This document shows, piece after piece, positions 1-64,000 of a DNA stretch of 64,000 nucleotides. The position numbers and the translations under genes were made by a program. The notes beneath the pieces were generated by a model, which was not told where the DNA came from, ran no database searches, and saw nothing but the letters and a program-made list of their open reading frames with translations. Position 1 is the first letter of the stretch. Every line of letters starts with the position of its first letter. The DNA is from Ecdyonurus torrentis (lineage: Eukaryota > Arthropoda > Insecta > Ephemeroptera > Heptageniidae), in the NCBI GenBank assembly GCA_949318235.1, contig OX439131.1:13231700-13295699 (forward strand). Reading direction: 5' to 3'.

Positions 1-574
1 TGATCGAGAGAGAAACAGAGAGAGAGAGAGATTTCTACCTGCGTCCCCCTCCGCCCTCCTTCTGCTTGCTCACAGACTCGCCGAACCGCATTCCACCCTA
101 GCAAGCTCTTGAGCTAGCAACGGTCGAGAGCCAGAGGAGAGCAGCGAGAGCGAGCACCGACGCCGGCGAAAAATCTTACAAGCAATCGAGCTGGTCCAAC
201 CAGTCCTTCCTTGATTTACCTGTGAACTCATTCTGCTAACGTGCACCACATTAGCAAGCACAACGCGCCATTTCAGACTACTTTGGTACCCCTCACCCCC
301 CCCCCCCCCCCCCAAAAATAGCAAGGAGGGGATATGACTATTTTTTTTTCCCATCTCATGGGATGACATTATAATTTAATTAATTATCCATATATTTGCA
401 GTTTTGCATACATATTTGCAAATCGACAAATATATTTTTTGTGTGACTATTTCAGCCTACATTATAATACTGCATAAATAATATTTCGGATTTTAATTAT
501 ATTTGAAAGAGATGTAGTATATCCATGAGCATCACGTAACATCAATTATTACGTAATCATAATGATCATTCATA
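1..574. other. Non-coding, low-complexity DNA
   Basis: I see no gene here. The stretch holds a C-run (about 296-313), T-runs and AT-rich sequence. The open frame on the minus strand at 70-369 runs through the C/G homopolymer and looks spurious. Confidence 0.5.
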
Positions 575-686
575 TAATGCTGTTCGTAAACCCTGTTCTC
601 TTGCACCACAAAATGCGCATTCCATTTGAATAACCTTAGGCGATCGTCATTTTTGGTGCAGAGAAAAGGGTTTACGAACAGCATTA
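575..686. mobile_element. Short palindromic MITE, family A (AATGCTGTT ends)
   Basis: A roughly 112-bp hairpin. It begins TAATGCTGTTCGTAAACCC and ends with the near-perfect reverse complement (GGGTTTACGAACAGCATTA). Related sequence occurs at 31512-31600 (left end only) and at 39715-39882, so it is a repeat family and not a one-off palindrome. There is no coding capacity. The superfamily is not assigned. Confidence 0.75.
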
Positions 687-840
687 TTGATCGATTGGTT
701 ATACAAAACAAAGTAAAATTGGATGATCACTTTTAGTTACGCTCGCGCATTATACCCATAATCTATTATAGGTTGATTAGGATGAGGAAGACCAAGATCT
801 TTATTATTATTATTATTATTCTGAAAGAGGGAATCATTCT

Positions 841-1067
841 GCATCGATTGAGGTGTGATTTTGTAATTTTAAGTTCTGCATGCATTAAATATTTTTAATT
901 AGTTTTTGAAAATCGCAATATGACGTCACGGCTGCTGCACTAACTTTTGCATGAGTGTACACGCAAAAGTTACCGACCGTGATTTTAACAAATTAATTAA
1001 AAATACTTAGTGAACTAAAAAAAAAAAAAAAAAAAAAATCACACATCAATTGATTTAGGGCGATGCT
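841..1067. mobile_element. Probable inverted-repeat MITE
   Basis: The left end begins GCATCGATTGAGGTGTGATTTT. The right end, read in reverse complement, carries the same sequence with an extra 8 bases. Inner arms also pair: TATTTTTAATTA near 890 against the A/T-rich copy near 990-1008, and ACTTTTGC near 943 against GCAAAAGT near 963. No target duplication was resolved, so this is a moderate call. Confidence 0.45.
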
Positions 1068-2851
1068 CTAATATTCAATAAAATAAACCCTATTTATTTT
1101 ATTTCTATTATTATTTTTGGGGCATTCCTCATTCGAATTATATTTTAAAAGATATCCGTTCAATGGGACTGGTAATTTTGGATTGTTTACTTTTAGTTTT
1201 ATGTATACAAAAAACGATATAATATAATATATCGTTTAGAATAATAGAAAATTACATAGTAATCAAAATCTAAAAGTATGAAATACCATACGTATGCCAA
1301 AACTACTTTGTAGTTCTTTTGTTATATTGAATTATATATTAATTTTATATGACAAACATTTTGCAAAGACGATAAAATAACTATAGAGCTTTAAAATGTC
1401 ACTATAATTTTAATTGTATGTCCATGCGGTATGTATGTTTAATACAAATTCTGTATTAATTTAGATTTCTTTTCTATAAAAAATAATAAGAAGGTTTTTA
1501 CATATAAAACAAGTTTTTTTTTAAATCAATTTAAAATTTTGTAAGTTTTTAAATTGTTCTTCCAGTTGTTTATACAAAAACTTGTCTTGCAATTGAAAGA
1601 TATGCAACCAACAAAACTGACCAAAATTTCCATTCAGTCAGTATTCTAAGTCATATATTTTTCACACTGTAGAAGTAATATTTTAATATGCAAAGGAAGC
1701 ATTAATATAACTATAATTATTAACTTTTTGTTTAAAAAAATGTATGACGTCGAGTGTGGCTAATTTGTATTGCTGATATGAGGTTTATATTCGAGGTTAA
1801 TACTGCGATGATTTGCCTTATAGTTGTGAAATGTTATATATTAACTTTTTTTATTTTTGCACAGTGACACTCAAGGAAAAGAAAACTTCAATTTACGAAA
1901 AAGGAAAAAAACAACAACAAACAAACAAAATAATAATAATAATAATAAGTGGAGGGGGTCACCATGCATTTTGGTTTACGAATTTTTGAAATCAATTTCA
2001 AATTTCTTCCTTAATTTAGCTGCGGAATTTTGGAAATTTTAGGGTTATTTTACTTTTTGACTTTTATATAACATAAAAAAAAGCAGGGGTCAACTTTTGG
2101 TTATAGCGGCGCCAGCCCTTTTTTAAAATTACAGAGCATTTCTGTATTATGCTAGGCTAGAGACCCTTGTTAAGGGTCTCTACTCTATAATATGCGCTTG
2201 TGGTGCGCCCATTGCACTTGCAGAACACCTTTCATTTTCTATGTGATGCTCCAAATACCAAATACCCAATTAACTATTAAACTGAATATTAGTATTTTAA
2301 TTATAATATGACCCAGACCTGTTCAGGATAATGGTGGTCCGAGATTTTGGTATGTAATGCATAAAAAGGTTCATATAATGACACCGATGAATTCAGAATT
2401 CAACATCGAGGACACAAGACACAAGTTCAAAATCTTTACCTCTATAATTTTTACTTTATATTTAGAACTGCAGAGAGCAGCACCATTTAAATAAATTTTT
2501 ATTTAGTTTTAATTTTACTCACAAGATGGATTTTGTCGCATTTTTTTCTTCGTTTTTGCTAGAAAAAATTGTTATAAACAAAAAAGACAAATGGACAAGT
2601 GACACAGTGATAGAAGATAGAACTCGCAGAGTTAATTTCTTGCTCTATTTCTAATTAAAATTGAGATTTTTAACCAGTGACGACAAAAAATTTAAAAAAT
2701 TGACTGCAACTTAAATAAAATCTAGTCTATTTTAATCATAATAACATTATTTAAAAACGAGTCGACGAGTTCTCTTTCTGTTATCAAGTTTTTTTTTTTT
2801 ACTCTGCCAAATTTTCACATTTTTTGTTTTAAAATAATTCATTTAATAAAC
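1068..2851. other. AT-rich region upstream of the sorting nexin gene
   Basis: No credible coding exon was found. A perfect short hairpin lies at 2159-2181 (10-bp arms AGAGACCCTT, 3-base loop), with no sign that it is functional. The promoter and 5' UTR of the sorting nexin gene presumably lie in the last part of this stretch, but I cannot place a start site. Confidence 0.4.
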
Positions 2852-2860
2852 ATGCTATGA
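2852..2860 (+). promoter_or_regulatory. Two-codon upstream ORF overlapping the sorting nexin start
   Basis: The bases ATGCTATGA encode ATG-CTA-TGA. The stop codon overlaps the main start at 2857 in an ATGA arrangement. If the mRNA leader includes this ATG, ribosomes would terminate exactly on the main start, a layout compatible with reinitiation. Its presence in the transcript is inferred. Confidence 0.4.
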
Positions 2861-5800
2861 GTCAGCTTTTTATTCCTCAATATAGATTAGTGGAGGAATC
2901 GTCTGTAAAAAGCCACTACGTGTATGTTGTAGAAATTTTGCACTGTGGCAAACGACACACTATAGAGAAACGTTACAGTGCGTTTCATTCATTGCATCGC
3001 GAGGTAAGTTGGAAGGCAATAATATTTATACAAATAAAATTTTAATGTTTGTTTATTACTTGATTTTTTTTCAGCTGAGAAAGCACTACACTACTCCTCT
3101 ATTTCCTCCTAAGCGAGTACGTAATTCTCACCCTAAAGTATTGGAACAACGAAGACTTGGACTAGAGAGATATCTACAGGAAATGATCAAGTATTGCCCT
3201 ACAAGAAAACGAGTATTGACATTCTTTGGGCTCCATCCTCAGCACGGAAGCACTGAGTAAGACTCCATAATAATAATAAATCCTACTGTTGTGACGTAGC
3301 GGCTTTTGGGGGTTGGTAGAAATGATGGGGGGCGAGCCTTGGACTCGTGGTTGTCTAGAAGTGAAGGTCTCTGCAGCCCCATCATTGGTGGTGGAAGGCT
3401 CATCTTGCATCTTAGAGATATGATATCAAAACCACCGCGTCACAGATTTTAACTATTGATACTATAGAAGTGGTAGTTTCTTAGAAATCTACCACTTCAA
3501 TGAATTTTTTGAAGTTTTAAGTGTTGAATTGTAGACTATTAGTTAATTAGCTATCAATAGAAAAAATCATAATTTAAACTACTTTGACTATTTTTGGTCA
3601 TATTCGGTAAATATTATTAATTAAGCATTAATAATATTTAAATTAATCAATAATTGATAAAGACCTGCAATTTCTTTTATTGACTAATTTTGATGTTGAT
3701 TATCATATGATGCTGTTCTATTGACTATTAAAACCTTTAACCACCAACTTCAACTCGGTTTATTTTAACAATCAATTTCATATGATATTATGACCAAGTA
3801 TTTAATTACGAAGATTTTATTATAAAATAAATAGCCAAAAAGCTTAAATTATAAAATCAGTAAATTTAGTGTAAGTTAAAATTAATTAAAATTAACTTAA
3901 TATTATCATAAGGTTCTATCAGGTAAAATAGGAAATGCACAAAATTTCTGTTTGAAGTATATGTTTGTAAAGAAAACATATTATATTTTAATTGTCACAA
4001 ATATTTAGGATACAGTCTTATACATTGAAATGTTGAACAAAAATAATATTTTTATAAATATAAAATTTAAATGTTCAAATTTGGTAATAATTAATAAATA
4101 ATAAACACCTAAAAATATTTTATTATTAATTATTAATTGCATGAAAATTGGAAAACAATGGATTATATGAATTAATTTTTTGTATGATTACTATTGAATT
4201 TAATTGAAGCCAAAAATTGTAAATTATTGAATGTCAAACTATTGAATTATATTTTGTCACGCTCCATCATGACATCGCCATTATATTATTTTCTGCCACC
4301 ACTTGGCTCTACTTTCCATTACAGTATTACATATACCCCATGTTATGCAATACTATAAAAATGCAACCACCATTAACTCAATCCGCCACCGCTTGGCTAT
4401 AACCTCGCTTATATAACATTGCATATCCCCATATTACAATATTATATAAAAACAACCACCATTAACTCGTTCCGCCTCCACTTGGCTCTTCTCGTATATA
4501 ATACCGCCATCCACTCGAAAAATGACAATATTATAAACTGGCAACCACTTTTATTTCTTCCCACCTCCACTTGGCGCTACCGTCGACTTAACTATCAAAA
4601 CTAGTAAATTAATTTTGACCACCACTGTACTTTGCCTCTCAGACAAGAGATGTTTCCCCCACTCCATATTGCACAAAAAGCCAAAAAATCTCAACTCCTT
4701 TTAAATTTTAACTATTGTCCTTCTGTATAAAATTTAATATAATATACAGGCATGATGAAATAACGACCAATTTATCCTTTAACAACCACCAATTAATTAA
4801 CCACTTGACCGTTCATCATAATTACTCCTCGCCCTGAATGTGATGTTAATACTTGACAATATTACCAGGGTAAGTTAAGTATTCAAACTTACAAAGGTTA
4901 CTCCTCTCCCTGAATGAAATGTTAATACTTGATAATATTTCTATAGTAAGTTAAGTATTCAAACTTACCAAAGGAGTCTGATTCGTCTCTATTTTACTCC
5001 ATTAAAATAAAGATCGCAGCTGAGAATGTACGCTTTGCCCTTCTGGGGAGCCATACAGGGTCTTACCCACTTGTTCACCACGACTCACTTAACATGGCCG
5101 TGATCAAGCCTTAAGAGTAAAATATTTCTCCAGAATCATCCCCTCTCAATGACTCTGGACCAATCATGACGCTCTTTGAGGGTGAAACGTCACGACTACC
5201 TCCCTCTCTCTTTCAGCTTGACTGCCATGATTAAAATTTTAGAATTTTAAGAACAAAATAATTTTACTTGAAAATATTAAAAAAAAATAAAAATAATCCA
5301 TTGGTTTTGCTATATAACATATAAAAAATGCTAATTTTTCGGTTAAAATTATTATTGAAAAATGACATGCACTATTTCCCAAAATACAGTAATTAAAAAT
5401 ATATGACATTATTGAAATAATTTATTTTAATAATAATTAATGTTTTGAAATATTATAATACTTGTTTAATAATTTAAATGTTCTCAATATTTCAAAATGA
5501 ACCATTAAACAAGCAAAATAAATTATAAATTTATTGGCAAAGAAAAATATAACAATATTGAAACATGTTGCATTAAATGACCATCAAATTATTTCAATAA
5601 TATCAATATAAAACCAAAATTTAATAAAATTATAAGTTTGGAAGTGACAATAAAACATATTTTAACCTATACTGAAATATTATGACTTTTGTGTGCTTGA
5701 ACGTTGTGAAATTAAATGAAAAACTGATGATTTTTAATATTAAATAAAAAATAGAAAAATAAATAATTTTAATTCTTGTATGCTTTACTATGCATAAAAA

Positions 5801-8800
5801 ATGCAATGTTAAATTTTAAGCTACTTATAAGCGTTCAAGGACACAAAAATCACACCAAAAATCTGACGGCTGCATAAAAAATCTAATCTCCCCTAGCTAA
5901 AACTGCATTTTTCTACCCCCTTCTCCTAAGAAATAAGGCCATGTGTTTTGGAGACAAAAACTCTCTTGTGCTCGTGATTTTCTCAAGCAACTCGCCCGCC
6001 TCACTCACTTTACCCCATAGCAACCCCTTTCCACCAATCAGTGCTATGGACCAAAATGCATACAAAATGCACTATGTAAAATAATTTTAATTAACTTTCT
6101 CTCTCACTTAAAGTCAATAAAAATTCACACACAATCCAAAATATATGAGATTTGAATATGATAATATGCATATAGGTGATATGTACTATTTAACTGTGCT
6201 CCTTTCCCCTTTATTATTCACAGTAAATATGCAACAGTTTGTTTTGAGAACCAAATCTTCAATCAAACAAACCCACTTTTAATTACTTTTTTAATCACTC
6301 AGAAATCTCATTTCATGAGTTTAACAACCACCATTACTTATTGTTCTCATTTACTATACCAAACTGTGCTCATATGCATATTTAATTTCAGATATTCGGC
6401 CTCAAATAAGCCAAATACTATGTAAAAATAAATTTTATTATAGCCTTTGTTTACCCACAACACCCACCAAAATATGACGCTAACTTCACATTTAAATGAT
6501 TACATACCTATATAATATTTATGCTTACGTGTAATCTCCAGCCGTGCAGAATTACTTCTTATATTGATTAAATACACTAAAACAGGTCCAGTATGTGATA
6601 AAACGGACCCAAATTACACATACAAAAGAACTTCTCAAAACATCAACAAACGCGATCTATTCTCAAGTAAAATACTTGAGAAATTTTCGACGCCGCAATC
6701 AAAACTCGGCCGCGAACTTTTAAAAATAAAATTACTTGAGGGGCGTTTCCCCATATGTTATAATATCCACCCCATAAAAAACAAAAAAGAAAAAGAGAAA
6801 AAAGAAAAAAGGCGAAGTTACTCGGGTTTGTTGATTTTTTGAGAAATTTTACAAAGATTAGATTATAATTACGAAATGTTGATTGAAGATCTCTGCTGTG
6901 TGTTTCTATTTCTTGATGCCTCGGAAAGAACTGTTCCAGAAAGTCCAACCTCCAGGTCCAAACTTTCGGAAACATTGTAGATGATGGACGGCCTCTTGAA
7001 TGTCCTGCATTGAGTATGATGTAACCCAATCAATCCCACGCTGATCCCAATCGGTAGAAGCAACTGTCACTAAACGCTGCTGGGCACCCTCTGGAATTGT
7101 AGATTCTTGTAGATCTGTGTGTTTGGATGATCCTGCTAAAAGAACAGGATTAATATTTTTGCCTTCCAACTGACAAGTCATATCCTCCATTGAATTTTCT
7201 GATTCTTCTGAAACATTATTATTGTGAACCTCCCTTAATGTATCAGATGATATTTTTATTAATTTTTGCATACTATTTTTTAATATTTTAGTTGTGAATT
7301 CTAATTTTCGACTTATCAGACAGATTTCCTCCTTTGTTGTTGAATCACTGAACATTAGGTTAAAGCTAATTATTTTTTGTAATAAAAAGAAATTTTGAAA
7401 TAGCATGATATTATCTAAATTTTTGGAATTTTTTAGAAAAGAATGCAAACCATCATGAGTAATTTTATTAAAGTCTGATAGTGATAAATTAAATTTATTA
7501 ATAATAACGCGATTCTCTTTTTCTGAATCAGCCATTATTAAAATTTATAAAGTAGTATTGAATGAAGATCTTTGCAGATTGGCGATTTTTCCTTCCAACT
7601 CACACTTTCCACGGGATGATGCTTAAACAAAATAAAAATTGTGTTTGGCCTTACACAAAAATTTCTTCTACATAAACATCATTGATATAGTTTTATAAAG
7701 GTGTTTTGTGAAAGTTAAAAATTTTCAAAACTGTTTTTTGTGACATTTAAAAATTTTTTGAAGTTGGATTTTGATAGAACCTTTTTGATTGAACAAATAA
7801 ATGACTATTGTTCAACCGGAAGTTGTTTAGCCGAGCCCCCAACTGTGACGTAGCGGCTTTTGGGGGTTGGTGGAAATGATGGGGGGCGAGCCTGGGACTC
7901 GTGGTTGTCTGGAAGTGAAGGTCTCTGCAGCCCCATCATTGGTGGTGGAAGGCTCATATTGTGTCTTAGAGATATGATATCAAAACCACCGCGTCACAGA
8001 TTTTAACTATTGATACTATAGAAGTGGTAGTTTCTTAGAAATCTACCACTTCAATGAATTTTTTGAAGTTTTAAGTGTTGAATTGTAGACTATTAGTTAA
8101 TTAGCTATCAATAGAAAAAATCATAATTTAAACTACTTTGACTATTTTTGGTCATATTCGGTAAATATTATTAATTAAGCATTAATAATATTTAAATTAA
8201 TCAATAATTGATAAAGACCTGCAATTTCTTTTATTGACTAATTTTGATGTTGATTATCATATGATGCTGTTCTATTGACTATTAAAACCTTTAACCACCA
8301 ACTTCAACTCGGTTTATTTTAACAATCAATTTCATATGATATTATGACCAAGTATTTAATTACGAAGATTTTATTATAAAATAAATAGCCAAAAAGCTTA
8401 AATTATAAAATCAGTAAATTTAGTGTAAGTTAAAATTAATTAAAATTAACTTAATATTATCATAAGGTTCTATCAGGTAAAATAGGAAATGCACAAAATT
8501 TCTGTTTGAAGTATATGTTTGTAAAGAAAACATATTATATTTTAATTGTCACAAATATTTAGGATACAGTCTTATACATTGAAATGTTGAACAAAAATAA
8601 TATTTTTATAAATATAAAATTTAAATGTTCAAATTTGGTAATAATTAATAAATAATAAACACCTAAAAATATTTTATTATTAATTATTAATTGCATGAAA
8701 ATTGGAAAACAATGGATTATATGAATTAATTTTTTGTATGATTACTATTGAATTTAATTGAAGCCAAAAATTGTAAATTATTGAATGTCAAACTATTGAA

Positions 8801-11800
8801 TTATATTTTGTCACGCTCCATCATGACATCGCCATTATATTATTTTCTGCCACCACTTGGCTCTACTTTCCATTACAGTATTACATATACCCCATGTTAT
8901 GCAATACTATAAAAATGCAACCACCATTAACTCAATCCGCCACCGCTTGGCTATAACCTCGCTTATATAACATTGCATATCCCCATATTACAATATTATA
9001 TAAAAACAACCACCATTAACTCGTTCCGCCTCCACTTGGCTCTTCTCGTATATAATACCGCCATCCACTCGAAAAATGACAATATTATAAACTGGCAACC
9101 ACTTTTATTTCTTCCCACCTCCACTTGGCGCTACCGTCGACTTAACTATCAAAACTAGTAAATTAATTTTGACCACCACTGTACTTTGCCTCTCAGACAA
9201 GAGATGTTTCCCCCACTCCATATTGCACAAAAAGCCAAAAAATCTCAACTCCTTTTAAATTTTAACTATTGTCCTTCTGTATAAAATTTAATATAATATA
9301 CAGGCATGATGAAATAACGACCAATTTATCCTTTAACAACCACCAATTAATTAACCACTTGACCGTTCATCATAATTACTCCTCGCCCTGAATGTGATGT
9401 TAATACTTGACAATATTACCAGGGTAAGTTAAGTATTCAAACTTACAAAGGTTACTCCTCTCCCTGAATGAAATGTTAATACTTGATAATATTTCTATAG
9501 TAAGTTAAGTATTCAAACTTACCAAAGGAGTCTGATTCGTCTCTATTTTACTCCATTAAAATAAAGATCGCAGCTGAGAATGTACGCTTTGCCCTTCTGG
9601 GGAGCCATACAGGGTCTTACCCACTTGTTCACCACGACTCACTTAACATGGCCGTGATCAAGCCTTAAGAGTAAAATATTTCTCCAGAATCATCCCCTCT
9701 CAATGACTCTGGACCAATCATGACGCTCTTTGAGGGTGAAACGTCACGACTACCTCCCTCTCTCTTTCAGCTTGACTGCCATGATTAAAATTTTAGAATT
9801 TTAAGAACAAAATAATTTTACTTGAAAATATTAAAAAAAAATAAAAATAATCCATTGGTTTTGCTATATAACATATAAAAAATGCTAATTTTTCGGTTAA
9901 AATTATTATTGAAAAATGACATGCACTATTTCCCAAAATACAGTAATTAAAAATATATGACATTATTGAAATAATTTATTTTAATAATAATTAATGTTTT
10001 GAAATATTATAATACTTGTTTAATAATTTAAATGTTCTCAATATTTCAAAATGAACCATTAAACAAGCAAAATAAATTATAAATTTATTGGCAAAGAAAA
10101 ATATAACAATATTGAAACATGTTGCATTAAATGACCATCAAATTATTTCAATAATATCAATATAAAACCAAAATTTAATAAAATTATAAGTTTGGAAGTG
10201 ACAATAAAACATATTTTAACCTATACTGAAACATTATGACTTTTGTGTGCTTGAACGTTGTGAAATTAAATGAAAAACTGATGATTTTTAATATTAAATA
10301 AAAAATAGAAAAATAAATAATTTTAATTCTTGTATGCTTTACTATGCATAAAAAATGCAATGTTAAATTTTAAGCTACTTATAAGCGTTCAAGGACACAA
10401 AAATCACACCAAAAATCTGACGGCTGCATAATAAATCTAATCTCCCCTAGCTAAAACTGCATTTTTCTACCCCCTTCTCCTAAGAAATAAGGCCATGTGT
10501 TTTGGAGACAAAAACTCTCTTGTGCTCGTGATTTTCTCAAGCAACTCGCCCGCCTCACTCACTTTACCCCATAGCAACCCCTTTCCACCAATCAGTGCTA
10601 TGGACCAAAATGCATACAAAATGCACTATGTAAAATAATTTTAATTAACTTTCTCTCTCACTTAAAGTCAATAAAAATTCACACACAATCCAAAATATAT
10701 GAGATTTGAATATGATAATATGCATATAGGTGATATGTACTATTTAACTGTGCTCCTTTCCCCTTTATTATTCACAGTAAATATGCAACAGTTTGTTTTG
10801 AGAACCAAATCTTCAATCAAACAAACCCACTTTTAATTACTTTTTTAATCACTCAGAAATCTCATTTCATGAGTTTAACAACCACCATTACTTATTGTTC
10901 TCATTTACTATACCAAACTGTGCTCATATGCATATTTAATTTCAGATATTCGGCCTCAAATAAGCCAAATACTATGTAAAAATAAATTTTATTATAGCCT
11001 TTGTTTACCCACAACACCCACCAAAATATGACGCTAACTTCACATTTAAATGATTACATACCTATATAATATTTATGCTTACGTGTAATCTCCAGCCGTG
11101 CAGAATTACTTCTTATATTGATTAAATACACTAAAACAGGTCCAGTATGTGATAAAACGGACCCAAATTACACATACAAAAGAACTTCTCAAAACATCAA
11201 CAAACGCGATCTATTCTCAAGTAAAATACTTGAGAAATTTTCGACGCCGCAATCAAAACTCGGCCGCGAACTTTTAAAAATAAAATTACTTGAGGGGCGT
11301 TTCCCCATATGTTATACTGTCGTTGCTTTCCTTCTTCCCCTATAAGAGATTGAGGTGTCACATGATACAGAGTATGTATGCGTACGTATGAAATGGCCAA
11401 TACATTTGACTTTTGTACGCACAGTAAATATATCATATTCCAATGTATGTATCTTATCCTTATCCCTTTCCCGCAAACTGCCGGACAGCAGTGATAAACT
11501 TAATGAAGTAATACGGTACTGATGGAAATATTAGTTCCATATACATATACCTAGCTATATCAAATGACGTAATATACATAGTAAACCTTACTTTGAATGT
11601 ATAGCTCTGGCCAAAAGTTCCCAAACAATTTGCATAGGCAACCCACAACTAGAGTACTCTAGAAGGGGGGAGTATACGCGCACCCTTTGTTGGGGTTTTT
11701 TGATCACGAAAAATCGCGTAAGTAATGGGAAAAATCGCGATTTTGAAACATCATAACTATTGAACAAAGGAAGTTACAGCATTGAAATTTTCACAGAACA

Positions 11801-14800
11801 AACTTCATTTTATGGCGATTTTATGTTTAAATTTTCAAAACTCTCAGTGTGTTATAAATTTAATTTATTTTAGCTTTAAAAATATCATATTTTGAAAATC
11901 AATACTCGACGCTCATTGGCTAATGCGCTCCAACAATGAAAAATAAAAAGTAAACAAACTCAACGCTCTTGTGCTTGCTGTCCACTGTTTATAAATACAC
12001 AACAAGTATACATACTTCGATTAAAAATGATAATCTCAAGTTTATATATCTTAAATTATTGTTTTAGTGTTATAACTTGAATCAATGTTTCTATTATTCT
12101 TAATATCTGTAAAAGAAAAAAAAATGAAATTATTTGATCAATATTTCATTAATAATTTAAAAGTTTATTATACATTATAATCAAAAAATAATAATTTGTT
12201 AAATTTTTAACATTTGATTTTTAACAACTCGACAAGTATTTATTAAAAATAGATTATTATTTCCTTTACTTTACATAATATACCATAGAAATGGAATTTT
12301 TTGCTATTTTGAGGAAACATTTTTATATACAGTCAACTATACGCATCAACTTAATAAAACTTGAGAGTTTGTTTTAACTTTTCTTTTAAAAGATACTATT
12401 TGTAAAATGCACTTATTGTGTAAGAAGTATACTTAATAAATTGAATACATTATTAATTCTTTTATGTAAATTAAAATTTACTTTATAATTTCTATAGAAA
12501 AAGCCATTTTCAATAGAAAGTCTGGACTCTGGCACAGTTTGGAAAGCTAAACTAAAGACTTTTGTTGTGTATACTAAATATTTAATTTTATTGCAATACA
12601 ATACTTATTAATAAAAGGTACTAATTCATTAAACACATGAAAAGGAAATATTATACATGAAAGAAATAAATACATTATTTGATGGTAAAATAAGATGATA
12701 AGAAATGTAGTTTCTCCCAATATAACATGTTGATTTTTATACCCCTGCAGTGAAGACTGGAGTTTTTGCAGAGAGATGTAGAATGTAGGCAAAATTAACT
12801 TTTCAGGGGTTCGGACCCGGACCCGAAACCTTCCAAAACCCGAGATTTTTGGCGGGTTTTTGGGACCCATTTGAAAAATACGGGTTCAAAAACCCGAGCC
12901 CTAATTTTCGTTGAGTTTGAAATTTTTTTGATTGAAATATTAAGAAATGTACATAAACATGAAAAAATATAAAGTAAGTTTGTTTAGTATTAGATTTTTT
13001 TTTTTTTTTTTTTTTTTTTGCCACAGAAACATAACATGCATACAACACAAATTTTAATTTGTTTAAATATCTGGAAAGATTTTTTATTTAAATTTTATTT
13101 TTTTAACTATGTGTAAGAGTAGGTTTTAGTCTAGTTATCCAGATTTTTATGCAATTTCAATAAAACCTTCTTTCTAAACTTTCAGTACGTTAAAAAAAAC
13201 TAAAAAAATTTTTTTTTTCAATTATATACCTCAAATTATGTTAAAAACATTATGTTCCGAAAGAAGAAAAATTAATATACGCCTGAATTATAAAGCTTGT
13301 AGGAGCTGCATTTTTTTAAAATTAATAATGTTGCTGACTTACAGCTTGTATGATGACTTTTTTTTATTATTATTATTTTATTAATATGAATATATACAGG
13401 CAATAATACTAAGTTTCTTATTTGGCTAATTGACAAGATGTAGCAAATCAAAACATTGATTATTTATTATTATTATTATTATTTGCATTCTTTTTTAACT
13501 TGCTGCAATTTTTTTAAATTCTATTTCAAAAAAATTTAATCTGCTCTTACTTATTGAACTTATAAAAAATTATTTAATTGATTAATTGAAAACCTGAACC
13601 CAGACCCGATGAAGATTTTTGAGGGGTCCGGACCCGGGTCCCGGACACGAAAAAAAAATCACGGGTCCAGGACTCGGGTCTTCCGACCCGACAATTTTTT
13701 GACGTGTCCGAACCTCTGGAACTTTCTACCTAAATATCTTTTTGAAAAACATATTAAAATATTTAGAGCCATATTCGACCGTCCATACTTTGGAAAAGTA
13801 CTAGAGCTCTGAATAGACGGTGAACCCGCGCGTGGTCCAAAAGTAGAGTTCAATATAAAACTTTCAATATCTCCTTGAGTTTGAGCGCTATTTAGATGCG
13901 CTATTTTACCTCTAGATAAGCAAGATGTTTAACCTTTTTGTCATGCCTATGCGATTTTCAACCCTTAGGTTTTTTTACCCTTCAAGGGTTAAAGACCAAA
14001 AACACGATTTTCAATATTATAACCTTTGCTATATGCTTTTATTTATTATTGTTATTATTATTTTTTGTGAATTTCATTTCTGTGGTGTCTGAAAGTCATG
14101 TAGTACCTCCTATTAAAACAATATGAAAAGAAATCTTTAAAAACCATGCCAATAGAAAATAGGGCGTAAAAATGATAAGAAAAAGAAGAAGAAGAAAAAA
14201 AAAAAAAAAAAAAAAAAAGGTAAATAACACGGAAAAGCAAAGCTTACCCAAAATAAATATTTGGTGCTGAAATCTTATTGCCAGGACCTTTCTCATAGGG
14301 CACATTGCGTTTTAGCTCTATATGACCCCCTGGAGGGTGTTTGGGGTGGGGTTTTCCACCCTATTATGATTCTAAAAACTTAAGTAAAAGTATTCGTGTC
14401 AGATATCGCTCTAGGCAAAATCGACCCCGCTGAGCTCGAATCCGTTGTCAGATTTTTGGTAGATGCCACCCCTAAGGAGATAGGGGTGGGTTTTTATCCT
14501 CAAAAGAGGTAAATTTTTGGAAAATAAAGCAACATTGAATTGTAATAAAATGCAATATTTTCGTTAATCTAATTGCATATTCCAGTACCTCTGGTATGTT
14601 TTTAACATGAATCCCATGCATTTCCAGTTTAAATCACTTTAAAGAGGGTAGCTGGGGTTGTTGTTTTTACCTTTTTTTCTAAATTGGGTGATTGGTAAGA
14701 TATCATTCTTAATTAAAGTAACCCAATCATTTAATTAAAAAAAATATAATAAAATAAAGGTGAAAAATGCACCCTGCAACCGTCTTTAAAGTGATATAAA

Positions 14801-17800
14801 CTGGAAATGCATAGGATTCATGTAAAAACATACCAGAGGTACTGGAATATGCAATTAGATTAACGAAAATATTGCATTTTATTACAATTTAATGTTGCTT
14901 TATTTTCCAAAAATTTCCCGGTTTTGAGAATAAAAACCCACCCCTATCGCCATAGGGGTGGCATCTACCAAAAATCTGACAACGGATTCGAGCTCAGCGG
15001 GGTCGATTTTGCCTAGAGCGATATCTGACACGAATACTTTTACTTAAGTTTTTAGAATCATAATAGGGTGGAAAACCCCACCCCAAACACCCTCCAGGGG
15101 GTCATATAGAGCTAAAACGCAATGTGCCCTATGAGAAAGGTCCTGGCAATAAGATTTCAGCACCAAATATTTATTTTGGGTAAGCTTTGCTTTTCCGTGT
15201 TATTTACTTTTTTTCTTTTTTTTTTTTTTTCTTCTTCTTCTTTTTCTTATCATTTTTACGCCCTATTTTCTATTGGCATGGTTTTTAAAGATTTCTTTTC
15301 GTATTGTTTTAATAGGATGTACTACATGACTTTCAGACACCACAGAAATGAAATTCACAAAAAATAATAATAATAAATAAAAAATAAAAGCATATAGCAA
15401 AGGTTATAATATTGAAAATCGTGTTTTTGGTCTTTAACCCTTGAAGGGTAAAAAAACCTAAGGGTTGAAAATCGCATAGGCATGACAAAAAGGTTAAACA
15501 TCTTGCTTATCTAGAGGTAAAATAGCGCATCTAAATAGCGCTCAAGCTCAAGGAGATATTCAACGTTTTATATTGAACGCTACTTTTGGACTACGCACGG
15601 GGTCACGGTCTATTCCGAGCTCTAAAGTATAGTACTTTTTCAAAGTATGGACGGTCGATGGCTCTAAATATTTTAAGATGTATTTCAAAAGATAATTACT
15701 AATTTAGGTAAAAAGTTTATTTTGCATACATTCTACATCTCTCTGCACACTCCAGTCTTCACTTCAGGGGTATAAAGATCATATTGGGAGAAACCGCATT
15801 TATTAATCATCTTATTTTGCCATGAAAATAGGGCGTAATTACATCATTCTATGCAATAAATGAAGAAGAAGAAAAAAAAAAAAAAAAAAAAAAGGTATAC
15901 GAATGATGAAAAGTTATTGTAAATAAAAAATAAACATTAATTAGTGCGGAGAAATAAGTAAAAACACGTGCAACTTATTAATTTTTGATCTATGTTTCGC
16001 GATCGAGCGTAGTTTCAAAAATCGACACTGCTGGTATAGAGATAAAAGATTAAATCTACTTTTATGCTAATTATTTTTATGAAAAAAAAAGCGCAAATTT
16101 CATTACTCTAGCTGGACTAGGGAAAAGGTTAAAAAAACGAGATGTTTCGTGTATATTATGCCTACTATATTTACGTAAAATCGATATACTGATGATGTTT
16201 TAATATCGATAAACAACCTAATTCCATATACTTATAAAGAAAACGTAATTTAATATCGCTTAAATCAAATTTATGAACATTTATAGTAAATATAATAAAA
16301 ATAAAACGATTTAAAAAAAATACTTGCCATTGTTATCACGATAATAGCTTCGTCAAAAATACAGCGTTTTCAAAAAAGCGTTCAAAATTGAACACTAAAT
16401 AACGGTATTTGCGAATTATTGCGACTTTTGAATTTATGTTATTTTTTTCGCCAAATAATAAAGTTTCATCTGTGAAAATTTCATAACTTGACAACGTTTA
16501 GGTACAATTTTATGAGTCTTCAAAATATCAGTTTTTCCCATTACTTACGGTCATTTTCAGAACCAAAAAACCCCCATTTAAATAACATTGACTGACAACA
16601 ATGAAAATTTTGGGCACGTCAGCCAATCAGATTTGAATATTCTCGATTTCAACAACCAATAAAATGGCTTTAAAAATTCTGCTGGATCGCGTATACTCCC
16701 CCCTTCTAGAGTACTCTACCCACAACCACACTATATATTATCTTTATGAGAAAACACAGCGGCTGCCGCTGCCCCCCCTAGCAAAAATTATCATTTGAAT
16801 TTTCAAAAAAATTATCAATTGATCTACACTCTGAATATCAATTGAAAATTGGGACTAATCTCCATTCATTTCAATGGTCGTTCCACTAAAATGAGTGGTG
16901 ATATCATCTCATTTTTACGGTCGATCCACTAAAATGAGTGGTGTTGTCATCTCATTTTTACGGTCGATCTACTAAAATGAGTGGTCATCACATCTCATTT
17001 TAATGGTTCAGATCATTCAAACGAAATGACAATGGTCCTTACATTCAATTGATATCCACGGTGTAGATCAATGATTTTTTTATGCCTCGCCATATGATTT
17101 GTTCGCCGCCGCTCCAGATTATTAGCATTCAATTTTTAGTATCTTTCTGATCTGCAACATATTAAATAATTTAAGTACATTATATTTTTATAAAATAAAA
17201 GAACATATTTGATTTAATTATAAAATGAATTTTTTTCGGTTTAGTGATCGGGGGGAACGCAGAAAAAGCTAAGGGTCCACTATAATTTAATACATACACA
17301 CTTTTTTTTTTTTTTTTTTTTTTTGACTTCAGAAAAAACTACATAACTGATTATAGAGAAATTAAATGAGAAATACTAGACATAGTTTTACGTGAGTAAA
17401 ACCAATGAATTGTTTCTCATTTTTTTCTAAAACCGACAACCTCCATTCACCATTCATTGAAATTTATTAAATTTCTAAACAATTTACATGCTAAAAAGAT
17501 ACAAATATCTTTTGTACAAATTTAAATATGACATTTATTTTTAAAAAATGTCAGATATATTTGTTAAAAATAAAAAATAACATACATGGGAAAAAAATGA
17601 AATTGTTATGTACCAAAACATTTTTTTTTTCGACATTAAATTGATTATTAAAATATAACCAGTACATTTTGTGACAATTTTGCGTAATAAATATTATTTT
17701 GCATTAAACTCACCTTAATATTATTCAAGAAACCTAGCTGTTTGGAGTAGTAAAAGCTCACACTCGATCAAACATCATGTTGCATAAAATTTATATTGGA

Positions 17801-19666
17801 TCTTAATCTCAAAACGGCCGACGGTGAATGCACGCCTCATATTTCAAACCCAGAAAAAAGGTACTATTTATTAGCCTAACACAATTTTACTATTTCAGAA
17901 TAATACATAAGTATTTACTTACACTTTTATAATATTCTTATTCTTGTAAGTTGAAATAATACCAATAATATTTACTAATATTACAGAGAACGACGTAAAA
18001 CGTTGAACGCGCCATGCTTCCCTTCTCGTAAATGGCCGTTGTTGGCGTCAATATGTCAATGCCTTGTGATTGGCCAATTCATATCACGTGACTTTATGAC
18101 GTGTTACATCAATATCAATTGAAATTTTGTCATTAGATTTTTAATGACCATGAAAAATTCAATGATAATTTAATCATTTAAAATTTTAGCCGGATTTTTA
18201 AAAAAAAAAATACTAAAAAGACAAAAAGTAACATTTTTCCTCTCTAATTAAATAAAAGCGCTTTATTTTGGCCCATTTAATTTTTTTATTTACCTCTCTC
18301 TCTCCTTCTCTCTTTCATTCCTTTAGCAATTTTTACATTATTTATACTGAGCTTTTATAAAATTCAAAATAAATATAAACTATAATTTCTTAAATTTGTT
18401 TTGTATTTGCTAAAAAAGAACAGTTATTAAAAAAAATTGTAAAGAAAAAAAATGAAAACAAAATGTCCTGATTTTTTTTGGAATATAATTTGATAAAACA
18501 ATATTTTCTTATCATGTTTTTTTTTTTTTTTTTTTTACAAAAAAAAATGTTTATTTTCAGTTTGGTTGAAAACAATAATCAATTCCCAATGATCAGTGAT
18601 CGTTAAAATTTCAATGATTAGGAGACATTTTAATTCGATGACAAATTCTAGTCAATTGATTTTATTACATTTTAAGATAAAATGATATTTAAAAAAAATC
18701 AATTGATATTAATCATTCAATAAAATTTCAATGATAAAGACCACTAAAAATTCGATGACAATTTAGCCAATTGATTTTTTCACATTAAAGATAAAATGAT
18801 ATTGAAAAATATCAATTGATATTATCATTCAATAAAATTTCAATGATAAAGACCACTAAAAATTCAATGACTATTTAGCCAATTGATTTTTTCACATTAA
18901 AGATGAAATGATATTGAAAAATATCAATTGATATTAATCATTCAATAAAATTTCAATGATAAAAGGCCACTAAAATTCGATGACAATTTAGCCAATTGAT
19001 TTTTTCACATTAAAAATAAATTGATATTGAAAATTATCAATTGATATTGACTAGTATCATTTAAAAATAAATGAAAGTCAATTCAAATTTATTGTGAGTC
19101 CATAAAAATTTCATGATAATTTTTGCTAGGGCCGTTCAGGAACTTTTGTCCAGAGCTGCATACAACACAGTTATGTTCTGCTGCAAGTACGAGTGGTTGT
19201 TTTCTGTATTTACACCACCAATATCAAATGCAAGCAAACCATCCACTATGCTTGCCTTCTAAAAGAAGACTTGTAAAAGTAGTTATAATGAGAAAATAAC
19301 CTCGGAGCCCAAGAAAGAATGTTATGTCCTTCCCTCTCTCTCAAGATATGTCAAAATCTGTCAGTGAAAGCTCAGCTACCCTTTGATTTTCATGTTTTCC
19401 TGATTTTTGTTCTTTAATTATCATTGCCCACTTCCTCTTTCCTGATCTGGTAGACAATATGACACTTTTCAGAAAACTGATATTTTTTTCCTGATTTCAG
19501 TTCATTATTAGAGCTTGAAGAGCAGACTGAAGAGAGCGAACCTCTTGGTCATCAACCTATCTTCACGTACGAGAAAGATCCCTACTTGGTTGCCACTGAA
19601 AACGTCAAGTTTCCAGATATTCTCTCTGCTGGTGTTTTATCTGCTCTTTACGGAGAGCGTTTGTAA
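2857..19666 (+). CDS. Sorting nexin 22/24-like PX-domain protein, three exons
   Basis: Exons are 2857-3003, 3075-3256 and 19501-19666 (GTAAGT and GTAAGA donors; TTTTCAG and GATTTCAG acceptors). They join in frame to 164 aa, close to human SNX24 (169 aa). Residues 1 to about 110 form a PX phosphoinositide-binding domain: the KRYSAFHSLH motif on the first basic strand, the proline-rich FPPKR loop, then EQRRLGLERYL in the helix that completes the lipid pocket. The third exon supplies the family's C-terminal tail (QPIFTYEKDPY, then PDILSAGVLSALY), which aligns with the SNX22/24 DPY and GVL blocks. Such proteins bind PI3P-type lipids on endosomes (family knowledge). The last intron is 16.2 kb because an LTR element inserted 30 bp after the donor, with further elements nearby. 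The SLC37-like ORF starts 38 bp beyond the stop. SNX22 and SNX24 cannot be told apart here. Confidence 0.88.
4270..4600. repeat. Four diverged ~89-bp tandem units inside the LTR
   Basis: A CTTGGC core, each time preceded by a C-rich CACC or CTCC stretch, recurs at 4302, 4392, 4481 and 4570, spacings of 90, 89 and 89 bp. Units also share an AACCACCATTAACTC block and an ATATTATAAA-like block. The same array is present in all four LTR copies, for example near 24470-24780 in inverted orientation. A repeated enhancer or protein-binding array is a reasonable guess; no function can be read from the sequence. Confidence 0.75.
4822..4973. repeat. Two 76-bp tandem units inside the LTR
   Basis: Units 4822-4897 and 4898-4973 both run from TTACTCCTC through CCTGAATG and GTTAATACTTGA to TAAGTTAAGTATTCAAACTTAC. 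The array is conserved in the other LTR copies. It lies about 220 bp from the 89-bp array, so the LTR has two separate repeat blocks. Confidence 0.75.
6906..7535 (-). CDS. Sole ORF of the giant-LTR element, copy 1 (unknown family)
   Basis: 209 codons, starting MADSEKENRV, about 310 bases after the primer-binding site. The N-terminal two-thirds is rich in N, K, F, L and S and looks largely helical. The C-terminal third is more distinctive, with TDWDQRGIDWVTSYSMQDIQEA followed by a tryptophan-, glycine- and phenylalanine-rich end (GPGGWTFW). I see no CCHC zinc knuckle, aspartic protease, reverse transcriptase or integrase motif, so a canonical Gag is not supported, though a diverged Gag- or capsid-like role is possible. 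A 208-aa version is intact in copy 2 with scattered differences (one is a single-codon indel near codon 120). Conservation of the frame suggests the protein is, or recently was, under selection. Confidence 0.7.
   Translation of the reverse strand: MADSEKENRVIINKFNLSLSDFNKITHDGLHSFLKNSKNLDNIMLFQNFFLLQKIISFNLMFSDSTTKEEICLISRKLEFTTKILKNSMQKLIKISSDTLREVHNNNVSEESENSMEDMTCQLEGKNINPVLLAGSSKHTDLQESTIPEGAQQRLVTVASTDWDQRGIDWVTSYSMQDIQEAVHHLQCFRKFGPGGWTFWNSSFRGIKK
7831..7841 (-). other. Primer-binding site (tRNA-Pro-like), copy 1
   Basis: Reading the coding strand, the LTR ends in CACA, followed by GT and then TGGGGGCTCGG. The first ten bases match the tRNA-Pro primer-binding sequence used by several retroelements (TGGGGGCTCG). 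The 2-base spacer from the LTR is typical of Ty3/gypsy elements and retroviruses. This site fixes the element's orientation. Confidence 0.75.
7844..11316 (-). repeat. 3473-bp LTR of copy 1 (5' LTR in coding orientation)
   Basis: Same length as its partner at 3290-6762. The few differences seen include C for T at 10232 and T for A at 10429. The outer boundary at 11316 is set by the CTGT target duplication that follows it. Confidence 0.9.
12679..15830. repeat. Large imperfect palindrome inside the hAT-like element
   Basis: The left arm (12679-12803 plus 13719 to about 14652) pairs with the right arm (about 14772-15830); the loop centre is near 14710. Paired landmarks are AGAGAGATGTAGAATGTA near 12773 with its complement near 15730, the CAATAGAAAATAGGGCG block near 14149 with its complement near 15258, and the TACCTCTGGTATG block near 14586 with its complement near 14835. 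Frames at 14096-14305 and 15122-15367 are the two arms of the same inverted repeat, not genes. Confidence 0.8.
12804..13718. mobile_element. Nested 0.9 kb hAT-like element (CAGRGGTTCGGAC ends)
   Basis: The left end reads CAGGGGTTCGGACCCGG; the right end in reverse complement reads CAGAGGTTCGGACACG. The flanks are TAACTTTT and GAACTTTC, a decayed 8-bp duplication sharing AACTTT. The opposite palindrome arm near 15705-15716 preserves the unoccupied site (AAACTTTTTACC in reverse complement), which proves an insertion. GGACCCGG-type motifs repeat just inside both ends. There is no transposase. Confidence 0.8.
16776..19131. mobile_element. 2.36 kb inverted-repeat element with internal tandem arrays
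   Basis: The ends are CCCTAGCAAAAATTATCAT at 16776 and its inverse ending at 19131. Near the left end is an array of about three 47-bp units built on CCACTAAAATGAGTGG (about 16873-17015). Near the right end are about 3.6 units of 112 bp (18633-19050) carrying AATATCAATTGATATT. A clear target duplication was not found, partly because the left flank is a C-run. No ORF of note is present, and the class is unknown. Confidence 0.65.
18633..19050. repeat. ~112-bp tandem array
   Basis: Each unit runs from ATTCGATGACAA through GCCAATTGATTTTTTCACATT and AATATCAATTGATATTA to CAATGATAAAGACCACTAAA. Units begin near 18633, 18750, 18862 and 18975, the last incomplete. Each contains the short palindrome ATCAATTGAT. 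Confidence 0.75.
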
Positions 19667-19704
19667 TTAAAATTTCACGTTATAAAAAATCAAACATCGT
19701 CAAA

Positions 19705-20994
19705 ATGGTGAGCAAACTAAAAATAATTCAAGTATCCATGTTTGTGCTGATTTGGGTAGTATATGCATCTACCTATCTCATGCGTAAGCCATTAGGAGTC
19801 ATTAAAGGATTAATGGCACAAGATTTGCATTTATCTAAAGTTCAGTTAGGTTGGATGGATACAGCAATATTATTACCTTATTCAGTTGTGCAAGTAGTAT
19901 TTAGTCCTATTGCAGATAAATTAGGACCAAGAAAAACACTTGGCATTTGTTTATTTTTAACTGGTTTAAGTCTAATGTCATTTGGAACATGGGATAGTTT
20001 CCCTGTTCTTTTATTATTATTGTTTATAAGTGGTGCAGCTCAAGCTCCATGCTGGCCAGCATGTTGTAAATGTCTCTCTGCATGGTTTCCTGACGATGCT
20101 ATGAATACAGTATTTGGTATTATCTCTACCTCAGCATATGGAGGCAGTATTGTAGCAACAGCTATTGCAGTATATTTACAAAAACATTACAGTTGGAGAT
20201 TTGTATTCTTTCCTCCATCATTTCTTGTATTATTCTTGGCAATATTAGCTTGGTTATTCATGAAACAACCTTCAGAATTAAATGTAATAATACCAGGTAA
20301 AGAATGTGGGGAAAGACTTATTATTAATAATAAAAAATCAGGTAATAATCAAACATTATGTGAATTATGGCGTATACCATCAGTTGCAGAAATGTCAGTA
20401 GCGATGATGTGCTTAAAACTTGTAAGATATTCTATGTACTTATGGTTGCCAATTTATTTACTTCAATCACTAAATTATAGTCCTGAACAAGCAGGCTTGT
20501 TTTCAGTTTTATTTGACGTTGGTGGTATATTTGGCAGTGCATTACTAGGTTGGATTGTAGACAAATATTGGCAACGGCATCAATTAATTCCAATGTTACT
20601 AGCTGGTTTCTTGGGTACTCTAAGTTTTATTGCATTCACTTTAACTGCTCAATGGGGACTTGGTTATAATTCTCTATTCATGTTGCTTGCTGGAGCATCT
20701 GTATGTGCACCAGATGCACTTCTAGGAGGTTCTGTAGCTGTTTCCATCGGAGAAGCCGAGGGTAGAAATGCAGGCGCTGCAGTTACAGGACTGATCAACG
20801 GCTTTGGTAGTTTTGGTGCTGTATTAGAAGGCCCTTTAGTTGGTTTTATATCAAATGAGTTTGGCTGGAATGCAATGTTCTTGTTAATCATTGTACTTTC
20901 AACTTTTGGTTCCTTTGCATTATTTAAAGCTTTAATGATTCAAAGAAGGCAAATTCGTTTGGGTACTCTTCTTATGGATGACATTTCAAATTAA
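19705..20994 (+). CDS. SLC37/GlpT-like organophosphate transporter (MFS), intronless
   Basis: One uninterrupted 429-codon frame with a good start context (GTCAAAATGG). It encodes about 12 hydrophobic segments in two halves around a polar loop at residues 195-220. The YLMRKPLGVIK segment in helix 1 matches the arginine-lysine signature of the organophosphate:phosphate antiporter family (GlpT, UhpT, SLC37). The loop after helix 2 carries the MFS DKLGPRKT motif. SLC37 proteins exchange sugar phosphates or glycerol-3-phosphate for phosphate across ER or other membranes (family knowledge). The length fits SLC37A4 (429 aa) better than SLC37A1/2, but the paralogue is not certain. The other genes here have 3-7 exons and this one has none. 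The start lies 38 bp after the sorting nexin stop with no polyadenylation signal between, so a retrocopy in the 3' UTR or a dicistronic transcript is possible. Confidence 0.8.
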   Translation: MVSKLKIIQVSMFVLIWVVYASTYLMRKPLGVIKGLMAQDLHLSKVQLGWMDTAILLPYSVVQVVFSPIADKLGPRKTLGICLFLTGLSLMSFGTWDSFPVLLLLLFISGAAQAPCWPACCKCLSAWFPDDAMNTVFGIISTSAYGGSIVATAIAVYLQKHYSWRFVFFPPSFLVLFLAILAWLFMKQPSELNVIIPGKECGERLIINNKKSGNNQTLCELWRIPSVAEMSVAMMCLKLVRYSMYLWLPIYLLQSLNYSPEQAGLFSVLFDVGGIFGSALLGWIVDKYWQRHQLIPMLLAGFLGTLSFIAFTLTAQWGLGYNSLFMLLAGASVCAPDALLGGSVAVSIGEAEGRNAGAAVTGLINGFGSFGAVLEGPLVGFISNEFGWNAMFLLIIVLSTFGSFALFKALMIQRRQIRLGTLLMDDISN

Positions 20995-21968
20995 GTAATT
21001 TGTTCATTCATTAATATAAATATATATTGGAATTTATACTACCTATATACATCCAACTAGGATTTACAGTCTTAAAAAAAATACATAGACTTAATGTGTA
21101 TCATGTTATACAATTTATAACATTTTTCAGTCATTTAGTTAGGGGACTTTATGTAGTATTGCTGAGATTTTTACTAACATATTCTAAAAAAAAAAAAATG
21201 CCATAATGAATCACTTGTTCCAGCAATATAATTATATTATAACAATGTATAATTTTATTGTAAATTTTATTTATGTATATTGTACTATCAATTTTTGTTA
21301 GAAACTTTATTTATTTTAATTTATATTTTTAGTAAACATTCCTAAATTATTATTATGATTCATCTTTAGTATAAAAATGAGCATAGTAATTTTCATTGCA
21401 TATTTTTTCACTTAACTTTTAATTAAATGTTTGACTATTAAAAATAAATAAAAATTATTTTATGCACATTTGAAAGTTTGTATTGCAAATTGTATGGTGT
21501 ACTGTTATATTTAAGTCTAAGAACTAATAATAATATTTTTTAGGTATACTACTAAAAACTACTTAAATAGTATAATCCATTTATCACGCACATGAGTTGT
21601 GTATAATTATATGCGACGTCGACGTATTGCTTATGATCTGGTATTTTGATTTCTGAAGTTGAATAAAATGACCAGCAAAAGTTAAAATTTAATACTTACA
21701 TTTGTCGTATTATAAACATTTGTAAAGTATAGCAATTAATGTATGCAATAAAATAAAAATGCTAATATTCTATAAAAGAAGTAACACTAAATTTTATTTT
21801 ATTAACCCCTTTTTTTTTAATCCTTTTTGTTTTTGATAAGAGTCCTTATAAGTGACACTTGTAGGGATTCTAGTTTTTAATAAAAATCTGTGAAACAGAA
21901 CATTAATTTGTATTTTGTAGTGTAGTGACTTCAATGAGAGACATTTTTTTTGTAGTGCGTTGTAGCAA
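20995..21968. other. 3' UTR and downstream region of the SLC37-like gene
   Basis: AT-rich with no coding signal. Overlapping AATAAA polyadenylation signals at 21443-21452 would end a 3' UTR of about 470 bases. The minus-strand frame at 21794-22039 overlaps the adjacent MITE and is not supported. Confidence 0.5.
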
Positions 21969-21977
21969 GACCAACTC

Positions 21978-22190
21978 CACAGTATATTATACAGTAGTCC
22001 GTCTCCTATAGCGGGAATGTCAGATCGAATGCGCGCCATAATTCCGACTGGGTGAAGTTGTCAGAACTACACGTAACATTACTTCAAATTACGGATTCTA
22101 GTTCTGTCACCTTCACCCAGTCGGAATTATGGCGCGCATTCGATCTGACATTCCCGCTATAGGAGATGGACTACTGTACCATCTACTGTG
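21978..22190. mobile_element. 213-bp hairpin MITE with 9-bp target duplication
   Basis: It starts CACAGTATATTATACAGTAG and ends with the near complement (CTACTGTACCATCTACTGTG). Long arms pair, for example CCTATAGCGGGAATGTCAGA near 22006 with its inverse near 22143. The perfect direct repeat GACCAACTC flanks it (21969-21977 and 22191-22199). A 9-bp duplication suggests a Mutator-like origin, which is inferred. Confidence 0.85.
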
Positions 22191-22294
22191 GACCAACTCT
22201 TGGTTGTAGTGATTTTTCCCGTATATGCATATTCAAAAATTCCCGCAAAAAAAGGAGAATTTTAAAAAATTGAGACAAAGAACCGCAAAGAACT

Positions 22295-25200
22295 TATAAC
22301 ATATGGGGAAACGCCCCTCAAGTAATTTTATTTTTAAAATTTCGCGGTCGAGTTTTGATTGCGGCGTCGAAAATTTCTTAAGTATTTTACTTGAGAATAG
22401 ATCGCGTTTGTTGATGTTTTGAGAAGTTCTTTTGTATGTGTATTTTGGGTCCTTTTATCACATACTGGACCAGTTTTAGTGTATTTAATCAATATAAGAA
22501 GTAATGCTGCACGGCTGAAGATTATACGTAAGCATAAATAATAACTAGGTATGTAATCATTTAAATGTTAAGTTAGCGTCATATTTTGGTGGGTGTTGTG
22601 GGTAAACAAAGGCTATAAGAATTATTATTTTTTATAATATTTGGCTTACTTGAGGCCGAATATCTGAAATTAAGTATGCGTATGAGCACAGTTTGGTATA
22701 GTAAATGAGAACAATAAGTAATGGTGGTTGTTAAACTCATGAAATGAGATTTCTGAGTGATATAAAAAAGTAATTAAAAGTGGGTTTGTTTGGTTGAAGA
22801 TTTGGTTCTCAAAACAAACTGTTGCATATTTACTGTGAATAATAAAGGGGAAAGGAGCACAGTTAAATATTACATATCACCTATATGCATATTATCATAT
22901 TCAAATCTCATATATTTTGGATTGTGTGTGAATTTTTATTGACTTTAAGTGAGAGAGAAAGTTAATTAAAGTTATTTTACATAATACATTTTGTATGCAT
23001 TTTGGTCCATAGCACTGATTGGTGGAAAGGGGTTGCTATGGGGTACAGTGAGTGAGGCGGGCGAGTTGCTTGAGAAAATCACGAGCACAAGAGAGTTTTT
23101 GTCTCCAAAACACATGGCCTTATTTCTTAGGAGAAGGGGGTAGAAAAATGCAGTTTTAGCTAGGGGAGATTAGATTTTTTATGCAGCCGTCAGATTTTTG
23201 GTGTGATTTTTGTGTCCTTGAACGCTTATAAGTAGCCTAAAATTTAACATTGCATTTTTTATGCATAGTAAAGCATACAAGAATTAAAATTATTTATTTT
23301 TCTATTTTTTATTTAATATTAAAAATCATCAGTTTTTCATTTAATTTCACAACGTTCAAGCACACAAAAGTCCTAATATTTTAGTATAGGTTAAAATATG
23401 TTTTATGGTCACTTCCAAACTTATAATTTTATTAAATTTTGGTTTTATATTGATATTATTGAAATAATTTGATGGTCATTTAATGCAACATTTTTCAATA
23501 TTGTTATATTTTTCTTTGCCAATAAATTTATAATTTATTTTGCTTGTTTAATGGTTCATTTTGAAATATTGAGAACATTTAAATTATTAAACAAGTATTA
23601 TAATATTTCAAAACATTAATTATTATTAAAATAAATTATTTCAATAATGTCATATATTTTTAATTACTGTATTTTGGGAAATAGTGCATGTCATTTTTCA
23701 ATAATAATTTTAACCGAAAAATTAGCATTTTTTTTATATGTTATATAGCAAAACCAATGGATTATTTTTATTTTTTATATTTTCAAGTAAAATTATTTTG
23801 TTCTTAAAATTCTAAATTTTTAATCATGGCAGTCAAGTTGAAAGAGAGAGGGAGGTAGTCGTGACGTTTCACCCTCAAAGAGCGTCATGATTGGTCCAGA
23901 GTCATTGAGAGGGGATGATTCTGGAGAAATATTTTACTCTTAAGGCTTGATCACGGCCATGTTAAGTCAGTCGTGGTGAACAAGTGGGTAAGACCCTGTA
24001 TGGCTCCCCAGGAGGGCAAAGCGTACATTCTCAGCTGCGATCTTTATTTTAATGGAGTAAAATAGAGACGAATCAGACTCCTTTGGTAAGTTTGAATACT
24101 TAACTTACTATAGAAATCTTTTCAAGTATTAACATTACATACAGGGAGAGGAGTAACCTTTGTAAGTTTAAATACTTAGCTTACCCTGGTAATATTGTCA
24201 AGTATTAACATCACATTCAGGGCGAGGAGTAATTATGATGAACGGTCAAGTGGTTAATTAATTGGTGGTTGTTAAAGGATAAATTGGTCGTTATTTCATC
24301 ATGCCTGTATATTATATTAAATTTTATACAGAAGGACAATAGTTAAAATTTAAAAGGAGTTGAGATTTTTTGGCTTTTTGTGCAATATGGAGTGGGGGAA
24401 ACATCTCTTGTCTGAGAGGCAAAGTACAGTGGTGGTCAAAATTAATTTACTAGTTTTGATAGTTAAGTCGACGGTAGCGCCAAGTGGAGGTGGGAAGAAA
24501 TAAAGGTGGTTGCCAGTTTATAATATTGTCATTTTTCGAGTGGATGGCGGTATTATATACGAGAAGAGCCAAGTGGAGGCGGAACGAGTTAATGGTGGTT
24601 GTTTTTATATAATATTGTAATATGGGGATATGCAATGTTATATAAGCGAGGTTATAGCCAAGCGGTGGCGGATTGAGTTAATGGTGGTTGCATTTTTATA
24701 GTATTGCATAACATGGGGTATATGTAATACTGTAATGGAAAGTAGAGCCAAGTGGTGGCAGAAAATAATATAATGGCGATGTCATGATGGAGCGTGACAA
24801 AATATAATTCAATAGTTTGACATTCAATAATTTACAATTTTTGGCTTCAATTAAATTCAATAGTAATCATACAAAAAATAAATTCATATAATCCATTGTT
24901 TTCCAATTTTCATGCAATTAATAATTAATAATAAAATATTTTTAGGTGTTTATTATTTATTAATTATTACCAAATTTGAACATTTAAATTTTATATTTAT
25001 AAAAATATTATTTTTGTTCAACATTTCAATGTATAAGACTGTATCCTAAATATTTGTGACAATTAAAATATAATATGTTTTCTTTACAAACATATACTTC
25101 AAACAGAAATTTTGTGCATTTCCTATTTTACCTGATAGAACCTTATGATAATATTAAGTTAATTTTAATTAATTTTAACTTACACTAAATTTACTGATTT

Positions 25201-25763
25201 TATAATTTAAGCTTTTTGGCTATTTATTTTATAATAAAATCTTCATAATTAAATATTTGGTCATAATGTCATATGAAATTGATTGTTAGAATAAACCGAG
25301 TTGAAGTTGGTGGTTAAAGATTTTAATAGTCAATAGAACAGCATCATATGATAATCAACATCAAAATTAGTCAATAAAAGAAATTGCAAGTCTTTATCAA
25401 TTATTGATTAATTAGAATATTATTAATTCTTAATTAATAATATTTACCAAATATGACCAAAAATAGTCAAAGTAGTTTAAATTATGATTTTTTCTATTGA
25501 TAGCTAATTAACTAATAGTCTAAAAAGCAACATTAAAAACTTCAAATATTCACTGAAGTGGTAGATTTCAAAGAAACTATCACTTCCATAGTATCAATAG
25601 TTAAAATCTGTGACGCGGTGGTTTTGATATCATATCTCTAAGACACAATATGAGCCTTCCACCACCAATGATGGGGCTGCAGAGACCTTCACTTCCAGAC
25701 AACCACGAGTCCCAGGCTCGCCCCCCATCATTTCCACCAACCCCCAAAAGCCGCTACGTCACA
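22295..25763 (+). repeat. 5' LTR of copy 2 (3469 bp)
   Basis: It begins TATAACATATGGGG and ends CGCTACGTCACA. By eye it is identical or nearly so to 26841-30309. The 89-bp tandem array is at about 24470-24780. Confidence 0.9.
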
Positions 25764-25765
25764 GT

Positions 25766-25776
25766 TGGGGGCTCGG
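25766..25776 (+). other. Primer-binding site (tRNA-Pro-like), copy 2
   Basis: TGGGGGCTCGG, two bases after the LTR end, identical in sequence and spacing to copy 1. Confidence 0.75.
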
Positions 25777-26070
25777 CTAAACAACTTCCGGTTGAACATT
25801 TGTCATTTATTTGTTCAATCAAACAGGTTCTATCAAAATCCAACTTCAAAAAATTTTTAAATGCCACAAAAACAGTCTTAAAAATTTTTAACTTTCACAA
25901 AACACCTTTATAAAACTATATCAATGATGTTTATGTACAAAAAATTTTTGTGTAAGGCCAAACACAATTTTTATTTTGTTTAAGCATCATCCCGTGGAAA
26001 GTGTGAGTTGGAAAGAAAAATCGCCAACCTGCAAAGATCTTCATTCAATACTACTTTATAAATTTTAATA

Positions 26071-26697
26071 ATGGCTGATTCAGAAAAAGAGAATCGCGTT
26101 ATTATTAATAAATTTAATTTATCACTATCAGACTTTAATAAAATTACTCATGATGGTTTGCATTCTTTTCTAAAAAATTCCAAAAATTTAGATAATATCA
26201 TGCTATTTCAAAATTTCTTTTTATTACAAAAAATAATTAGCTTTAATCTAATGTTCAGTGATTCAACAACAAAGGAGGAAATCTGTCTGATAAGTCGAAA
26301 ATTAGAATTCACAACTAAAATATTAAAAAATAGTATGCATAAATTAAAAATAGCATCTGATACATTGTTGGAGGTTCAAAATAATAATGTTTCAGAAAAA
26401 TCAGAAAATTCAATGGAGGATATGACTTGTCAGTTGGAAGGCAAAAATATTAATCCTGTTCTTTTAGCAGGATCATCTAAACACACAGATCTACAAGAAT
26501 CTACAATTCCAGAGGGTGCCCAGCAGCGTTTAGTGACAGTTGCTTCTACCGATTGGGACCAGCGTGGGATTGATTGGGTTACATCATACTCAATGCAGGA
26601 CATTCAAGAAGCCGTACATCATCTACAATGTTTCCGAAAGTTTGGACCTGGAGGTTGGACTTTCTGGAACAGTTCTTTCCGAGGCAACAAGAAATAG
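26071..26697 (+). CDS. Sole ORF of the giant-LTR element, copy 2 (unknown family)
   Basis: 208 codons, collinear with the 209-aa ORF of copy 1. The differences cluster around codons 115-135, where copy 1 has an extra isoleucine and several substitutions; both ends are almost unchanged. The stop is followed by about 80 bases of pyrimidine-rich sequence, then AGGGGTGGATAT directly before the 3' LTR, the best available polypurine-tract candidate. No recognised domain. Confidence 0.7.
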   Translation: MADSEKENRVIINKFNLSLSDFNKITHDGLHSFLKNSKNLDNIMLFQNFFLLQKIISFNLMFSDSTTKEEICLISRKLEFTTKILKNSMHKLKIASDTLLEVQNNNVSEKSENSMEDMTCQLEGKNINPVLLAGSSKHTDLQESTIPEGAQQRLVTVASTDWDQRGIDWVTSYSMQDIQEAVHHLQCFRKFGPGGWTFWNSSFRGNKK

Positions 26698-26840
26698 AAA
26701 CACACAGCAGAGATCTTCAATCAACATTTCGTAATTATAAGCTAACCTTTGTAAAATTTCTCAAAAAATCAACAAACCCGAGTAACTTCGCCTTTTTTCT
26801 TTTTTCTCTTTTTCTTTTTTGTTTTTTTAGGGGTGGATAT

Positions 26841-29800
26841 TATAACATATGGGGAAACGCCCCTCAAGTAATTTTATTTTTAAAATTTCGCGGTCGAGTT
26901 TTGATTGCGGCGTCGAAAATTTCTTAAGTATTTTACTTGAGAATAGATCGCGTTTGTTGATGTTTTGAGAAGTTCTTTTGTATGTGTATTTTGGGTCCTT
27001 TTATCACATACTGGACCAGTTTTAGTGTATTTAATCAATATAAGAAGTAATGCTGCACGGCTGAAGATTATACGTAAGCATAAATAATAACTAGGTATGT
27101 AATCATTTAAATGTTAAGTTAGCGTCATATTTTGGTGGGTGTTGTGGGTAAACAAAGGCTATAAGAATTATTATTTTTTATAATATTTGGCTTACTTGAG
27201 GCCGAATATCTGAAATTAAGTATGCGTATGAGCACAGTTTGGTATAGTAAATGAGAACAATAAGTAATGGTGGTTGTTAAACTCATGAAATGAGATTTCT
27301 GAGTGATATAAAAAAGTAATTAAAAGTGGGTTTGTTTGGTTGAAGATTTGGTTCTCAAAACAAACTGTTGCATATTTACTGTGAATAATAAAGGGGAAAG
27401 GAGCACAGTTAAATATTACATATCACCTATATGCATATTATCATATTCAAATCTCATATATTTTGGATTGTGTGTGAATTTTTATTGACTTTAAGTGAGA
27501 GAGAAAGTTAATTAAAGTTATTTTACATAATACATTTTGTATGCATTTTGGTCCATAGCACTGATTGGTGGAAAGGGGTTGCTATGGGGTACAGTGAGTG
27601 AGGCGGGCGAGTTGCTTGAGAAAATCACGAGCACAAGAGAGTTTTTGTCTCCAAAACACATGGCCTTATTTCTTAGGAGAAGGGGGTAGAAAAATGCAGT
27701 TTTAGCTAGGGGAGATTAGATTTTTTATGCAGCCGTCAGATTTTTGGTGTGATTTTTGTGTCCTTGAACGCTTATAAGTAGCCTAAAATTTAACATTGCA
27801 TTTTTTATGCATAGTAAAGCATACAAGAATTAAAATTATTTATTTTTCTATTTTTTATTTAATATTAAAAATCATCAGTTTTTCATTTAATTTCACAACG
27901 TTCAAGCACACAAAAGTCCTAATATTTTAGTATAGGTTAAAATATGTTTTATGGTCACTTCCAAACTTATAATTTTATTAAATTTTGGTTTTATATTGAT
28001 ATTATTGAAATAATTTGATGGTCATTTAATGCAACATTTTTCAATATTGTTATATTTTTCTTTGCCAATAAATTTATAATTTATTTTGCTTGTTTAATGG
28101 TTCATTTTGAAATATTGAGAACATTTAAATTATTAAACAAGTATTATAATATTTCAAAACATTAATTATTATTAAAATAAATTATTTCAATAATGTCATA
28201 TATTTTTAATTACTGTATTTTGGGAAATAGTGCATGTCATTTTTCAATAATAATTTTAACCGAAAAATTAGCATTTTTTTTATATGTTATATAGCAAAAC
28301 CAATGGATTATTTTTATTTTTTATATTTTCAAGTAAAATTATTTTGTTCTTAAAATTCTAAATTTTTAATCATGGCAGTCAAGTTGAAAGAGAGAGGGAG
28401 GTAGTCGTGACGTTTCACCCTCAAAGAGCGTCATGATTGGTCCAGAGTCATTGAGAGGGGATGATTCTGGAGAAATATTTTACTCTTAAGGCTTGATCAC
28501 GGCCATGTTAAGTCAGTCGTGGTGAACAAGTGGGTAAGACCCTGTATGGCTCCCCAGGAGGGCAAAGCGTACATTCTCAGCTGCGATCTTTATTTTAATG
28601 GAGTAAAATAGAGACGAATCAGACTCCTTTGGTAAGTTTGAATACTTAACTTACTATAGAAATCTTTTCAAGTATTAACATTACATACAGGGAGAGGAGT
28701 AACCTTTGTAAGTTTAAATACTTAGCTTACCCTGGTAATATTGTCAAGTATTAACATCACATTCAGGGCGAGGAGTAATTATGATGAACGGTCAAGTGGT
28801 TAATTAATTGGTGGTTGTTAAAGGATAAATTGGTCGTTATTTCATCATGCCTGTATATTATATTAAATTTTATACAGAAGGACAATAGTTAAAATTTAAA
28901 AGGAGTTGAGATTTTTTGGCTTTTTGTGCAATATGGAGTGGGGGAAACATCTCTTGTCTGAGAGGCAAAGTACAGTGGTGGTCAAAATTAATTTACTAGT
29001 TTTGATAGTTAAGTCGACGGTAGCGCCAAGTGGAGGTGGGAAGAAATAAAGGTGGTTGCCAGTTTATAATATTGTCATTTTTCGAGTGGATGGCGGTATT
29101 ATATACGAGAAGAGCCAAGTGGAGGCGGAACGAGTTAATGGTGGTTGTTTTTATATAATATTGTAATATGGGGATATGCAATGTTATATAAGCGAGGTTA
29201 TAGCCAAGCGGTGGCGGATTGAGTTAATGGTGGTTGCATTTTTATAGTATTGCATAACATGGGGTATATGTAATACTGTAATGGAAAGTAGAGCCAAGTG
29301 GTGGCAGAAAATAATATAATGGCGATGTCATGATGGAGCGTGACAAAATATAATTCAATAGTTTGACATTCAATAATTTACAATTTTTGGCTTCAATTAA
29401 ATTCAATAGTAATCATACAAAAAATAAATTCATATAATCCATTGTTTTCCAATTTTCATGCAATTAATAATTAATAATAAAATATTTTTAGGTGTTTATT
29501 ATTTATTAATTATTACCAAATTTGAACATTTAAATTTTATATTTATAAAAATATTATTTTTGTTCAACATTTCAATGTATAAGACTGTATCCTAAATATT
29601 TGTGACAATTAAAATATAATATGTTTTCTTTACAAACATATACTTCAAACAGAAATTTTGTGCATTTCCTATTTTACCTGATAGAACCTTATGATAATAT
29701 TAAGTTAATTTTAATTAATTTTAACTTACACTAAATTTACTGATTTTATAATTTAAGCTTTTTGGCTATTTATTTTATAATAAAATCTTCATAATTAAAT

Positions 29801-30309
29801 ATTTGGTCATAATGTCATATGAAATTGATTGTTAGAATAAACCGAGTTGAAGTTGGTGGTTAAAGATTTTAATAGTCAATAGAACAGCATCATATGATAA
29901 TCAACATCAAAATTAGTCAATAAAAGAAATTGCAAGTCTTTATCAATTATTGATTAATTAGAATATTATTAATTCTTAATTAATAATATTTACCAAATAT
30001 GACCAAAAATAGTCAAAGTAGTTTAAATTATGATTTTTTCTATTGATAGCTAATTAACTAATAGTCTAAAAAGCAACATTAAAAACTTCAAATATTCACT
30101 GAAGTGGTAGATTTCAAAGAAACTATCACTTCCATAGTATCAATAGTTAAAATCTGTGACGCGGTGGTTTTGATATCATATCTCTAAGACACAATATGAG
30201 CCTTCCACCACCAATGATGGGGCTGCAGAGACCTTCACTTCCAGACAACCACGAGTCCCAGGCTCGCCCCCCATCATTTCCACCAACCCCCAAAAGCCGC
30301 TACGTCACA
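26841..30309 (+). repeat. 3' LTR of copy 2 (3469 bp)
   Basis: Directly repeated partner of 22295-25763; the outer end is defined by the AACT target duplication at 30310-30313. Confidence 0.9.
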
Positions 30310-30528
30310 AACTGATTAATTAAATGTTGTATTACATGCTACTTCTTCCTAAAACGCAATGATAATAATAATAACAGTTTTTCTTAATTATAATTAGTAA
30401 TTTTTAGTAAAATAGAAACACACAAAATTAATTTTTGACCTAAAGAAAAGGGGGCGTGTCGGGGTCGGGGGCGTATCTTATTGTATACAAACTTCACAAT
30501 CGGAGTAGTTTGGTCGGACTTTTATCAA

Positions 30529-30728
30529 NNNNNNNNNNNNNNNNNNNNNNNNNNNNNNNNNNNNNNNNNNNNNNNNNNNNNNNNNNNNNNNNNNNNNNNN
30601 NNNNNNNNNNNNNNNNNNNNNNNNNNNNNNNNNNNNNNNNNNNNNNNNNNNNNNNNNNNNNNNNNNNNNNNNNNNNNNNNNNNNNNNNNNNNNNNNNNNN
30701 NNNNNNNNNNNNNNNNNNNNNNNNNNNN
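30529..30728. other. 200-bp assembly gap with duplicated flanks
   Basis: A run of exactly 200 Ns. The same 18 bases, TGGTCGGACTTTTATCAA, lie directly on both sides (30511-30528 and 30729-30746). This looks like two contigs that overlap and were not merged, so the real gap may be zero. Reading frames that cross the Ns are artefacts. It sits just upstream of the AAGAB start, in the probable promoter or 5' UTR. Confidence 0.9.
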
Positions 30729-30793
30729 TGGTCGGACTTTTATCAAATTTTCTCTGTATTCAAATCTGATTCAATTTATAAAATAGATTTATA

Positions 30794-33611
30794 ATGGAGA
30801 ACAAACCTTCTGCGGTGGTGATAAGTGTTACTTCAATGGAGCCAGATGATATTATTAAACGTAAGATGAATGTAGATTTAAAAGTTTTGCACGGTCGCAT
30901 ATGACATCATAAACGCTGCATGTTTTTGTCTGTTTTATTTGCTTTTGTTAACTATAATTTGGGTATGTTTGAATGCATGTAGTTAAATGAGTATTTTTTA
31001 CTCTTTCATTATATTTTCTTTTTCTTTTTTTCAGTTATCTTGGATTCAGATGATCTATCCGAGCCAACTTTTCTAGAGGAACAGATCCGTGCCTATCCAT
31101 GGCGAATAGACACCAAGTACTATACAGCAGATATTCATCTGTGTGCGCTTCCAAAGAAAACAATTGGTAGCAAGCAGTTTGCTCAGGGTGTGGGTGCTGC
31201 ACTCGTGAATTTTGACCCTCTCAAGGTACTGTGTATACTGTACTCTGTTCAAAGATAATTTCAATTATTTTATTGGTAATGTTGTATCATGGTTTTTGCA
31301 CCACACCACCCTAAAACCAGGCCCGTGACTAATGCTTCTCTTATGTAGCAATACGTACCATCAAAGGAGGAGCAAAACTGGTGCATCCACATATTGTCGG
31401 AGACCAGATGTATTTTATGTGGTGGTCATGGTAGACCTGACCTGATACCAAAATGGTGCAGTTCTGTATATTTTTTATAGTGGTGCTCACACAAGTCCAA
31501 ATGTAAGGCAATAATGCTGTTCTTAAACCCTGTTTTCTGTTACTAAAATGACAATCAACTAAGTTTATTCAAATGTATTGCACATTTTTTGGTACAGTAA
31601 AAAGAAAAACGACATTTCGTAACACTCCTCCCCTGATAAGTGTTATGCACAAAATAGACCTGCTACACCATAATTATGAGGAAACATTTGTCACAAACCT
31701 GATTTTTTTTTTTTGGGTGGTGGTGTGCAGCGCAGGTTTATTTGTAGTCGTACACCAGTGCAGTTTATTTTTGTTATTTGTTTTGAAATATTATTTTATT
31801 ATTACAGTATTATTATTTTTTACTGCACAATATTATTTTTTTTAGTGTAGATTTACCATCAATATAATCTTGCAGGAAGACTGTCTGCAAATTGTTGAGA
31901 CTTGGCTGCCATTTATCAAAGAACTATCACCTGAAGTTCAGATGTTGATCTGTGAGAGATGCCCAGACTCTGATACTTTACAAGGTACAACTATGTAATT
32001 GTGATAACACAACAACGCAAGCAGTACATGCATCAACTTTTGATTTCCAGTATATTTGTTAATACTCACTGAATCATAAAACTAATGTATGCTACCTGTG
32101 TAGCTCAGTACCAATTGGCATTAAATAAGGCATGCTCCTACTAATTTCCTATCCTTTAGCATTGCAGAGCTATTGTAATAAAGTATTTTTTGAGAAAACT
32201 ACTGCACTGACAGTGAGGCCAGAAGATTTTAAATGAAGGCTATTAGCTGCACTTTTATAGTCACAGACATTAAAAAATCTTAACTTTACCACCACTTCAT
32301 TCATACTACCTACGGTATACTGTACACTGTATACTATTCACAAATTTTAATTTGTACTTAAGATAAGTTAATTCATTTTAAACCATTGCAGTTAGATATG
32401 ATAAAATTATATGGAAAGGATGGAGGATACCAGCAAGGGTCACATAATAGTTAAGAAATGTCTTATAGTTTGTAGACAAATTTGCTAGCACAGAGTTAAT
32501 GTAGCTTTGGGATAAAAACAGAGTATGGGTTCTTCAGTCCTAACCAGTCATGGAGTCGATACCGAAATTTTTGATACCGATATGATGCCGATATTCTTAA
32601 ATTTTGCCGATACCGATACCGATACGATACTCGCAATTTTTTTTGGCTCCGATACGATACCGATACGATACCGATATTTTCCGATATTTTTTCGATATTT
32701 CATACATACATATTGCACTATAAATTTCATTTTTTTTTAATTTTTTTTTTTCATCTTTGAGGTATAAATTTGTATCATTAAATCCATATTTTTACCACAT
32801 TTATTTATTTATTTATTTATTTTATTCTATTGTTTGTTTGTTAACCTAAAATGACTCAAATAAATTGTAGTAGATTTAAAAAAATAATAATAATTCGTTT
32901 AATGAAATTGATGGACGATTAGAATATGCTCTACTGTTTCCAAGCACTTTTATTAGTTATTTACGAATTAGCAGTTACCTTATTTAGTATAAAAGTGATT
33001 TTGAAATATTTAATGAATTTAATTTTTTTCTTTATTTTTTATTTTATAAAATAAACAAAGTATCATTACCTTCGTATTTATTATTATTATTATTGCACCA
33101 AAACCGATTAATCGTATAAAAAAGTCCAAATTTTCCCTCTGGTCGCAAAAATCCTTTGGTTTTGTAAACCTTTTAAAAATTCTAACCTTGTAAAAATTTT
33201 GTAGAAATACATTAATGGAAGTATGCTACATCTTTTGTAAATTCTAATGCATTGAATTAATGTAACGGTACAGAGATTTAAAATGTCAATCATTGGTTAT
33301 ATTTTATTGTGATTTCTACCGGCTCTTTAGTCATTAGGAGAGATCATAGATAGTAATGTACGACCACACGACGGATTTCTCAGAAACTAGGCGACAGTCG
33401 CTCACTATTTTTTTTTTTGTTTTTTTTCATAAAAAGAAGAAAAAAACTTTTAACACCGTTGTTTTTATTTTTATTGTATGTAAAATAGAAAAGGTGCACG
33501 TCGCCCTGCCCTGTTGTTATAGCAAAATGACAAATATAGGAGTGAATTTTATTGTACAGGTACGAAAGATAGATAATGACTTGTGGAATGTTCTCGATGC
33601 TTTTTGAGTTA

Positions 33612-33648
<37 letters not shown>

Positions 33649-36600
33649 TATTTATTACTTTTATTTTATGAGAGAGCAAAAGTCTCAAAGTATCGAAAAA
33701 AAGTATCGAAATTCGACGATATTTTGCTGATATCGGTGACCGATACCGATATTCGATACTAAGTTTAAAAAAGGCCCCGATACGATACCGATACGATAAA
33801 AGTATCGGTATAGTATCGGATATCATATCGCAGTCGATACCGATACTCCATGACTGGTCCTAACAGACTATATCTCTGTGCTAGCACATTTTTTGTCAAA
33901 CCATAGGAACTATGGTAAGGCCTTTGCTTGTTTCCTATATCCTTTTCATTTATATTATCAACCTAATCATGATGGTTTATTTACCTTAATTTTGTTTATT
34001 TTTATTAACATATTTTATATCAGATGCAATGGTTTTTCCTCATTTATACTTAAAATGATATTTGCATGTTATTGCAGTGCAGCAGTGGTGTGTGGAGCAC
34101 AAGTTTGAGCTGGTGGAGCTAGATCCTGAACCATGTAGTGACCAGGAGGATGAGGATCTCCCAGGATTGGCTGTCACTACAGGGGTGAAGAGGATAGTGC
34201 AAGCGCTTCATGCTCACCTCTGGCCAAACATGGCAATGAAGGGTGAGAAAAAGAGCAGCTTATACTGTGATAGTTAAATAAAAATAATAATTGGCTTTTG
34301 TATTAGGTTTAGAGTGATGTACAGTATTATAGAGAAAATAAGTAATTCAGTGGTATAATTAAATTTTACGTTTACATTTTGTAGCTCGGGCTTCTCCTAA
34401 AACAAGTAAAAAAAAAAAAAAGTGCTTGATTATGGCAGGATAGTTTGTAATATGCACCCTCATTTCCAGTCTAAGTTAGTGTAACCATGATGTTATGAGT
34501 GTGGTTTATTAGGGAGAGGGGTAAAAAAAAATTAGCAGGAGCATGTGCAACAAAAATCAATGAACTTATGTAAGCGTGTAAGTGTATTGATTCTTACCCG
34601 TAGGAGTAAACGAACTACACTTTAAAAATTGTGCTCAAGGTAAACAATTTACACTTTAGAAATTCCAAGTTCACCCATTTAGTTCTCCCGTTAAACGTGT
34701 AGAATTGCCAAACAAAGATCGTTAATTTTGAGAGAAATTTATAAAGTGCAGTTTGTTCACTTCGACAAGTAAGCATTGATATGTATAGTCAGGGATAGAA
34801 GTGGTCAAGATCTTATGAGGGGACCTGTAAAAGTGAATTGTAGTAAGGAGCAGGAGGGTTCAAGGGGGGCTTCCAACTTCCTAGTTCCAACTTCTCCAAC
34901 TGAAGCTGAAAAATGTTAAAGTCTTGAAGTTTGTAACGAACTTTTCTTTTTTTCCCCTAAAAATATTTAGTCTCCTCCTATTTTTTCACTGTAATCTGGC
35001 AAAAATACTAAAAATTATAGAAAATAATCGAAGGGTTATCCGCGATAGTGTTGTCTAGAGGACATCCGAGCTATATCGGCGATGTATCGAGAAGATTTTA
35101 GTGTCTCAGGTGTGTCCGATAAAAGTCTAGGCCGACAATTTCACGCGAGGGGAGAAAAAATCAAGTGATCATCCGAGTGCACTTGCATCTGCGATGTATC
35201 CGATGATTGTCGGCTTACCACCCGGCTAGGGAACCGAGTCGACGGCGTATCTGCTAAATGTCGTGGTAAAATAATTTCTTCACTTCTATCAATTTCTTAT
35301 TATCTGAGAAGATCGTGTGATTATCCGCCTAAAGTCGTTTTTAAGCAGCAAAAAAGGGCACTATTGGACACATATCGCGGTGTTATCCGCTAATTGTCGA
35401 GAAATCGAGTCACTCGGGGTGCCTTTTGTGAGGGTCAACAGAGCAGAGCTCTCTGCGGAGGTTAAGGGGGCAGGGCCCCATTACCGCCAGAGGCGCGAAT
35501 TTTTGAAAAGAGCATGTTTTAAGCTTGTTTTACAAAACAAATTTGATTGGCATTTTTAAAAATGTTCTTATACAGTATTTTTATATTTTTGCATATCTGC
35601 ATCAGAAATAAACATGCATACCCGTAATTGAAAACTCGGTTTTTCATATCTCATGTACATCTGCAATATTTATAAAAACATTTTCTGAAAATTCATTTTT
35701 TCTTCTTATTGAAAGTTTTTTTATGCGTTTATTAAAATTGAATTAAATGAAAAGCATGAGAAACCGATACTTCCGTTACTTTTTTTAATTTTATTTTTAT
35801 TATTATTGTTTTGTTTTTTTGTTTTTTTAGTAAAGGACAACTTTAGTGTGTCTTAAAGTTCTAATTTTTGTTAATTTTCTTCACCTTTAACAATAAAGAT
35901 AGAAAATTTGATTTTGAATATCTGTTTTTTTTTTTTTTTTTTTTTTTTTGAATTTGCAAAATTGCACTCTGTGGGGAACCTTTTTGCAACTTTGTGTACC
36001 TTTGTTGCTAATAAACAGATTTTGATTCAGCGTTTGAAAAAACAATTCTAGCGCAGCACTAAAAGAAACTTGCTGAAAGAATTTTGAAAAATGAAGGTAC
36101 ACAGACATTAAAAGTAAATTTTCTTTCTTTTGTGTGAAAGGTAACAAATAAAAATAAATAATTAATACTAAATTAATTAATTTAGAGAAAGAAAAGGATA
36201 GGAGAAAACCAGCAAGGGCCTTACCATAGTGAAGAGAGTCCCATAGTTCGGTCTTGGAGTCGATTGCCGAAATATTTCCAATGTGTTAGTTATTTTATAT
36301 CTGTGCTAGCAAGATTTTCACCAAACTATGGGACTCTCTTCACTATGGTAAGGCCCTTGCTGGTTTTCTCCTATCCTTTTCTTTCAATTTATCATACCTA
36401 ACCGCGATGGTTTATTTTCCTTAATATACATATTAATTAATTTAGGGTATTTTTTGCACATGCCCAAAGACCATTCGTTATGCTATAAATTATAAATAAA
36501 ATATTTGATAGAGAGAGAGAGAGAGGTTAGAAAAAAATAGGAAATGGAAGATAGAAATGAGCTTAGACTGACAGGGTTGTTTGCATTTCAGTTCTTCCGA

Positions 36601-37856
36601 ATAGAGATGTCGTATTAGAGTTTTTATGCCACGCGACTATGAGCTCTATGAGAAGAACATGTAAGATTCAAGGTCGCATCACAAAAAAAACAAACTCTAT
36701 TACGACATTTCTATCCAGAAGACCTGATTTGTTATAATTGTCTGTTTTGATTGTTTCAGAGAGGAAGCAGCAAGTGTCTCCTGCAGTTCAAGCCTTGCTC
36801 AGTGAGGGAGACACTGCCTCTGCTTTGTGTGAAGGACTTGGATCTCTGAGTGTGGACACTGATGAACAGGAGGCTACTCGTCAAGACATGATGAATAGGA
36901 TAGGTCAGTTCAATTGCTACATTCTGCTTTATTGTGGATTCAGTCTCTGTTTCTTACCATGGGGTCTGGTCCGTAAGTCCTCATGAAAAACTTGGTACCG
37001 AGAAAGGGGGCGTAACTTACTTGTTTATCATAGAGAACTCGTGAGCCATGCCCCCTTTCTTGATACCGAGTTTTTCGTGAAACCTTGCGGAACAGATACC
37101 CAGGTTTTCTTAGCACTGCAAATTGTAGAATGAATAAAATCTTACTATTATAATGCTCAGGGTCGGATTGGGACGAAAAGGCGCACTCCGCGATACACTC
37201 ATAGGGGCGCTAACACCTAGATGGGGGGTCAGGGGGGCGAAGCCCCTTGCGGGGTTAAGGGGGGCAGAGCCCCCTTACCGCTGGAGGCGAATTTTTTTGG
37301 CAATCTTGTTTTTTTGACTCTATTTTTTAATTAAAATTTGGTAGTAAAATATAATAACATGTCTTTTTATTTTTATTGAGCAGGTCTGAAAAAAAAATGG
37401 GTTTAACAGACATTTAGGTGAATGGTACATCATATACATAAATGATGTAGTACTTATTTGATTAAAAATTTGTTAAGCAGTTTGGACGCCCCTGCATTTC
37501 TCTACTTGAGAGTGTAGATTTAATTTCTATCTTTGTTCTTACATTTCCATTTTTTTTTTTTTTTTTTTTTTTTTTGCGATTAATTTATCTCCTTTGAGAT
37601 ATTTAAATCTGTTTTGTACATCTGCGCAAAATGGCACAGCTTTGCAAATTGCAACAGCTCAAGTTCTTAGTTTTTTTTTTAAGGTACTACTTAGGGTATA
37701 GGAGTGTATTTTTTTAAAATTAAGTTCAGGCTGATGTACCCAAAATAGAAATCCAAAACATTCTATCTCAAAAACTTTCGTCACAACAGAGCGTTAAAGT
37801 TCGCAAAATGCCTCACCCCCTATGCTAACGAATGTATATTTAAACCCCGATTTTGA

Positions 37857-37891
<35 letters not shown>

Positions 37892-38681
37892 TTTTTTTTT
37901 TTTTGACCCGGAATTTTTTAAGCATGTTAAAAAAATTACTAGCTTGTTTTTCGTGTTGAATTTTAATTAAAAATGATTTTTCAGATATTTCTAGAACGAT
38001 TTTTTTGAGAAAAAAAATTATCGCAAATTGCCCATGTTAATTTGAATTTTTTCAAATATTAATTTTTTTTTCTCCGTAAATGTCTTGTAAAAATCGTTTA
38101 AAAAGTCAATTTCATTAAAACTTGATCTATAGAACACACTTGTATATTTTTGTTTATAATTAATTTGATCAAGAAAATTTTGGCCCTCGGTGAGCTTGAA
38201 GTTTGTGTGTTTTACGTGTTTAAGGCGGCGTAGCTCAACGACTTGTTACGCTATATAATTTGCGGATGATTTGATTTGAGTCGAAACTTTTTGGAGTATA
38301 GAGAATTGTTCCTTGGTTCATTATAAACCAAAAAATAGATATAAAATTGAATTTTACCACAACATCGCTACCCTAAAGTCTAAAGTAGTACCTTAACTAT
38401 AAGTAATTGACTCTACTAAAAATTATTTGAGATTGCTTAGCTCAAGCGCCCTATATGCCTAGAGTCGTTCAACACTTTTTTTAAAAAGTGTGAATCTGAT
38501 CACCGATCCGATCAAACGATCGTGATTTATCGAAAAAATATCGATCGACTACAACACTATGGAGTGTTGGGCGCCCCCTTTGTCGTAGTATCTCACGCGA
38601 AGAAAAAAAGCGCGAGATTTGCAAATTAAACAACAGTTTGAGATTTTGTTTGATTATATTTGGAACCTTTTAGCTTTCTAC

Positions 38682-38721
<40 letters not shown>

Positions 38722-39960
38722 CGAAAACGCCCCTTCGGGGCGCAGAGGGGCGCCAGCTCGGGGGGGCGCACTCCGCGATCGCGGAGTAGCTCTTATGGCC
38801 AATCCGACCCTGCTGTTCATATGAGAAAAAAAACAACACTGTGGTTAAATATGATGTTAAAATATACGAGACAAATAGTATGTAGAATAGAGCACATTAG
38901 ATTGAAAAGTAATGAAACACACAAAAATGTGATTCCAAGTCACATTATCAAAGTAAATAAGAGAATTTTTGTTTTTCATTAATTTTTTTAATTTACCGTG
39001 CTCTAATCTTTATAAATTATGTCATGTTAGTTTATTATTTTTCTAACATGAAATCTTACTTTTAAATCTACCTTGGAGCACATATATAGGGTGTATCCGC
39101 ATGACATCATATTTAATGTGCTTGGACGCCATACTGGAGTAGTGCATAACATTGCTGAGCACAGAGGACAAACTTCATGTACGACAATTTTATTTGGGAA
39201 ATCAGTTACTTTTTTGTTATTGTTATTTTTCTCACATACTTGAGATCCAGTACTAATTCAACATATTTACAGCATCAATGCTCTCAAAAATGTTTCATAG
39301 TATTTTTAAACTAGCAAAATGAGTTATTTTCCTATGCCGCCCATGTAAATGAATTATCCAACATGGCATAGACTTAAACATGAATGCATAGACCCTGTAG
39401 ATTGGTTTCATTCATGTTAAAGTCGATGTCATAACTGAGTACTAAATAACATTGGCTGGTATAGGAAAATGGCACATTTTGCCAGTTTAAAAATACTTCA
39501 CAATTTTTTTGAGAGCATTAATGCTGTTGACAGGTTGAATTAGTACCTCAAGTATGGAAGACAAATAATAATGTCCAAAAAATAGCTAATTTTCCAAAGA
39601 AAATACATAGCAAAAAACTATGTTTGTCCTATGCTGAGCAATGTTATTCATTGCTCAAGAAGAGCATCGAAAAGCACTCAGAATGACATCATGCGTACAC
39701 ACCTTATAGGTGTAAATGCTGTTCATAAACCCTGTTTTCTGCTATTAAAATTATGATAAACCTATTATTATACAAATAGATTGCGCATTTTCTGGTGCAA
39801 GAAAATGCGCATTCCATTTGATTACCATAGCTGATCATCATTTTAGGGGCAAAGAACAGGTTTTACGTCTACAAACAGCATTACTATTGATTGTAAAGGT
39901 AGTTTGTAAAAACAGGCAATTTTGATTTGATTTTGATTTTTTTTGCAGTATAGGCCTATA

Positions 39961-40026
<66 letters not shown>

Positions 40027-40582
40027 AAAAAAAACAGGGCACTTTGCAAAATTTCAACAGTTTTTTTCTCCCTTATCTATCCTGTTTTGAAATTTTTGTA
40101 TTTTTGTTATAGGTAGCTGTTGCCATAGACTTTTAAATGACATAAACTGACACAATGTAAAAGTAGAGGGCCAACTTTTGAATTTTTTGAGATGAACCTT
40201 CTAAAAACAACTCACTTATCATGGTACATCAAAGCTCTCTTGTTTCCTTATTTCCTCACTGCAGTGTTTTCCTTGTTTCTTATTCCCAACTATAGATGTA
40301 AACCTAAAAATTCCAACAGGGAAATAATTTATTTTGTTCTGTCCGTCAGATGAGTTGCTAGGAGCTGCAGATATGAACACAGGAGAGCCTGGAGCGGGTC
40401 CAGAGGCAGAGTTTGGTGCATTGCTTGCTAGACTTGGAGAAGTAAAAGCCCAAGTAGCGTCAATGCCCACAGAGGAGAGACGTGTATGTGCAGAACAAGT
40501 TGTCATGGCATTCTGGCGAGCTATTGGAGGTGACGAGGATGAACTAGAAGGTCTTAGTGACGGGGAGGAGCATAATACTTGA
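30794..40582 (+). CDS. AAGAB: Alpha- and gamma-adaptin-binding protein p34, six exons
   Basis: Exons 30794-30860, 31035-31225, 31876-31984, 34078-34242, 36760-36903 and 40350-40582 have GT-AG borders and matching phases. They give 302 aa (human about 315). Exon 2 carries YPWRIDTKYYTADIHLC, matching the human YPW-ID-KYY-ADI-LC block of the N-terminal GTPase-like fold. Exon 4 carries WCVEHKFELVELDPE and the TGVKRIVQALHAHLW block. The last exon carries the C-terminal helical domain ending AFWRAIGGDEDELEGL-SDGEEH, nearly identical to the human end. AAGAB is a cytosolic chaperone that binds alpha and gamma adaptins and promotes AP-1 and AP-2 clathrin-adaptor assembly (family knowledge). Introns 3, 4 and 5 hold transposable elements. 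The middle linker (exon 5) is shorter and more diverged than in human. Confidence 0.93.
31512..31600. mobile_element. Partial MITE, family A, in AAGAB intron 2
   Basis: Begins TAATGCTGTTCTTAAACCCTG, matching the copies at 575 and 39715. The right end is not evident, so it is truncated or decayed. Confidence 0.5.
32380..33978. mobile_element. Palindromic MITE, family B, interrupted by a hAT-like element
   Basis: The left part (32380-32544) pairs with the right part (33857-33978), reading AAACCATTGCAGTTAG and GGAAAGGAT-GGATACCAGCAAGG against their complements. The same family occurs intact at 36186-36390. The 1.3 kb hAT-like element sits in its loop. It lies in AAGAB intron 3. Confidence 0.65.
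32545..33856. mobile_element. 1.3 kb hAT-like non-autonomous element rich in GATACCGATA
   Basis: The ends are CAGTCATGGAGTCGATACCGA (left) and, read inverted, CAGTCATGGAGTATCGGTATCGA (right). A perfect 8-bp target duplication GTCCTAAC lies at 32537-32544 and 33857-33864. CAG ends and an 8-bp duplication fit hAT. Both subterminal regions (about 32560-32700 and 33690-33845) are packed with GATACCGATA or TATCGGTATC repeats, probably transposase-binding repeats. Frames over this region are repeat translations, not genes. Confidence 0.88.
34789..35570. repeat. Repeat-derived sequence in AAGAB intron 4
   Basis: The stretch at about 35450-35500 (GGTTAAGGGGGCAGGGCCCC, then ACCGCCAGAGGCG) is related to the left part of the element at 37158-38812. 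Upstream, about 35030-35400 repeats TATCCG and GATGTATC words several times. Element boundaries were not resolved. The 80-codon frame at 35317-35559 lies wholly inside this repeat. Confidence 0.4.
36186..36390. mobile_element. Palindromic MITE, family B, in AAGAB intron 4
   Basis: Arms of about 60 bp start AAAGAAAAGGATAGGAGAAAA and continue through CCAGCAAGGGCCTTACCATA; the right arm is the near-perfect complement ending about 36389. A second copy is at 32380-33978. The sequence just inside the left arm, CTTGGAGTCGATTGCCGAAA, resembles the end of the GATACCGATA hAT-like element. Confidence 0.75.
37158..38812. mobile_element. 1.66 kb inverted-repeat element in AAGAB intron 5
   Basis: The left end is CAGGGTCGGATTGGGACGAAA. 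The right end, read inverted, is CAGGGTCGGATTGGCCATAAG. Just inside both ends is GGCGCACTCCGCGAT (37182 and 38766). The right subterminal region also has the palindrome CTCCGCGATCGCGGAG. Only a possible 2-3 bp target duplication (CT or GCT) is visible. No transposase; a (TC)n/T-run block lies at 37856-37903. Confidence 0.7.
39089..39395. mobile_element. MITE, family C, copy 1 (AAGAB intron 5)
   Basis: Starts GGGTGTATCCGCATGACATCAT and ends with the inverse of the family's other terminus (AACATGAATGCATAGACCC). The interior carries the CCATACTGGAGTAGTGCATAACATTGCTGAGC block also found near 58150 in copy 3. Confidence 0.7.
39396..39704. mobile_element. MITE, family C, copy 2, inverted against copy 1
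   Basis: Begins near TTTCATTCATGTTAAAGTCGATG and ends near TGACATCATGCGTACACACC. It abuts copy 1 in the opposite orientation, so the two form a 0.6 kb inverted pair. Confidence 0.7.
39715..39882. mobile_element. MITE, family A, copy 3 (AAGAB intron 5)
   Basis: Begins AATGCTGTTCATAAACCCTG and ends AACAGCATTA. It contains AAAATGCGCATTCCATTTGA as in the 575-686 copy. It starts ten bases after the family C copy ends. Confidence 0.7.
39962..40034. repeat. (GA)n microsatellite with A-run
   Basis: About 29 GA units followed by 14 A residues, in AAGAB intron 5. Confidence 0.95.
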
Positions 40583-41262
40583 TCTCATTTTATGTAGTAA
40601 AGGATTACTTTGGCATTTGTATATTTATGAATTTTTTGTATATTATTAATTTTATTTATTTTTCTGCTGAGAAATAATCAATGTTTACTGAAACAAATAT
40701 TTTTATTTTTTTTATATAATCCTAATTCCCACTATATATTTCAAAAACGTGCATATATATTATATAGCCTATAACCTGTATTTAGTTAATTTCTGTTCAT
40801 ATTATTAAATTTATACAGCATTATTATTATTTCTTGGGATTATATTGTGTGGAGAGGATAGCTCTTCAAGTTTACACAAAGCTTTATAATTGTATCTCGA
40901 GTTCGGATCGAGTTTGTGGTGGAAAAAAATATTTTTAAATTTAGCGCTTCTGCCATTTTCGTATGTTATTTGTTCATTGACCCATTTCTGAGTCATCAGC
41001 CAATCAGATCATTGCTCAACTTGCAGTAAGCTTGAGAGAATGGTGAAGCACGGATTTACACGTTCAATGTTTCAGCGTAGATTTTGTGTAAAATATTTGG
41101 TTTTAGAAGATTCAAATAGTGTTATTTATTGTGCTCCTTCTTGTGAAATTACTGCTGATTTAGGAGTGACTATTTTTTGATCTCTAGTGGCCCGTAATCT
41201 TGCATATTTCTGTGAAATACAGCAGACAGTTTTTGGCACGTGAAAAGGTCGTTTGCTGCAAT
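40583..41262. other. AAGAB-EIF3J intergenic region
   Basis: 680 bp holding the AAGAB 3' UTR and the EIF3J promoter and 5' UTR. No TATA box, clear polyadenylation signal or extra gene was recognised. Confidence 0.4.
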
Positions 41263-42660
41263 ATGGAAGAGGAATGGGGTTAGTTTTTTTGTAATATATT
41301 TTCCTCTTTGTGAGCTTTCAGGGTATGTTGTTTTTTTTTACTTCAGATGCTGAAGGTTTTGAGCCAAAAGCGGTGAAAGTGGCGAGCAAATGGGACGACG
41401 AAGACGTTGACGACGATGTAAAGGTATAGTATGAGTTTCGTATTATAAAATGTTACACGTGTGCGCGGAATCCAATCAATACCATCGCTATTGCGTCTAC
41501 AATCATCTAGAACCTTACCCAACTGCCTGTATATGTTTGCAAATTATGACGCAATATGTTTGTACAATATTAAGATATTAAAATCACCCACATAGAAAAT
41601 TTTTTATTCTATTTAAATTTCTTTTATTATTAAGGATAACTGGGAAGACGAGGATGAAGAACAAGAAAAGAAAGACATAGAAAAACAGGAGGAAAGTCAA
41701 GTTTCCTCACAACCTTCTAAAAAGACCAAAAAGAACCTAACTCGAAAGATTGAAGAAAAGGAGGTATGTATCATATGGTAAAAATTAAAAGGCTTATCAT
41801 CATGTGCTGAAAACATAATGTGTGTGTACTGGTATGTAGTACTGACCTAACCTAATAAATTTTATTTAGCGTGAGGAGCAAAAGGCCCGTGAAGAGGCGT
41901 TGGCTCGTAAGCAAATGACTCCTGAAGAAAAGTTAGCTGAGAAACTGAGGCAACAGCAACTTGAAGAAGAAGCCGATCTTAAAGCAGCCATGGATACATT
42001 TGGTGAGTCAGCATAATTTTCAAAATACATATGCCAGTTTTTTTCCCCACTAGAACTTTTTTTTTCCTTCAAATTTCTGCCCAAAAAAAGGAATGTATAA
42101 TTATTACAGTATGTTTTGTTGATTTCAGGAATAGGAGTACCGGTAGGTGAAGCTAGCACAGGATCAGGTTTAGATGCAATGGTTCCCACCACGCAAGAAG
42201 AATTTGAGGAGTTTGGAAAGTTATTGGCAAAGAAAATTTCTGAATTTGCATCCTCTCAACACTTCCCTGTTTTTGTTGAAGATGTTGTCCGCAACGTATG
42301 CGTAAATTGTAAGTAACCTTTTTTTTTTTTTTTTTAATCAATATGAAACTGAGAGTGTGACTGTTTCACCTACTTATGTGCCGTGTGATTGTTTCAGTGT
42401 CATCTGCAGACTTAAAGAAATTGAAGAATACAATTGAAAACCTTCATTTAGAGAAGACCAAGATTGAGAAAGGTGACAAAGCTAAGAAGAACAAAGGAAA
42501 AGGAAAGGCTAAACTTAGGATTGAAGGAGATTCTGTAAGTATACATAAATACGTTTTAGTGAAAGAAAATAACTCGAATCTTTAATTTTTTACTTTCTAG
42601 GCAATGGTCAACGAGTACTCAGCTTATGGAGATATGGATGACTTTGATGAATTTATGTAA
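41263..42660 (+). CDS. EIF3J: Eukaryotic translation initiation factor 3 subunit J, seven exons
   Basis: Exons 41263-41278, 41347-41423, 41635-41763, 41870-42002, 42129-42308, 42398-42534 and 42601-42660 all join in phase to 243 aa (human 258). The N-terminus is acidic, with the conserved SKWDDEDVDDDVKDNWED block. A charged coiled coil follows (RKIEEKEREEQKAREEALARK, then LTPEEKL-like MTPEEKLAEKLRQQQ). Then come the DLKAAMDTFG block and the conserved EEFEEFGKLLAKKISEF helix. The C-terminus ends with a lysine-rich stretch and the invariant YSAYGDMDDFDEFM. eIF3j is a loosely attached eIF3 subunit that binds the 40S decoding centre and aids mRNA recruitment and recycling (family knowledge). The first coding exon is only 16 nt. 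AATAAA signals at 43106-43118 mark the likely 3' end. Confidence 0.95.
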
Positions 42661-44231
42661 AACCATCAAACCAAACAATATACTGTCACTACTGTTAAGT
42701 TTTTAACTATACGTCATTTTGAACAGTTATATTTTGTTCCGTCTTTTTTTGCTTCAGTTATTTGTTAAGCTTATATAATAATTACCCCTTCCCTCCTTAC
42801 TCAATGGTGTTCTAGTGCATACAAATATTTTGTGTGAAAGACACGCAAGCAACGGTGATGGACTGTTGTGAAGCTATTGTGTACCAGTGACTTAAGTTTT
42901 ATTTTTTAATATAAAAAAATTAATGTTTAAGAAGTTTTAATTATTGTACAATGCATGATTCAAAATTAAGTTTAGTTTGTAAAATTATTACTATTATTAT
43001 TTTGAAATTTTTGTTGTTGAGGTTTTGATGGAATATAAGACAATTAAAAATGTCATGTATTTACTTGATATATTGTAGTATAAATGAAAATTCTACATAG
43101 GTTATAATAAAAAATAAAAAAATTATTGTGACTTTTTTCCTTGTTGTAAGCTTTCTCTCTTATATGTTGTTAACTGGTATTATCGGAAAGGGAGTGAAGG
43201 TTTGATATAGGGCTGGCAATTGGTCAAATAATAAATCTATTAATTGGACAAAGAGAAAGTTCTGTGTATTTCTTATGTACCTTGACTAGAATAAATTGTT
43301 GTAATGAGACGAGTACTAACGAAAATTGCAAGTCTGGTAATCTTGTACCGTCATAAACAAATCATAGACTTCATTGATTAAAAAAGTACTTTTTGTTCCT
43401 AATAAGGGAGATTGGGAGACAGAAGTGATCAAAGTGATAGTACAGTATTTAAAAATTATAAATTTGAAAAAAAAAAAAAAAAAAAAAAACTTTAAAACTA
43501 CAACTTTTTTTTTTATATAGGCCTATATATTGATAGTATGCAATACCAAAATAATAACAAAAAAGTTGTAATGTAATCTAATTAAAAAAACTTTTGACAT
43601 TGCGATACTTGATTTATACGTAAAAGATTTGATAAAGAAATGCTATCTCCCTTCCCATTCTCTTCCCCCCATATTTTTAAAGAAGATTGGGAAAAGTTTA
43701 AATATAAAATTTTAACTTATCATTAAATTGAAAGCCGTTTTTTTCTTCGTTCTTTTAAATTTGTTTATTTTAACTTCAAATAATTTAATGTTAATTAGCC
43801 CTTGAAAAAAATAATAAAAGGCACACTTTTTTTTGTGTGTTTTAATTATTAATATTATTTTTAATGTAATAGCTTTGTATATTTTTTAACCTTTATTTTA
43901 TTACCTTTATTTAAAAATTATACCCAAAAGTTAATTTGTTGTACTCCTATTCTCATCTACCATGAAATTAAAAAAATAAACGATTCAGTCCAGCACGCTA
44001 AAAGTATTGATTACTAAAGTAAAGGAACAACCGTTTTGACACCGACTATGAGTGATTTCAGTCACTTCAGCTTCTGTTTCTACTTACTATGCATGCACAG
44101 TACGTCAAAACGGAAGCGAAAGTGAAATTGCTTAAAAGTCAGCCTGAAAACAGTGGTTCCTTTATTAGTCAATACCGTTCAGCCATTTAGTCCCGCCTTG
44201 ATAAAAGTTATTTTATGGATCTAAACTGACA

Positions 44232-44298
44232 AATAGCCAAGTTCTTATATCAGGATTATGTAATTTCTGCTGACTGTCAATCCAAATCACTTCTGCAC
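44232..44298 (+). repeat. 67-bp direct repeat, copy 1
   Basis: AATAGCCAAGTTCTTATATC to CAAATCACTTCTGCAC, nearly identical to 45291-45359 in the same orientation. The origin is unknown. Confidence 0.8.
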
Positions 44299-44974
44299 TA
44301 TGTTCCCTTGCTGATTCCTTTTTTTTTTCTTCTTCTTCTTCTTCTTCTTACTTTACCACAAATTTAACCTGATTGCTCATTGGAATGACACATAAAGAGA
44401 AAGAAGATAGTCTTTTAGACCTATGACATCAGCTAATCCAGTAAAGACAGAAAGGATGTTTGGGAGAGGAATATAAAAGGAGAACTGGGATTAGGAACCT
44501 GAGAACCTAAGGTAACCTGTCTGTATAGCCTGAGGAAAAAAAAAAAAAAAAAAAAAAAAGGCTGCCCTGGTATTTACCTGGAATGAAAAATCACAAAAGG
44601 AAACTGCAGAAAGCTTCCCTCCTCAGCAGCCAATGACGATATTCTTAATTTTATAATAAATAGCCCACGACTTAAAAAGTTCAAAACTCTGAAAATCTTC
44701 TTGTCTGTGGAATTGCAATGTGCATAGTTGATAACTTTTGTAGCTATTTTGCATAAATACTTTTTCTTAGCTATTTCACATAATTGGCCTAATAGCAATA
44801 GAATATAATAATATACAATAAAAGTGCAATAAATTTTAATGCATGCAAAATCAATGCTTATTATGGTAACTGCATACAATATACGATTATATTGAGTGAG
44901 AATATTGCATAGTTTGAACTTAACACAGGCCATACTGGCCATATGCATTCTTGCATAAAAAAAAAAAAAAAAAT

Positions 44975-45084
44975 GTTGTACACTTCCCAAATAAATGTGA
45001 CCAAAGCGTTAATCTCTCCAAATGTTAAATATATGGGGAAACTTTAACACAAGCGGTCAGATTTATTCGGGAGGAGTGTACAAC
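44975..45084. mobile_element. 110-bp hairpin MITE
   Basis: Starts GTTGTACACTTCCCAAATAAA and ends with the complement (TTTATTCGGGAGGAGTGTACAAC with mismatches). Target duplication not resolved. Confidence 0.6.
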
Positions 45085-45290
45085 TCGGATTGCTTTTCAC
45101 ATCATTTAAATTCTGTAGATATTTCTCCAATTTATTAATTTTGAGAAAAACATTAATAATTTTAAATAATAAAAAAATGTTGATCGAGTGAATAGGTATT
45201 ATATTATGTATGGCTCTCTCTGTATGGGTTTTGTACCCAATATTTATTGCATTGGCAGTAATTTTAAAATGTTAAAGAGGTGATCAGGTG

Positions 45291-45359
45291 AATAGTCAAG
45301 TTCTTATATCGGGATTATTTAATTTCTGCTGACTATGTCAATCCAAATCACTTCTGCAC
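45291..45359 (+). repeat. 69-bp direct repeat, copy 2
   Basis: Partner of 44232-44298, about 1.06 kb downstream; differs by a few substitutions and a 2-base insertion. Confidence 0.8.
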
Positions 45360-46100
45360 ACATTCTGAATATTGCTTCTCAATATCCATACTTCATTAAA
45401 AAGTCATTTTTAAAATTCTTTAAATTTATCAGCTTGGTTTGATTGGTTTTCAAGATATATTTATAAGAGGATAATGGAATTTAGAAAGGTTAACAGAAAC
45501 GTCCAAATTTCTATTTATAAAACTTCTTGTTGCTTAAAATACACAACATAAAATAAAATGCAATACTTTTTCTATGCAATCACATGGTATCAATATTATA
45601 TCATCATTTATGTACTTAATTTTGTTCTTTTAAAATTAATAATTAACTCATCGTTAGTTTTTATCTCTCTCTAAAAGTTACAACATATTTATACAAACAA
45701 TATTCAACATATACATATATATATATAAAAAAAGGCTAAATTTTTTATTTGAATACAGAGATATTGATGATAAGATAGGCGAGCAAATGAAATATTATAA
45801 ATATCATATTTCATAGTATTATTAAACTACAAAAAGTTGACACTTTTCACATACATTATATCTATATATTTACCTAAATGTATTATAATACAGAATTGGC
45901 AGCCTTCAAGCCTATATATTATTCTAATATTTAGCTCGCCACAAGAAAAAAAAAAGTATGTTATAATTATAATATTTAAAGAGTCTGCAGTGTAATATAT
46001 ACTGTTATTATATCTTTGCACCCTTCCTCCTCTACACTTAACAAGTATTATGTAATTCACCGCGAGGATCGTCCCATATGGATGTAGGTTGTGTCAAATC

Positions 46101-48291
46101 TCACTTAGGTGGTGGAAAAGGGTTGACAACTGTAGCGGCAACAGCTGCTGCTTGTTGAGTGGCTAGAACTGCAGCGGCTGCAAACGCAAAATCTCGCTCA
46201 TCTATCTCTCTTTACAAAAAATAAAAAAATAAAAAAACTATCTTGTCACATCAAAATTATTGCCACTTTTTTCTGTTAAGAATATTATAAATTGGATTAT
46301 AATTTTGCTCTTTCAAAATAAATTAACATTCACAGTAGCAAATATTTTAGATAGTGATGGAAATTCCATTAATTATTCATTATTATTATTTAAAACATTG
46401 CAACTGAGAGTCTTTAAATATTATTGTTAGTAGTTAATTAATTAAGTTTTAATAAGGATTATTAATATAATTAGTATTATTAATTGATATGCAAGGACAT
46501 GAAAATGCAGTGCTGATTGCATCAAGTAATATTTTATCAAATAAGTCCAAGTGATATCTTTAATAATCCAGCAGCAAGTATTTTGCTTAAAATAAATTTA
46601 AATTTTAAGTAAATCAAATTAAATTATCAAGTTTTTTTTTTCTTTTTTTTTTTTTTTAAGGCCACAGTGCCAAATATTTAGTTTGCTATAATGACCTACC
46701 TATATCTGATCATAGTATAATATAACAAAATAAGAGAAGGACGAAGAGAGAGAAGGAATGATACGCCGCTTTTTATTTTTATTCACAGGATGCTTTACTG
46801 TCTGTAAGTCAACACGTACAGTACATGCTTGTTGGTCCATCTATTACGTCACTATAGTGACGCTACTGCAAGCAAAGGTGTGTGTTTGTGAGACACATAC
46901 AAAGAATCGAATGAAGCACCTAAGAGGAAAAAACCTTGCTTTATATATTCCTTATTTATTTTTATACATTATTAACACTGTTTTTCTTTTTTTTTCTTTT
47001 ATTATTATTATTTTTTTAATATATATTTTTTCTTTCTCTTTTTTATTATTATTATTATTTTATTTACTTTTACACACATCAACCTATGATAATAAAAAGA
47101 TTCCCCATGCAGAACCCATGGTAAATTTTATTCTATAAGAATAGGTATATCACCATGCAATGTATTATGTATAATAATATTATTATATATATATTTTTTT
47201 AAATTTTTATACTTTAATAAAAAAAAGTCTTGTATTGGAGTTGATACCCGTGGAGCACTCATAGCACTTTAGCACAGTTTATTCGTTTGTTTCTAGCACA
47301 TCAAGCTGCTTGCTATGCTTAGAGATATCACAGCCTAAACAAATATATTTATATATATTATATTACATGAAATATGAATAGTATTCATTATTTACTATTA
47401 ATATTATTATTATTTTTGTTATTATGTGTGTTCAGCACTGCACTGTCATGGTCTCACCAATGGCTTACCTCCATATGGTGCCGGGTATTGTCCAGGTAGA
47501 AGTGGGTAACCCAAACCCACGTGAGTATGATGGTGTGTGTGTACATGTCGTTGAGGGGGAGGAGAGCGTATTTGTGCAGGAGCGTCTTTGCCATCTTTCC
47601 CAGGTGGTAATGATCCTGGGTTCACAGCAGGACTGGCACCTGCTACGCTAGCAGGCAAGTTTGGGGGAGTTGATTGAGGGGGTTGTTGTTGAGACGTTGG
47701 CTGAGGTGGAGGGGGCTGGCTTGAGGGGGGAGGGGGAGCTCCAGTCTTGGGTGTAGGAGATTTTAGTGCTCTCTCTTGTAGCTCATGGATTTTATGAGAA
47801 GAATAGTACTGACTGGCATGATGTTGCAACATATCAAGTGCCTTGGTTGGTGCTGCAGGGGGTCCTCGGGATAAATCCTCAGGTCCATGATATCTCATCT
47901 GAGGGTGAAGGTAGGGGCTAGTACTATATGCAGCAGGGACTATCATGGGATTTATACCTCTGTACATAGGGTGGTTTGGGTCAAAAGGGATGGGACCATA
48001 ATGGGGGGATTGCATGTATCCAGGATGAATATATGCATAGGATGAGGTTGGTGGGGGAGGACCCTGAGTTTCCATAGTTGGTTTCACGCCCTCCTGTTTC
48101 TTCTCCTGTTCTTTCTTATCTACTTGTCTCTCCTCTGTCTTTTCCTTGTGACTCTGGGGTTTAGGACTGGGCAGCGTACTCTTGCTCTTCTCTTTGCTCA
48201 CTGTGGCATCCAAGGGTTGAGCCTCCTTGCGTCTTGCCTGCTGTTGCTGTTGTTGAGATTGTTGTTGTTGAGACTGCTGCTGTACTTGTTG

Positions 48292-48322
<31 letters not shown>

Positions 48323-48340
48323 TGTTGCTGCTGTTGCTGC

Positions 48341-48371
<31 letters not shown>

Positions 48372-50953
48372 CAGGGTAAAGATAATACCTACGCAACTCT
48401 TCAGCCTGACGTTGGTACATATACGGGCTTGTTTCATAACTCGAAAACTTACTTTTATCATTCATTTGACTTTTCATCTCAATACTTTCTTTTAAGATTT
48501 GGTGGTTCTCATTTTGTTTTTCTTTCAAGTTGCTTGGTTCACTCTTGATGATAGGTCGACTTTCTTTGCTGCTGCTTCCACTACTCCCAGTCACTTTATT
48601 GACTTGGGCATCCATACTTAGTCCTGTCATTTTCTCTTCTTTGATCTCTTTTACTTTGTCTTTATCACTCAAAGATTTAGGTCGTTCTAAGGCTTCTGGA
48701 GGCTCCATGTACTTGTCTGCCATGACGGACATAGGATATCCAGCATCAATGTTATATGGATATGGGTATGGATAAGGTGGATAGTAATGAGGCTGCTGGG
48801 GTTGGGGTGGAGGTTGTTGCAAAAGTTTTTGCTGGAAGTCAGTTGGATTGGGAGCAGAAACAGGCACGCCAATATCTTTCTTTTCCTTGTCCTTTTCCTT
48901 GTTTTCTTCGCCTCGCTTCTCTGCCTCTTTGTTTTTATTTTCAGGCACTGATGGAACTGAGGGAACTAAATAAGGAGGTTGACCATAAAATGGGTACATC
49001 CCGTAATGTCCCAATGTAGGTTGATTTTCTACTTTCTTGTCACTCTTGGGTGTCCCCTTATCTCCCACTTCAGCCTCAAGCATGGGTGCTGCATCATCAG
49101 AAATATCTGAGTAAGCAGGACTTTGCACATCCTCTCGACCCTCACTTGGCGCCGCGAGAGCGAGAGGCGATGTTTCTAAGTACAAACCATTGTGCATGTC
49201 TGGTTGTGGGCTGCTGGCGGGAGACTTTCTAGCCTTTTTCTTGCCAGGAGATCCTGCCATTTGCTGCGGTGGACTCGGCTGCAAAACTGGCTGCTTACTC
49301 TTGTCTGTTTTGTCAGAGAGCTCAGGAAGAAGTGTGGGTTTCATACTTGGCTGCACAGGCTTAAGGGAGGAAGTGGTCAAAGCCACTACTGTTCGCTGAG
49401 GCGGGGGTGGAATTTTCACTTTGTACTTGTCACACAGCTTGTTGGCTGCAGTGTCCGGGCTTGACTGTACTGTTTGAGGAGCTGAGGGCATGACAGTAGG
49501 GGCTTGTTTCACTGAGGGTGGAGTGGGGATTGTGATCACTGGCTTTGTGCCTACACTGTTGCTAGCACTCGTACAGTAAACACCAACAGGGAAGTGAGAT
49601 GTAGGCTCCTCTGTAGGACCAAACCTCAGCACTCCTGGTTTCAATAATGGCTTGTCAAGTTCATTCTGGCATGGTGGTGTAACTGCCCTGCTAACCACCT
49701 CGTCTTCTTTCCTAACCTCAGCCTTGGGAACTGGCGAGCCTTTCTCTGGTGATGGACTTGGGGGTACACTTGGAGGTTCAGCATTGCTCTCATCATTTTC
49801 AGATAGACTTGTTGCGTCTTTGGAGTCAAGCAAGGAGTCTTCCTCACCGCCACCGTGTGCATGAGACTGATGGTATTTGAGACCATTGATGTGCTTGTAC
49901 TTTTTGGAACAGTTTGGCTCGGGACATTCGAGTAGAACAGGCGATGCTGGGGGACTTGAGGGAGGGCCACGAGAGCCAGAACGACTTCGCTTGCCACCTG
50001 CACCATTAGCAGCTGGCGCTGGACTATCCTCTGTCTCTGAGGCACGTCCCTTGCGCTTGTTATTGGTATCTGGTCGCGGAGTGGCGAAGGCAGGCACTGT
50101 TGGGGGAGCTGGAGAACCGGCGGCACCACGGCGACCTTTTGCTCCATTTCGTAACTTGCTATGTACAGAGGACCGAGTTTCTGTGAAATTACTGAGATCA
50201 TTTGCGGGAGTAGTGGCTGCTGCGCGACCACGTTTTCCGCGGCCTTTCGGCGTGCGAGCATCTAAATCACTAGTAGGCGAGTCACAAAACCTGGAACAAA
50301 TAACACAAACATTCAGATTTTTTAAACACTTTATTAAAAACTTGTGCTTAATTGCATCATCATGTTACTTAGAATAATGCAAATCGTTCATAGAAGGAAA
50401 AAAAATGCTGCAATTAGCATGTGGTCACTCTAGTTTGAGTGTTGCGATTCTCACCTTGGCGGCGCCCAGTCGTGCTTGGTGCAGTCGAGTAGCGTGCCCA
50501 CGTAAGTCTTGCCGCGCCACGTCACGTTCACCACCAGAACACCTGAAACCAATCAGCCGGCACCTCAGTCACCGCAAATATGATTCACGACAAAAGACGA
50601 GAAATAATAACACACGACTAAACATAAAGACTCTTGTAGCACGATAAACACTGTCTCTTTATTATTTTTTTTAAGTGCTATTATTGTTTTAGTTCTTTAT
50701 TGTTTATTAATGTTGCGAGCTGACAATGTCTAATGAAGTAACGGAAAAGTTTCTTGGTACACTGAAACGTTCTCGTTTTATTACTCCAGTACAAAAATAT
50801 AATTTCAGTACGTAGCAACAATTTACCTCCTTCTGTTTCATGCCAGACGATACCCTCAAGGGTGACACTGGTGCCGGGTTCACAAGGTCCCAGACAGTCG
50901 GGTTCCGTGATGGTCCCCACACTTGTGCCTACACACACATCATTCACGTCCAG
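46101..50953 (-). CDS. ZNF608/ZNF609 (scribbler) homologue, 3' four exons, 5' end outside view
   Basis: On the minus strand the exons are 50953-50827, 50542-50455, 50290-47469 and 46207-46101. All join in phase. The first two encode the family hallmark: [22 protein letters not shown], then [22 protein letters not shown] and [22 protein letters not shown]. The 2.8 kb exon encodes a single C2H2 finger ([19 protein letters not shown]...H, near 49857-49926), long proline/serine-rich and lysine/glutamate-rich linkers, a polyglutamine tract, and the conserved [17 protein letters not shown] block. The last exon adds 34 residues rich in alanine ([19 protein letters not shown]), resembling the ZNF609 C-terminus. 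The family comprises nuclear regulators; scribbler acts in fly neural and eye development and vertebrate ZNF609 interacts with Integrator/cohesin-loading factors (family knowledge). The N-terminal exons must lie further upstream, probably beyond 64000. Confidence 0.92.
48238..48369 (-). repeat. CAG/CAA-coded polyglutamine tract in the ZNF609-like protein
   Basis: Forty-four codons: 28 consecutive glutamines, then V-Q3-S-Q4-S-Q6. Most are CAG with CAA interruptions. The opposite-strand frames at 48124-48548 (poly-leucine, poly-alanine, poly-valine) are shadows of it. Confidence 0.95.
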
Positions 50954-53900
50954 CTGAAACAAAAAACGCATTGTCTTCTTTAATACACACAAAATTAAAA
51001 TAACAATATAATATTCAGATCTCATAATTGGCATCATATGAAACAACTAAAGAGGCTTAAGTTTTAAAGGTGACATACAGTCACAGTAATAATAGCAGCT
51101 ATACTTGCATCTAATATATTTTCTGAACGAACGAGTCCACGGCGACTATTATTCGTATTAATTCGCGACATATATTATTATATATAATAATAAAAGAGAG
51201 AAAAGAAAAGTATGTCAGGCATTATATTATGCAATTCCCTTCTTCGTTCTTTTGTTGTTAATAAAATTATTTAAATAAAAATAATAGAATAGATCCATAT
51301 AGCATAGAAATAATAAATTTAATTAGAAAAATATCGTATTATGTGTAAATGTACTGTAAAATAAAATGAGATCATAAAATGTTTCTATGTTGATTTAATA
51401 GTTCACGTTTTATTTTAAACCGCGATGAGATTAGAACGTTCTCAAATATTTGATCAATCGAAAATTTTAAAACAAAAAGTGTTCTAAATTTACCGCAAAG
51501 TTTACACAATGATAGTAAATGAAGTTAACAAAACAGAGAGGATTATTATTGTTATTACTTTTTTTAAGGTGGCGCCGTTGAGGTTTAAATATACATTTTA
51601 ACCAGTAGATGGCACAAGTTGTTAAATGAAAATCCAATATACAGTTTTAATTTTTGATCAAGAGAGTGCGCTTGTGTAGTTTTAGATGGGTTTGATGTCA
51701 CCGCAGTTATTAACATTCAAGATCTGTGTTCATATACATATAACAACCATACAAATATACATGCGAGCCCACAAGCACGGGTTTAGCTCCCAGAGCTTAG
51801 TACCACAACATTAACCCGACAATATATAGTATAATGTAATGTATGCAAGCAAAGCAATTGCAACACATTTTAAAACAACCTCGCCAACATGCTTGCATAT
51901 TGCCAGCGCAATAAATAAGCAAATAATTGCTCAGGTGGAACTCACTACTTGGAGAAAGAGAAAAAAAAATAGCAGTTGCAGACAGACCTTTAAAGAAGGT
52001 CCTTTTTTTTTAAACGTTGTACGTACATTGCGGTCAATTATTTTTTCTTTTCTCAATAATGCTAAATATCAGTGGTCGAAAATTTGTACGACGCATTTAT
52101 TATTTAACATTTAAAATAGCCACTTCTTGTAATTTATCACACGATATGAATACTTCAAACCAAATAAGTGGTCCATTAATTCCACATAAAAAAAAAAAAA
52201 AAGTCAACACACCTTAAAAATGTAATTAAAAATTTCATCGTATATTATACAAAACTAAATATAGCTCCGCTTATAAATAATTTAATCGTAATTGAACATT
52301 TCTGTTTGTTTTCTATCATTAATGTAATTAATTATTCATTAATGATAATAAAATGAAGATCGCCTGAAGTTAAAAAGAGATTAGCGTGCAAGCGTATATT
52401 ACAATCTTTCTTGTTATTATAAGTAATTAATATATCTTCAATGGGTTAATTACGTTTGGCTACCACTAAAATTATGATTTGATTTTCAGTTTAGCAGGAA
52501 AAAGCGATGGGGTTAGTTTAAAGTTAATTGGGAAAATTGCCAACAATCTACTTCGTTCAACGTCACATCATCACGAGGGGAAAATAAAAAAAGAATGAAA
52601 GAAGAAGCAGAAGAAGAAAAAAAAAAAAGAAGAAGAAAAAAAAAAAAAAAAAAAGTTAGAACGAAAAGCTCTGACAGCCAACTTAGTGAATCACGTGATA
52701 AGGAAAAATTTGAAGCTCGACCTTTTCTTATTTTATATAGTCTATCTTGGATTCAAAGTGTAAAAATGTTAGGAAATTTCCTTTTTCCTTATATATATAT
52801 ATAATATTTTTCTACGTAAATTCTTTCAAAAATATAATAGTAGAAAATGAACGTCTTAGAATCCACTTTCTTTTGAATTTTTAAATCACCGACCATTATT
52901 TCATGACGTACACTATAAGAAAATGACTTCATCGCAATTTGTTGTGAACGATAGCAAATGAATTTGTAACACACTTGATATTTTTATGTCACACTCACGT
53001 ACAAATACTTCAATTTGATAAAAAACGCTAAAAATAATAATAATAATAATAAAAAAAAAGTCAAGGGAAAAAAAGTTGATCAAATAAATAATATAAATAT
53101 AGAATAATACCTAATGGAATGGCTAATATAATAAAATATGTCATCAGCGTAAATAGCAGATTGAATTACAACAATACTCGTTAAATTACAAACTCTCAAT
53201 ACTCATTTTCATTCACAACTTTAAAAAAGTTTTTTTTTTATTAAATTTATCGCACTAAATTTTTATGCAAATGCAAAAAGGTTGTCTTTATGTTCAAAGA
53301 TTTATCATCTATACAAACTCGCCCAAGCAATTGTTAACACCTATAATTCTCCCTCGCACAATGATCTCAATCTGACGTTGTTTTCGTTGTTATTGTCTTT
53401 GGCTTTTGTTTAAAACTCACATCCCACTCATAAATGTAAAAATTTGCCAAAGCATTTTTTACTTTACCACTCCCACAATATGAATTTCAAGGCTATAGAA
53501 AATAAATTTAAAAGATAAATATGATCTGTGACATATTGATGCGCTTTTCAATTTGGAGATAATTTTAAGAGGGGGTGGGGGTGGGGGACTTTTGAGTACA
53601 GTAATTATGTTTGAAATATATGGTCTACTTTTTCAAATGAAATGTTTTTGATTTCAGGGTCAAGCTCAAGGGCAAAAAGCCAGTTTTCAAAAGTGGGATG
53701 TTAAAAAACTAATAATAATAATAATAAAAAAACAACTAATAACAATAAATATTAACGTAATAATTTTATACTTAATTAAATTTAATTTCATGATTTATAT
53801 ATTGTTTTAAAATTTTATTTTTTGCAATGATATTATAAGAGTCGAGAAAGTAGAAAACCGCGTGATTTATATGAAATAAAAAGTTTGTATTTACTTAAAG

Positions 53901-56244
53901 AGTTATAAAGTTTGTAGAAAAAACAAATTTATCATGTATATAAAAAAGAAAATAAATAAAAATAAAACAATACAATGAAGACATATCACGTAAACAAGAA
54001 CTATATATCCTAATTTTATTATTTCATGTACTGTAATAACTACGGTTGGAAAAAAAAGCTCTCTGTAGACTTCATAAAATACAATAAAAATATAGTACAC
54101 AGTACACATATACATTTGCGGGAAATATAAATAATAAAAAGAAATAGAGAAAAAGAAATACGTAACGTCGAAAAATATTTACAATTCAAAACATTCCTTT
54201 ATTTATATTGGCATTTAGCTTTTTTTTTTTTAAAACAATTTTTAACAATATTTTGAGAAAGAAAGAAATATAAAGAGGGGGGGGGGGATTAAACGAACGA
54301 TAAAACTATGAGATCAAACAAGCCTAGGGGAAACTTTTTTTTTTATTATTATTATTTTTCAAATATTAGCTAAATCGTGATTTAAAAATCTCTAAAAAAA
54401 ATTTTTTTCTTCTTTTTCTTTCCATAAAACCTTTAAAGACAGACCAACAATAATAGTAACACCTTATATTTAATTCATTGCTTAAAGCTTCGTTTAATTA
54501 CTGTTTTTAATTATAATTAATTTCCTAATAATTACGATAAATCGTTTTACCATATTAGTTTACCACATATAACAGTTGCACCGATGTACTGCACATGAAA
54601 CGAGACGCACTTTTTTTTTTCCTTCCTTTTTTGCAACCGCATCACATCAACTCATATTTAATACTAAATAAAAAAAAAATGTGTTTTTTTTTGTATATAT
54701 CTACTTTTTATCAGTTTCCTTTACAAGTGAATCACTGTAAGTAACTGGGTCTGGTATTTTATCTGATGTTATATTATTTATATATTCTTTGAACTCATTT
54801 AACACTTTATAGTTTATAAAAGGTAAGTTAATATTTACATTATGAATAATTTTTTTATTTATTAGTTTGTTCTAATTGATTTTCTCTTGACAAATTAAAT
54901 AGTTAAGAATTTATTTCTGAGTATTTGATTTAACTGATCTAAATTACAAACTTCTCGGCAAAAGTATATAAATATACGTGAGGAGGCGATAATCTCAGTT
55001 TCTCTGACGTAAAATATAAATAAAGTTCTATTATTATTAATACTTTACGTAATAGAACAAAGTTGATATCTTGGTGTGTATATAAAGTACGAGTGCGACG
55101 CAGTAACATAACATTGTTACAAATATCTCGAAATAGTCACGCTCAATTGGTTAATTTTATTTGTTGTTGTTATATATATAACGGATTATCATTGCGACAA
55201 CCGTGGAGTTTTTCGAGTATGGCCATGCACATCAATTAGTTTTTATGTAGTATAATATAATATACTGCAATATTTTATTTACGTAGACGCTACATAATAA
55301 AATTATTACAATTTTTTTCTTCGCAGGGATTATGTAGATTTAGTACATTTGGTTTGTATAATTTGTATTACAATATATTTTCATAAATCTTACGAGAACA
55401 CCCATGAAAATTAAATAATCGTCTAAATAAAAACAAGATACATTTTCTAAAGGGTGCAGTTTAGGCCCGACTATGTCTGGCCCACTTGTACCGAAACGAA
55501 ATGAATAACTTTCAATTTTAGTAATGCATTTCAGTGTATAGTTGTGAAATTTTATGATTTCGTTGCGGTACAGTACACCCAATACTCAACAGTACATTAA
55601 GAAAAATTAGTTCATTAATTTATTCATTTAATCGTTAAGAAATCATTTTAAAAATTAATAAAATTATAATATAAGTGAGATATTTATACGTGACAAAACG
55701 AGAGAGAGAAAAATCAAATTAAAGAATGTGATGACACCATAGGACGAAACGTTAGTAAGAAATTACATTTTAATTTATGCAAACGTAGGTCACATATATC
55801 TAAGATTAATTAACCATTATTAACGAGCTCGTTAGTCAAGTGAAATATATGTTTTAGTTATATTATATTGTTTATCAATGTTATCATAATACAGCTAATG
55901 CAAATTGACCATTTTAAACGTGACTGCGTCGATATCAAGTATAATAACGAAAAATCAATTTCACGCGAACCCGTTTTTATATAATAATCCATTCAAATAA
56001 AAGGCTATCAAAGTCACTTAAGAAAAAGAGTGTCATATCGTTTTATTTGAAATTTTGCGATTCCATAGTGACAATAAAATTTTATTACTGAAATAATTTA
56101 CACTTTATTATAACTATCTTGAGAATTCTTGTCACTTGAAAAACATCAAATAAGTGCCAAGTTTTATAGTGTTTGTTTATTATGTTATATTATTATGTAT
56201 AATATTATTTCTATTGTGACATCTATATTTATATGTTTTATTGT

Positions 56245-56245
<1 letters not shown>

Positions 56246-56327
<82 letters not shown>
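56246..56327. repeat. (GA)n microsatellite
   Basis: About 41 uninterrupted GA units. Confidence 0.95.
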
Positions 56328-56330
<3 letters not shown>

Positions 56331-57726
56331 TGAGTAAATTTCAAGGTAAAAACATTTCTTGAGATCAGAAAATATAAAAACTATATTTTTATAGTTAAAC
56401 GGACGTCATAAGACCAACAAAAAATAATATCTCGGCGCATACATATCCAAGTGAACTGCAATCAAATTTGGTATCACTTAAATACTCATTGCTCATGGTA
56501 CGTCAGCTATAACTGTGATAAGACGAAAAATAAAAAATTAATTAACAACATGGAACTTTGTTTAAAAAAAAAAAAAAAAAAAAAACTTTTTTGTGTGTTT
56601 ATTTGTATGTTCATACGATTGCGTCAAAAACTACGCCCCGCATGATTTTTTGTTATCTGCGTAATAACCATTGCTGACTTAATTAATAATATGCCTACCA
56701 CACGTATACAATAAATTACAACTGCATTAATGTCATATATTATAATAAATGTGTATGTAATTATGTTGTATAACATAATGTTGCTGCTGTGCAGTATAAT
56801 ATAATAAATATACGAGATACCATAGCGTAAATTATGTTGCTGAAAATGGACTAAATAGCACATAATATTTTATATCTTTAAATTTTTGTCCGTGTATTAG
56901 GTGTAACGACTTTATCAACTAATTACTGACTTTTATGATTGTCATTTTCCAACATAAAGACCTTGCATGCTCTTATATAGCATAAGTGTAAGAATCTTGA
57001 AAATTCTGCACGTAGGTGACGAAAAGGAGGGGGGGGGGGGGTCAAAGTTGCTCCACCTTACAGCATCAAAACGTGGAAGCGAATAAACAAAGATTGCAAT
57101 TATTAATTAAGTATTTACTTCTACTTTCGAATACATAACAATAAAAGAAAAATATAATAATATAGGTTAAAAATATAATATTTATCTTTTTTTTCTTGTA
57201 CAGTATCAAGTTTGTTTGCACAAATCTCTAGATAAAATTACACGCTTCACGCGCACTGCGATGTTCACAAAGATTATTTTATTATTATAACATTAGTATT
57301 ATTTTATTGACATAAAACTTAACTACTTGCTATATAAGTAATAATAATAATAACACCGAGCTTATAAATTAATCTCTCTCTCTCTCACTACATTGCTACA
57401 TCACTATGATGTATATTACAAAGCTTATTACATGTTATAGCAAAGTAAATCTACCACAATGAACTAAATTTACAATATAATTCAAACTTATACTGCTTAT
57501 TTAATGAAAACAATTATAATTAGTGCCATATATTTAATTAATCATTGCAACTTATATAAGCAAGATGCTTATTAATATTATTTTTTTTTTTTTTAACACA
57601 CGGACAGAAATAGATGCAAAGTTAGTGGTGAAATAAAATTATTTTTTTCTGTTGCCTTTTGGAAATGCCATCTATATATTGTGCAATACGTTCACCAAAC
57701 TATCAATAAGAATATAATATGGTTTA

Positions 57727-58225
57727 GGGTGTATGCATTCATGTTAAAGTCTACGCCATGTTGGATAACTCAATAACATGGGTGGCATAGGACAAAAAAT
57801 CATTTTGCCAGTTTAAAAACACTATGCAATATTTTTGAGAGTATTGATGCTGTAAATATGTTGAATTATAATAATAATTAGCGGCTTTTATTGGGCGAAA
57901 TCAGGCATGCAACCTCTCAATTTAACCCAACTGTTTTACAGTACAGTCAGTTACAATAAATAGTTAGAAATGTTAGACATGTATTGTTAAAATGATCCTT
58001 AAAGAAATAATATAAGCAACAAATTTCAATTAAGATTATTTAATTTATTAACATTAATTATTGTCTCAAGTATGTGAGAAAAATAACACATAAAAAAATT
58101 AACCAATTTCCCAAAGAAAATTGGCTTAAATGAAGTTTGTCCTATGCTGAGCAATGTTATGCACTACTCCAGTATGGCCTCCAAGCGCAATAAATATGAC
58201 AATATGACGTCATCCGCATACACCC
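57727..58225. mobile_element. MITE, family C, copy 3, with internal insertion
   Basis: Starts GGGTGTATGCATTCATGTTAAAG and ends GACGTCATCCGCATACACCC. Compared with the two copies near 39.1-39.7 kb, it has about 190 extra bases between roughly 57873 and 58065. Confidence 0.75.
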
Positions 58226-58531
58226 TAATGTAAAAGTCTGTTTTGTGCAGACATGTCTGCACAAAAATTATGCTAGCAACATTTCAGAAATATTAACATA
58301 ACAATATAAATTTATGCTAATAATTATGCTGTAGTTACACCCTAATTAATTAAACAGTTCAAAAAAATAGTTTTATTATAGCTACATAACATAAAAACAG
58401 CATAAATTACGTAATCTATTTTACGAAATAACAATCTGCCGTATAAAACTTATTAGTACATATTTATGTTTTATTTAATATTTTGTAGTATTAACGATAC
58501 CACAACTACAAAAACACTGTTACTGTTCATT

Positions 58532-58534
<3 letters not shown>

Positions 58535-58604
<70 letters not shown>
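58535..58604. repeat. (TA)n microsatellite
   Basis: About 35 TA units; a shorter TA run follows at about 58698-58723. Confidence 0.9.
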
Positions 58605-58608
<4 letters not shown>

Positions 58609-58693
58609 AATAAAAAAAATCTTTAACATCTTTTATTTTTATTGTTATACAGTTTTTTTTTTGTAGGAATAGTAATTAAAATAATGACAAAAG

Positions 58694-58724
<31 letters not shown>

Positions 58725-59244
58725 ATGTAAACTTTATAGATACGCTTCGTAAAGAATAAAAAATATAGGAATTTATTACAGTATTTTATAAAATAAGTTT
58801 ACAGCAATAAAACATATATTTTTATTTTATATTTCATGTTTGCGTGGTACGCAGTAATTAACAGTAGGCATTATTTGTCTTTGTTATTCATACAATTTTA
58901 CATATAATTAAGAGCCAACTATACGTGTAAATAATTTGACTCCCAGTTAACAATAACATGAACATTAGGAAATATGTGAGTTTAACTTTTACTAAATATA
59001 AATTTACCAAACTATACTGACATTTATAGAAATCAATAAAACGACATGTTATTTTACTAATAACAATTTAAGTACAGTATCTATAAGTATAATAATAATA
59101 ATAAAAACATGAAAGAGCAAAATTATTAAAATTAATATAAAAAAAAAGTTACAAAAGCTCAAATACAACTTTTTATGATTTTTATTCCCTAAAAGCTTGC
59201 TTGCTTTTATCGTGATGGTTTATATGCACGCAAGAAAACTACTT

Positions 59245-59249
<5 letters not shown>

Positions 59250-59330
<81 letters not shown>
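59250..59330. repeat. (GA)n microsatellite
   Basis: About 40 uninterrupted GA units, the same motif and strand as the runs at 39962 and 56246. Confidence 0.95.
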
Positions 59331-59331
<1 letters not shown>

Positions 59332-62300
59332 GATAAAAAAAAGTTTGCTAATGAAATACGATTCTCAAAACTTAGTAACACACTCCAAAAGACTTAGTAA
59401 TTAGTTCCACTGCAATGGTTTGTGTTGTTTTAATAGGAAAAAAAAAATGTTGATATATAAAAATTAGCTCACTGAAAATAAATTATTACATACATTACAA
59501 GCGTCCTAATTAAAATCTAAAATAAAACAAATGCGCAAATTACACGAACAGTATAAAAAATTATACGAGAATGTGTGTATATCATGTAATGTATATAAAG
59601 AAGTTAAAAAGTTCTTATAAAAATATACATACTTTGAAATAATAATTAAATTTCATCAAGGAAAAAAAAAAAAAAAAAAAAAAAAACTGACCTAAAATAT
59701 TAATGAGCATTTAAAAGTGTCAACGATCGATCGCCTTTCTTTTGTTTCTCATCCATATTTCAACAGTTTTTTTTTATGACGTCACATGTGTATATTTCCA
59801 TATCAATTGTATAAGTTTATTTCTATCCAGACATCACGATATATTATATTATTACACTCACAGTTCTTATATTGATTTTACGGAGTTTTATTAATAAACA
59901 TAGCCACATAATGTGAAAATATATATATTTAGCTTCATTTTGTGGTAATCAATTTTCTCCAAAGTTAGCTTTTTTATGTGTATTTTACAGCTCGGCCTCA
60001 ATTTCATTTATAAAGATTTTTTGTTTTTGTTTATTTATTTTAAAAAGCCGAATTTTTTTTTGTTTGCACATATTTATTAATATTTATATATAGTTTTAAT
60101 AATAATAATAAAAGCAAACACTTAAAAATTCTGACGAAGCAGTAACTACTGCTTAACTATATAATAATACTGATACTGTACACATATATTATTTTATATC
60201 AAATATTTAATCCAATTAGTATAATAATTAAATTATGTGATACATTAACTGTATTCAGCACAGCAAATATTTCAACTCAACTCAACTGTATAGGTATATA
60301 AACATAGGTGCATTAAAAACTGGCTCTTGTACAACAAGCCTTACAGTTAAATACAAAACAACCTTTAGAATATTAAATAAGTCGAGACTTTAAAAGGACT
60401 TGAAGTGATTTGAAATGAAACCATTTGTTTATGACGTATTTCAGTAAAGACTATAATATAGATTCAAGCTTTTTATAACATTCAATTGAAGAGAGAAAAA
60501 AAACTATATTACTTATAAATTATACCGTATAATAATATAGGCTATTATAATAGTTCGATAAACAAAAATATTATACTCTTTAAAAAGAAATAGTAAAGTA
60601 CAAACTGAAATTTAAATTTTAACTTTAATTCTTCTATCGATTACGATAATAGATTCAGTCTGGTAATTAGGCTCAGGTGACTGTCAGACGTTTCACTTCC
60701 ACCTGTCACTCCATTGAGAATTTAAAGACATAAACATTACGCAAATTTTTAGTAAATGAAAAAAAAAAAAAAATCTTTAAATAATAATAAAAAGTCCGTA
60801 TAATATACTGCAAAATAAACTGAAATCATAATAACACCACGATAAAAAAAAAAAAAAAAAAATTATAACATGAAAAAGTATATGAATTCAATATATAGTC
60901 TCGACAGCTCCCTCTTTAAATTGAATTATGTAATCGAAGAGGAAAATAAATTTTAAAGCTCAATTTTCTCTCACTTAAAAAAAATAAAAACATTAATATA
61001 TTATAATATTAAAAACATCATTAAAATTCACGAGAATGCTGGTAGACATAATAAGAACATGTTTTGAATAATTTGCACATTAATTTGAAGTATGATGTTA
61101 CATAGACTATGTATTTAAAATAATAACTTTCACGTTAATTTAATTATGTTATATGTATATTATAATATAATTTTGACTTGAAATAATGTTATACGTAATT
61201 ATATAATATTATTAATAAAAATTTCATTATGATATTATAATAAAATATTTTATTTTATAATAACAGTCATTCAAAATTTTAATACTTTGCTACTGAGTTT
61301 TTTTTTTTTTTTTACTTCAGATAAGAGGAAATAAAGTTTTCTAGTTGTTAATAATTTTTAATTATGTATTAAGTAATTCACTTCGTTTTTTTCGTTTTTT
61401 TTTCTTTCTCTTTTTAATTAGTAGGTTGATAAATGTATGTACACCCGAAAATGTAATGTTTTCAGTATACGTATACATGATATAATATAATTATGTTTCA
61501 AAATTTCGTTCAAGGTGATAAAAATGACAGAAGTAACAACGTAATTATATTTTTATTTGACAAACGTTATCACAATTCAGTCTTAAATTATGTTATTGAA
61601 ACCTGTATGTTGTGTGTGTGTATAATATAATATCATATATTATACATAACCACATAATACATAAAATAAATAAAAATTGCATGTTTTGTATTGTACCAAA
61701 AAAAAAAAAAAAAAAAAAAATGTAAATGAAGAAAAATAGTTTAGAATATCAATTCTATAAACTTTTTTTATTTACTGCAACGAAAAAAATAGAATGTCAA
61801 AAATATGTTTTGATCTCTTTTTCATACCATAAAGATACTTTTTATTGGGTGCTTACTGCATTGCTATATCTTAATTGTACTGTACACTTGTTTTTACTAA
61901 AACATTGATTTCTATTATTGGCTTATGGCCATACAATGCAATCAGCTGGAGACTTAATTCATTTGAAGCAAAACTCTATTTAAATAAATCCATGTTATTT
62001 CCATAGGCCAATAGAACTCAATTTTTTTTAGATAAAAGACTGAACAACACAAGTGACACCTATGAGCTTGATTATTTCTGTGGTGAAAAGCAACTTTGCT
62101 GTATACAAAATAGTTGAACTCAAAGATTATGGGACTCATCAGCGGTGTCTACTTTTCCGTTTAAATTTAGGTCCTTATGCACAATTTGCCTATTGGATTT
62201 TCTAAAACAAGTTCAATCGTTTATTTCATCAAATTCCTCGATTTTTTTTTCTCCCAGACTTTTGGAAATTTAGTATAAATTCCACTGCATTTAGCGCATG

Positions 62301-62389
62301 TATTTAGTATAAATATGTTAATGTTTACATAAAAATGAATATAAATATGCAACGTACTTGCAATGCTAGGCAGCAAAATCATTCTTTAA

Positions 62390-62724
62390 AGCCATAGACC
62401 ACATAAAACAACATGTGCTTTTTAATGAATAAACACGAAATGGGATCTTCAAAATTGATGACTATTTTTACCAGAATGTTAATGTAGCCCCACGAGAGAG
62501 CGTGAAAAACCTGTAAAGTATGCAATTTGCTTAAAAATTCATGTTTATGACGTCAGAAACATGCAAAAATTAGTATGAAAATGTTGTACAGGTTGCATAA
62601 ATCGAATTTTCTGATCACTGCTACGGGGCTACTGTTGGGTTTTGAGACAAACTAATGTTATTTATGTAAATCCCATCAAGTGTTTTGTGATATATATGCT
62701 TATGTTTTTCTCTGGTCTATTCCT
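62390..62724. mobile_element. 335-bp MITE with TTAA target duplication
   Basis: TTAA lies on both sides (62386-62389 and 62725-62728). The ends are AGCCATAGACCA and, read inverted, AGGAATAGACCA. Inner arms pair around GTAGCCCC (62486) and GGGGCTAC (about 62624). TTAA duplications are typical of piggyBac and Kolobok elements. Confidence 0.65.
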
Positions 62725-64000
62725 TTAATGTAGCTGAAATCAAGCTACTAAACTTATAACCTTTTTTTTTTTTTTGTTAGAGTGCACGTTATAAATTTGA
62801 TTTCTCTTGAACATTGGGGTAAAAAAAGTGCGTTTTAATACTTCCCACAGCAAATATACAAATATCAAAGTGAAAAAAAGGAGAAAAGTAAGTAAATATA
62901 GTCTTAAATAAGTTGTCGTCTAAGTGACAATTTTGAATATAACATAATATAAAACAAAGTAAATCACTTTTCCCAAGCAGTAAACCTTTTTATCTAAAAA
63001 AATCATTTAAAATTATCTTCTACAAGAATCTTACAAGAAAGAAGTATAAAGTATTTTACTAGTCATGGAAACGGAATGTAGTTGTTAAAATACTTTTCAA
63101 ATCTCTTGGTATAGTAAGTAGGATGAAAAGATTTTCTTCTCTCTCTCTCTAAAAACCAATTTTACAGTTGACAAGTAGCCAGAAGCGTTGGTTTAACTCT
63201 ATATTATGTGGCGTGCCGTGGCGAGAGAGCAATTTACGTTTATCTTACACGTCTGTTAAGTTCGCTTTGCTTCAAGTGAGTGTAAGTAAAAGCTAAGATT
63301 AATCGATTTCCTATTCAAAGCTAACACTCAACTCGTGTAAAGTATAAACTAAACTATTGACGGGAGACAAACAACATAAATGCTATACATTTTGGTGACA
63401 ATCTCAAATTAAACTTACTATATATCAAGTGAAATATTATTATTTCAAATGTATATAATAATTTTATTACTTTTAAACCAAACGGTAGAAGGAAAGTAAT
63501 GGTAATAACTTTATACTCTTTCGATTTTGTCTACAGTATCATGCAAAAAAAAAAAAAAAAAAAAAAAATATTTTATGTAAAATAAATTTTTGTTCACGCA
63601 ATTATAATAAATACGATTTTTCCTATGAAGATTTTTTTTATTACTCAGAATAATATACTTTTTTCTTTGTCATTGTATACTACTATAGTACTTAACGTAC
63701 TGTACTGTACGTTATATACTTATTTAATTTACATTTATAAATTATTAAATATCTTATTGTTCATTATTATAATCATATACTGCGAATTGAAAAAAAAGAG
63801 AGAAGCCGGGTCATAAAAAGCAGAGTCACTCTTATGAGAAACGTAAATGAATATATATAAAAAAAAAAAAGAAAAACAAAAAAAAAAAACAAAAAAAAAA
63901 CGGAGTTTAGACATGGCATATAATGACAGTTTTACTCATTTTAATACAGAAAAAAAACTTGTTAATTTAAAAACTATCAAGAGAGAGATAACGGTACTTA

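What the first reader, a model, noticed from the sequence alone, without database searches (positions are those of the whole stretch)
3290..11316. A retrotransposon family that is 87% LTR: 3.47 kb LTRs around a 1.08 kb core with one small ORF
The repeat pairs have exactly equal length within each element (3473/3473 and 3469/3469). Each element has a perfect 4-bp target duplication (CTGT; AACT), and a tRNA-Pro-like primer site sits two bases inside the 5' LTR. Together these identify a real LTR retrotransposon. Yet there is no pol, and the LTRs dwarf the interior. TRIMs have short LTRs. LARDs have long LTRs and usually a long non-coding interior. An element with giant LTRs plus a conserved 209-aa ORF fits neither class well. 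The machinery that mobilises it is unknown.
Basis: partly seen in the sequence, partly recalled or inferred. Interest (0 to 1): 0.88.

Follow-up and report, generated by a model that had tools for sequence, protein, structure and literature searches.

The report
Giant-LTR parasite retrotransposon and its helper
In what is probably a mayfly genome, a small mobile element that is nearly all 'long terminal repeat' looks like a parasite of a large gene-bearing retrotransposon in the same genome: both carry the same end signals and the same folded RNA segment, which they seem to have traded.

Summary
In detail: two LTR elements (3473/3473 and 3469/3469 bp LTRs, ~1.08 kb core, perfect 4-bp TSDs, a ~209-aa ORF, no pol). 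The host is probably a mayfly. Its 503-Mb assembly holds nine cores at eight loci; none lies beside pol, and the ORF is frameshifted in five of nine.

The 'unknown machinery' now has a strong candidate. Family C, at C4:17276222-17292930, is a 16.7-kb Ty3/gypsy element with gag, protease, RT, RNase H and integrase frames, a third ORF, and 4.0-kb LTRs. C and A share LTR termini, 4-bp TSDs, the start of the primer site, the polypurine-tract end, a U5 block, and a ~195-bp mid-LTR block holding a GTAAGT site. Otherwise LTRs and cores do not match, so A is not a simple deletion of C. The block folds into stems with compensatory changes. It has two alleles, each found in both families: 18 sites group by allele, 3 by family. 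That suggests recombination, as expected if the RNAs are co-packaged. One locus joins a C 5' LTR to an A core and 3' LTR within one TSD. Family B is also ~88% LTR.

Verdict: a helper-dependent element of a kind known from wheat, an animal variant. Mobilisation is inferred, not shown.

The parts
3290..6762 (-). E1 3' LTR (sense is minus), TATAAC...GTCACA
6763..7843 (-). E1 core, 1081 bp
7844..11316 (-). E1 5' LTR
3286..3289 (.). E1 target-site duplication, CTGT
11317..11320 (.). E1 target-site duplication, CTGT
7832..7841 (-). E1 primer-binding site TGGGGGCTCG, 2 bp after the 5' LTR; the match to the tRNA-Pro 3' end is from recall
6763..6773 (-). E1 polypurine-tract end GGGGTGGATAT, preceded by a T-rich stretch
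6906..7535 (-). E1 ORF, 209 aa, no Pfam family above cut-off
9517..9652 (-). leader block in E1 5' LTR, allele alpha, ends in the GTAAGT splice-donor-like site
4963..5098 (-). same leader block in E1 3' LTR
22295..25763 (+). E2 5' LTR, 3469 bp
25764..26840 (+). E2 core, 1077 bp
26841..30309 (+). E2 3' LTR, identical to the 5' LTR
22291..22294 (.). E2 target-site duplication, AACT
30310..30313 (.). E2 target-site duplication, AACT
25766..25775 (+). E2 primer-binding site TGGGGGCTCG
26071..26697 (+). E2 ORF, 208 aa
23956..24091 (+). leader block in E2 5' LTR, allele alpha
28502..28637 (+). leader block in E2 3' LTR
24473..24763 (+). four GCCAAGTGG(A/T)GG-type motifs at ~89-bp steps in the E2 5' LTR; similar repeats in E1; function unknown

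Best explanation
Family A (E1, E2 and kin) is a non-autonomous Ty3/gypsy-type LTR retrotransposon. Inferred cycle: Pol II starts inside the giant LTR near the conserved leader block. The A RNA carries much the same folded leader, primer-site start, polypurine-tract end and LTR ends as family C, which has gag-pol. It is packaged, reverse transcribed and integrated by C's Gag, RT and integrase. Shown by sequence: the shared cis signals, the leader structure with compensatory changes, the two leader alleles each found in both families, the 4-bp TSDs, the recent insertions, and the absence of pol and (in 5 of 9 copies) of an intact ORF. Inferred: that the leader is a packaging/dimerisation and splice-donor region, that C's proteins act in trans, and that the alleles moved by template switching between co-packaged RNAs. 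The ~209-aa ORF is an accessory protein not needed in cis for amplification.
For: Partner found: the LTR search of the own genome led to C4:17276222-17292930, LTRs of 4012 and 4011 bp (304 bp of them compared, identical), interior 8686 bp, TSD AAAG on both sides; Pfam zf-CCHC, RVP, RVT_1, RT_RNaseH, Integrase_H2C2 and rve above cut-off, Retrotrans_gag below it; best solved relative Ty3 Gag-Pol. Shared signals: LTR start TATAACATATGGGG, 22-nt junction CCGCTACGTCACA|GTTGGGGGC, T-rich stretch plus G-rich end before TATAAC. Mid-LTR block 76% (A alpha, E 4e-30) to 84% (A beta, E 2e-52) identical to C; a U5 block ~84% over 71-75 bp. Structure: 36 pairs, 97.7% of cells paired, 7 pairs with two-sided changes (2 of 500 shuffles reach that; slid versions give 0-1). 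Allele exchange: A beta is 88.7% identical to C beta but ~77% to A alpha; four-way site patterns 18 by allele, 3 by family, 1 crossed. Hybrid L010: C-type 5' LTR, A core, A 3' LTR inside one ACGT TSD. Recency: 0 or 1 LTR differences at six of the seven loci with A-type LTRs on both sides.
Against: No RNA or transposition data. Only one C element with pol was read, and its frames were read in pieces, so its intactness as a whole is not shown. Its primer site matches A for GTTGGGGGC and then departs (CTGTC against TCGGC), so use of the same primer is not certain. The LTR hit list is a lower bound (40 of 55 candidates scored), so an autonomous family closer to A cannot be excluded; my searches to count C and B did not complete. 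Six related sequences is a small set for covariation, the structure came from the same alignment, and one of the five measures does not exceed its shuffles (further pair types, 124 of 500). The three family-type sites lie at columns 100, 108 and 127, so the 3' part of the block may follow family rather than allele. The L010 hybrid does not follow from normal reverse transcription, which makes both LTRs alike.
Confidence: 0.83

Rival explanations
1. A is mobilised by another autonomous Ty3/gypsy family (not C, or several helpers); C merely shares ancestry and signals.
For: Only one C element with pol was read; primer sites of A and C diverge after 9 nt; other partial relatives of the LTR exist (C12:387644-389617, C48:176649, C26:5853843) and were not read.
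Against: Leader alleles are shared between A and C and L010 joins C and A pieces; in the list of 47 LTR matches no two A-type LTRs lie close enough to enclose anything but the A core (40 of 55 candidates scored).
Confidence: 0.12
2. A is an ordinary internal-deletion derivative of an autonomous element with the same LTRs.
For: A common origin of non-autonomous LTR elements (recalled); LTR ends, PBS start and PPT end match C.
Against: The A core has only chance-level hits (18-23 nt, E 0.009; protein E 0.9) to the five pieces covering C's interior, apart from the PPT/LTR junction; LTRs of A and C match only in blocks. Only family C was tested.
Confidence: 0.04
3. The 209-aa ORF drives A's own mobility by an unknown route.
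For: Open in 4 of 9 copies; E1 against E2 has dN/dS 0.28; its C-terminal part has a relative elsewhere in the genome.
Against: Five of nine copies carry frameshifts that cut the ORF (91 or 118 aa) and have LTR pairs differing by 0 or 1 base, so they moved recently without an intact copy in cis; dN/dS against L010 is 0.55-1.32; no Pfam family above cut-off.
Confidence: 0.03
4. Artefact: assembly error or segmental duplication mistaken for transposition.
For: The two window copies lie close together in inverted orientation; one copy elsewhere is a tandem LTR-core-LTR-core-LTR without a visible TSD (L012/L013).
Against: Eight loci on six contigs, seven with perfect 4-bp TSDs, each of a different sequence.
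Confidence: 0.01

Closest known systems
RLG_Wilma (autonomous) with RLG_WHAM and RLG_Sabrina (non-autonomous), wheat, PMC9744471 (passages and section 13 read)
   Same: Hardly any shared sequence except LTR termini, primer site and one GC-rich LTR motif; helper inferred from these
   Different: Here an animal; the shared block folds as RNA and holds a splice-donor-like site, with two alleles found in both helper and parasite; the non-autonomous LTRs dwarf the core
RLG_Cereba / RLG_Quinta, einkorn wheat, PMC11302176 (abstract and section list seen)
   Same: Pairing argued from LTR, PBS and PPT motifs; the non-autonomous member keeps an ORF
   Different: Quinta's protein is Gag; A's ORF has no recognisable Gag domain and is broken in 5 of 9 copies
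LARDs such as Sukkula (PMC7215508, passages; sizes recalled)
   Same: No pol, dependence on a helper; long LTRs (recalled)
   Different: LARDs have a large non-coding core (recalled); here the core is 1.08 kb with an ORF in some copies
TRIMs, e.g. PbTRIM in an ant and bivalve TRIMs (search listing with abstract starts)
   Same: Short core, no gag-pol, helper-dependent, present in animals
   Different: TRIMs are small with short LTRs; here the LTR is 3.47 kb
Non-autonomous pararetroviruses of grasses, PMC5491270 (abstract and section list seen)
   Same: Partnership kept by recombination that homogenises non-coding regulatory sequence
   Different: Pararetroviruses of plants, not LTR retrotransposons
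Foamy viruses, PMC3694450 (passages seen)
   Same: Major splice donor inside the LTR (R region), with RNA structure affecting its use
   Different: An analogy only; no homology claimed

Membership tests
LTR retrotransposon | Paired LTRs, short TSDs, PBS and PPT | tested here: met
   TSD perfect at 7 of 8 core-bearing loci
LTR retrotransposon, Ty3/gypsy-dependent | An element with Ty3/gypsy gag-pol and matching ends and signals in the same genome | tested here: met
   PBS region matches only for its first 9 nt
LTR retrotransposon, Ty3/gypsy-dependent | Actual trans-mobilisation by that element | not testable with these tools
   needs RNA, particle or insertion data
TRIM | Small element with short LTRs | tested here: not met
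   LTR 3473 bp, element 8027 bp
LARD | No protein coding | tested here: inconclusive
   ORF open in 4 of 9 copies, broken in 5 of 9
LARD | Large core domain (size recalled) | tested here: not met
   core 1077-1081 bp in the nine copies
TR-GAG (name recalled) | ORF is a Gag | tested here: inconclusive
   no Pfam Gag in the ORF, none of 141 protein candidates at E<=1; the structure model was unusable, so a distant Gag is not excluded
Internal-deletion derivative of family C | Core made of pieces of C's interior | tested here: not met
   chance-level hits only; similarity at the PPT/LTR junction

The most novel reading that the evidence does not exclude
The mid-LTR leader is a packaging/dimerisation 'passport' with at least two types (alpha, beta). 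Helper and parasite must match in type, and the parasite keeps up by copying the helper's current type through recombination. Giant LTRs are then the lineage's strategy: almost everything a parasite needs in cis (promoter, folded leader, in-LTR splice donor, integrase ends) sits inside the LTR, so the core is free to shrink or to carry an unrelated ORF, as in families A and B.
Probability: 0.35. Interest if true: 0.72.

Novelty: new variant of a known kind. Interest (0 to 1): 0.57.

Why it matters
The helper-parasite pairs of LTR retrotransposons that my paper searches turned up in detail are from grasses. This gives an animal pair in which the shared signals are sharply delimited: short LTR ends, primer-site start, PPT end, a U5 block and one folded mid-LTR block, in otherwise unmatched sequence. 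The natural allele swap points to that block as a part that may have to match between parasite and helper, so it is a ready-made test of what an insect Ty3/gypsy Gag recognises in RNA. It also suggests why an element can be ~87% LTR.

Tried and rejected
Simple deletion of an autonomous element: tested with nucleotide and protein searches of C's interior pieces, rejected for C. A triple of C-type LTR blocks 12.3 kb apart on C11 looked like an autonomous element; the three pieces read there showed no pol-like frame and look like a tandem array of single LTRs; not all of the 12.3 kb was read. Structure prediction of the ORF failed (pLDDT 37.5, pTM 0.27), so no fold search was made. The weak Pfam hit Peptidase_A3 (E 0.006-0.015, below cut-off) is absent from the L010 variant and was dropped, as was a weak solved-structure hit (E 0.18). 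L021 and L022 (short core hits) show no match to A, B or C. Rfam gave nothing at gathering scores. One paper search gave 0 papers. Not completed: counts of families B and C, the primer-site pattern and an integrase-family search, because those genome searches did not complete.

Rows dropped before counts: 7 of 16 matches were partial; 5 are family B, 2 are not elements. In one search, 40 of 55 candidates were scored by the tool and 47 matches listed; 21 cover the whole LTR query, 16 of them at core-bearing loci. In one search the tool listed 120 of 403 hits. In one search, 131 of 143 columns had no gap and were classified: 80 constant, 18 allele, 3 family, 1 crossed, 1 beta-only, 28 other. For dN/dS one codon was left out of E1 and L010 because E2 and L009 lack it; broken frames were not used.
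Full report
Observation. The window holds two copies of one LTR element in opposite orientation: E1 (3290-11316, sense minus) and E2 (22295-30309, sense plus). E1: LTRs 3473/3473 bp with 8 substitutions; E2: 3469/3469 identical. Cores are 1081 and 1077 bp. TSDs are CTGT and AACT. The LTR runs TATAAC...GTCACA, with TA instead of the usual TG. The core starts GT + TGGGGGCTCG, a 10-nt match to the tRNA-Pro 3' end (tRNA sequence from recall), and ends in a T-rich stretch and GGGGTGGATAT.

Host. A sugar-phosphate transporter gene at 19600-20994 has its best hits with a named organism in the mayflies Neocloeon triangulifer (74%) and Cloeon dipterum (71%), and two better hits without organism names at 90% and 80%. 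The assembly is 503 Mb in 117 contigs. I infer a mayfly, species unknown.

Copies of family A. The core query gave 16 matches (16 of 16 candidates scored): 9 full-length cores at 8 loci, 5 loci matching only the PPT end, and 2 short hits that are not elements. TSDs are perfect at 7 of 8 loci: CTGT, AACT, GACT, ACTT, GCTC, CCCT, ACGT; the eighth, a tandem LTR-core-LTR-core-LTR, shows none. LTR pairs differ by 0 or 1 base at six of the seven loci with A-type LTRs on both sides, the tandem included, and by 8 in E1. In E1, 6 of the 8 differences cluster at the U5 end, and its 3' LTR differs from that of L011 by 1; L011 in turn has this E1-like LTR but a core of the L014 type (5 differences). So copies are mosaics. 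Full-length LTR matches number 21, of which 16 belong to core-bearing loci; the other 5 have no second copy nearby in the list and may be solo LTRs (40 of 55 candidates scored, so a lower bound; their flanks were not read). In that list no two A-type LTRs are placed so as to enclose anything but the A core.

The ORF. It is open in 4 of 9 copies (208-209 aa) and frameshifted in 5 of 9 (91 or 118 aa), and the broken copies have LTRs that differ by 0 or 1 base. Hence it is not needed in cis. E1 against E2 shows 6 synonymous and 7 nonsynonymous changes and one codon indel (dN/dS 0.28), E2 against L009 0 nonsynonymous; but against L010 the ratio is 0.55-1.32. Evidence for selection is therefore mixed. 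No Pfam match passes its cut-off. None of 141 protein candidates scored at E<=1. The structure model is unusable. Apart from the A copies, the only match in the genome (15 matches, 19 of 19 candidates scored) is to residues 133-195 (35%, E 1.3e-4): the C-terminal part of a 437-aa open frame at C26:25040735, which lies just before a LINE-like frame (Exo_endo_phos E 0.013, below cut-off).

Family B. Five loci match only the PPT end of the A core. They have LTRs of about 2.2 kb (TATAAC...GTTATA) round a ~0.58-kb core with a ~100-aa frame holding a run of arginines; in L020 one LTR is interrupted. TSDs are clear in 3 of 5 (AGTT, CAAG, ATTA); L016 does not match in full and L020 was not settled. 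The LTR share is about 88%. Its primer region (GTGAGGGCCTGTC) differs from A and resembles C's (GTTGGGGGCCTGTC). So LTR-dominated elements recur in this lineage.

The autonomous-looking partner. Two LTR hits 12.7 kb apart on C4 belong to a 16,709-bp element: LTRs 4012 and 4011 bp, interior 8686 bp, TSD AAAG. Its pieces, read apart, show zf-CCHC, a retroviral protease, RVT_1, RT_RNaseH, Integrase_H2C2 and rve above Pfam cut-offs; Retrotrans_gag is below its cut-off. A third open frame after pol has no family above cut-off. Best solved relative: Ty3 Gag-Pol. Its nearest proteins are other gypsy-type pols (47-52% without organism names); the best hit with a named organism is from a mayfly, Ephemera danica, 42% (120 of 403 listed).

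What A and C share. LTR start TATAACATATGGGG; the 22-nt junction CCGCTACGTCACA|GTTGGGGGC; a T-rich stretch plus a G-rich end before TATAAC; 4-bp TSDs; a mid-LTR block (A 1665-1854, 76-84% identical); and a U5 block (A 3302-3371, ~84%). Elsewhere BLAST finds no match between the A LTR and the C4 LTR; against the C-type LTR of L010 there are a few further weak, AT-rich hits (best E 2.6e-4, 69% over 124). The A core has only chance-level hits in C's interior, apart from the PPT/LTR junction, 84% over 77 bp against L010's A core. These are the kinds of criteria used for wheat Wilma/WHAM/Sabrina (PMC9744471, section 13 read).

The leader block. On six distinct sequences the block folds into five helices, 36 pairs; 97.7% of cells pair, 7 pairs change on both sides (2 of 500 shuffles reach 7), and structures slid by 1-3 columns give 0-1 such pairs; the number of further pair types does not stand out (13 against 11.8, 124 of 500). 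The 135-140-bp block ends in GGTAAGT, a splice-donor-like site. Limits: few sequences, related to one another, and a structure derived from the same alignment.

Allele exchange. Two alleles exist. Alpha is in E1, E2, L009, L011, L010's A LTR and, more distantly (81.5%), L010's C LTR. Beta is in L012, L013 and L014; L015 is 1 base from L014 over the whole LTR and is taken to be beta, though my listing of the motif scan did not show it (it printed at most six places per sequence). Beta is also in the C4 element. A beta and C beta are 88.7% identical, A alpha and A beta ~77%, the two C alleles 70%, although A alpha and A beta LTRs differ by only about 4% over their whole length. Of four-way informative sites 18 support allele grouping (17 of them in columns 22-86), 3 family grouping (columns 100, 108, 127), 1 the crossed one. 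Recombination between A and C is the simplest reading, and co-packaging of their RNAs is the natural setting. L010 is a further link: a 4040-bp C-type 5' LTR (96% to C4 over its last ~2.15 kb, 84% over the first ~2.1 kb) joined to an A core and A 3' LTR inside one ACGT TSD. How such unequal LTRs arose is unexplained; later gene conversion of one LTR is possible.

Mechanism. Inferred: transcription from the LTR middle, a long R-U5 with folded leader and donor, packaging by C's Gag, priming just after the LTR, integration by C's integrase on the shared ends. Foamy viruses offer a precedent for a major splice donor inside the LTR (PMC3694450, passages). Untested: transcription start, splicing, packaging, primer identity.

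Novelty. Helper-parasite LTR pairs are known in grasses (PMC9744471, PMC11302176), and recombination that homogenises regulatory sequence is known for plant pararetroviruses (PMC5491270, abstract). Eight paper searches showed me no described mayfly or other animal family with this layout in their listings; that is a limited search of open papers only. I rate it a new variant of a known kind.

Mended: the ~195-bp block holds, rather than ends in, GTAAGT; the PPT-end similarity of A and C comes, not 97; the shuffle measure that does not stand out, the weak LTR hits and the family-type sites were added; L015's allele is marked as inferred; the TR-GAG row was lowered to inconclusive.

Noticed in passing
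window 13731-15698: A ~2-kb inverted repeat of itself (93% over 1994 aligned bases), a large palindrome between E1 and E2.
   Followed up: no
L023:7065 to L010:8455 (C11:21543064-21551654): Element with two different LTRs (C-type 4040 bp, A-type 3470 bp) inside one ACGT target duplication; not expected from reverse transcription.
   Followed up: partly
C11:47500736, 47513004, 47525289 (L024-L026): C-type LTR blocks repeated at 12.3-kb steps, apparently a tandem segmental array.
   Followed up: partly
L034:86-1396 (C26:25039685-25040995): 437-aa open frame whose C-terminal part resembles the A ORF (DW..WV..YS...QEAVH.L), just before a LINE-like frame.
   Followed up: partly
L012/L013 (C26:40557854-40570379): Tandem LTR-core-LTR-core-LTR array of family A, copies nearly identical, no TSD seen.
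   Followed up: partly
L017:4333-4671 and other B cores: Short frame with an arginine-rich stretch (RRRRNFWRRN), loosely like an RNA-binding motif; no Pfam match above cut-off.
   Followed up: partly
window 7780-7960: U5 end and primer site can pair (CCCCCAA with TTGGGGG); the 181-nt stretch folds better than all 200 shuffles.
   Followed up: partly
window 30529-30728: 200-base run of N close to the right end of E2.
   Followed up: no
window 18632-19048: 113-bp tandem repeat, about 3.7 copies.
   Followed up: no
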